Source of the DNA: Nitrospira sp.
GTDB lineage: Bacteria > Nitrospirota > Nitrospiria > Nitrospirales > Nitrospiraceae
Length of the DNA stretch: 33,396 nt
Assembly (NCBI GenBank): GCA_005116945.1
Contig: SWDH01000040.1
Coordinates: forward strand, 121,505 to 154,900
Reading direction: 5' to 3'
The notes under the pieces are model-generated. The model did not search any database. It had not been told where the DNA came from and was given only the letters and a program-made list of their open reading frames with translations. The first letter of the stretch is position 1. Each line of letters begins with the position of its first letter. Both the position numbers and the translations under genes were made by a program. Of the stretch, positions 1 to 33,396 are shown piece after piece.

Positions 1-365
1 TGCACTCGCTCAGCAAGAAACGATGTGCTGATTTGATGAAGTCCCATACCTGGCTTCAACACGAGCCGCTCTAATATTTCCGGTTTCGTCACTCGGTGCA
101 TACCCTCAATCTCTACGTCACGGATTTCTAGCCAACCCTGAACCATGGGTCCCATCTCTCGCGTGGCGATCGTCAGTCCCCAAGCCAACGCTGCAAGACC
201 GACAATCCATTGTCCTGCGCGCAACGCACGCCGACGCCGCGAGAGCAACGTCTCCCGACGCGCCTGTTGGCGTTGATCCGCGATCTGACTGGCACGCGCG
301 CCCTTCCATTGGTTCGACCGTGGGCCGATGGGAGGCGCCGCTCGTTTCCGCAAGAGTATCTTCAT
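1..365 (-). CDS. ftsQ: Cell division protein FtsQ, N-terminal part (cut by window edge)
   Basis: This is the start of the divisome protein FtsQ, which bridges FtsL/FtsB and the septal peptidoglycan synthase in the inner membrane. About 121 codons are visible. Residues 1-51 are a long basic cytoplasmic tail, residues 52-67 are a single membrane segment, and a POTRA domain begins near residue 81 (motif IRDVEIEGMHRVT). The remaining POTRA and beta domain lie beyond base 1. The ATG at 365 is 7 bases after the ddl stop, so the gene is the downstream member of the dcw operon. The position after ddl is the usual one for ftsQ in many bacteria. The ORF list misses it because no stop codon lies inside the window. 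The family call comes from position, topology and the POTRA motif. Confidence 0.88.
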   Translation of the reverse strand, partial: MKILLRKRAAPPIGPRSNQWKGARASQIADQRQQARRETLLSRRRRALRAGQWIVGLAALAWGLTIATREMGPMVQGWLEIRDVEIEGMHRVTKPEILERLVLKPGMGLHQISTSFLAERV

Positions 366-372
366 GGCACGT

Positions 373-1371
373 TCACTTCCCCTGACGAACGGTCAAGGCG
401 ACCGCGCGAGTGAGTGCGGACTCAAGAATCCGTTCGGTCAACTCGTCATAATCGATTCGGGCCTGTGCCGCGGCCATCGGGAGCAAACTCGTTTCAGTCA
501 TGCCCGGTGCGGTATTGATCTCCAATACGACCGGGCGGCCGCGCGGGGTGATACGGAAATCGACTCGAGCCGCACCCTCACAGCCCAGTACGTGATACGT
601 GCGCAACGCCAACATCCGAATCTGCCTGGTCACTGCGGCGCTTACGGGTGCAGGACAGAGATATTGGGTTTTCCCCTTTTCATACTTCGCGGCAAAATCG
701 TAAAAGCCTCCCGGCGCCACAATTTCCACAGCAGGAAGGACCAACGGAGAACCATCGTGTCCTCCGATGATCGATACCGTGACCTCATGCCCCGGAATAT
801 AGGCCTCGACCATCGCATCCACGTCATAGCGATGAGCCAAGGTCAACGCATCGCGCCATTGCGACGGTTTGCGCACAATCGTGACCCCAATCGTGGAGCC
901 TTGCGAAGCAGGCTTCACCACAAGAGGCCAGCGCAATTTTTCCGCTCGCAACAGGGTGGCGCTGGAAACCTTCTCCCCTCGCTTCACAACCGTGCCGGCC
1001 GGCACAGGAATACGCGCTGAAGCCAAGAGCGTTTTCGTGGTGACTTTATGCATACCGATTGCACTCGCCTGGATGCCGGATCCGGTGTAGGGAATTCCCA
1101 ACGTTTCCAGGAACCCTTGAACCGCTCCATCTTCCCCACCTGGTCCATGTAATGCGAGAAATGCCAGGTCGATCTTCCGATCGCGCAGGTCCTGAGAGAG
1201 CGTCGGCCCGACATCGATGGCCACCGCATCGTACCCACGGCGGACCAACGATCGATGAACCGCGGCGCCTGTCCGAAGCGACACCTCGCGCTCAGCCGAT
1301 TGTCCACCCATCAGCACCCCGATGCGGGCACGGGTCAGAAGCGGCCGCTCTGTCGAATGACGCTCACTCAT
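373..1371 (-). CDS. ddl: D-alanine--D-alanine ligase
   Basis: Ddl joins two D-alanines with ATP to give the dipeptide that MurF adds to the peptidoglycan precursor in the cytoplasm. The 332-residue protein has normal length and the ATP-grasp layout: GGQSAEREVSL at 22-32, HGPGGEDG at 75-82, the ATP-binding KPASQGSTIGV at 153-163, and the metal-binding end with D261, E274 and N276 in LEINTAPGMTETSL. The ATG at 1371 is preceded by AGGAGAG located inside the end of murB, and the gap to the murB stop is only 4 bases, so translation is probably coupled. The GG-S-x-E-x-x-V-S motif fits the D-Ala-D-Ala type. I saw nothing missing. Confidence 0.96.
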   Translation of the reverse strand: MSERHSTERPLLTRARIGVLMGGQSAEREVSLRTGAAVHRSLVRRGYDAVAIDVGPTLSQDLRDRKIDLAFLALHGPGGEDGAVQGFLETLGIPYTGSGIQASAIGMHKVTTKTLLASARIPVPAGTVVKRGEKVSSATLLRAEKLRWPLVVKPASQGSTIGVTIVRKPSQWRDALTLAHRYDVDAMVEAYIPGHEVTVSIIGGHDGSPLVLPAVEIVAPGGFYDFAAKYEKGKTQYLCPAPVSAAVTRQIRMLALRTYHVLGCEGAARVDFRITPRGRPVVLEINTAPGMTETSLLPMAAAQARIDYDELTERILESALTRAVALTVRQGK

Positions 1372-1375
1372 GCCG

Positions 1376-2326
1376 CTATGTCTCTCCTACGATTTTCAGT
1401 TCAAGATCTAACCGTACCCCCACCCGACGGCGAATTGCACTGCGGACCTTCCCGATCAACGCCGTCACATCTGCCGCATTCGCCTGACCACGGTTGACCA
1501 TGAAGTTGGCATGCTTCATCGAGACTTCCGCATCGCCGACACGTGCACCCTTGAGCCCCACTGCCTCAATCAGTCGCCCAGCAGAATCGTTCGGAGGATT
1601 CTTGAACACACAACCGGCGCTGGGCATCGCGAGCGGCTGTGTGTCTCGTCGATAGTGGAGATAGTCCTTGACCACTCGCTGGATTTCCGATTGGACACCT
1701 GGCTTCAATTGAAGCCAGACTCCCACCACGATGCCGCGTGGCAGCAAGGCCCGTCGATATTCGAACCTCACCTGAGCTGCCTCCAGGTCCACGATCTGGC
1801 CTTTCATATTCACCATGCGAACAGCCTTGATCGAATCCTTCATTTCACCGAGCTTGGTCCCGGCATTCATGACGACACAGCCGGCCGCTGTCCCGGGAAT
1901 TCCCGCCGCCCATTCTAGTCCCGCAAGGGAATGACGGATCGCGTACCCAATCAACGTCGGCATCCCGACTCCCCCTTCGGCATACAGCACCGCCGTCGGT
2001 TCTTCTTTGATAGCCCGCAGCCGCGCCAAGCTGACCACAATGCCGCGAATTCCCCCGTCTCGGATGAGGAGGTTCGTTCCGCCCAATACGAACATCGGAA
2101 TCTTGCGCGCACGCGCCTGCCGAACCACCAGACAGACATCTTCAATATCCGCCGGCTCACAGACGACATCCGCCGGCCCTCCGATCTTAAACGAGGTGTA
2201 CTCTCGCAGCGGAGCACGGAACGATAAGGATCCCCTGAGACCGGCCACCGCAGCGCGTACATCTGCCTGCGTAAACTGCGCATGCCCGTGTGCGGTTGTC
2301 CTAACACCTCGGCTCCCTCGCGTCAT
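1376..2326 (-). CDS. murB: UDP-N-acetylenolpyruvoylglucosamine reductase MurB
   Basis: MurB reduces UDP-GlcNAc-enolpyruvate to UDP-MurNAc with FAD and NADPH, the second committed step of peptidoglycan precursor synthesis. The 316 residues show the FAD-binding motifs YTSFKIGGPAD (43-53), LGGTNLLIRDGG (81-92) and GLEWAAGIPGTAAGC (136-150). The compact length and PSAGCVFKNP motif point to the type II MurB of Gram-positive and many other bacteria rather than the longer E. coli type. The residue aligned with the catalytic proton-donor serine is Cys239 in AGCVFKNP, a variant worth noting. The gene starts 4 bases after the murC stop and ends 4 bases before ddl, in the same operon. Confidence 0.95.
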   Translation of the reverse strand: MTRGSRGVRTTAHGHAQFTQADVRAAVAGLRGSLSFRAPLREYTSFKIGGPADVVCEPADIEDVCLVVRQARARKIPMFVLGGTNLLIRDGGIRGIVVSLARLRAIKEEPTAVLYAEGGVGMPTLIGYAIRHSLAGLEWAAGIPGTAAGCVVMNAGTKLGEMKDSIKAVRMVNMKGQIVDLEAAQVRFEYRRALLPRGIVVGVWLQLKPGVQSEIQRVVKDYLHYRRDTQPLAMPSAGCVFKNPPNDSAGRLIEAVGLKGARVGDAEVSMKHANFMVNRGQANAADVTALIGKVRSAIRRRVGVRLDLELKIVGET

Positions 2327-2330
2327 CGCA

Positions 2331-3374
2331 TCATCCGACCGGAGTCAGTCGGGCCAAAAGCCCAACCCCCGTCTTCCAAATATCTCCTGCCCCTAACGTC
2401 ATAACGAGATCCCCCGATTTCAGATGGGGGAGCACCTGATCCACCATCTGCTCTTTGTGTTCGACAAACGTCACAGACGGATGGCCCGCCGCGCGAACAA
2501 TGTCAGCCAACTTGGCTCCGGACACTCCAGGAATCGGTTGTTCCCCTGCCGCATAGATATCCGCCAGGAACAAGACGTCTGATTGATCGAACGCCTTCGC
2601 AAAATCTTCCAACAAGTCTCTCGTCCTCGTGTAGCGATGCGGTTGAAACAGCACGACCAACCGGCGGTCTCCCCACCCTTGCTTGGCGGCAGCCAGAGTG
2701 GCTTTGATCTCCGTCGGATGATGTCCGTAATCATCTACAACCATGATCCCGTTGGCTTCCCCCCGCAGATGAAAGCGGCGCTCAACTCCGGCATAGGCTG
2801 CCAACGCTTTTCTAATGAGATCGACAGGGACATCCAATTCGAGACCGACCGCAATCGCCACGAGCGCGTTGGCAACATTGTGTCGACCTGGCACCGCCAG
2901 GCGGAACGGACCTAAATTGCGACCACGAAACTGGGCCCGAAACTCAGCGCTCCATTTGCTTAAGCTGATGTCCGTCGCAAAGAAATCCGGCGTGACTCCA
3001 TCTCGTTCCGAGAGTCCATAGGTCTGATAGCGCTTCACGATGCTCGGGAAGAGCGCCCTGAGCCGGTCATCATCGGCGCACAACACAGCTAACCCGTAGA
3101 ACGGCACCTTATTGATAAACTCGAGAAAACATTCGTTGATGCGTTCCATACTGCCGTAATGATCGAGATGCTCCCGGTCGAGATTCGTCACCGCGACAAT
3201 GGTCGGTGATAGACGGAGAAACGATCCATCGCTCTCATCGGCTTCCGCCACGAGGAGATCGCCTCGACCCAGGCGCGCATGACTCCCCAACGCGTTCACT
3301 TTCCCCCCGATCACCATCGTCGGATCCAATCCACCCTGACGATGGTGATCTCTGTCCACGTTGCCCACTACCAT
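2331..3374 (-). CDS. murC: UDP-N-acetylmuramate--L-alanine ligase MurC, missing N-terminal domain
   Basis: MurC adds L-Ala to UDP-MurNAc using ATP. Only 347 residues are encoded, against about 460 in the family. From GGLDPTMVIGGKVN (14-27) onward the sequence is good MurC: EADESDGSF (43-51), VPGRHNVANA, VDDYGHHPTEI and FQPHRYTR. The N-terminal Rossmann domain with the GxGGxGMS motif and the P-loop GTHGKTTT are absent, and the first 13 residues (MVVGNVDRDHHRQ) do not resemble MurC. The ATG at 3374 overlaps the murG stop (TAATG) with GGAG upstream, so the shortened frame has a plausible coupled start; an in-frame TGA lies just upstream at about 3408-3410. A 13-bp perfect inverted repeat (3309-3321 and 3338-3350) sits at the join. 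As written the protein cannot bind ATP normally. It is either a real deletion or an assembly collapse. Confidence 0.85.
   Translation of the reverse strand: MVVGNVDRDHHRQGGLDPTMVIGGKVNALGSHARLGRGDLLVAEADESDGSFLRLSPTIVAVTNLDREHLDHYGSMERINECFLEFINKVPFYGLAVLCADDDRLRALFPSIVKRYQTYGLSERDGVTPDFFATDISLSKWSAEFRAQFRGRNLGPFRLAVPGRHNVANALVAIAVGLELDVPVDLIRKALAAYAGVERRFHLRGEANGIMVVDDYGHHPTEIKATLAAAKQGWGDRRLVVLFQPHRYTRTRDLLEDFAKAFDQSDVLFLADIYAAGEQPIPGVSGAKLADIVRAAGHPSVTFVEHKEQMVDQVLPHLKSGDLVMTLGAGDIWKTGVGLLARLTPVG
3309..3350. repeat. 13-bp perfect inverted repeat at the murC truncation point
   Basis: Bases 3309-3321 read gatcaccatcgtc and bases 3338-3350 are their exact reverse complement, with a 16-base loop. 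The inner arm encodes the conserved DPTMVI of MurC. The outer arm lies in the stretch that does not resemble MurC. Such a fold-back next to a deletion is what template switching or a misjoined read can leave. Confidence 0.8.
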
Positions 3375-4492
3375 TAGTGTCCTGCTGCTCCAATAGACCG
3401 GTGAACGTCATGACGACCCCCTATGAGCGCGTAACATTCGCGGACAATCACTTCAGCCGCATCAATTCGCCGCAGAGAAAGACTCGCCTCGCCCATCGCC
3501 CGTAATCGGTCACAATCTCCAAGAATACCTGTCACAGTGCTGGCCAATAGGACGCCGGTGAGATCAGATTGCGGGAGCAACACAGCGGCTCCAGCTGCTT
3601 CCATCACCTTGGCATTCTGTGTCTGGTGGTCGTAGATGGCAGACGGCAAGGGAACGAGTATGGCAGGCTTTCCGCAAGCCGTGAGTTCCGCCACCGTCAT
3701 AGCGCCGGCTCTCGCCACCACAAGGTCCGCCTGCCGTAATGCCGCAGGCATGTCGTAAATAAATGGGACGACCTTCGACTCGATGCTGACGCGACGATAG
3801 GCCTCGGCCACCCGCGCATGATCGGACTCGCCGGTCTGGTGAGTCACCGTGAGACGTGGCAGCTGTGTCATCAAATCGGGTAATCCTTCTATCACCGCTG
3901 TATTCATGGCCTTGGCCCCTTGACTACCCCCGAAAATCAGCAGATGTGGTGATCCTGACTGCTCACGGCTCTGCTCAATGCTCTCAAGGAATGCCTTGCG
4001 AATCGGCGTCCCCACCACACGCACCTTTGAACGATCAAACGAGTCGGAGGCAGATTCGAACGCGAGAAACACACGCTGAACGAAAGGTCCCACCGCTTTG
4101 TTCGCCATGCCTGGATGTGCATTCGGTTCCAAAATCACTCGTGTCACCCTGGCTAACGCAGCCGCCAGCAACATCATGGGACTTGTATAGCCACCGACTC
4201 CAATCACCAGATCCGCCTGCCTTGTTCGTAGGATTCGCAGACACTGCCTCAGACTCATCGGCAGCGCGCACAATCCGCTCAGTGCCCCGAACAGGCCCTT
4301 GCCCATCACAGGCTTGGCACTGATCAACGCCAGATCGAACCCCTCGTGGGCCAGTACCTTCGATTCAAGCCCACGTGCCGTCCCCACGAAAAGAACCTTG
4401 GTCGTGGGATCGCATCGAAGAAACTCTCTTGCCAATGCCACAGCCGGATAGAGATGGCCACCGGTTCCTCCTGCTGCAATCACGATCGTCAT
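3374..4492 (-). CDS. murG: Undecaprenyldiphospho-muramoylpentapeptide N-acetylglucosaminyltransferase MurG
   Basis: MurG transfers GlcNAc from UDP-GlcNAc to lipid I, making lipid II at the inner face of the cytoplasmic membrane. The 372-residue frame begins MTIVIAAGGTGGH, with the glycine-rich loop GGTGGH at 8-13, and contains the second glycine loop GVGGYTSP, EPNAHPGMANK, the GGSQGAKAMN loop and the UDP-binding region ARAGAMTVAELTACGKP. Length is normal for a GT-B MurG. The ATG at 4492 overlaps the ftsW stop by 4 bases (ATGA), which fixes the start; the longer frame upstream is only a shadow over ftsW. The last residues (RHDVHRSIGAAGH) reach the murC start codon. The far C-terminus could have been altered by the event that truncated murC. 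Confidence 0.95.
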   Translation of the reverse strand: MTIVIAAGGTGGHLYPAVALAREFLRCDPTTKVLFVGTARGLESKVLAHEGFDLALISAKPVMGKGLFGALSGLCALPMSLRQCLRILRTRQADLVIGVGGYTSPMMLLAAALARVTRVILEPNAHPGMANKAVGPFVQRVFLAFESASDSFDRSKVRVVGTPIRKAFLESIEQSREQSGSPHLLIFGGSQGAKAMNTAVIEGLPDLMTQLPRLTVTHQTGESDHARVAEAYRRVSIESKVVPFIYDMPAALRQADLVVARAGAMTVAELTACGKPAILVPLPSAIYDHQTQNAKVMEAAGAAVLLPQSDLTGVLLASTVTGILGDCDRLRAMGEASLSLRRIDAAEVIVRECYALIGGRHDVHRSIGAAGH

Positions 4493-5679
4493 CCGTGACC
4501 CGGCCCACCGCGTGACCCACCGGCATGCCGGTCTCGAGAAATACTGAGCAAGATTCCTACCCCGACCAAACTGACCACCAACGACGACCCGCCATAGCTG
4601 ACAAACGGTAAGGTGAGTCCTTTCGTCGGCAACAGCCCCGTCACGACCGCCGCATTGACCAACGCCTGCACCCCGATCAACAGGGTAATACCCAAACCCA
4701 AATAGTGGCCGAATGGCACCCGCGCACGCGCGGCGATCTGAACCCCTCGCCAGACAAAAAATGCAAAGAGCAGGATAACCGTGGCGGTGCCGATGAGCCC
4801 GAGCTCTTCCCCGACCAGCGCCAAGACAAAATCTGTGTGCGCCTCCGGGAGGAAATAGAGCTTCTGCTTGCCTTCGCCCAGCCCCACCCCAAACGGACCG
4901 CCGCTGCCGAAGGCCAGGAACGACTGTGTAATTTGGAATCCAGAATCCGATGGATCCTTCCATGGAGCAAGAAAGGTCATGAGCCGTTGTCGCCGATAAC
5001 TGGACCCAAGAACCAACGCCAGCACCACTGGAATCGCACAGAGACCTAACCCGATGAGGTGAGACAGACGTGCCCCGGCGAGAAAACACATTCCGACTGT
5101 CACCAATCCGAGCACCACAACCGTTCCAAGATCCGGTTCGAGCAACACCAATCCGCTCAGTAATCCAATCACGATCAGCGCCGGCAGCAGACCATCGCGA
5201 AACGAAGTAATCCTCTCTGCCTTTTTGCTCAGATACGCCGCTAGATACATCACCGCGACAAGCTTGACCATTTCTGCCGGCTGTACCGAGATAGGCCCCA
5301 ACGGTAACCACCGCCGCGCTCCCTTGGCCGACAGGCCAAAAGACGGCACCAGCACCATGACGAGCAGCACCAGGATGCACGCCAAGATTGGCATGGAGAG
5401 TTTCTTCCAAAACGTGTAATCGATACGCGACGCGAGATACATCAACAGAACGCCGATAGCGAGCCAGGCGACTTGCCGCTTCAGATAAAATCCTGGATCC
5501 TGAAACCGGTTGCCTGCCACAATGGCGCTCGCGCTGAACACCATCACGAGTCCCACCAATGCCAGAATCATCGTGACCGCCAAAAGCGTGCGGTCCACCG
5601 CGACCCGTTGTGTGCCCGACCGTTGGCTGGTGGTCTGGGACCATGGAAGCGCCAGAGTCCCCGCTGATCGATGCGCCAT
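4489..5679 (-). CDS. ftsW: Septal peptidoglycan glycosyltransferase FtsW
   Basis: FtsW is the SEDS-family lipid II polymerase of the division septum and works with the FtsI transpeptidase encoded in the same operon. The 396-residue protein has a cytoplasmic N-tail of about 30 residues and around ten membrane segments. Family motifs include FSASAI, GARRWLPLGPISVQPAE, LEPDLGT, the loop motif YFLPEAHTDF carrying the conserved Asp, and the end motif GLTLPFVSYGGSSL. A GGGAGGGG ribosome-binding site lies upstream of ATG 5679. The stop overlaps the murG start by 4 bases. RodA is the main alternative, but position in the dcw cluster and length favour FtsW. Confidence 0.95.
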   Translation of the reverse strand: MAHRSAGTLALPWSQTTSQRSGTQRVAVDRTLLAVTMILALVGLVMVFSASAIVAGNRFQDPGFYLKRQVAWLAIGVLLMYLASRIDYTFWKKLSMPILACILVLLVMVLVPSFGLSAKGARRWLPLGPISVQPAEMVKLVAVMYLAAYLSKKAERITSFRDGLLPALIVIGLLSGLVLLEPDLGTVVVLGLVTVGMCFLAGARLSHLIGLGLCAIPVVLALVLGSSYRRQRLMTFLAPWKDPSDSGFQITQSFLAFGSGGPFGVGLGEGKQKLYFLPEAHTDFVLALVGEELGLIGTATVILLFAFFVWRGVQIAARARVPFGHYLGLGITLLIGVQALVNAAVVTGLLPTKGLTLPFVSYGGSSLVVSLVGVGILLSISRDRHAGGSRGGPGHG

Positions 5680-5711
5680 AACTCAGAATCGCCCCTCCCT
5701 TGCCTTGCACG

Positions 5712-7121
5712 TCACGCCGGCAAGGCATGAATGAATGCCTTGTATTGACGACCGCGGTCTTGATAGTCCGCAAACATATCGAAGCTGGCACAGGCTGGAG
5801 ACAACAACACGACATCGCCCGACGATGCCCCTTGCGCCGCGAACTCTACGGCCTCCCGTAAAGTGGAGGCCTCCGTCATCGTCGCGACATCCTTCCAGGC
5901 CTGTCGCAGTAGCGGCGCGGCTTCTCCAATCAGGATCACGTGTGTGACCCGTCGGCTGACTGCCTGGGCGAGTCGAGAAAAATCTCCTCCCTTATCCCGC
6001 CCTCCTGCAATAAGCCAAATCGGTTGATCAATACTCTCCAGCGCTTTGAGCGTGGCATCGACATTCGTGCCCTTCGAATCGTTCACATATCGAACCCCTC
6101 GACGCTCGCGGACGATTTCAAGCGCATGTTCGAGTCCAGGAAATGTCGCGAGGACACGACCAATCGCATCAAGCGGACAGCCGCATAGGATGGCGTAGGT
6201 CGTCGCCGCCATGACGTTTTCCACGTTGTGGTTCCCGATGATACGGATCTCACGTCGATGACAAATTTCCTGCCGCACCCCGGTCACCGTCGTTACAATC
6301 CGATCGCCTTCGAGATAGGTCCCCCCATGCATCTCGGCGCCGATCATCGTTCCGCGTGTAAACCCCAATCGTGTCGCATGAACCCGATGCCGCAAGGCTG
6401 CCACACGATCGTCATCAAGGTTGAATACCGCAAAATCTGACGCGATCTGGTTCTCGAAGATCCGTTGTTTCGCCGCAACATATTCGTCCAGCGACTCATA
6501 CCGGTCCTGGTGATCGACTGTCACGTTGAGCAACGCGGCGATCCAGGGATGGAACCGATCGATCGTTTCAAGTTGAAAACTGGAGACCTCCACCACAAGG
6601 TAATCGTACGGACTCGGCTTCCCGGCTTGGCCGGCGCGAAGATCTTCCACCGCGGCTTCGCTCAAGGCGGTGCCTAAATTTCCACCGACGAATGCCCGTT
6701 TGCCACTCTCAGCAAGAAACTTGCCGATCAGGGTCACCGTCGTACTCTTACCGTTGGTACCCGTGACTGCAAGGAGTGGGCTTCGGAAGAACTGCGAGGC
6801 CAGCTCCAATTCGCTGATCACCTTCACGCCACGCCGACGCGCTGTTTCAAGCGAGGCTAACCGATACGGCACTCCAGGACTGATCACCACAAGATCCGCC
6901 CTCTCGAGCGATGATTCATATCGCGCGCCGACGGTGATATCGACGCCTTCGCGGTCAATACCGGCGAGGGCCGATGTGAGCTCCGCCGATTCCTTTCGAT
7001 CGGCCACAGTGACACGCGCCCCCGCAGTCTGAAGCAATCGGCAAGCCGCGACACCACTTCTGGCAAGCCCCATGACGGTAACATGTGCCCCCGCGAGTTC
7101 CACAGCCGCTTCTCTCACCAT
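5712..7121 (-). CDS. murD: UDP-N-acetylmuramoylalanine--D-glutamate ligase MurD
   Basis: MurD adds D-glutamate to UDP-MurNAc-L-Ala with ATP in the cytoplasm. The 469-residue protein shows the N-terminal UDP-binding Rossmann motif GLARSGVAA (18-26), the P-loop GTNGKST (121-127), [10 protein letters not shown] in the central domain and the C-terminal [11 protein letters not shown] and GGRDKGGDF. All three Mur ligase domains are present, in contrast to murC in the same operon. The gene starts 4 bases after the mraY stop. ATG 7121 is the first start after that stop. Length is normal. Confidence 0.96.
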
Positions 7122-7125
7122 GCCA

Positions 7126-8202
7126 TCACCGAAGCTTTAATGTGCTCAAACTCAACAGCGCCAACAGGATGGCGATGATCCACAAACGCACCACGACCTT
7201 GGGTTCCTCCCACCCTTTCATCTCAAAATGATGATGGATGGGCGCCATGAGAAAAATGCGTTTCCCTCGCGACTTGAACGAGATCACTTGAAAAATGACC
7301 GAGACCGCCTCAATGACAAATACTCCGCCGACCATCAGGAGCAGCAACTCATGCTTACTGATCACCGCGACCGTGCCCAGCGCCGCTCCCAGCGGAAGCG
7401 AGCCCACATCCCCCATGAACACGGATGCCGGGTAGGTGTTGAACCACAAGAATCCCAAGCTCGCCCCCAGAATAGCGGCGGTGAACACGGCAAGCTCACC
7501 TGCGCCTTCGATGTGCGGAATAAGCAGATAGTCCGACATCAGCCGATGGCCGGTGACATAGGCCACAATCGTGTAGGCCATCGCCGCGATCATGACGGGT
7601 CCGATCGCGAGCCCATCGAGACCATCAGTCAGATTGACGGCGTTGGAACTCCCGACAATCACGATCACCGCAAAGGCAACATAGAACCAGCCGAGATCGG
7701 GAACGATATTCTTAAAGAACGGAATGCTGAGCTTGGTCGTATAGCCCGGCAGAAAATAGAGAACCAATGCGATTGCCAAGGCCACCGCCAATTGCGCCGT
7801 GAATTTCTGTCCCGCCGATAACCCCTTCGATTGGGCCTTGATGAACTTGAGATAGTCGTCGACAAATCCAATTGCGCCGAACCCCAGCATGGCAAGAAGC
7901 GCAAGCCAAACATAGGGTCTCGCAATATCGGCCCAGAGAAGCGTCGAGAGGACGACCGCGAAAAGGATGAGCATCCCGCCCATGGTAGGCGTGCCGCTCT
8001 TCGCCAGGTGACTTTTGGGGCCGTCACCGCGAATCTGCTGGCCCAGCTTAATCTCTTGCAACTTCTTGATCACCCAGGGAGCCAGCACAAAGGCGATCAG
8101 AAACGCCGTCACCGCCCCGTAGATGATCCGAAAGCTCAGATACCGAAAGACGTTCAGAAACGAATATTCGGTATGAAACGGATACAGCCAGTTGTAGAGC
8201 AT
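7126..8202 (-). CDS. mraY: Phospho-N-acetylmuramoyl-pentapeptide transferase MraY
   Basis: MraY moves phospho-MurNAc-pentapeptide from UDP to undecaprenyl phosphate, forming lipid I in the inner membrane. I place the start at ATG 8202, giving 358 residues beginning [13 protein letters not shown], the usual MraY N-terminus. A start at 8241 would add 13 untypical residues. AAGG lies about 12 bases upstream. Motifs include TPTMGG near residue 75, the catalytic aspartate cluster in GFVDDYLK and [23 protein letters not shown], and the MAPIHHHFE loop near the C-terminus. About ten membrane segments are visible. The gene follows murF after a 64-base spacer, the largest gap in the operon, in which I saw no clear terminator. 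Confidence 0.96.
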
Positions 8203-8266
8203 GCGGCCTTTACCTTCACGATGAGCCGATCGTCCCACCAACTCTTGAGCTGATGGCGACAGCCCC

Positions 8267-9721
8267 TTACGATGCCTGCCTGATGACCGCCCTCATCCCT
8301 GCCAACGTTTGCACGACCTGTTCCATTTTCATACCGCGAGAAGCCTTGACCAACACGACGTCACCCTGCCGCAGAATCTTCTTAAGATGATCCGCAGCCG
8401 CCGCCGCGTCGCTCACCTCATCGATCTGCACACCCGCCATCCCACCTTGGCGAGCTCCTTCCGCAATCTCTCGGCCCAACGCCCCGCAGACGATCAGCCG
8501 AGACAGCCCCTGTGTGGCAAGAAACTGCCCAACCTCCCGATGCAGGCGACCGGTCTCAGCGCCAAGTTCGAGCATGTCTCCCAGCACGGCAATCCGATCA
8601 CGTGCAGGGCGCCACTGTGCCAGCAGTTCAAGCGCCGCGTTCATCGACGCCGGGTTGGCGTTATAACAGTCGTTGATGAAATGGACGCCGTGAAGAGTCA
8701 CCACCTGCGACCGCATCGCGGCAGGACGGAATCGACTCAACCCTTGGGCAATCATCACACCGGAAAGATTCAAGGCCATACCCACCGCAGCGGCGGCGAG
8801 CGCATTGGTGACATTGTGGGTCCCATGCACCTTCATTCGCACGATCGTGGGACGGATTTTTCCAGGGAGGTGCAAGCGAAAGGTCGTGCCCTGTCGAGCA
8901 TCGGACGTGACCTGACTTGCGCGAACATCGGCCATCGCTGAATGTCCGAACGACACCACGCGACATTGCGCGCGCGACGCAAGGTAGTCAAAATATGGAT
9001 CGTCGGCATTCAGCATGGCCATGCCATCTGGAGGAAGCAGATCCAACAATTCCGCCTTCGCCTGCGCGGACCCTTCCATGCTGCCAAAGAACTCGAGGTG
9101 ATCGGGTCCAATATTGGTAATCACTCCGATTGTGGGCCTGACAATCTCACAGAGTCTGGTCGTCTGCCCCTGTTGATCCACCCCCATCTCAATCACGGCT
9201 GCCTGATGGCGAGCCGTGAGCCGAAACAGGGTCGCGGGTACACCGATTCGATTGTTGAAATTTCCTTCGGTCTTCAGCATCGACCACCGTTGAGCCAATA
9301 CCGCCGCCACCATCTCCTTCGTCGTTGTCTTGCCGTTGCTCCCAGTCACTGCCACCATCGGAATCGTGAATCGACTGCGATAGTGCGTCGCGAGCTGCTG
9401 GTAGGCAAAGAGCGGATCGCGCACGCCAAAGAGAAACGGGATAGATTGCCTCGCGATCCGGCGTACCACTGAGAGACTTGAAGGAAGGTGGTATCCGTCA
9501 TGGACGATGGCTCCCGCCGCGCCCTGTGCGAACACAGCCGGTACAAAATCATGACCATCAAATCGATCGCCTCTGAGCGCAACAAAGAGATCGCCTCGAC
9601 GAATCGACCGTGAGTCCGTGCTGATCTGCCTGATCCGGCGCTTCCCCGATAGCGAGGCCTGCCCCGCAAGCACTTTCACGCTGATCACTTCTCGTAACTC
9701 ATCGACCGTAAACAACCCCAT
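8267..9721 (-). CDS. murF: UDP-N-acetylmuramoyl-tripeptide--D-alanyl-D-alanine ligase MurF
   Basis: MurF adds the D-Ala-D-Ala made by Ddl to UDP-MurNAc-tripeptide with ATP. I chose ATG 9721, giving 484 residues beginning MGLFTVDELREV, because it matches the family N-terminus and has GGAAGGTG about 8 bases upstream. A GTG at 9766 that overlaps the murE stop (GTGA) would add 15 residues and cannot be excluded. Features are STDSRSIRRGDLFVAL in the UDP-binding domain, the P-loop GSNGKTTT (127-134), the central-domain motif NIGPDHLEFF, HNVTNALAAAA, and NDCYNANPASM in the C-terminal domain. Length is normal. Confidence 0.95.
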   Translation of the reverse strand: MGLFTVDELREVISVKVLAGQASLSGKRRIRQISTDSRSIRRGDLFVALRGDRFDGHDFVPAVFAQGAAGAIVHDGYHLPSSLSVVRRIARQSIPFLFGVRDPLFAYQQLATHYRSRFTIPMVAVTGSNGKTTTKEMVAAVLAQRWSMLKTEGNFNNRIGVPATLFRLTARHQAAVIEMGVDQQGQTTRLCEIVRPTIGVITNIGPDHLEFFGSMEGSAQAKAELLDLLPPDGMAMLNADDPYFDYLASRAQCRVVSFGHSAMADVRASQVTSDARQGTTFRLHLPGKIRPTIVRMKVHGTHNVTNALAAAAVGMALNLSGVMIAQGLSRFRPAAMRSQVVTLHGVHFINDCYNANPASMNAALELLAQWRPARDRIAVLGDMLELGAETGRLHREVGQFLATQGLSRLIVCGALGREIAEGARQGGMAGVQIDEVSDAAAAADHLKKILRQGDVVLVKASRGMKMEQVVQTLAGMRAVIRQAS

Positions 9722-9762
9722 TGATTTTTCACCTTCCACGGCCCCGGCCATCGCCTGAATAC

Positions 9763-11280
9763 TCACGCGCAGTCTCGCAATTGCTGAATCGCCTCGCGTG
9801 CTACTTCACGGTCGTCAAAATGAAACTTTTGAGTGCCGATGATTTGATAATCTTCATGCCCCTTCCCCGCGATCAGCACCATATCGCCGTGGTGCGCCTC
9901 CCGGATGGCGGCACCGATCGCCTCTCGGCGATCCGGCATCAAGTGATATTGCACGTGTTGCCGCCGCATGAGCGCATCGCGCACGCCGATCTCAACTTCA
10001 TGAAGGATCGCCAGCGGGTCCTCAGTTCGAGGATTATCGGAAGTCAAGATCACCACGTCGCTATATTCAACAGCAGCGCGGCCCATCTTGGGCCGCTTTC
10101 CTCGGTCCCGGTCACCACCACAGCCAAACACGGTAATAATCCGATCGGTCTTTAATACGTGGGCTGCCGTGAGTAACCTGAGAAGCGCGTCTTCCGTATG
10201 GGCATAATCGACAACAACAGTAAAGTCTTGCCCGGACGAGATCCGCTCGAAGCGGCCGGGAACATTGTCGATATGGGCAGTCGCTTCACGGATCTGATCG
10301 GCTGTCGCCCCGTCGTGAAGCGCCACTCCGATTGCTCCCAGCAAGTTATAGACGTTGTGCTCTCCGACTAACCGGCTCTCGACGGGAAACGATCCCGATG
10401 GAGTGGCCGCCGTGAACGTGGTTCCGGTAAGCGAAAGACGCACGCGCTCTGCTTTGAGGTCTGCCCGGTTCTGAATGGCATACCCCCAGACCGGCACAGG
10501 ACAGGCAGTCCGAATCGAGTTCCCTCTGGGGTCGTCCAAATTGACGATGGCGCGCTTCCCGACCTTTTGTCCTCCTGCCAATCCGGTAAAGAGTCGCAGC
10601 TTTGCCTCAAAATACTCGTCCATGGTGCGATGAAAATCCAAGTGGTCTTGCGTCAGGTTTGTGAAAACGGCCGCGTCATACTCGCAGCCCGCTGTCCGGT
10701 CCAACGCGAGGGCATGAGACGATACTTCCATCACGGTGGCGGTGAGCTTCCTCTCGAGCATCTTCGCTAACAGTGCCTGGAGATCAAGTGCCCCGGGCGT
10801 TGTGTGAGAAGCAGGAAGTGTTTCTTGTCCGATCTGATATCCCACCGTGCCAATCAACCCTACCCGCCGACCGATCCCTTCTAGTAAGGCCTTGCAAAGA
10901 TACGTCGTCGTCGTCTTCCCATTTGTCCCCGTCACGCCTATCATTTTGAGATGGACGGATGGGTCACGATAAAACCGGCTACCGAGAAAACCGAGCGCCT
11001 TGCGTGAATCGTTCACCCGCACAAACGGCAATGACCCTGACGACAGTGGCGCCTGTACGACTACCGCAACTGCTCCCGCCTTGATGGCCCGCTCTGCAAA
11101 TTCGTGCCCGTCAACGCGCTCACCCTTCACAGCAACAAAAAGACTCCCACCCGTCACGGCCCGAGAATCATCCGTGATCCCAGTGATCGGACGACTCATA
11201 TCGCCACGCTGCTCCAGGATATCGACGTTCCCCCAGAGCGCTGCAAGCAACCGTGAAAGGGGAACGGGGTCATGCGTCAT
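9763..11280 (-). CDS. murE: UDP-N-acetylmuramoyl-L-alanyl-D-glutamate--2,6-diaminopimelate ligase MurE
   Basis: MurE adds the third amino acid of the peptidoglycan stem peptide with ATP. The 505 residues carry the P-loop GTNGKTTTT (118-126), SSHALALDR, NLTQDHLDFH with the conserved lysine region after it, and in the C-terminal domain GCGGDRDRGKRP and DNPRTEDP (415-422). The DNPR tetrad is the established signature of enzymes specific for meso-diaminopimelate rather than lysine, so the wall is likely of the DAP type. The ATG at 11280 is 6 bases after the ftsI stop. Length is normal. Confidence 0.96.
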   Translation of the reverse strand: MTHDPVPLSRLLAALWGNVDILEQRGDMSRPITGITDDSRAVTGGSLFVAVKGERVDGHEFAERAIKAGAVAVVVQAPLSSGSLPFVRVNDSRKALGFLGSRFYRDPSVHLKMIGVTGTNGKTTTTYLCKALLEGIGRRVGLIGTVGYQIGQETLPASHTTPGALDLQALLAKMLERKLTATVMEVSSHALALDRTAGCEYDAAVFTNLTQDHLDFHRTMDEYFEAKLRLFTGLAGGQKVGKRAIVNLDDPRGNSIRTACPVPVWGYAIQNRADLKAERVRLSLTGTTFTAATPSGSFPVESRLVGEHNVYNLLGAIGVALHDGATADQIREATAHIDNVPGRFERISSGQDFTVVVDYAHTEDALLRLLTAAHVLKTDRIITVFGCGGDRDRGKRPKMGRAAVEYSDVVILTSDNPRTEDPLAILHEVEIGVRDALMRRQHVQYHLMPDRREAIGAAIREAHHGDMVLIAGKGHEDYQIIGTQKFHFDDREVAREAIQQLRDCA

Positions 11281-11286
11281 GGCCTT

Positions 11287-13005
11287 TTAGTGATCCTTCA
11301 TCGCCAAGGCGATTTTGACGGTATCTTCTCTGGACACGCCAAGATACATAAGCGCCTGCTCCCCGACTCGCCGAAATACGGGCGCCGCCACGACTCCACC
11401 CCATGATTCACCTTGAGGTTCATCGAGGACGACGATCATCGCCAGCCGTGGAGATTCTGCCGGAACATATCCAACAAACGACCCGACAAACTGCGTCGAG
11501 GAATAGGCGCCGGTTCGTGAGTCGACTTTTTGAGCGGTCCCGGTTTTACCCGCCACACGGAATCCAGGAATGGCCGCTTTCGTCCCAGTCCCGTTCGTCA
11601 CGACACCTTCCAGCATCGTCGTCATCGCTCGAGCCGTCTCCGGCGACACGACTCGTCGCTTTACTTGTGGGACCACTTCTTTAAGAACGCGACCTGTCTG
11701 ATCGCGTACTTCGGATACCACATACGGCTTCATCATCACGCCTCCATTGGCGAGAGTCGCAACCGCCGACACCATCTGGAGTGGCGTCACCCCGACTTCC
11801 TGACCCATCGAAATCGATGCGAGCGATCGCCGCCCCCACTCTTTGGGCGCCTTCAAAATCCCACTCACTTCTCCCGGCAGATCAATCTCAGTCCGGTGGC
11901 CAAATCCGAACGCTTGGAGATACCGATAGAGTCGCTGGTCTCCGAGCGCCATCCCGGTTTTGGCGGCACCGATGTTGCTCGATTTTTGAATCACCTCAGA
12001 GAATGTCATCCAGCCAAGCTTGTCATGGTCATGAATCGTCGTATTCGCGACTACCATCTGGCCATGTTCACCGAAGACCATAGAACCGGGCGTCATCACG
12101 TGTTCTTCAAGCGCCGCGGCCGCGACCATCGCTTTCATCGTTGACCCTGGCTCGTACGTATCCGTCAGTGCACGATTGCGCCACCGATCAGGCGTCAACG
12201 CAGTCACAACGTTTGGGTCGAATCGTGGGCTGACAGCCATCGCGAGAATCGCACCGGTTTGAGGTTCCATGACAATGATCGTCCCGGACTTGGCACGTGA
12301 TTGGGTGACGGCCTCTTCAAGCTCTTTTTCCGCAATGTATTGAATCACCTCGTCGACGGTCAGGGTGAGTGCATGTCCCGGTGTCGGCGTTTGCTCCGCC
12401 ACATCCTTAGGAAACACCGTACGGTTTAACGCATCTCGCTGCAGCACGGTGACACGCTTTTCTCCATGCAGATGCGAATCGTAGAGGCGCTCAAGACCCT
12501 CAAGCCCTTGCCCATCCATCCCTGAAAACCCTAGGACATGAGCCAACAAGGGGCCCTTAGGGTAAAACCGCCTTCCCTCCATCACCACGCCGATGCCGTC
12601 CAACGACAACTGTTTCAACCGGCGGCCTTGCTCGGGCTCAACCTTTCGCGCCAACCACACAAAGTTTTTGTCTTGCCGAAGCTTTTTCTCGAGCTCCTCT
12701 CTTCGAATGTGGAGCACTGGGGAAAGATGCCGAGCAACGGTCGAAGGGCTCTCAATTGACGTCGGTTCGCCGAATACCGATGGAACCTCCACATTCATCG
12801 CAAGGACTTTGCCGTGGCGATCCGATACCATGCCTCTAGCCCCTTCGAACGACACGGTCTTTTGATGTTGCCGATCAGCCTTGGCCGAGAGCTCTGCGGC
12901 TTGGAGCACTTGGAGCGTAACCAGCCGAAAGAGAACGATACAGAACCCGCACAGGAGCAGGAGCAGCATCACATAACGACGACCGCGCGAAGGTCCGGCA
13001 GTCAC
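11287..13005 (-). CDS. ftsI: Division transpeptidase (penicillin-binding protein 3) FtsI
   Basis: FtsI is the class B PBP that cross-links septal peptidoglycan together with FtsW. The 572-residue protein has one membrane segment (about residues 11-30), a dimerisation/pedestal domain, and a transpeptidase domain with all three catalytic motifs: S288-TMK (in YEPGSTMK), SSN at 342-344 and KTGT at 487-490. The start is GTG 13005, which overlaps the ftsL stop (GTGA); this overlap favours it over any internal ATG. No C-terminal PASTA domain is present. The sporulation-type SpoVD is an alternative name in some annotations, but the length and setting fit FtsI. Confidence 0.95.
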   Translation of the reverse strand: MTAGPSRGRRYVMLLLLLCGFCIVLFRLVTLQVLQAAELSAKADRQHQKTVSFEGARGMVSDRHGKVLAMNVEVPSVFGEPTSIESPSTVARHLSPVLHIRREELEKKLRQDKNFVWLARKVEPEQGRRLKQLSLDGIGVVMEGRRFYPKGPLLAHVLGFSGMDGQGLEGLERLYDSHLHGEKRVTVLQRDALNRTVFPKDVAEQTPTPGHALTLTVDEVIQYIAEKELEEAVTQSRAKSGTIIVMEPQTGAILAMAVSPRFDPNVVTALTPDRWRNRALTDTYEPGSTMKAMVAAAALEEHVMTPGSMVFGEHGQMVVANTTIHDHDKLGWMTFSEVIQKSSNIGAAKTGMALGDQRLYRYLQAFGFGHRTEIDLPGEVSGILKAPKEWGRRSLASISMGQEVGVTPLQMVSAVATLANGGVMMKPYVVSEVRDQTGRVLKEVVPQVKRRVVSPETARAMTTMLEGVVTNGTGTKAAIPGFRVAGKTGTAQKVDSRTGAYSSTQFVGSFVGYVPAESPRLAMIVVLDEPQGESWGGVVAAPVFRRVGEQALMYLGVSREDTVKIALAMKDH

Positions 13006-13337
13006 TGGCGAATCCTCCCGATCGAATCATGTCTCGCCACACGGATAAGCTCCACGGGCGGGGGCGTCAGGCTCGGAATCTCTCCCGGCATATGCACCAT
13101 CAGCACTTGCCCTTGCTGGGGTGGAACAAGCCCCAGTTTTTCAGTCGCCACCTTCGCAATCCGCTCCGGGGCCGCCAACGCAGAAACCTTCACTCGCAAT
13201 TGATCCCTCTCTCGCTCCAGCAAGATTTTCTGCGTCTTCAATCGTTCTATCTGATAACCCAATCGAACGACATCCACACGTTCCCATACAAATATGAAGA
13301 CCAACAACACCCCGGCCACTATCGTTAACGCCTTCAT
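13002..13337 (-). CDS. ftsL: Cell division protein FtsL
   Basis: FtsL is a small bitopic protein that links FtsQ/FtsB to FtsW/FtsI. The 111-residue product has a short cytoplasmic N-terminus, a membrane segment at about residues 3-18 (LTIVAGVLLVFIFVW), then a charged heptad-like helix at about 25-55 and the ATEKLGLVPPQQGQV motif typical of FtsL/DivIC proteins. The primary sequence is weakly conserved in this family, so position between rsmH and ftsI is an important part of the call. The start overlaps the rsmH stop (ATGA) and is preceded by a strong AAGGAGGA ribosome-binding site. Confidence 0.88.
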   Translation of the reverse strand: MKALTIVAGVLLVFIFVWERVDVVRLGYQIERLKTQKILLERERDQLRVKVSALAAPERIAKVATEKLGLVPPQQGQVLMVHMPGEIPSLTPPPVELIRVARHDSIGRIRQ

Positions 13338-14251
13338 AAACAGTCCTCCTTGGATACCCGTTGAGCAGCTCGCAACTTGGCACTGCGGGATCGAGGATTC
13401 CGGCCCGATTCTTCTCTGCTGGGAACCTGCGGCTTCTTGGTGAGAACCAATAATTTAGGATCGTCTGTGCTGGAAAGCGTCCGTAGCGTGTGCTTCACAA
13501 TTCGATCTTCGAGCGAATGGAAAGAAATGACGCAGAGGCGGCCGCCGGGAGACAGGACATCCACGGCGTCACGCAACGCTGGTTCGAGACAGTCGAGTTC
13601 ATGATTCACGGCAATACGAAGGGCTTGAAACGTGCGGGTGGCACAGTGGAGGCGACCATGCCGATAATTCGCCGGAACAGCCCCTTCAATCACTGAGACA
13701 AGCTCTTTCGTCGTCGTGAATGGATACCGTTGACGCGCACGGACAATGGCACTCGCAATTCGTCGAGAAAACCGTTCTTCCCCGAACTGAAAAATGGTAT
13801 CGGCCAACTGCGCTTCCGGCCAACGATTGACCAGCTCAGCGGCGGTCCCACTCATTGACTGATCCATACGCATGTCCAACGGACCGTCCCCTTGAAAGCT
13901 AAAGCCCCGAGCAGGTTCCTCCAACTGCGGGGACGAGACCCCAAGATCAAACAGAATTCCATCAACCTGGCTAATGCCACTCAAAGTAAGATGCTGTTTC
14001 AGATCCACGAAATGACCATGAAAAAGAAGAACGCGATCACCAAACCGTGCGAGCTTTTCTCGACTGGCCGCAATTGCCATCTCATCACGGTCAATTCCTA
14101 TAAGCCTGCTATTGGAACCACTTGCCTCAAGAATTTTCTCAGCATGCCCACTATACCCCACCGTACAATCAAGATAGGTTCGACCACCATCACGAACAAG
14201 CAATAAAACCACCTCTTCTGGCATAACTGGAATATGTCGCGATACCTCCAT
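13334..14251 (-). CDS. rsmH: 16S rRNA (cytosine-N4)-methyltransferase RsmH
   Basis: RsmH (MraW) uses S-adenosylmethionine to N4-methylate a cytosine in the P-site region of 16S rRNA (C1402 in E. coli). The 305 residues begin MEVSRHIPVMPEEV and show the SAM-binding DCTVGYSGHAEKIL (28-41), the signature FDLGVSSPQLEEPARGFS, the DMRMDQ motif, and the C-terminal VISFHSLEDRIVK. It is the first gene of the dcw operon here, with the promoter about 50 bases upstream. In most genomes mraZ comes directly before rsmH; it is not present. The start codon has only a weak ribosome-binding site (GGTAAAG). Confidence 0.96.
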   Translation of the reverse strand: MEVSRHIPVMPEEVVLLLVRDGGRTYLDCTVGYSGHAEKILEASGSNSRLIGIDRDEMAIAASREKLARFGDRVLLFHGHFVDLKQHLTLSGISQVDGILFDLGVSSPQLEEPARGFSFQGDGPLDMRMDQSMSGTAAELVNRWPEAQLADTIFQFGEERFSRRIASAIVRARQRYPFTTTKELVSVIEGAVPANYRHGRLHCATRTFQALRIAVNHELDCLEPALRDAVDVLSPGGRLCVISFHSLEDRIVKHTLRTLSSTDDPKLLVLTKKPQVPSREESGRNPRSRSAKLRAAQRVSKEDCL

Positions 14252-14273
14252 TAATTATTCTTTACCAGAGCTC

Positions 14274-14288
14274 CCCACTTTTTCCCAC
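14274..14288 (-). promoter_or_regulatory. Two GTGGG direct repeats, MraZ-operator type
   Basis: On the minus strand GTGGG occurs at 14288-14284 and again at 14278-14274, separated by five bases, so the repeats are 10 bases apart. Known MraZ operators upstream of dcw operons are direct repeats of TGGGN separated by 5 nt. They sit just downstream of the predicted transcription start. A third GTGGG (14310-14306) lies in the promoter spacer but out of the 10-base phase. The role is inferred from pattern and position. Confidence 0.55.
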
Positions 14289-14297
14289 TAAAATAGA

Positions 14298-14325
14298 AGT
14301 ATACACCCACTCAAAGACTTGTCAA
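14298..14325 (-). promoter_or_regulatory. Sigma-70-type promoter of the dcw operon
   Basis: On the minus strand TTGACA (14325-14320) and TATACT (14303-14298) are separated by 16 bases. The -35 is perfect and the -10 is one base from consensus. Transcription would start near 14291, about 40 bases before the rsmH start codon. It is the only strong promoter I saw for the dcw genes. Confidence 0.75.
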
Positions 14326-14766
14326 TAGAAAATTCATGTACTTACGAAGCGTGGAGGCTCTCGGTTTTATCTGAAACTTTAGTAAAAGAAAGAGCGGGCG
14401 ATGCGGGGATTAAGTGGGCACATGGGGATGAGGATATCTCGACTTTACTCTCTTCAATTCACACGGAGAGACTAGGTTCAGCATTGACTGAGGGTAATCG
14501 CCCCCCGGATGGTCAAAAAGTAGACCAAGCGACCACCCAACACTCACGGTTCACTCTCCTGAGAGATGGAGAGCGACACGACACCCCTTCTCGACCAACA
14601 TCATCGAGCCGTCGCATCAAGAAGGATCGCCATGTGGATATCTTTAATTTTAGATAGAAAGAGACAAACCCTTAGCGTAACTCCTGGATCGATCAGTCGA
14701 TGTGTCAGACACACGAAGTTGGCGAGTTTCATTGACAAGAATTCAAGTCGGGATGAAAATGGTTGT
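14326..14766. other. Intergenic stretch, divergent from rsmH
   Basis: No convincing gene lies here. Long frames run through it, including an N-terminal extension of the next gene, but their composition is not protein-like. Bases 14507-14531 (starting GGATGGTCAAAAAG) resemble the left end of the palindrome at 16867-16989 and may be a solo decayed end. A perfect TTGACA lies shortly before the next gene but no good -10 follows it. Confidence 0.4.
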
Positions 14767-15822
14767 ATGCGCTCGCTCACAACAACTACAGCCCTCTGCC
14801 TCATCTCCTTCATGGGGGGAACCGCTTTCACACTTGGCGGGATCACGGACAACACGGCGACAGCGGCATCGCCACTCTATTGGTGCCCGGATCGAAAAGC
14901 CGATCAACAATATTCTTCCACCACAGGGCCGGGATGTGTGTCGCTTGCTGAGAAGAAATCGCCTCAAACAGCAGAACAAGAAGAGGAACTATCCCTTAGC
15001 GACAAATCGCCACGTGATTTCAAGGTCGAGAATCTACAAGGTGACGTCTCGACATTCCTGAACAAGTATCGCCAATTTCTCGATTGCTGCAAGACCGACC
15101 TTTCGGAACTTCAGCAGGTCGAAGAAATGGGAGACGAGGTCGGGGATTTGCTCACGTCCACTCAGGCTAATCTCTCGAATCATTCAATAGCCTCGCGCGG
15201 TATCATGCTCCGCGAAATGATCCCGGCAGTCGCAAAGGCCCGCGCGGACCTGAAAAAACTGCACGCCACACTCGAACGCATCAACACCGCAACCAATGCC
15301 CGAGATGCAGGAGACGTCGAATCCTCCAGCCGGGAAACCCGCGCGATTCGTGAAATGGAAGAATCAATCGAGAGAGACATCCATGCACCGAAGCTGTCGA
15401 CAGGGCCAAAAACAGGCGCCAGCATCGGTACCGCACCTGCCGCAGGGCCCAGCATCGGCAAGACACCGAAGACCGGCGATGCGATCGGCGGCCGAGGCGT
15501 GACGGGCCAAGATGTTGGAGCCTCTTCACGGAGCAGCCACGACATTGGCTCATCCGGTCCGACCGGCTTTGCTATCGGAGGAACCGGTCGCGCCGGACCT
15601 TCGATTGGAGAATCGAGACTCAACAGCGAGGAGTCCTCATCGGTCGGCTCATCGCTGCAGCGTTCCACCGTAGAATCGAGCCTGTCCGATTCGACAGTGG
15701 GATCGAGTTTCGGCGGCTCGAGCGTGGGCTCAAGCCTCGGAGAGTCAGGCGTTGGCTCTTCGTTCGGATCATCTTCCGTCGGTTCAACCATGCAAGAACG
15801 CAGCATCGCCCCTCAGCGATAA
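14767..15822 (+). CDS. Secreted protein with a C-terminal 10-residue and 9-residue repeat domain, function unknown
   Basis: I do not recognise the family. I start the gene at ATG 14767 (351 residues, MRSLTTTTALCLISFMGG) because this gives a signal-peptide-like N-terminus; a frame open from 14566 adds 67 unconvincing residues. Residues about 70-185 are charged and helical, with a Cys-Cys pair (FLDCCKTDL). The C-terminal third is repetitive: seven exact-length decamers (residues 212-281), each ending in IG or VG, then after a short spacer six nonamers (292-345) of the form SVGSSxxxS. Serine and glycine dominate this part. The helical body plus repeat tail suggests an exported surface or envelope protein, but function is not known. 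It is followed by a convergent lipoprotein gene 6 bases away. A complementary-strand frame (15180-15806) is a shadow of the repeats. Confidence 0.7.
   Translation: MRSLTTTTALCLISFMGGTAFTLGGITDNTATAASPLYWCPDRKADQQYSSTTGPGCVSLAEKKSPQTAEQEEELSLSDKSPRDFKVENLQGDVSTFLNKYRQFLDCCKTDLSELQQVEEMGDEVGDLLTSTQANLSNHSIASRGIMLREMIPAVAKARADLKKLHATLERINTATNARDAGDVESSSRETRAIREMEESIERDIHAPKLSTGPKTGASIGTAPAAGPSIGKTPKTGDAIGGRGVTGQDVGASSRSSHDIGSSGPTGFAIGGTGRAGPSIGESRLNSEESSSVGSSLQRSTVESSLSDSTVGSSFGGSSVGSSLGESGVGSSFGSSSVGSTMQERSIAPQR
15400..15609 (+). repeat. Seven tandem 30-bp coding repeats (decamer units)
   Basis: The coding sequence here encodes seven consecutive 10-residue units such as TGPKTGASIG, TAPAAGPSIG, KTPKTGDAIG and GTGRAGPSIG. 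Spacing is exactly 30 bases throughout. Each unit ends in IG or VG, usually preceded by S, A or D. The variable positions differ widely, so the units are old rather than freshly amplified. Confidence 0.85.
15640..15801 (+). repeat. Six tandem 27-bp coding repeats (nonamer units)
   Basis: Six consecutive 9-residue units follow the decamers: SVGSSLQRS, TVESSLSDS, TVGSSFGGS, SVGSSLGES, GVGSSFGSS and SVGSTMQER. They are more alike than the decamers, so this block may have expanded more recently. The change of period from 10 to 9 residues inside one protein is unusual. Confidence 0.85.
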
Positions 15823-15828
15823 TCTCCT

Positions 15829-16848
15829 TTATTGGCGTGACAACGCAGTCGGCACCGATTCCCAATTCTCTCCCCGATTGCGACTTCGATACAAGCCACT
15901 CCCATTTGTACCTGCGTAAAACATGTCCGGATCGGTTGGACTCTGTACAAGCGATCGAATATTCAATGTCGCAAGACCCGTATTCAGCGTGACCCACGTC
16001 GCTCCACCATCTTCGCTCCGATGGATGCCTTCCCGGCCACCCAGATAAATGGCGTCCTTCTTCGTACGGTCTAGAATCATCGAAAATAACATCTGATCTT
16101 GAAGTGACTGCCCGATCCTCACCCAGACCTTCCCACCATCCATCGTCTTATACAGCCCTGTCAGTGTGGAGGCGTACACCGTCTCCGGCTCAAACGGATC
16201 GACCAGCACCGACGTCACGCTGAGCGCCCTCGACGACTTAATGATATCCGGCGACACGAGACCGTTATTCACCTTCTCCCAATGGCCAGCTCCGTCGATC
16301 GTCTTATACACTCCGCCACTCGTGCCTGCGTATAAGATCGACGGTCTCGTCGGATCCATCCCCAGCGTCACCACCATCAGCACTTCCTTCATCCCTTCCA
16401 TTTTCTTCACCCAATGTTCGCCGCCGTCTCTTGTCTCAGATACCCCCATCGTCGTCGCGAGATAGATATGATTGTTGTCCGTTGGATCGAAGACGAATTG
16501 ATTGACCACCGACGTAATCGTGGCATCGTCTAATCCCGAACGCATCGAAGCCCAACGCTGGCCGCCATCGTGACTCTTAAAGACCGCGTCACCCTTCGTG
16601 CCCGCATACACCGTCGCGGGATAGGCCGGATCCACCGCCATTGAAATCACTCGCGAATGGCTCATTCCTTTTGACAGGTTTGTCCAGGTCTGCCCGCCAT
16701 CGCGCGTCTTATAGATATAGTCGTTCGTCGCAACGTAGATGATGTCAGGATTTTTCGGGTTGAGCTGAATGACCACGATGGGATCGCCGCGATCGCAGCC
16801 CGCGAGAGAAAGTGCGAGCAGAAGAGCAAGAAGAAGAATTCTAGCCAT
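15829..16848 (-). CDS. Asp-box (BNR) beta-propeller lipoprotein
   Basis: The 339-residue protein begins MARILLLALLLALSLAGC, a lipoprotein signal with the lipobox LAGC, so it is probably anchored to a membrane on the outer side of the inner membrane. The rest is a repeat protein with seven Asp-box motifs: TRDGGQTW, SHDGGQRW, TRDGGEHW, TIDGAGHW, TMDGGKVW, SEDGGATW and SRNRGENW. Such repeats form seven-bladed propellers, as in Ycf48-like assembly factors and sialidase-fold proteins. Catalytic sialidase residues are not obvious, so a binding or assembly role is more likely. I chose ATG 16848 because the longer frame would start with TTG inside the palindrome that follows. The substrate or partner is unknown. 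Confidence 0.85.
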   Translation of the reverse strand: MARILLLALLLALSLAGCDRGDPIVVIQLNPKNPDIIYVATNDYIYKTRDGGQTWTNLSKGMSHSRVISMAVDPAYPATVYAGTKGDAVFKSHDGGQRWASMRSGLDDATITSVVNQFVFDPTDNNHIYLATTMGVSETRDGGEHWVKKMEGMKEVLMVVTLGMDPTRPSILYAGTSGGVYKTIDGAGHWEKVNNGLVSPDIIKSSRALSVTSVLVDPFEPETVYASTLTGLYKTMDGGKVWVRIGQSLQDQMLFSMILDRTKKDAIYLGGREGIHRSEDGGATWVTLNTGLATLNIRSLVQSPTDPDMFYAGTNGSGLYRSRNRGENWESVPTALSRQ

Positions 16849-16866
16849 GCACAAGACAAGGCCTTG

Positions 16867-16989
16867 CGGGATGGTCAAAAATGTCGTCCAGCGAGGCCGC
16901 AGCGAGTGAAGACCCGAGGCGTACCCTTGCGGTACGTTGAGGGTCTGAACGATGCGAGAACAAAGCTGGCGGCATTTTTCACCATCCCG
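16867..16989. repeat. 123-bp palindromic element (family B, copy 1)
   Basis: The outer arms CGGGATGGT..AAAAATG (16867 onward) and their reverse complement ending at 16989 pair over about 17 bases with one mismatch. Inside are further arms (GTCCAGC with GCTGGC, AGACCC with GGGTCT, CGTACC with GGTACG), so the whole element can fold into one long nested hairpin. It fills the gap between yajQ and the propeller gene. Related architecture is seen at 27572-27781. Confidence 0.8.
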
Positions 16990-16996
16990 TTACCAG

Positions 16997-17494
16997 TTAG
17001 CGGTAGTTGGTGAACTGCAGATCAATCCCAAAATCCTTGCTCCTGAGAAACGCCATGGCCGCCTGGAGGTCGTCCTTGCTCTTGCTCAACACACGCACTT
17101 GCTCACCTTGAATTTGCGCTTGCACTTTCAATTTTGATTCCTTGATAGCCTTCGTCACCTCTTTTGCCTTGTCCGCCGCGATGCCGCTTTGAATCTTCGC
17201 CACCTGGCGCACCGTCCCGCTCAGCGCCGGCTCCACAGTCCCGTAGGTGAAGGCCTTCAGCGAAACCCCGCGCTTGACACACTTGGCCTTGATAATATCG
17301 TTCACCGCGTTGAGCTTATACTCATCGTCGGAAACCAGAGACAACTCCTTTTCCTTCTCCTTTAACGTGATCTCCGTCTTCGAGTCTTTGAAGTCGAAGC
17401 GCTGCTTAATCTCCTTCGTCGCCTGATCGACAACATTCTTCATCTCCTGCATATCCACTTCCGAGACCACATCGAATGAAAATTGCTCAGCCAC
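16997..17494 (-). CDS. yajQ: YajQ family nucleotide-binding protein
   Basis: The 165-residue protein matches the YajQ/DUF520 family from end to end: it starts AEQFSFDVVSEVD, contains ATKEIKQRFDFKDSKTEI and ends MAFLRSKDFGIDLQFTNYR. Family members have two ferredoxin-like domains; some bind cyclic di-GMP and act with transcription factors, others bind nucleic acids or nucleotides. Which applies here cannot be told from sequence. The start is GTG 17494, with AGGAGGGGG just upstream. It is a single gene with palindromic elements on both sides. Confidence 0.93.
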   Translation of the reverse strand: MAEQFSFDVVSEVDMQEMKNVVDQATKEIKQRFDFKDSKTEITLKEKEKELSLVSDDEYKLNAVNDIIKAKCVKRGVSLKAFTYGTVEPALSGTVRQVAKIQSGIAADKAKEVTKAIKESKLKVQAQIQGEQVRVLSKSKDDLQAAMAFLRSKDFGIDLQFTNYR

Positions 17495-17595
17495 GACCCC
17501 CTCCTCTTCTTACGTCATTCATTTTCGTTTCAACAGAAAACTCCCTATACCGCTCCAAAGAGAACGGCCAAGGCTGCCCTTTACTGCGCGCAACA

Positions 17596-17644
17596 TTCTC
17601 ACCCGCCCAACCCCGAACGCGCCGAGACGCGCTCTTGTCCCATG
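17596..17644 (+). repeat. Dispersed ~48-bp unit (family C, copy 1)
   Basis: The stretch beginning TTCTCACCCGCCC and containing CGCGCCGAGACGCGC closely matches 27596-27642, ten kilobases away. The shared centre CGCG-CCGAGA-CGCG is a small hairpin. In this copy it lies between a half palindrome and the family A element at 17695. Confidence 0.7.
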
Positions 17645-17694
17645 CGAGCACCTTCGATCTAATTGATCCCTCCAAGCTTGCTCGTTCTCTCTCA

Positions 17695-17791
17695 GGGATG
17701 GGGGCTGATTGATCTTCTATTGCGCGCGTCCAACGAGGGCCTTCGGAGGCCGCGCGTTGCGCGAGCACAGAAGATCATCAGGCTCCATCCC
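17695..17791. repeat. 97-bp palindrome (family A, copy 1)
   Basis: The left arm GGGATGGGGGCTGATTGATC pairs with the right arm ending GGCTCCATCCC. Inside, CAACG pairs with CGTTG and GGCCT pairs with AGGCC around a TCGG loop. The element ends 8 bases from the cstA stop codon, so it could also end cstA transcription. The 21 bases before it (from CAAGCTTGCTC) are shared with the copy at 24331. Confidence 0.85.
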
Positions 17792-17799
17792 CTCCCCCA

Positions 17800-19818
17800 T
17801 CAACAGCACCCCCCGCCGGGCAGCTGCAATCGCTTCTCCTCATCATCATGCCGAATGGTCGTCTGCATTCTTCCCGGCGAACTTCCTCCTGCCATCACGA
17901 CCACTTCGCTGCTGGTGAATGGCCGCTTCAAGACCACATAGCCATACCACTGCCTGATACTATCGCCCAAGACGATCACCGCGAGCAAGGCCACCAATGC
18001 CACCAGCCCTGCATCCAGATACAAGGCAAAGGCCTGCCCGCTATCGGTGAGGGACGAAGCCTTACTCACGAACATACCGAACATCTCATAGGACCCCATC
18101 AAGGTAACGGTCCCGACAAACAACATCGGCAACGCGGTGATCCACAGAAATTGGGCCTTCCGCATCTTGATCAGCACTGTCGTCCCGATACAGAGCGCCA
18201 ACGTGCCGAGCAACTGATTCGCCGCGCCGAACATCGGCCAGAGGGTCGAGATGCTGCCGGTGCCGATAAGATAGCCCCAGGCCCCCACGATCAGTCCGCT
18301 GCTCACCGCCACGCCAGGCCACCAATTCATCCGCCGCAACGGAGCGTAAAAGCGCCCACCCATTTCCTGGATGAGATAGCGCCCCACGCGCGTGCCCGTA
18401 TCGATCGTCGTCAAAATAAACAAGGCCTCGAACACCAACGCAAACTGATACCAATAGGCCATCAACCCGGCCATACCAGGGAGCGCGGAAAAAATGGACG
18501 CCATGCCGACCGCCAGCGACACAGCCCCGCCAGGCCGACCTGCCACCTCCACCTCGACGAGTTGCGAGAGTTCCTGAATTCGCGAGACAGGAAAGCCCAT
18601 CGCAGCCAGCGCGTCGGGCGAGAGCATGGTGTTGATCGCCAGATAGTCACCGGGGATCAACACCGAGGCCGCAATCAACGCCATCACGCCGACAAAACTT
18701 TCCAGCAACATCGCTCCATAGCCAACCGTAGCCTGGGACTCCTGCTCGATCATCTTCGGCGTGGTCCCTGAAGAGACCAGCGAGTGAAAACCGGATATGG
18801 CTCCGCAGGCAATCGTGATAAAGAGAAAGGGAAAGAGCGTGCCGGGAATAATCGGTCCGCCGCCACTTGCGAATATCGTCACGCGCGGCATTTCGATCGT
18901 CGGGGCCATGAGGACCACGCCCACCCCCAGCAAGGCCACCACCCCAAGCTTCATAAAGGTCGAGAGATATCCTCGCGGCACCAGCAACATCCATCCCGGC
19001 AACACAGAAGCCAAAAACCCATAGCCGGCCAGCCCCCAGACCAACGTCGTGCGCTCCAACTCAAACCACCCTGCAATCGAAGACTGCGCGACCACCCGCC
19101 CGAAGATCACAGCCGCAACCAACAGCACCACACCGAGCAGGGAGACTTCCGCCACCCGGCCAGGCCGGAACTTCTGTAGATAGAAGCCCATGAACAGACC
19201 AATAGGAATCGTCATCGCAATCGTGAAGGTACCCCAAGCATTGCGATAGAGCGCGTTCACAACGGCAAAGCCCAGCCCAGCCAGCGCCACAATCACAATG
19301 AACAGCACCGCCACCGCCGTTGCCGTGCCGGTGACCATACCCAGTTCGTCTCGCGCAATTTCAGGAAGCGAGCGGCCATTGCGACGCATCGAGGCCACGA
19401 GAATGATGAAGTCCTGCACCGCCCCCGCCAGCACCGCGCCGATCACCAGCCAAAGAAAACCAGGCAAGAACCCGAACTGCGCCGCCAACACCGGCCCCAG
19501 CAACGGCCCAGCCCCGGCAATCGCCGCGAAGTGATGGCCGAACAACACGTACTTATTCGTGGGATGAAAATTGACGCCGTCGTTCAACCGCACAGCCGGC
19601 GTCACCCGCTGATCGTTCAGATCAACAACCCGCCGAGAAATCCAACGGCCATAGAAACGAAAGGCAAGCACGTAGATACAAGCCGCCGCGACGACCAGCC
19701 AAAGACCGTTTACTTTCTCGTGAGGATTAACGAGGCCGGTGACAAAAGCGAAGGCAACGGCACCGAGAATCGCAAGAAAAGCCCATAAGACCAGCTTTAC
19801 TGCGGACATGCCGGGCAT
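17800..19818 (-). CDS. cstA: CstA-family transporter (peptide/pyruvate)
   Basis: CstA proteins are multi-pass inner-membrane transporters linked to carbon starvation, with peptides or pyruvate as reported substrates. The 672-residue protein begins MPGMSAVKLVLWAFLAILG; ATG 19809 (three residues later) has a better-placed TAGGA and is an equally good start. Family motifs include FYGRWISRRV, TPAVRLNDGVNFHPT, YVLFGHHFAAIAGAGPLLGPV, GAVQDFIIL, ACGAISGFHSLVSSGTTPK and PMFGAANQLLG. About sixteen membrane segments are visible. The C-terminal 40 residues are hydrophilic and end LPGGGCC. A truncated relative of its 5' end lies at 20414-20611. Confidence 0.93.
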   Translation of the reverse strand: MPGMSAVKLVLWAFLAILGAVAFAFVTGLVNPHEKVNGLWLVVAAACIYVLAFRFYGRWISRRVVDLNDQRVTPAVRLNDGVNFHPTNKYVLFGHHFAAIAGAGPLLGPVLAAQFGFLPGFLWLVIGAVLAGAVQDFIILVASMRRNGRSLPEIARDELGMVTGTATAVAVLFIVIVALAGLGFAVVNALYRNAWGTFTIAMTIPIGLFMGFYLQKFRPGRVAEVSLLGVVLLVAAVIFGRVVAQSSIAGWFELERTTLVWGLAGYGFLASVLPGWMLLVPRGYLSTFMKLGVVALLGVGVVLMAPTIEMPRVTIFASGGGPIIPGTLFPFLFITIACGAISGFHSLVSSGTTPKMIEQESQATVGYGAMLLESFVGVMALIAASVLIPGDYLAINTMLSPDALAAMGFPVSRIQELSQLVEVEVAGRPGGAVSLAVGMASIFSALPGMAGLMAYWYQFALVFEALFILTTIDTGTRVGRYLIQEMGGRFYAPLRRMNWWPGVAVSSGLIVGAWGYLIGTGSISTLWPMFGAANQLLGTLALCIGTTVLIKMRKAQFLWITALPMLFVGTVTLMGSYEMFGMFVSKASSLTDSGQAFALYLDAGLVALVALLAVIVLGDSIRQWYGYVVLKRPFTSSEVVVMAGGSSPGRMQTTIRHDDEEKRLQLPGGGCC

Positions 19819-19838
19819 CCTAACAACCCACTGTGTGC

Positions 19839-19867
19839 TTGTAAATCAATCCTAGCCTCGCTATCCT
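19839..19867 (+). promoter_or_regulatory. Predicted promoter of the DUF433/DUF5615 pair
   Basis: TTGTAA (19839-19844) and TATCCT (19862-19867) are 17 bases apart. The -10 ends only 8 bases before the ATG at 19876, so the message would be leaderless or nearly so, in line with the absence of a ribosome-binding site. Confidence 0.45.
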
Positions 19868-19875
19868 TGTGAACC

Positions 19876-20097
19876 ATGGCTACTGCTAAAGCACCTCTCA
19901 TCAGCTCTTCCCCCGACGTGCTCGGCGGCACACCAGTCTTCGTGGGAACACGCGTGCCAATTCAGACCTTGATCGAATATTTGGAAGGTGGCGAAACAAT
20001 CGACGACTTCCTTCAAGGCTTCCCGACCGTCTCGCGCGAGCAAGTGATCGCCTTCCTCGAAGAAGCGAAGACCCGGATGCTCGCCAAAGCCTCGTGA
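19876..20097 (+). CDS. DUF433 family antitoxin
   Basis: The 73-residue protein fits DUF433: SSPDVLGGTPVFVGTRVPIQTLIEYLEGG (10-38) followed by TIDDFLQGFPTVSREQVIAFL. Such proteins have a DNA-binding winged-helix/homeodomain-like fold and act as the antitoxin partner of DUF5615 PIN-like proteins (VapB45/VapC45-type pairs). The downstream gene is the DUF5615 partner and overlaps this stop by 4 bases (GTGA). The antitoxin frame is intact while the toxin frame is broken. There is no ribosome-binding site. Confidence 0.85.
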   Translation: MATAKAPLISSSPDVLGGTPVFVGTRVPIQTLIEYLEGGETIDDFLQGFPTVSREQVIAFLEEAKTRMLAKAS

Positions 20098-20413
20098 GAG
20101 TTCTCCTCGACGAGTGCATGACCAACGATTCGCCAAAGATATTCAAGGGCATGAAGTCCTGACGGTTCCTCAAGCAGGCTGGGCGGGGATCAAGAACGGT
20201 GAGCTACTGACACGCGCACAAACACAATTCGATGTTTTCGTGACCGTCGACCGTAATCTAGCCTTTCAACAGAACATCCCGCAGTTCACCATCGCTGTCA
20301 TCCTGCTGCAGGCCCAGACCAACCGACTGAAAGATCTTCTCCCACTGCTACCGAAACTGCTTCAGATTCTGACAACAGCCCCAAAGGGCGAAGTCACCCA
20401 TGTGAACCCGTAG
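20094..20413 (+). pseudogene. DUF5615 PIN-like toxin, frameshifted
   Basis: Translation from GTG 20094 gives the DUF5615 N-terminus RVLLDECM and then leaves the family and stops after 22 codons. The rest of the protein continues in another frame from about 20117: QRFAKDIQGHEVLTVPQAGW, then GIKNGELL, FDVFVTVDRNLAFQQN and IAVILLQAQTNRLKDL, to a stop at 20413. One lost base (or two gained) near 20117-20123 explains this. With the frame restored the protein would be about 106 residues, normal for the family, with the PIN-type acidic residues D (in LLDE) and D (in FVTVDRN) present. Loss of toxin with a kept antitoxin is a common end state; a sequencing error is the alternative. Confidence 0.8.
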
Positions 20414-20611
20414 TCACCTCTTCCAGTCCCCGGCCAGCATCCATAAGAAGCGAAAGGCCAACACATAAATACAAGCCGCTGCCACGACCAGCCAGAGACC
20501 GTTTACTTTTTCTTGTGGGTTGACGAGACCGACAACAAAGGCGAGCGCAACAGAGCCAAGAACGGCGAGAAATCCCCAAAGAGCCAGCTTTAACGCCGAC
20601 ATGCGTGGCAT
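20414..20611 (-). pseudogene. Fragment of a second cstA, 5' end only
   Basis: The 65-residue frame MPRMSALKLALWGFLAVLG, then VNPQEKVNGLWLVVAAACIY and VLAFRF, aligns with the first 55 residues of the cstA product at 19818. After VLAFRF it loses the match through an apparent one-base insertion and ends after 10 more codons. The two copies differ at many bases, so this is an old duplicate or a relic of a paralogue, not a recent copy. Even the upstream TAGGATGCC is shared. It lies immediately after the broken toxin gene on the other strand. Confidence 0.85.
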
Positions 20612-20637
20612 CCTAGCACAAAAGGAGGCGAGAGCGA

Positions 20638-20716
20638 CCAGGCTGCCCTTCGTGCTCGCGGAACGCGCGGCCTAGGAAGGCCCTCGTTCGACGCGCGCAG
20701 TCAAGGGCATACCTGG
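20638..20716. repeat. 79-bp palindrome (family A, copy 2)
   Basis: The outer arm CCAGGCTGCCCTT pairs with AAGGGCATACCTGG. Inside, GAACG pairs with CGTTC and GGCCT (20669-20673) pairs with AGGCC (20678-20682) around a four-base loop. The outer arms differ in sequence from copy 1 yet still pair. It lies just left of the ParB/methyltransferase module. Confidence 0.85.
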
Positions 20717-20823
20717 GTCACTCCCGCCAAGAAAAGACAAGAAGCGATCCTAGGATTGCCACTTTTGAGTCAAGCCAAATCTACGGTACGCCTGGGCTAT
20801 ACTTTTTTCTCCCGAAACTCACA

Positions 20824-20852
20824 TTGACACTATTTCCCACTCACAGTAGCCT
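20824..20852 (+). promoter_or_regulatory. Possible promoter of the ParB-like/methyltransferase operon
   Basis: A perfect TTGACA (20824-20829) is followed after 17 bases by TAGCCT (20847-20852), a weak -10. A TATACT at about 20811 is an alternative -10 but lacks a good -35. The start codon at 20897 has GGAGGG six bases upstream. No other gene lies between this site and the start. Confidence 0.35.
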
Positions 20853-20896
20853 GTGCCAGCCTTACGCCATCCAGCCTATCATTTGGAGGGAGTACT

Positions 20897-22252
20897 ATGG
20901 GCGCTATCGATTGCTCTATTGACCACCTCCTGCTTGATTCTGAAAACCCTCGGAACAAGAACACTGCCAATCAAAGGGACGCGCTCCAAAAAGTTCTCGA
21001 CGATCAGGAAGAGAAGCTCTTTGTACTCGCAGAAGACATAGTCGAAGCAGGCTTGAGCCCAATGGACCGCATGTTGGTTCTTCGTGAGAATAATGATTCC
21101 AAAAGGTTCATGGTGCTAGAGGGCAACCGCCGAGTTGCTGCCTTAAAAATTCTTTCAAATCCGAGTGTATTGACGAGTCTCCATATAAAGCCATCACTCC
21201 AAAAACGATTCGAGGCTTTAAGCAGGAGATTCGTCCGAGAAGAAATCGAACCCATTGCTTGCTTTGAGGTAACAGACCGTGAAGAAGGCAATCGATGGAT
21301 CTTGCTCAGACATACGGGTGAGAACGAAGGCCGTGGAGTAGTCGGATGGTCTGGACTCGCAGCCGCTCGCTTCAGAGGAGGAGATCCGGCATTGCAGGCT
21401 CTTGAGTTTGTACGAAATTATGGGAACCTTTCGGACAACCAAAAACATCTTCTAATACATTCATTCCCTATTACGACACTCGAGCGGTTGCTTTCGACAC
21501 GCGAAGTCAGAAAGTTGATTGGAGTGGAAATACTCGATAAGAAGTTATCCACGGAACTCCCCGCTGACGAGGCCATTAAACCGCTAAAACGAATGGTACT
21601 GGATCTGGTTGAAAAGAAATTCAATGTCAGTAAACTCAAAAATAAAGCCGCACAGACTGAATACATTCAAAACTTCGAAAGCGCTGACAGACCGGATTTT
21701 TCGAAGAAAGGTGTGTCGATCCCGATCGAGAATATTCGGGAAGGCGACTTCAAACAGAAACCAGGCAAAGCACGCCAGACCAAGCGAAGGGCCACAGACC
21801 CTTCTGATCGGAAAACAGTAATTCCTGCAAGATTAAGACTGAATATACAGGATCCGAAGGTAGCAGCGATCTTTAAGGAGCTTAAGGGACTTCGAGCTGA
21901 GGAGTTTCGAAACGCCTGTGCCGTCCTTTTCCGCGTTTTTCTGGAACTTTCAGTTGATGCATACATGGAAACCAACCAGATGCACCGTAAATTCAAAGAC
22001 AGGGGTGGCCAATTCCGCGATAAAACCCTACAAACCAAAGTCGAAGAGGTTATAAATCATTTAGTGGAGAAGAAGGATTGTGACAGGAAAGGCTTCAGGA
22101 GTGTTTCTAGAGGTCTTAGCGTCCCTAGCAGCCCTTTCAGCATCGAACTACTTCATGATTATGTACACAACCGTTTCGTAACTCCCCAGCCACAATCTCT
22201 GATTGAGGCATGGAATGATGCCCAACCATTTTTCGAACAGGTATGGGCATGA
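20897..22252 (+). CDS. ParB/Srx-like domain protein paired with a DNA methyltransferase
   Basis: Residues 5-110 look like a ParB N-terminal (ParB/Srx) nucleotide-binding domain: LAEDIVEAGLSP near 44-55 and EGNRRVAALKI (75-85), matching the GxRRxxA motif. The middle has a conserved-looking LRHTGENEGRGVVGW (137-151). From about 335 a helical C-terminal domain begins (FRNACAVLFRVFLELSVDAYM) and ends with LHDYVHNRF (419-427), reminiscent of HEPN-like domains, though no clear R-x4-6-H RNase motif is present. The stop overlaps the methyltransferase start (ATGA), so the two are co-translated. Codon use is more A/T-rich than in neighbouring genes, which suggests transfer. A defence or modification role is inferred from the pairing only. 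ATG 20897 has GGAGGG six bases before it. Confidence 0.8.
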   Translation: MGAIDCSIDHLLLDSENPRNKNTANQRDALQKVLDDQEEKLFVLAEDIVEAGLSPMDRMLVLRENNDSKRFMVLEGNRRVAALKILSNPSVLTSLHIKPSLQKRFEALSRRFVREEIEPIACFEVTDREEGNRWILLRHTGENEGRGVVGWSGLAAARFRGGDPALQALEFVRNYGNLSDNQKHLLIHSFPITTLERLLSTREVRKLIGVEILDKKLSTELPADEAIKPLKRMVLDLVEKKFNVSKLKNKAAQTEYIQNFESADRPDFSKKGVSIPIENIREGDFKQKPGKARQTKRRATDPSDRKTVIPARLRLNIQDPKVAAIFKELKGLRAEEFRNACAVLFRVFLELSVDAYMETNQMHRKFKDRGGQFRDKTLQTKVEEVINHLVEKKDCDRKGFRSVSRGLSVPSSPFSIELLHDYVHNRFVTPQPQSLIEAWNDAQPFFEQVWA

Positions 22253-23157
22253 GTCGTTCACAAACCACCGACCTCCCGCCACCTAATCGGCTCATTCATT
22301 ACACCCCACTTCGTTATCCTGGAGGGAAAGCAAAGCTTGCTGGTTTTACCAAAAAAGTAATCGAGGATAACGGTCTCAATGACGGGACTTATGTCGAACC
22401 CTATGCTGGTGGAGCAGCAATCGCACTGGAACTACTCTTTCATGAGTATGTTTCTGAAATCTACATCAACGACATTAGCCGACCTATCTACGCATTCTGG
22501 AAAAGTACGCTCGATCACACAGAGGAACTTCTTCGATTCATCCGTGACACCCCCCTTACTGTCCGAGCATGGGATAAACAGAAGAAAACCCTAACCCACC
22601 AAGCCGACCACGATGATCTTTCGCTTGGCTTCGCCATGTTTTTTCTCAACCGAACAAACCGATCAGGCATTCTGAATGGAGGAATCATAGGAGGCCGCGA
22701 CCAGACAGGTCCTTGGAAGATCGACGCACGTTACAATAAACACGAACTCAGCTTTCGAATTGAATCAATCGCAAAACTCCGAAGAAGAATCCATCTCTCA
22801 CAAATGGATGCCCTGACCTTCCTATGCTTGAATAGAGGTAAATGGCCTGATAGCACCTTGATATACCTCGACCCACCTTACTATCGGAAAGGTAAAGACC
22901 TCTATCTTGACTACTATTCTCATGGGGACCATGAAGAAGTAGCTAGCACCATCACTAAGAAAATCCGTCGGCAGAAGTGGATGGTGTCATATGACGATGC
23001 GAAACCGATCCGCCAAATATATTCACGCTATCGCCAACTCACATACAAGATTGGCTATAGCGCAAGAGAAGCCCGCGCAGGACAAGAAGTAATGTTCTTC
23101 TGTGACCACCTCAAAATTCCTCCGCTAAGCGGGGCAATGCGAGCCATTAAGAAGTAA
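22249..23157 (+). CDS. D12-class (Dam-like) DNA adenine N6-methyltransferase
   Basis: The 302-residue protein is an alpha-class adenine methyltransferase. It has the N-terminal LRYPGGKAKL (21-30), the SAM-binding EPYAGGAAIAL (50-60) in place of FxGxG, the FFLNRTNRSGILNGG segment, and the catalytic DPPY at 208-211 (YLDPPYYRKG). Its target sequence is not readable from the motifs; Dam relatives often modify GATC. No restriction endonuclease gene is nearby, and the partner is the ParB-like protein. I start at ATG 22249 (4-base overlap with the upstream stop); ATG 22243 would add two residues. Composition matches its partner rather than the flanking genes. Confidence 0.92.
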   Translation: MSRSQTTDLPPPNRLIHYTPLRYPGGKAKLAGFTKKVIEDNGLNDGTYVEPYAGGAAIALELLFHEYVSEIYINDISRPIYAFWKSTLDHTEELLRFIRDTPLTVRAWDKQKKTLTHQADHDDLSLGFAMFFLNRTNRSGILNGGIIGGRDQTGPWKIDARYNKHELSFRIESIAKLRRRIHLSQMDALTFLCLNRGKWPDSTLIYLDPPYYRKGKDLYLDYYSHGDHEEVASTITKKIRRQKWMVSYDDAKPIRQIYSRYRQLTYKIGYSAREARAGQEVMFFCDHLKIPPLSGAMRAIKK

Positions 23158-23331
23158 CACCGTAACAGGGAGTGAGGGGCGCCAGGAACAATTTCCTGAG
23201 TTGTGTGTGCGACCACCCTGAATTGCCACCGATCGCCTACCGATGAGAGCCAGACGGAACAAGCCTAGTCCAATCCAAACCAGCTAACGAACCGCCGGAA
23301 CGAAGCTCTGTTGCGTTGCTACACCTCCCTC

Positions 23332-23429
23332 AGGGGAGTCGCCGGACGGTCCTTCACTGCGCGCGTCGAACGAGCACATTCTGATCGTGCGCGTTCCGCG
23401 AGCAAGAAGGATGGTCTGGTGGCTCCCCT
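23332..23429. repeat. 98-bp palindrome (family A, copy 3)
   Basis: Outer arms AGGGGAGTCGCCGGAC and, read on the other strand, AGGGGAGCCACCAGAC pair over most of their length. Inside, GAACG pairs with CGTTC and GCAC with GTGC. The central stem has a sequence different from copies 1 and 2 but is again self-complementary. It lies right of the ParB/methyltransferase module. Confidence 0.85.
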
Positions 23430-23532
23430 CTCCACGGCTCTGCAAATCCAAAACGGGCCTAGAGCTACCATCTCTTCCGCTCCTTGCGATGACAATTCAG
23501 ATCGCCGGCCCATTTTTAGACTCTCCACGCCG

Positions 23533-23563
23533 TTGAACTTTCTTTCCGCTTCCGTCATATAGA
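23533..23563 (+). promoter_or_regulatory. Possible promoter of the GST-like gene
   Basis: TTGAAC (23533-23538) precedes CATATA (17-base spacing) or TATAGA (19-base spacing, 23558-23563). The -10 is only a few bases before ATG 23568, so the transcript would be close to leaderless. No ribosome-binding site is visible. Confidence 0.3.
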
Positions 23564-23567
23564 CTCC

Positions 23568-24224
23568 ATGCTCACGCTCATTCAGTTTCCCTGGTCGCCG
23601 TTCTGTATTACCGTGCGGCATATCCTTGAACGGAACGGCATCCCGTTTCGGCTGCGCAACATCCCCTATCATGAGCGGGCCTCTATTATTAAAGCCACGA
23701 ACGGACGTGGCCACACGGTGCCCTGTGTGGTCGACGGGAAGCAGGCCATCTGCGATGTGACTGACTTTGGTCAAGAGGTTTCGCGGTATATCGATCGGCG
23801 CTATACGCTCAACCTGTTCCCGAAAGAGTTCGAGGGCATTCAGCTCATTCTCTCTCGCTACATTGAGAATGACTTGGAGATGGTGGAGTTCAAGATCAAC
23901 GACAGCTATAGCATTCCGTCACGACCTCTGGTCGAACGCGTCATGCTGATCCGACACAAGGAACGGAAGTTCGGGAAGGGCTGTCTCCAGGAATGGACAA
24001 GTCATCGCACATACCTGTGCGCGCAATTTGCGGAGCTACTGACGCCGATCGACAATATGCTGGCTGAGTCGCCGTTCTTGATTTCGGATCGACCGATGTT
24101 CGTCGACTACGATCTCTACGGTGTGATCGCGAACTATCTGTTCAGCGGCAAAACGAAGCTCCCAAACCTCAAGCACCTTCGGCGTTGGCACCGCGCAATG
24201 GCACGCCCTTCCCAGAAAAATTGA
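23568..24224 (+). CDS. Glutathione S-transferase-like protein
   Basis: The 218-residue protein has an N-terminal thioredoxin-fold half, MLTLIQFPWSPFCITVRHIL, with SPFC (10-13) at the site where glutaredoxins have CPYC, and the cis-proline motif HTVPCVVDG near 49-57. The second half is a helical GST-type domain ending in a tryptophan-rich helix (LRRWHRAM). It likely binds glutathione or a similar thiol, but the substrate is unknown, and serine in place of the first cysteine argues for transferase rather than disulfide chemistry. It stands alone between repeats. ATG 23568 lacks a ribosome-binding site. Confidence 0.75.
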   Translation: MLTLIQFPWSPFCITVRHILERNGIPFRLRNIPYHERASIIKATNGRGHTVPCVVDGKQAICDVTDFGQEVSRYIDRRYTLNLFPKEFEGIQLILSRYIENDLEMVEFKINDSYSIPSRPLVERVMLIRHKERKFGKGCLQEWTSHRTYLCAQFAELLTPIDNMLAESPFLISDRPMFVDYDLYGVIANYLFSGKTKLPNLKHLRRWHRAMARPSQKN

Positions 24225-24547
24225 ATCTCTCAGGCTGATACTGCGCGATCCAGATCCCGGCGAAAAGCCTTCCTCTGCGCGCATCGAACGATATGAATAC
24301 CCCCCCCCAAGCTTGCTCGTTCTCTCTCCAAGGATGGTGGCTGATTGATCTTCTACTGCGCGCGTCCAACGAGGGGAGTCCGCGACCGCGCGTTGCGCGA
24401 GCACAGAAGATTATCAGGCTCCATCCCCTCCTCTGTTCTGCGGGTAAGAAGGACACCTGGCCGCTTACTCTCTATCCTTACAGGAGCCGCGAGAAGGTCC
24501 AGTCCGATCCGTACCAACTCCAAGAACTGCCGTCACAAATTGATTGT
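24225..24547. other. Intergenic region with one family A palindrome
   Basis: No gene is supported. It holds a run of ten C residues near 24299-24308, the 21-base flank beginning CAAGCTTGCTC that is also found before 17695, and the palindrome at 24331-24427. Frames running through it are shadows of the repeat. Confidence 0.5.
24331..24427. repeat. 97-bp palindrome (family A, copy 4)
   Basis: This copy shares its outer arms (AGGATGGTGGCTGATTGATC and the complement ending CCATCCC) and its 21-base left flank with copy 1. CAACG pairs with CGTTG, but the innermost stem is degraded. It is the closest relative of copy 1, about 6.6 kb away. Confidence 0.85.
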
Positions 24548-24775
24548 TTATTCCGCCAGCTTCTTCAACGCTCTGCCGTATCTGCGATTTCCATTTTCCA
24601 GGGCTTCTAGAAATTTCTTTCTGCGAGCATCAGCATGCACTGGTGTCACAACCAAACTTTTTCGGTCGATCGTAATATCAAGGAAGGTCTCTGCATCAAT
24701 ATGCAATAAGTCGAGAGTTGGGCGATCGATTACGAGGGCTAGGTTATTGCCGCGTTTGACCAGTCGCTTAAACAT
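24548..24775 (-). CDS. AbrB/MazE-type antitoxin-like protein, no toxin partner visible
   Basis: The 75-residue protein has a SpoVT-AbrB-like swapped-hairpin pattern: MFKRLVKRGNNLALVIDRPT (1-20) and LLHIDAETFLDITIDRKSLVVTPV. The C-terminal part is basic (ARRKKFLEALENGNRRYG). Such proteins bind DNA as dimers and are usually antitoxins. No toxin frame follows within the 320 bases downstream, which are palindrome-filled, so it is an orphan or a chromosomal regulator. GGGGAGG lies about 7 bases before ATG 24775. Confidence 0.8.
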   Translation of the reverse strand: MFKRLVKRGNNLALVIDRPTLDLLHIDAETFLDITIDRKSLVVTPVHADARRKKFLEALENGNRRYGRALKKLAE

Positions 24776-24885
24776 CTGTAGACCTCCCCTTATGCCACTA
24801 TGGTTTAAATAGGCTTTAGGAATAGCACCTCCTATTACCGTGGTAAAGTCTGATTCTGCCCGATGTTACAGACCCTCTACTTTAC

Positions 24886-24938
24886 CCGTTCTCCCTCCCA
24901 GGGATGGAGGCTGATTGATCTTCCACTGCGCCGCGTCC
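24886..24938 (+). repeat. Left half of a family A palindrome (copy 5)
   Basis: GGGATGGAGGCTGATTGATC (from 24901) matches the left arms of copies 1 and 4, with a similar CGTTCTCCCTC flank. After CACTGCGCCGCGTCCA the similarity ends and no right arm follows. Confidence 0.75.
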
Positions 24939-24972
24939 ATTCGTAGTTCTTTCCCTTTTCTATGCCAACCAA

Positions 24973-25065
24973 GCAAGGACGTGAGGAGCTTTTGACTGCG
25001 GCCGTCGAGCGAGGCCCTTCGGAGGGCGCGCGCTCCGGGAGCAAAGAAAGCTCTCACGCCCTTGC
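24973..25065. repeat. 93-bp palindrome (family A, copy 6)
   Basis: Outer arms GCAAGGACGTGAGGAGCTTT and the complement of AAAGCTCTCACGCCCTTGC pair. Inside, GAGCG pairs with CGCTC and GCCCT with AGGGC around TCGG. Both inner stems differ from copies 1-3 by paired changes. Confidence 0.85.
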
Positions 25066-25080
25066 GTCTCCCCTTCTGAG

Positions 25081-25120
25081 CGTGCGCGCTCCGCGAGCAG
25101 GAGGACGACCAGGCCGCCCC
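25081..25120 (+). repeat. Right half of a family A palindrome (copy 7)
   Basis: CGTGCGCGCTCCGCGAGCAG followed by GAGGACGACCAGGCCGCCCC resembles the right half of copy 3 (23386-23428). The left half is missing. Confidence 0.65.
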
Positions 25121-25180
25121 CTCTCCCCCTCTATTGGGGAATACCTTCCAACCTCCAGACTCCGTACACTCTGCTCCTCA

Positions 25181-25543
25181 ATGGAACAGACCAGACCCTA
25201 CCAACGCAGCCTCTATCGCCTGCCGGTCACCTACCCGACCATGTACTGTGTGACCGCGACGGTCGGCGAAGGGACAATTACGAATCTTTCGGCGATGGGA
25301 TGCACGGTCGAAGCGGATCAACCTCTGCTGGCAAACCAGCGTATTGCATTGCGCCTGATGCTCCCCGATCAACTCGAGTCGCTGCCGATCGATGAAGCCC
25401 ATGTGCGGTGGGTGAATGGCAATCTGGCCGGGATCGAATTCATTCAAGTGGAACGTGTCGCAAACCTCCGGCTGCATGCGTTCATCTGGGACGGAATGGT
25501 CCAACGCTTCCACGCGATTCAACAAAAACGGGCAACGTCTTAG
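25181..25543 (+). CDS. PilZ domain protein
   Basis: The 120-residue protein is a single PilZ domain. It shows the cyclic di-GMP binding motif RSLYR (R9-xxx-R13) and NLSAMG (35-40, the D/N-x-S-x-x-G motif), and a beta-barrel pattern ending VRWVNGNLAGIEFIQV. It is therefore likely to bind cyclic di-GMP and relay the signal to an unknown partner. I use ATG 25181; the frame is open further upstream but runs through palindromic repeats. There is no nearby motility or polysaccharide gene to suggest a target. Confidence 0.88.
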   Translation: MEQTRPYQRSLYRLPVTYPTMYCVTATVGEGTITNLSAMGCTVEADQPLLANQRIALRLMLPDQLESLPIDEAHVRWVNGNLAGIEFIQVERVANLRLHAFIWDGMVQRFHAIQQKRATS

Positions 25544-25699
25544 CCTTCCTCTTCACTCCAACTGTTTTCCCTTCATCGCCAGGCAGAGCCATCCCATTCC
25601 ATCAATACGATCGACCTCCCTTGTGCAAAGCAGGTAGGGCATGGATTCATCCCCAAGTTGGCACTCGACCTCCTGGACTTAGTTGACCTACCCTCTCCT

Positions 25700-25735
25700 G
25701 GCGTGAGGGTGGCCCCTTGCCTCACCCCTCACGCC
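25700..25735. promoter_or_regulatory. 12-bp hairpin overlapping a predicted -35 box
   Basis: GGCGTGAGGGTG (25700-25711) pairs with CACCCCTCACGCC (25723-25735) with one bulged base. There is no T-run, so it is not a standard terminator. It covers the -35 and spacer of the predicted promoter at 25717-25746 and could be an operator or a weak terminator for the PilZ gene. Confidence 0.5.
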
Positions 25736-25746
25736 TTCGCTATACT
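25717..25746 (+). promoter_or_regulatory. Predicted promoter of the PHD-like finger gene, leaderless
   Basis: TTGCCT (25717-25722) and TATACT (25741-25746) are 18 bases apart. The -10 ends 7 bases before ATG 25754, and no ribosome-binding site is present, so the transcript is probably leaderless. Confidence 0.45.
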
Positions 25747-25753
25747 TCGTACT

Positions 25754-26041
25754 ATGAGTATTAGAAACGCGGGCGGGGACTGGGAACCGATGCTGCTGGG
25801 GATTGAAGCCCGCCAGTGTAAGGTCTGTAAGGAAGAACTCTATCGCAACAAAACGTTTTTCAGCGGCGGCTGGTCTCGCTGCGCCCTGTGCGAGGACTTT
25901 GTCCATTACAGCTGCCTGGCCAGTGGGAAAGTCTCGTTCTTAAAAGCCCGCCCCCGTGTATGTAAGGTCTGCCGTACGGCTCAAGAGAGCACTCCGTCCT
26001 CTCCGCCGAAGCCAGCGATTCCGGTGGCCGTCGGGTCGTGA
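25754..26041 (+). CDS. Small protein with a C4HC3 (PHD-like) zinc finger
   Basis: I do not recognise the family. The 95-residue protein has eight potential zinc ligands: C22-x2-C25, C43-x2-C46, H51-x2-C54 and C70-x2-C73. The order and spacing (C4HC3, four residues between the second pair and the histidine) match the cross-brace of PHD fingers, which are mainly eukaryotic; a C1- or RING-like finger is also possible. The C-terminus is proline-rich and disordered. ATG 25754 follows a TATACT by 7 bases. The next gene, a membrane protein, overlaps by 4 bases (GTGA), so the two are probably co-translated. Confidence 0.7.
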   Translation: MSIRNAGGDWEPMLLGIEARQCKVCKEELYRNKTFFSGGWSRCALCEDFVHYSCLASGKVSFLKARPRVCKVCRTAQESTPSSPPKPAIPVAVGS

Positions 26042-26376
26042 CTCCCCACACACAATCAAGCTCAATAGAAGCCCGTCGTGGCTGGCGTCATGCCTTCTTC
26101 CCAGACTCAGTCCGGTTCGTCTTCGCGCCGCTGGTTCTCTTCTTTAGTGGATGGTACACGACGAAGTTTCTCCTCAGCGGCGCCTACACCTGGCCGCGAA
26201 CGAGTCAAACTTTTGCGATCACGCTTATTGTCATCATCCTCTCCCGTGAGTTCGTCTACAAGGAGCAGCTGTCACACCATGCCGCGCCAGGCCGTGCGTG
26301 GGCAGCATTGGTCTATTCCTGCGTACTCCCTTACGTGATCGGCGTGGTGGTCGTGTTGACGCTGTGGGCGGTCTAA
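26038..26376 (+). CDS. Small membrane protein, function unknown
   Basis: The 112-residue protein starts with GTG 26038, overlapping the stop of the zinc-finger gene. After a basic N-terminus of about 25 residues it has three membrane segments: about 26-50 (VRFVFAPLVLFFSGWYTTKF), 57-70 (TFAITLIVIILSRE) and 87-111 (AALVYSCVLPYVIGVVVVL). I do not recognise the family. Coupling to the zinc-finger protein suggests that the two act together, but no function can be given. Confidence 0.65.
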   Translation: MTPHTQSSSIEARRGWRHAFFPDSVRFVFAPLVLFFSGWYTTKFLLSGAYTWPRTSQTFAITLIVIILSREFVYKEQLSHHAAPGRAWAALVYSCVLPYVIGVVVVLTLWAV

Positions 26377-26384
26377 GAAGTTCG

Positions 26385-26489
26385 TTGTTTGGTGTGTCTG
26401 GTCTGTCTAGTTTTTTTGGTTGGACGAAACTTGAACCACACAAACCAAATACATAAAACAAACCAGATGAACGAGACAGACGCGTAAGG
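26385..26489. repeat. Low-complexity inverted region, TG-rich then AC-rich
   Basis: The first half (for example TTTGGTGTGTCTGGTCTGTC) is made of G and T, the second (AACCACACAAACCAAATAC and AACAAACCAGATG) of A and C. The halves are approximate reverse complements, so a long imperfect hairpin can form between the membrane protein gene and the next gene. It may be another palindromic element type or a terminator. Confidence 0.5.
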
Positions 26490-26496
26490 ACGATCA

Positions 26497-26865
26497 ATGA
26501 CAGAGATTATCCGCAGTGGAGCGTTTCTCCAACAATGTTGGTCGGTCCATCCACTCTGTCTGACCGTGAAGCGCGTCGAGCCGGATCGGATTGTGGTGGT
26601 CACGTGTAGCTCCTGCCGGATGGTGCACCGGGTGACCACCGGCGCGATCACCAGACACATCTCGACAGGGGACGCCTCCTTGCCCGCACAGGAGATTACG
26701 CAGCCGGATGGGCTCATGGCGCTCAAACACTGCTTGGGAGCCCATGCTCTTGCCCTATCGGTTCGAGAGATGGACGTGTTTCAAGATGCGGTGTGGGTCC
26801 GCTGTGCAGAATGCCGTTCACAGTTCAACTTGGTAGTCTCCCAGTTCGAAACACATCAGAAATAG
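26497..26865 (+). CDS. Hypothetical protein with two CxxC pairs
   Basis: The 122-residue protein begins MTEIIRSGAFLQQCW. It seems to be an internal duplication: two halves each have a short lead (HPLCLTVKRVEPDRIVVVTC and HALALSVREMDVFQDAVWVR) followed by CSSC or CAEC, so four cysteines could hold one zinc. I do not recognise the family. AAGGACG lies about 5 bases before ATG 26497. It follows the TG/AC-rich region and may share a transcript with the next gene. Confidence 0.65.
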   Translation: MTEIIRSGAFLQQCWSVHPLCLTVKRVEPDRIVVVTCSSCRMVHRVTTGAITRHISTGDASLPAQEITQPDGLMALKHCLGAHALALSVREMDVFQDAVWVRCAECRSQFNLVVSQFETHQK

Positions 26866-26901
26866 CCCGCCCCTTTCAAGCCAGTAACCCAACCGGTGAC
26901 T

Positions 26902-27516
26902 ATGCCATTACAGTTTACAGACGAAGAAGCGGCCTTGATGGCTGACCGACAGTTCTTCCTCGCCAAAGCGCAGATCATGGTAAAGGTGCGCAACTTACTT
27001 GGGCTTACACACGAGGCCTTGAAACAGGAAGTCGCGTCGGCTGCTCTTGTCACGCCACCAGACTTCGATCCCGCCAACTGCCACTTCGTGAAAGGAGAGG
27101 CTCTCGAATCCTTTCCCTATCAATATCTCGACTTCCCGAAACACTTCCATGACTCAAACTCCTTTACCTTTCGGACACTCTTTTGGTGGGGACACCACAT
27201 CGTGTGCGCCTTGCTGTTGGAAGGGGAAGGGATCAAACAGCACAAGGTACGGATCGTGAACCGGTTTCATCAACTTGCCGGGCAAGGGCTGGAACTGTCG
27301 TTGGCGCCGACATTGTGGGAATGGAAGCGTGGCGAGGGATATACGTTGCCGATCACTCACGATCGCAAGGCGCAAATAGCCGCCGTGCTGGCTGAACGGT
27401 CTTTTGTGAAGATCGTTCGCTTCCTGCCGTTCACCGATCCTCGAGTGCAATCGGGCTTCATGCCAGAATTCAGCCGCGAGACCTTTCGGGCGCTCCTGCC
27501 AATCGTGACTCGTTAG
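26902..27516 (+). CDS. Hypothetical protein, 204 residues
   Basis: The protein is soluble, with no signal peptide or membrane segment. It begins MPLQFTDEEAALMADRQFF and contains WWGHHIVCALLLEGEGIKQH in the middle. I do not recognise a family. ATG 26902 is my choice; a GTG at 26896 adds two residues. It ends just before a palindrome-rich intergenic region. Good codon bias throughout and no overlap with other frames support it as a real gene. Confidence 0.65.
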   Translation: MPLQFTDEEAALMADRQFFLAKAQIMVKVRNLLGLTHEALKQEVASAALVTPPDFDPANCHFVKGEALESFPYQYLDFPKHFHDSNSFTFRTLFWWGHHIVCALLLEGEGIKQHKVRIVNRFHQLAGQGLELSLAPTLWEWKRGEGYTLPITHDRKAQIAAVLAERSFVKIVRFLPFTDPRVQSGFMPEFSRETFRALLPIVTR

Positions 27517-27571
27517 TTGGCTGCGAAGACCTATGCCGCCTCGCTAGATGATCAATGGCCTGCACATTCTC

Positions 27572-27781
27572 GCAGGATGCTCAAACAGACCGGACTTCTC
27601 ACCCTCCCTACCCTGGCGCGCCGAGACGCGCCTTGCCCCAAGTAAGGCCGCAGCCAATGAACGCACCGGCGTAGCATACCCACCCACCCCACGCTGTTTT
27701 GGCAGCGTGTTCTCCGAGTGGGCTACGTTGAGGATGCGTTCAAGGCGAGAGCGCCGCTGATGGCCTGTTTCGGCATCCTGC
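27572..27781. repeat. 210-bp palindromic element (family B type, copy 2)
   Basis: The outer arms GCAGGATGCTCAAACAG and CTGTTTCGGCATCCTGC pair over 17 bases with two mismatches. Inside, TGAACGCA pairs with TGCGTTCA, and the centre has a perfect CACGCTG/CAGCGTG hairpin. GGCCGCAGC followed later by CGTTGAGG and GGCGAGAG recalls the order seen in 16867-16989. A family C unit appears inserted near the left arm. Confidence 0.75.
27596..27642 (+). repeat. Dispersed 47-bp unit (family C, copy 2)
   Basis: TTCTCACCCTCCC, GCGCGCCGAGACGCGCC and TTGCCCCAAG closely follow the unit at 17596-17644. Here it interrupts the left arm region of the 210-bp palindrome. Confidence 0.7.
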
Positions 27782-27866
27782 CTGTGCCGACATTTGTCTC
27801 TGATCAGCAACTTGGGTACACTGGGCCAACTTCAACAGTGCGGCGTCCAATTCTAAGGAGGTCGAT

Positions 27867-28526
27867 GTGGTGAAACAGGCAATGGGGCAACTGGGCGTCG
27901 GGATCATGCTCACAGCAGGTCTGCTGATGGGAACGGGATGCGGAGGTACCGGGAAAACGGTCAATCTTGATCTCCAGCAGAAACATGACGCCGTGCAATT
28001 CATGGAGACGGAACCAGTCAGAATTGTCATCGAATCATTTGAAGACCGGCGCCAGGAAAAGAATCGGCTCGGTCTGCGGACTCATTTGTGGGGCGGGGTG
28101 ACTTACTTCAATGTAGCGGGAGGGCGACCAGGAGACATGGTTGCCCAGATTCTCGCCGATCGTCTGAAAACGCGCGGATGGAAGAATCGAGCCTGGACTG
28201 TCCAGGTGACTCCCAGCGGGCTCACAACGAATCCGAACAATGCGGACATCGTGATCAGCGGACAGTTGCTCGATTTTTCTGCCAACGCCAAGAGTCGGCT
28301 CTTTTCAACAGTCGTCACCACGAACAGTAGGCTGGTCTTCACCGCGAAGAATATCGGCGACCAGAGTTCGACGACCCGAAGCATCGAAGGCGCACAACGT
28401 GAAACCCTGTTCTGGTATAGCGATGACGATGCCCAGCAGTTACTGGCGGCGACGTTGAAGGACGATATCGATCGGTACCTCGCGGAAACGACGATCGAGA
28501 ACAAGATGTTACGGTCGACACGTTGA
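27867..28526 (+). CDS. Lipoprotein, YajG-like
   Basis: The 219-residue protein begins MVKQAMGQLGVGIMLTAGLL and has the lipobox MGTGC at residues 21-25, so it is probably exported and lipid-anchored. The body shows VRIVIESFEDRRQEKNRLG, then a duplicated-looking alpha/beta pattern with ILADRLKTRGW and NADIVISGQLLDF, a layout seen in small envelope lipoproteins of the YajG and LPS-assembly kind. I would not give a function. GTG 27867 or GTG 27870 can start; AAGGAGG ends 5 or 8 bases before them. The out-of-frame ATG at 27865 stops at once. Confidence 0.75.
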   Translation: MVKQAMGQLGVGIMLTAGLLMGTGCGGTGKTVNLDLQQKHDAVQFMETEPVRIVIESFEDRRQEKNRLGLRTHLWGGVTYFNVAGGRPGDMVAQILADRLKTRGWKNRAWTVQVTPSGLTTNPNNADIVISGQLLDFSANAKSRLFSTVVTTNSRLVFTAKNIGDQSSTTRSIEGAQRETLFWYSDDDAQQLLAATLKDDIDRYLAETTIENKMLRSTR

Positions 28527-28552
28527 TAGACCGAGGGAATAGATGACACACC

Positions 28553-29614
28553 ATGCGTGAACGTCGTTGGGAAACGACAGCTCCGTTGACCTTCGACCAG
28601 GTCCTTGGTGTGGGCGAACGACTGGCTGCGTTAGGGTTGAAGCCGGCGGCGCCGTCAAAGGATGTCATCTGTTATGTCGAAGAATGGACGGTCAAGTCTC
28701 CTGAAGATTTCGAACAGCTGGACGGGTGGTCCACCGAAGATGTCACCCTCATCCATGTTCGAGAGGATTGGCGAGGCGATTTTTTTCTCCTGGCCGGGGC
28801 CTACCACACGGTCTATCAGCGCTATCAGGATGTCGGCACCTACTGTTCGATCAGTCACCCCTGGCGCATTCGCGATTCATTGCAATTGCACGACCCCCGC
28901 AGCATGCTCTGGCTCGGATTTCGCCACGCCCATTCGTTTATCCGCGTTCGACTCCAAACACAAGAGGTGATCACCCCAGGCGAAACACGAGGCGATGCCG
29001 AACGGGCACAGTGGCTGGAAGAACGTCGTACGTCGTTTCTCGAAGCGATCACGTTGTTGGAGCTTCCTATCGAGACATTGGTTGAGAAACAGCAGCTGGT
29101 GTTGCGGTCCGTCGATCCCTCCGTGCCTTTCTTCTGCTCCTGGCCCGACGCCTTCGGGCCCTGTCAGTTCGAATACAACACGGCAGACGCCTATGAATTT
29201 CTGGTGCCGGCCAGTAAGTTAGCCGCGACAGCCGCACCGGGACTAGTCGGCGTCAGAGCATACCTGACGGGTTTTTCTGACGTAGCACTTGTTGACTTTC
29301 AAGCGATTGAACCCACCGCCCGTTCCGCCTATCGCTGTTCAGTGCATTGTCCGTTCAGCGATATGCCGGAGATTCGATCTATCATCGAACCGGACGGCCG
29401 CCTTTACAGCACCCTCTGTGAGTTTCAAACACAGGAACTGCTCCCTGAATGTGATGACGCCTCAGCGATCATCGGCATGGTTGGATCGCACATAGGCTTC
29501 GGCATTGAGGCCCGCTTGAATAAGGCACCGCTGAAAGACGAGGCCATGGCGGCATGGGTGGAACGACTCATCGGTCACCCGGTGACTTATGCCCCCTTGC
29601 CCGCATTTGTGTGA
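28553..29614 (+). CDS. Hypothetical protein, 353 residues
   Basis: I do not recognise the family. The protein starts MRERRWETTAPLTFDQVLGV, has no signal or membrane segment, and appears to have two halves. The middle has FFLLAGAYHTVYQRYQDVG and a region rich in aromatic residues; the second half includes CSWPDAFGPCQFEYNTADA and VHCPFSDMPEIRSIIEPD. ATG 28553 is the first start after the lipoprotein stop, 27 bases before. It is probably co-transcribed with the lipoprotein gene. Length and codon use support a real gene. Confidence 0.7.
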   Translation: MRERRWETTAPLTFDQVLGVGERLAALGLKPAAPSKDVICYVEEWTVKSPEDFEQLDGWSTEDVTLIHVREDWRGDFFLLAGAYHTVYQRYQDVGTYCSISHPWRIRDSLQLHDPRSMLWLGFRHAHSFIRVRLQTQEVITPGETRGDAERAQWLEERRTSFLEAITLLELPIETLVEKQQLVLRSVDPSVPFFCSWPDAFGPCQFEYNTADAYEFLVPASKLAATAAPGLVGVRAYLTGFSDVALVDFQAIEPTARSAYRCSVHCPFSDMPEIRSIIEPDGRLYSTLCEFQTQELLPECDDASAIIGMVGSHIGFGIEARLNKAPLKDEAMAAWVERLIGHPVTYAPLPAFV

Positions 29615-29639
29615 TTGCCGTGATGCCTCCCTTCGCCCA

Positions 29640-29733
29640 CATTATTCATGAGCGCTTCTGCTGCAATCGCGGCTCCGGGTGTCTGTCTCGCAACGCGACT
29701 GCGCGATTTCGCAACGAACTGTCATGAATAATG
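29640..29733. repeat. 94-bp palindromic element with perfect 12-bp ends (family D)
   Basis: CATTATTCATGA (29640-29651) and TCATGAATAATG (29722-29733) are exact reverse complements. Between them lies a GC-rich stretch that also contains GCGCGATTTCGC. The element sits between two plus-strand genes. I saw no other copy in the window. Confidence 0.75.
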
Positions 29734-29834
29734 CGTGTTAGCGAGCCACGAATGCAGAAGGTGTGTGGTCGAGCCTCCGTTCCTGAATCCAACTTTTCAT
29801 TGAACAAACCAGAGAGATTTCGCACAGTGAGGGC

Positions 29835-30944
29835 ATGAGCCCGCTGGCCAAGGTCCAATCCGTTCTCGCCAGACCCTTCACGTCAGCGATCTTCTTTGTC
29901 TCAGGCGTTCTCTACGATACCTTGACGCTGACGCGCATCGATCGTCTGCAAGATAATCTGATTCTGCTCTTCTATCTCGTCGCACTCGGCTTTCTCGTCG
30001 TGCTCACCGGTCGTCATAGTGTGGCCACGGTGGAGCCGGCCGCACTCGGACCTCACGACTCATCAATCTCCAGATTCCTGATCAAGGCTACGCCCTACTA
30101 TCCGAAGGCCATGCAGTTTCTCTTCGGTGGACTATTCAGCGCCTATGCCATCTTCTACTCACGCAGTGCGACACTCACGGGCACCGGAGTCTTCCTAGGC
30201 CTGCTGGTTCTCCTGCTGATGGCCAATGAATTCTTGCGTGATCGCCTCATGAACGTACGCCTCCTCGTTGCGTTGCTCGCTTTGGCCAGCTTCAGCTTCT
30301 TCACCTTCTTTCTGCCTGTCATGGTCGGAACTATCGGAACCGGGGTGTTTCTGCTCGGAGCTGCGCTGAGTGTGGGAGTCACGCTACTCGCCGTGCAGCT
30401 GATCTATCGACGAAATCAGGACCGATCGCAGAAGAACGTGGTATCGGTCGGCGGACCGGCGACTGCCCTCATCGGTCTCTTGATCGGGTTCTATTTCTTG
30501 AATTGGATTCCACCCGTGCCACTTTCCATGAAGTTCGGCGGCATGTATCGCGAGGTGCAGAAGCAGGACGACCGGTTTGTGCTCAGTTTCGATCGCGAAT
30601 GGTATCAAGTGTGGAAGCGCTCGCAGAATCCTTTCCCAGCAGATGAACCGGTGTATTGCTTCACCGCCATTTTTGCCCCCGTGGCCCTGAACACAACCGT
30701 CTATCACCATTGGTACTTCCGTCCGAACGGCAGAACACCCTTCACCCATGCCGACAGAATTCCCATCAAGATTGCCGGCGGTCGCGAAGGCGGGTATCGT
30801 GCGTACACGTTCAAACAACGACTCGACCCCGGGGACTGGCGTGTGGACGTGGAAACCGAAGACGGACGAGTGGTCGGGCGAGTGTCTGTTGTGGTAGCAG
30901 AGCAAGGTGAGACAGGGGCCATACCCAGAACATTTTTATACTAA
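29835..30944 (+). CDS. Membrane protein with C-terminal DUF2914 domain
   Basis: The 369-residue protein has about six to seven membrane segments in residues 15-240, then a soluble C-terminal domain of DUF2914 type, with VYCFTAIFAPVALNTTVYHH, WYFRPNG, GREGGYRAYTFKQRLDPGDW and RVDVETEDGRVVGR. DUF2914 is thought to be an extracytoplasmic beta domain of unknown function. ATG 29835 is preceded by GTGAGGG. The next gene begins 3 bases after its stop, so they are probably one transcript. Confidence 0.85.
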   Translation: MSPLAKVQSVLARPFTSAIFFVSGVLYDTLTLTRIDRLQDNLILLFYLVALGFLVVLTGRHSVATVEPAALGPHDSSISRFLIKATPYYPKAMQFLFGGLFSAYAIFYSRSATLTGTGVFLGLLVLLLMANEFLRDRLMNVRLLVALLALASFSFFTFFLPVMVGTIGTGVFLLGAALSVGVTLLAVQLIYRRNQDRSQKNVVSVGGPATALIGLLIGFYFLNWIPPVPLSMKFGGMYREVQKQDDRFVLSFDREWYQVWKRSQNPFPADEPVYCFTAIFAPVALNTTVYHHWYFRPNGRTPFTHADRIPIKIAGGREGGYRAYTFKQRLDPGDWRVDVETEDGRVVGRVSVVVAEQGETGAIPRTFLY

Positions 30945-30947
30945 TCC

Positions 30948-31346
30948 ATGAAACGTCTGAGTGGTCTCACATTGCTTGAAGAACGAGAGGGAGCGGGAAC
31001 TCCCGCGAACAAAGGCGACCGTGTCCTATTCATTATGAGACTGTTCCTGAACAAGGGTGATGAGGTTCGACTGAACGAGACACAGGCAACACACCTTCCA
31101 AAGGAGATGATTCGAGTAGTTGATGGAGTGACATTAATCGATCGTACGGTCGTACTGGGACGTCGTGAGGTGATCGCCGGTGTCGAGCATGCCTTATTGG
31201 GCATGAAAGTCGGCGGCTATCGGAAAGTCCGCGTGAGTCCACACCTGGCCTATCGCGACAAAGGCATCCCGGATCTCATTCCTCCGAATGCGGTCTTGAT
31301 TTGTGAGATCTGGTTGCGCAACAGTGTGAGTGCTTTCCCCTCGTAA
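30948..31346 (+). CDS. FKBP-type peptidyl-prolyl cis-trans isomerase
   Basis: The 132-residue protein is a compact FKBP domain. The C-terminal half fits the family well: REVIAGVEHALLGMKVGGYR (77-96), VRVSPHLAYRDKGIPDLIPP and NAVLICEIWL. The N-terminus lacks a signal peptide, so it is cytoplasmic. The first strand region (GDRVLFIMRLFLNKGDEV) is close to the family V-x-Y-x-G-x-L-x-D-G pattern but lacks its tyrosine and glycine, so catalytic activity is uncertain. It starts 3 bases after the DUF2914 gene and precedes the DUF1499 gene by 19 bases. Confidence 0.8.
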   Translation: MKRLSGLTLLEEREGAGTPANKGDRVLFIMRLFLNKGDEVRLNETQATHLPKEMIRVVDGVTLIDRTVVLGRREVIAGVEHALLGMKVGGYRKVRVSPHLAYRDKGIPDLIPPNAVLICEIWLRNSVSAFPS

Positions 31347-31365
31347 GACGTTACCGGGTACACCA

Positions 31366-31728
31366 ATGAGCCCTCGGACCTTAGGACTTTGCCCTTCCAG
31401 CCCCAATTGCGTCTCAACGCAAGCCCAAGATGCGGGCCATACCATTGCGCCGTTCCGTTATCGCAAATCTCGGGCAGAGGCAAAGGAGGCATTGAAGGAA
31501 GCGATTCGTTCGTTACCCCGCACGAAGCTTGTCGAGGAAGACGAGACCTACCTTCATTACGAGGTCACCAGTCTATTATTTCGCTTCGTCGATGATGTTG
31601 AATTTCTCTTCGACGACGATACGAAGACTGTCCACTTCCGCTCGGCCTCTCGCACCGGCTACGGCGACCTAGGAGTCAATCGCACACGCATGGAACAACT
31701 GCGCTCGCTCGTTGAGCGACAGCTATAG
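31366..31728 (+). CDS. DUF1499 family protein
   Basis: The 120-residue protein matches DUF1499: CPSSPNCVSTQA (9-20), IAPFRYR, the helix with EALKEAIRSLP, VEEDETYLHYEVTSLLFRFV and the C-terminal FRSASRTGYGDLGVNRTRME. Function is unknown in the family. I take ATG 31366 because it places the CPSSPNC motif near the N-terminus as usual; the longer frame begins at 31330. No signal peptide is seen. Confidence 0.88.
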   Translation: MSPRTLGLCPSSPNCVSTQAQDAGHTIAPFRYRKSRAEAKEALKEAIRSLPRTKLVEEDETYLHYEVTSLLFRFVDDVEFLFDDDTKTVHFRSASRTGYGDLGVNRTRMEQLRSLVERQL

Positions 31729-32597
31729 CAGTGCTGGTCTGCGGAAACTTTTTCCCCTTCGGCGTCGCCACAGGCTTCGCCACCTTCATGATGACGAGCC
31801 GCGCACGTTCTCGGCCTGATCGTCCCTGATCATCAACAGACGACTGTCGGCATCGAGGTGTGTCAGGTTGGTCGGCGGACTGGCAAGTGGCGCCGAGTCC
31901 AGAGGGACCGACCAATTCAGGATCGGCTTTGACGAAGATCTGCCTGTGGTCTCCAACGGCGGGTTCCTTTTGAATAGCACCGCATTGCAGGCATAGGGTT
32001 TGAGGTAGCGACACAGGTAGTCGTACCGCTCGGTGGCCACCACCGTGGCATCTCCAACGATTACGTGGCAACACAACAGCTACCGGCTGGTGAACATGAG
32101 AACAGAGCCCCAGCTGCTGAGGGCTATATAGCGTAGAGTGCCTGGAGGATTCCCAGATGAACCGTGTCCGCCCCGATGCCTCCCCTGAAAGGCCAGGTTA
32201 GTGAGATTGGTCGGGACAGCCATGCGGCAGCAGGCCGATCCATTACACCGTACACCTACCCACCGACAACGGCATCCCACCACTCTTGGATATAGGCATA
32301 CTCCTCATGATAGTCACGGACCAGCGCCCCGGATTGATCGATAACGGCGCGCTGACGGATCTCATCGGTCTTGTGGGGATAGGCTGACAGGACGTAAGAC
32401 CGGCGAGTAGGAGAAGGCAGAGACACGATGAGGTATGAGGTTGCTGAGCAGGCCATCGGCGCATCACGGGGCAGTACTGCAGCGCATTCCTCTGCTGGAA
32501 AGAAAGCGGCTATGGCCGCTGAGGGCTGCCTATAGGGAGAGAAGCCGACGGATAGATTCTTAAAGGAGGAGCAAAAAAGTCCGCCGGCCTGACCCTG
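31729..32597. other. Long stretch without an intact gene; probable decayed coding sequence
   Basis: Several short minus-strand frames look protein-like but are interrupted. One starts as a lipoprotein signal (CLCLLLLAGLTSC, about 32410-32450). Another reads ALVRDYHEEYAYIQEWWDAV (about 32260-32325). A third carries VVATERYDYLCRYLKPYACN and SRLLMIRDDQAENVRGS (31786-32076). They lie in different frames in one orientation, as expected for an old gene or genes with frameshifts. I cannot name the family. A small AGCGGC/GCCGCT hairpin lies near 32505-32520. Confidence 0.4.
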
Positions 32598-32792
32598 CTA
32601 GTGCGCGGGGCTGGAGGGGGTTGGGCTAAGCCTGGTTGTGTGCTGGAAGACGCACTTCGGGCAGGTGTAGTGGACAAACTGTTTCCCCCCGACGAGACGT
32701 TTCTTCATGGGAAGCCGGCACCAGGTGCAGAGGCGATCAGGAAGCTCTGTTGGGGGTGGGGTGTTCAGTATCGATGACGTAACATCAGCCAT
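32598..32792 (-). CDS. Small zinc-ribbon protein
   Basis: The 64-residue protein starts MADVTSSILNTPPPTELPD and has two CxxC pairs, CTWC and CPKC, 22 residues apart around MKKRLVGGKQFVHYT, a short zinc-ribbon layout. GGAGAG lies about 9 bases before ATG 32792; a longer start at 32828 is possible but lacks support. It is divergent from speD and ends near the decayed region. Function is unknown. Confidence 0.6.
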   Translation of the reverse strand: MADVTSSILNTPPPTELPDRLCTWCRLPMKKRLVGGKQFVHYTCPKCVFQHTTRLSPTPSSPAH

Positions 32793-32900
32793 GTGGGCAT
32801 TCTCTCCGACCGGTGAGAACCATGTCAATCGATCGAGTGGCCCCTGACTGCTTCAGCGCGAAAAAAATTTTCTATATCCTCCCTGATATAAATAGTTTCG

Positions 32901-32909
32901 TGGTATAGT
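32901..32909 (+). promoter_or_regulatory. Possible extended -10 promoter of speD
   Basis: TGGTATAGT has the TGn extension followed by TATAGT, two bases from the TATAAT consensus. There is no good -35. The surrounding 60 bases are AT-rich. The leader to ATG 32970 would be about 55 bases. AAAGGTG lies about 11 bases before the start codon. Confidence 0.35.
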
Positions 32910-32969
32910 TCAACTGACAAGTTCACGGTGGGATTTTTACCCTCTTTCACAGAAAGGTGTACAAACTAT

Positions 32970-33396
32970 ATGAGTAGCTCGCCTGAGTCCGAGTCTGCGA
33001 TCTTTCCATCCGAGTCCCCAGTAGCCACGCCCGTTGCCCCCCAAGAGATGGTGGGTGAAGGGAAGGCGTGGGGACTCTGCACTGCTGTTGATCTTCAAGA
33101 TTGTCATCCCGACCTGATTCGCAACGCTGACCATATTCGTCGCTATGTCGTCGAGCTGTGTGAGCTCATCGACATGAAGCGTTTCGGCGAGTGCCAGGTC
33201 GTCGATTTCGGCTCAGGTCGCGTCGCTGGTTACTCCATGGTGCAGCTGATCTCAACCTCGTTGATTAGCGGCCATTTCGCAAACGATACCAACAGCGCCT
33301 ATCTCGACATTTTCAGTTGCAAGGGCTATGACCCGGCCATTGTCGAGACGTTCTCCAAAGAATTTTTTGGCGCCCGTCGCAGCACTGCGACTGTTA
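32970..33396 (+). CDS. speD: S-adenosylmethionine decarboxylase-family protein SpeD, N-terminal part
   Basis: SpeD proteins are pyruvoyl enzymes that cleave themselves at a serine and decarboxylate AdoMet for polyamine synthesis. 142 codons are visible; the end is outside the window. A low-complexity lead (about residues 1-27) precedes the domain. Using a constant offset of 34, the T. maritima catalytic residues Ser55, Ser63, His68 and Cys83 correspond to Ser89, Ser97, His102 and Cys117 here. But the usual ESH at the cleavage serine is TSL (96-98), so the flanking Glu and His are replaced. Some SpeD relatives have taken up ornithine or arginine as substrate, so the substrate here is open. The zinc-ribbon gene is upstream on the other strand. 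Confidence 0.82.
   Translation, partial: MSSSPESESAIFPSESPVATPVAPQEMVGEGKAWGLCTAVDLQDCHPDLIRNADHIRRYVVELCELIDMKRFGECQVVDFGSGRVAGYSMVQLISTSLISGHFANDTNSAYLDIFSCKGYDPAIVETFSKEFFGARRSTATV

Follow-up and report, generated by a model that had tools for sequence, protein, structure and literature searches.

The open frame at positions 14767 to 15822 of the window, the whole 33,396-nucleotide stretch of Nitrospiraceae DNA that we analysed, encodes a member of a previously unnamed protein family. With a probability of roughly 45%, we read its product as an exported protein that combines a helical head with a disordered, multivalent tail of locked length and that has occasionally passed from one lineage to another. 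No description of the gene was found in the literature searched. Nitrospira are major nitrite oxidisers and include complete ammonia oxidisers, and the gene is carried by nearly the whole family Nitrospiraceae. The orthologous tails, encoded at one conserved locus, form a natural series with differing repeat periods and lengths, which makes it directly testable what fixes the number and spacing of units in a disordered repeat tail. The sharp disagreement of the gene with its neighbours also makes it a candidate for selection acting on the cell envelope.

In the proposed mechanism, this Nitrospiraceae-specific protein would be exported, and its head, an N-terminal cysteine motif followed by a helix bundle, would anchor or oligomerise in the envelope. 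The tail, intrinsically disordered and about 75–150 residues long, would serve as a fixed-length segment that reaches and binds, presenting the same small motif (a Gly and an Ile, Val or Leu in every short unit) again and again toward a partner in the envelope or matrix; its role may thus be multivalent binding or spacing. Unit length would depend on the lineage (9, 10, 13 or 16 residues). Unit number would be mostly held in the group of sequences that we call class A, which would have gained its nonamers once, as an extension past the old C-terminus, and the gene would move from one lineage to another as a cassette of a single gene, by way of its conserved neighbours. The features of the locus and of the window protein, the product of this frame, are as follows.

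13334 to 14251, minus strand: mraW (rsmH), first gene of the mra/mur cluster, upstream and divergent (Pfam PF01795).
14767 to 15822, plus strand: gene of the repeat-tail protein, 351 residues, exported-looking (open frame, family match and alignment).
14767 to 14871, plus strand: signal-peptide-like segment, residues 1–35, with a charged start, a hydrophobic stretch and small residues before SPLYWC (sequence reading).
14872 to 14952, plus strand: YWCPDRKADQQYS...PGCVSLAEK motif, residues 36–62, with C40 and C57, both invariant in 48 aligned proteins.
15022 to 15384, plus strand: helical head, residues 86–206, with the vicinal pair C107-C108 and R159 invariant (alignment and structure models).
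15400 to 15609, plus strand: seven decamers ending in IG or VG, residues 212–281 (lag test; dN/dS about 0.10).
15610 to 15639, plus strand: joint ESRLNSEESS, residues 282–291 (comparison with orthologues).
15640 to 15801, plus strand: six nonamers, the class A extension, residues 292–345 (lag test; dN/dS about 0.08).
15829 to 16878, minus strand: BNR/Sortilin-like propeller gene, convergent, with a gap of 6 bases to the repeat gene (Pfam PF15902 and PF14870).
16997 to 17494, minus strand: yajQ (DUF520), conserved flank.
17800 to 19818, minus strand: cstA, conserved flank.

The start codon is backed by a homologue (L036) that has a stop one codon ahead of the same Met. Eight columns are invariant in the 48 aligned proteins (M1, C40, C57, C107, C108, R159, T216 and G217), and the invariance of the four cysteines suggests that they are likely to form disulfides. 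The signal-peptide-like start makes the protein look exported, in keeping with the preliminary description, which had called it secreted from the sequence alone. We also considered a lipoprotein, the criterion being a lipobox with a Cys at position +1 of the cleavage site. The first Cys of the window protein past the hydrophobic stretch is C40, in the context PLYWC, which is not a lipobox, and this candidate was rejected. A proteome data set is named in PMC8115632.

The tail is rich in Gly and Ser. Its seven gapless decamers (TGPKTGASIG, TAPAAGPSIG, KTPKTGDAIG, GRGVTGQDVG, ASSRSSHDIG, SSGPTGFAIG and GTGRAGPSIG) are followed, past the joint, by six gapless nonamers (SVGSSLQRS, TVESSLSDS, TVGSSFGGS, SVGSSLGES, GVGSSFGSS and SVGSTMQER) with the consensus VGSSLxDSS. 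Both arrays had been proposed in the preliminary description, and the lag tests confirmed them: identity at lag 10 in the decamer block was 22 against 7.6 in shuffles (z 5.9), identity at lag 9 in the nonamer block was 28 against 10.5 (z 7.1), and in neither test did any of 5000 shuffles score as high. Cutting the window protein into units likewise bore out the proposed order, decamers before nonamers. A common origin of the two unit types was tried and dropped; the best register is the expected one, TG to VG, and 964 of 5000 column shuffles were as good. On the opposite strand, under the repeat gene, lies an antisense frame of 208 residues (15180 to 15806, minus strand), which is probably a by-product of the repeat codon pattern.

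Of 175 Nitrospiraceae genomes, 166 contain a match to the window protein. A profile built on 48 members, taken from the 78 protein rows gathered (some of them fragments), matched 109 of the 395 genomes in a sample of the phylum, and 108 of these are Nitrospiraceae. The match in the 109th genome (G429) is confined to the tail and was rejected as a different protein with APTGREIQKP decamers. Apart from this tail-only match, the family is essentially specific to the Nitrospiraceae in the phylum sample. The array in G429 (L107, 1–521, plus strand) lies in an unrelated open frame, in another family of the phylum, and perhaps resembles the Nitrospiraceae decamers by convergence. The window protein has the family hallmarks C40/C57, vicinal C107-C108, a TGxxIG tail and a BNR neighbour. 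Its own genome holds one copy, with no second copy found in an assembly that is 82% complete, and phage and plasmid records gave no match to the protein.

None of the four genomes that are no larger than 2.0 Mb and at least 90% complete has an intact gene. The gene is broken by stops and shifts in two of them (G133 and G082), reduced to a remnant in G173 and gone from G161, and is therefore dispensable there. In G161, two overlapping short frames (L152, 1531–2288, minus strand) fill the slot between the BNR gene and mraW; they have no Pfam match and, taken together, look like a single frame-shifted gene for an outer-membrane barrel that carries a signal peptide. The gene also carries an internal deletion in G065 (3.1 Mb). 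The locus was inspected in two of the nine genomes without a match, and most of the others are less complete.

The position of the gene is conserved. Among loci with enough sequence, the convergent BNR neighbour was present in 72 of 76, even where orthologues are only 25% identical, and mraW lay on the opposite side in 62 of 66. The loci that miss both neighbours are paralogues elsewhere in the genome (L065, L072 and L079). The other misses are L067, which has the same arrangement with an overlap and masked bases, and L100, where mraW was not found within 3.5 kb. Some lineages have additional genes between the repeat gene and mraW; in L083 one such frame reads like an asparaginyl-tRNA synthetase. 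In a g15 genome, an IS1595-type transposase is inserted between the two genes (L048, 6340–7218, minus strand). The three off-locus paralogues and a fourth, L109, have near-perfect TPPTGPEIG decamers and lack nonamers.

Within this fixed setting, the trees of the gene and of its flanks conflict, and identity changes at the borders of the gene. In the genus g16 (7 class A and 6 class B loci compared), the cores of the two classes are 31% identical, whereas BNR, yajQ, mraW and cstA together are 81% identical; the class A core of this genus is 49% identical to that of the window's genus, against 77% for the flanks in the same comparison. Before trees were built, we left out L060, which is in two pieces, and L087, L046 and L067, which are fragments or broken or masked copies. 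In AU tests, the gene tree rejects the clades g16 (p 1.8e-96), g15 (1e-48) and, more weakly, g2 (0.004). Conversely, a class A clade is rejected by the joined flanks (AU p 2e-65) and by the single flank genes BNR (0.014), mraW (0.002), yajQ (0.014) and cstA (1e-5), although these class A values are optimistic because the class was named after the trees and alignments had been seen. The class A label requires 4 changes on the flank tree, and 3 to 4 label changes are required family-wide; the whole-tree count of the wider sample includes the outgroup L059 as A, by best match, though it lacks nonamers. In the closest pair of opposite class, L051 and L101, DNA identity is 0.64–0.84 in the upstream flank and 0.76–0.88 in most of BNR, and only 0.32–0.47 across the gene itself and roughly the 200 bases ahead of its start. 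Control pairs of the same class stay high, except for one stretch at 0.38 in L101/L075.

These results suggest that the gene appears to have been exchanged occasionally between lineages, as a single unit at one fixed locus. Single-locus exchange of envelope-protein alleles, by recombination in conserved flanks, is known, for example from surface-layer cassette loci. The repeat-tail locus resembles such cassettes in its divergent alleles at one position, its conserved flanks and the edges at the gene, but it differs in that only a few exchanges are required across the family. An earlier reading of rampant exchange inside g16 was withdrawn after we added 20 loci (14 class A and 19 class B in total, 32 of the 33 in the tree): class B is then a single clade nested among the class A members of the genus, and only one change within the genus is required. 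Sharp edges and conflicting trees would likewise result without any exchange, if an old tandem duplication had given A and B copies that were then lost differentially, and the off-locus paralogues show that additional copies exist. We consider such hidden paralogy possible, though on balance unlikely. In none of the loci read do the two classes stand side by side; the gene tree places the class B sequences of g16 together with g14 and g9 (98/82); and their nested position calls for one replacement as against several parallel losses. From these observations we infer exchange, as opposed to duplication and loss. A more specific version, which we hold as rather doubtful, would make the protein an envelope-facing identity factor whose tail grammar (the repeat period together with the C-terminal extension) changes hands in its entirety by recombination in the conserved flanks, driven for example by phage or predator pressure.

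Class A (genera g1, g5, g6, g15 and part of g16) comprises the proteins in which decamers are followed by nonamers, and it forms one clade in the core tree (residues 36–210; support 99/98), next to L059, which has no nonamers. Most other orthologues stop at GPxIGDSxLN plus a few residues, at the point where class A continues into the nonamers, and the start of the joint in the window protein matches this C-terminal GDSxLN end. The nonamers are a C-terminal extension confined to the class A clade, with a single origin in the gene tree. Of the 51 class A proteins whose array could be scored, 43 have six nonamers, and the decamer block measures 66 residues in 43 of 50, although shared ancestry means that these are not 43 independent observations. 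Departures by whole units are five nonamers in L039, L040 and L091 and two in L044 and L047. In 22 proteins outside class A (300 shuffles each), the best period was 10 in early branches and paralogues and 13 in most of the rest, with a weak signal in L083 (z 1.5); L070 has 14, and two g20 members have 16. Distant orthologues retain a tail of the TGxxIG type. The preliminary description had named homologues lacking the repeats or the frame as a sign of low-complexity drift, and neither the class A counts nor these distant tails show such a lack.

The tail could also act as a spacer. A head fixed at one layer, perhaps peptidoglycan, and a tail that spans the enlarged periplasmic space of Nitrospira would make the protein a periplasm spacer. 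PMC3600790 and PMC13049253 describe a large periplasmic space in Nitrospira cells, the tail length is held within class A, and the gene keeps its position beside the mra/mur cluster of peptidoglycan synthesis genes. However, the neighbouring genes run the opposite way, and there is therefore no operon link. According to PMC13049253, every described member of the order has an extended periplasm, yet family f2 of the same order, with comparable matches to TIGR03479 (an enzyme model that we used as a stand-in for NXR), has no member of the repeat-tail family, and the reduced genomes without an intact gene retain a TIGR03479 match. We judge a spacer role to be unlikely. The TIGR03479 matches are weak and below the cut-off everywhere, and a link of the repeat-tail protein to nitrite oxidation, which we also considered, is unsupported.

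The reading of the tail as a disordered binding segment was compared with structure models. AlphaFold2 run on the full-length protein with 16 sequences gave helices at residues 87–106, 112–136 and 142–206 and a mean pLDDT of 51.3; when the core was modelled alone, the pLDDT was 69.8, and the model contained four helices plus short strands near the Cys motif. Over residues 211–351 the model shows no structure and no strands, with block-mean pLDDT of 32–42 from a shallow alignment of 16 close sequences. This result suggests disorder, which the tail may retain in the cell if the model is a guide, although the low values could also reflect the shallow alignment. Of the roles suggested for the tail in the preliminary description, attachment to the surface is possible. 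It had also suggested a beta-solenoid or fibre, to which the regular small periods, the single hydrophobic residue per unit and the Gly/Ser-rich turns do lend themselves. A solenoid or fibre fits poorly with the strandless model, shallow as the alignment is, and with the Pfam survey, which yielded 18 families for the 48 members at E up to 0.1, no solenoid repeat among them. Furthermore, unit lengths of 9, 10, 13 and 16 residues among orthologues would hardly be tolerable for a rung, and we regard a solenoid or fibrous tail as improbable.

The repetition of the tail resides in the protein, since neither Tandem Repeats Finder nor find_repeats found an array at the DNA level; the searches gave only short two-copy pairs, in the repeat gene one of 25 nucleotides (within the decamers) and one of 21. 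Among equal-residue pairs of the window nonamers (n=73), 22% have the codon in common, against 26% expected from codon usage, and over the first five units of 42 genes the proportion is 638 of 2170 (29%), against 26%. The similarity of unit codons is near background, and thus either the copies are old or their residues have long been under selection. The preliminary description had taken the nonamers to be younger than the decamers. This holds phylogenetically, in that they are the extension of the class A clade, but the codons do not mark them as recent copies. The units are also position-specific: unit 1 has an identity of 0.82 to unit 1 of other species and of 0.49–0.57 to other units, and unit 5 an identity of 0.77 to its counterparts, though units 3 and 5 resemble each other equally well.

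We then pooled dN/dS over 6 of the 9 gapless 351-residue homologues, each compared with the window gene; the pairs are not independent. The values were 0.08 for the nonamers, 0.10 for the decamers, 0.11 for the joint, 0.19 for the helices, 0.23 for the Cys motif, 0.33 for the linker and 0.43 for the signal peptide; they are rough, since the shortest segment has synonymous differences of up to 0.6, but the segments rank clearly, with the strongest constraint in the tail and the weakest in the signal-like segment. Functionless low-complexity drift, to which the Gly/Ser-rich composition and the loss in small genomes would be congenial, is therefore very improbable, given the strongest purifying selection in the tail, mostly fixed unit numbers, unit identities kept by position between species and unlike unit DNA with codons near background similarity.

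No named family was found for the protein, in line with the preliminary description, which knew of none with this order of repeats. The window protein has no Pfam match at E up to 1, and searches of the family against Pfam, NCBIfam and PDB sequences gave only scattered weak matches, none usable. A search of PDB folds with Foldseek returned no match at E 0.001 or better. For the head we considered a spectrin-repeat or other three-helix bundle, the criterion being a structural match well above those to unrelated bundles. The best VIA-align result for the head was 3uun_A (Z 10.3, rmsd 2.6, 96 aligned), tied with unrelated helical bundles; its rows for GAT, BAG and spectrin all represent such bundles, with similar Z, and the ranking says no more than that the head is a helical bundle. 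The motif that follows the signal peptide recalls DUF4124 (PF13511) in its order aromatic-Trp ... Tyr-Ser ... Pro-Gly. This candidate was rejected: PF13511 was searched at E up to 1 in 21 genomes, including that of the window, and missed the repeat-tail gene; the sole match in the window's genome is another gene (C20). RTX nonapeptide repeats (PF00353) are calcium-binding nonamers of the form GGxGxDxUx, and collagen-like proteins (PF01391) consist of uninterrupted Gly-X-Y triplets. Neither matched in the window protein at E up to 1 or in the 48 members at 0.1, and the consensus VGSSLxDSS and the periods of 10 and 9 set the tail apart from them.

One known general kind of exported bacterial protein combines a head that is helical or a coiled coil with a disordered repeat tail rich in Ser, Gly and Thr. 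The repeat-tail protein shares with this kind the signal-peptide-like start, the helical head and a repetitive tail without predicted fold. It differs in its four invariant cysteines, in having no sequence relative in Pfam, NCBIfam or PDB, and in a unit period that varies by lineage while the unit number is mostly fixed in class A. The motif D[ST][AILVMT], which resembles the O-glycosylation motif of Bacteroidota, is enriched in the tails (84 against 37.4), in sequences that are related and in which the motif is part of the repeat; we treat glycosylation by this analogy as only a lead.

Two further observations concern other parts of the window. At 3374 to 5815 (minus strand), a frame of 813 residues carries MurG domains in its C-terminal half (residues 444–786); Pfam returned nothing at 0.01 for its first half, which may represent a fused FtsW or an artefact of the frame. 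At 20897 to 23157 (plus strand), a frame without Pfam match overlaps a D12-class adenine methyltransferase in a stretch with a GC content of 0.47, compared with about 0.56, which is likely to be a restriction-modification island.

Follow-up and report, generated by a model that had tools for sequence, protein, structure and literature searches.

A Nitrospira gene pair that very probably represents the anti-phage system PD-λ-5, in a chromosomal slot between cstA and a glutathione S-transferase gene

The locus described here raises the question of whether two overlapping genes, encoding a ParB/Srx-type protein (gene A) and an adenine methyltransferase (gene B), form an anti-phage defence module in Nitrospira and, if so, of what kind. 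The window, by which we mean the whole stretch of 33,396 nucleotides that was analysed (G000:C35:121505-154900, G000 being its genome), has a chromosomal setting, since the nearest named relative found is Nitrospira sp. WB-IL-20 and a mur/fts cell-wall cluster lies upstream. Both genes are open frames on the same strand which share an ATGA overlap (22249-22252); the 4 bases reported by the initial annotation follow from its choice of the 22249 start for gene B, and an alternative ATG at 22243 would give an overlap of 10 bases. The A/T-richer composition that it described is borne out, with a GC content of 46.8% (0.468) in the pair against about 55% on both sides (0.554-0.556). Coordinates of all features are collected in Table 1.

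Table 1. Features of the pair and its surroundings (window positions, or residues where stated), and contents of the cstA-GST slot by genome; 'PDC' and low-scoring slot matches are candidates only.
Feature	Position or genome	Strand	Details
CstA (carbon starvation protein)	17800-19818	-	Pfam CstA E=1.2e-204; conserved synteny; left flank of slot
cstA 5' remnant	20447-20611	-	tblastn, CstA residues 1-55, 84%; cstA side of insertion slot
Dispersed repeat, left copy	20624-20706		inverted relative to right copy; 83 nt, 77% complementary
Gene A	20897-22252	+	451 aa; PD-Lambda-5_A; ParB/Srx-type N-terminal domain
Gene A, N-terminal domain	residues ~1-160		ParB/Srx-type; EGNRR 75-79, RHTGENEG 138-145, W151
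Gene A, middle part	residues ~160-260		helical
Gene A, low-confidence stretch	residues 290-298		within the linker
Gene A, C-terminal domain	residues ~320-450		helical; R346, E350, H424
Gene B	22249-23157	+	302 aa; PD-Lambda-5_B; D12-class N6-adenine DNA methyltransferase
Dispersed repeat, right copy	23351-23433		at least 44 matches among those listed for the genome
Glutathione S-transferase/glutaredoxin-like gene	23568-24224	+	Pfam GST_N_3 E=4.7e-8; conserved synteny; right flank of slot
Slot: PD-λ-5	G000, G291, G086		split over two contigs in G086
Slot: type II-A retron	G109		NDT effector + reverse transcriptase
Slot: OLD/Gabija-like AAA proteins	G102, G444, G235
Slot: DRT-type reverse transcriptase	G002
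Slot: SIR2-like	G365
Slot: DndB	G258
Slot: HEC-08 + PDC-M30B	G196
Slot: PD-T7-5/PD-T7-1-like protein	G282
Slot: PDC-S01 + HNH	G190
Slot: PDC-M04A/DUF3800	G293
Slot: weaker defence matches	G199, G408
Slot nearly empty	G435, G295, G215, G315, G175, G248, G157

The pairing had initially been taken to match no named system, which proved wrong: both proteins match PADLOC models of PD-Lambda-5 nearly from end to end. The product of gene A aligns with PDLC03998 (PD-Lambda-5_A) at E=3.5e-141, residues 5-450 covering positions 6-464 of the 466 in the model, and that of gene B aligns with PDLC04018 (PD-Lambda-5_B) at E=6.5e-117, residues 17-294 covering positions 4-279 of 291. None of the neighbours taken as a control (the open frame 14566-15822, a BNR protein, CstA, GST and a PilZ protein) matched a PADLOC defence model. 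Judging by these sequence matches, the pair is very probably a Nitrospira chromosomal copy of the known two-gene anti-phage system PD-λ-5, and the proposed role as a defence module gains support through this family membership.

According to the main text of Vassallo et al. 2022, PD-λ-5 came from a functional selection in E. coli, where it gave broad phage protection in an assay host without the mrr region, and was called a compacted RM+Abi system by its discoverers; the term 'ParB' is absent from that main text (PMC9519451). The window pair shares with PD-λ-5 the two adjacent genes, both near end-to-end on the family models, as well as the combination of an adenine methylase with a protein without a classical endonuclease domain. 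On the other hand, it occupies a chromosomal slot between core genes of a Nitrospira-family genome, not a prophage, and it is divergent, the nearest relatives of A found outside Nitrospiraceae being 54% and 41% identical. The initial annotation had allowed that the genes might turn out to be members of a known restriction-modification system; this comes near the truth insofar as the defence system is known and was likened by its discoverers to RM+Abi. We found no published mechanism for PD-λ-5, which later papers, in their available text, give in surveys without one.

By its sequence, gene B is a D12-class N6-adenine DNA methyltransferase with intact motifs. It matches Pfam MethyltransfD12 (E=2.8e-18), its family profile picks out the adenine methyltransferase 7m6b among solved structures (E=3.5e-29), and its model has a mean pLDDT of 85.1. 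The DPPY site, correctly described as intact at the outset, lies at residues 208-211 and is invariant in 22/22 homologues, and EPYAGG (residues 50-55) is kept in nearly all of the same 22 sequences. Mrr restricts some m6A-modified DNA, so the mrr-less host in which PD-λ-5 was assayed fits with an active methylase. B thus resembles the DpnII/Dam-like methylases of type II restriction-modification in class, whereas its partner A is not a recognisable restriction endonuclease: no endonuclease model matched it in Pfam, PADLOC or NCBIfam, and neither an HNH/DUF1524 nuclease nor DUF262 was found in it with Pfam. This agrees with the earlier remark that the pair holds no endonuclease of a known type. 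A reading as classical restriction-modification was rejected, as no cognate restriction endonuclease was recognised in A.

Gene A itself has no Pfam or NCBIfam identity. Pfam ParB_N was not recognised in the window protein and appeared in 5/36 homologues (best E 0.0024), and a sequence-profile search against solved structures gave only a chance match, so that fold comparison was needed. The AlphaFold model, built with 36 sequences (mean pLDDT 92.3, pTM 0.59), was matched by Foldseek to CDP/CTP-bound ParB, Noc, KorB and sulfiredoxin with probabilities of up to 1.00 (best E 1.2e-3), the ParB-CDP structure 7bnk as well as 7bm8 reaching 1.00 (E 1.2e-3 to 1.1e-2). Whole-chain TM-scores against ParB are low (0.15-0.23), so only the resemblance of the N-terminal domain is secure, and the modelled domain arrangement either differs from that of ParB or is uncertain. 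The EGNRRVAAL motif noticed at the outset is present at residues 75-83, in a predicted ParB-type fold, and its EGNRR part is invariant in 36/36 aligned homologues, as are N17, R19, W151, R197 and H424; H139 and R346 are each kept in 34/36. Taken together, structure and conservation point to an N-terminal domain of ParB type and not of GmrSD type, and the initial description, in which a ParB/Srx-type protein is paired with an adenine methyltransferase, was correct.

The likeness to the CTP-dependent DNA clamps ParB, Noc and KorB comprises the N-terminal fold and a GxRR-type motif (EGNRR), and the Foldseek alignments reach into the following helical region. A is unlike these clamps in its second motif, which is ENxQR in ParB and RHxGExxGxGxxxW here, in its different C-terminal domain, and in that no ParA is seen near the pair. 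More broadly, the ParB/Srx-fold superfamily serves in DNA-modification defence, for example in DndB/DpdB and GmrSD (PMC12839542), and a 2025 survey of the ParB-CTPase fold describes CTP, ATP and GTP binders as well as methyltransferase fusions (PMC12704722). A belongs to the same superfamily as DndB, DpdB and GmrSD but has other partners and motifs, and no phosphorothioate, deazaguanine or HNH components are seen with the pair. The initial annotation had drawn an analogy with type IV restriction of the GmrSD/DUF262 kind. On a reading of this type, the ParB/Srx domain of A would sense modified phage DNA and cut it, with B as an accessory methylase. The fold is indeed common to the GmrSD N-terminal domain, and weak Pfam GmrSD_N matches occur in 2/36 homologues (best E 0.087; not in the window protein), but the analogy is weak: the GmrSD-type BrxU comes only at Foldseek rank 25 (probability 0.33), far below the ParB-CDP/CTP structures which are the nearest folds, and no HNH or other nuclease domain is recognised in A. 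To our knowledge, a constant methylase partner is also atypical of type IV systems, and we consider this reading highly improbable.

The C-terminal domain is helical in the predicted model, as was initially proposed; LHDYVHNRF is found at residues 419-427, however, and the protein does not end there but runs to residue 451. Pfam recognised nothing in this domain, and a search of a viral fold library with A returned ParB-like proteins along with a single truncated relative, from Vibrio phage ValB1MD-2, and nothing for the C-terminal part. The conservation of R346 and H424 suggests a conserved site in its sequence. One explanation within PD-λ-5 is that the domain is a HEPN-like ribonuclease toxin which is kept inactive through B or host methylation and is freed by infection, following an abortive toxin-antitoxin logic. 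This would fit a helical domain with an arginine and a histidine kept in 34/36 and 36/36 homologues, the single weak matches to DUF4145 and Csm6 HEPN among the 36 homologues, and the remote HEPN similarity that the main text of Vassallo et al. gives for 6/21 systems, unnamed there, alongside its RM+Abi description of PD-λ-5 (PMC9519451). Against it, the HEPN motif RX4-6H is absent from the C-terminal domain and hence from the vicinity of H424, its sole match in A lying at residue 133 in the N-terminal domain, and the identity of the C-terminal domain would depend on weak matches. We regard the toxin as possible but on the unlikely side.

The mechanism that we put forward, tentatively and as something short of an even prospect, is one of self-marking. 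B would methylate host DNA at the adenines of a specific site, and A would be a nucleotide-dependent, ParB-like DNA-binding sensor or effector which this methylation keeps in check. On phage DNA that is unmodified, or modified differently, A would engage its C-terminal helical domain and then block replication or stop the cell. The pair would in this way form a compact device, restriction-modification-like or abortive, that has no classical endonuclease. The ParB-type reading offers residues to mutate, namely EGNRR, H139, R346 and H424 in A and DPPY in B. For a broadly acting defence such as PD-λ-5, residues of interest can thus now be named both in the putative nucleotide-site motif of A and in its separate conserved C-terminal domain.

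The association of A with B extends well beyond Nitrospira. While a single-sequence query of viral contigs gave no match, an alignment-based query found 80 viral or prophage loci with an A homologue, and a B homologue is directly adjacent in about 70 of them, most often downstream in the same orientation, with a convergent arrangement in some cases; the pairing is therefore not due to chance. A few shorter A-like proteins in viral contigs lack an adjacent B. Homologous pairs were also found in plasmids of Kosakonia and Vibrio maritimus and in a Marinobacter phage, and a Vibrio phage relative had been annotated as PD-Lambda-5_A by its depositors. In the metagenome-assembled genome of an uncultured cyanobacterium, the stretch upstream of the PD-λ-5 pair (L005 269-2514) holds a second ParB-like gene (386 aa, with EGNRR) and a protein of 362 aa to which Pfam assigns no family. 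In Nitrospira sp. WB-IL-20, gene A is broken by a deletion of 10 bases (L004 ~6990-7010) and gene B is still open, so PD-λ-5 may decay, although the deletion could reflect misassembly, WB-IL-20 being a metagenome-assembled genome; the copy in the window is intact.

The ParB-type domain, together with the many homologues on viral contigs, could also be read as a prophage or plasmid partition or maintenance gene which, with an orphan methylase beside it, plays no part in defence here, and prophage partition had been named at the outset as a case that would speak against defence. We find this hardly credible: there is no ParA-like gene among the scanned neighbours, which are chromosomal housekeeping genes, the homologous E. 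coli system was selected for phage protection, and relatives carry other defence systems in the same slot.

While the system is of a kind already known, the slot that holds it (window 19819-23567) is less expected. Across 29 Nitrospiraceae loci from several genera (L127, L128, L133-L135 and L160-L183 being the counterparts), the cstA-GST gap ranges from 208 to 7050 bases with a median of 2290 and exceeds 1300 bases in 19, being less certain in G025, G007 and G320, where just a short piece of CstA is matched, at a stretch or contig edge. In contrast, the neighbouring gaps BNR-DUF520 (n=23) and DUF520-CstA (n=25), which as the two adjacent gaps are the only control intervals, never exceed 308 bases and hold no cargo. 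Based on this comparison and on what relatives carry in it (Table 1), the cstA-GST interval is probably a place where Nitrospiraceae exchange defence cargo. Two genomes of the same genus (G028 and G020) lack the pair with a CstA nucleotide identity to the window of 89.5% and 85.5%, and G291, at only 79.7%, has it (A 83% and B 82% identical), a pattern consistent with either exchange at this position or differential loss from it.

We found no earlier report of a Nitrospira hotspot at this position among the open-licence papers listed for such hotspots. The joint proposal that A is a ParB-type nucleotide-dependent clamp, whose loading or release would be gated by the adenine methylation of its partner, and that cstA-GST is a hotspot, so far unreported, at which Nitrospiraceae exchange defence genes is, as a whole, rather doubtful. 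If true, a methylation-gated ParB-type clamp would be a kind of self/non-self sensing of which we know no description. The slot is in any case a small and easily found place to seek new defence genes in Nitrospiraceae, as several occupants match no recognised family. Large open frames without a PADLOC match, which are candidates for unknown defence genes, occur in G025 (L160 1340-4498, 1052 aa), G320 (L177 502-2070, 522 aa) and G444 (L176 2851-4227, 458 aa).

The edges of the insertion carry traces of their own. Remnants of the 5' end of a second cstA copy lie not only beside the window pair but also in the slot of other genomes, G028 and G020 among them (L127 4643-4876, L128 3862-3990, L134 4240-4428), as if insertion had duplicated the end of cstA. 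The pair is further flanked by inverted copies of a repeat of about 50-100 bases, which were considered and rejected as transposon ends because this repeat is scattered across the genome; additional copies occur in the window at 17721-17773, 24350-24409 and 25074-25126, and others recur in the slot of relatives. No Rfam match was obtained between 20300 and 23700.

Elsewhere in the window, a second low-GC stretch (about 0.48-0.50) spans 13500-15000, and the open frame 14566-15822 (418 aa) in it gave no match in Pfam, NCBIfam or PADLOC. The cell-wall cluster at 373-14251 comprises ddl, murB, murC, a MurG-bearing open frame, murD, mraY, murF, murE, a PBP/FtsI-like gene and rsmH. The MurG-bearing frame encodes 813 aa, of which MurG forms the C-terminal half, and its N-terminal 440 residues are presumably FtsW.
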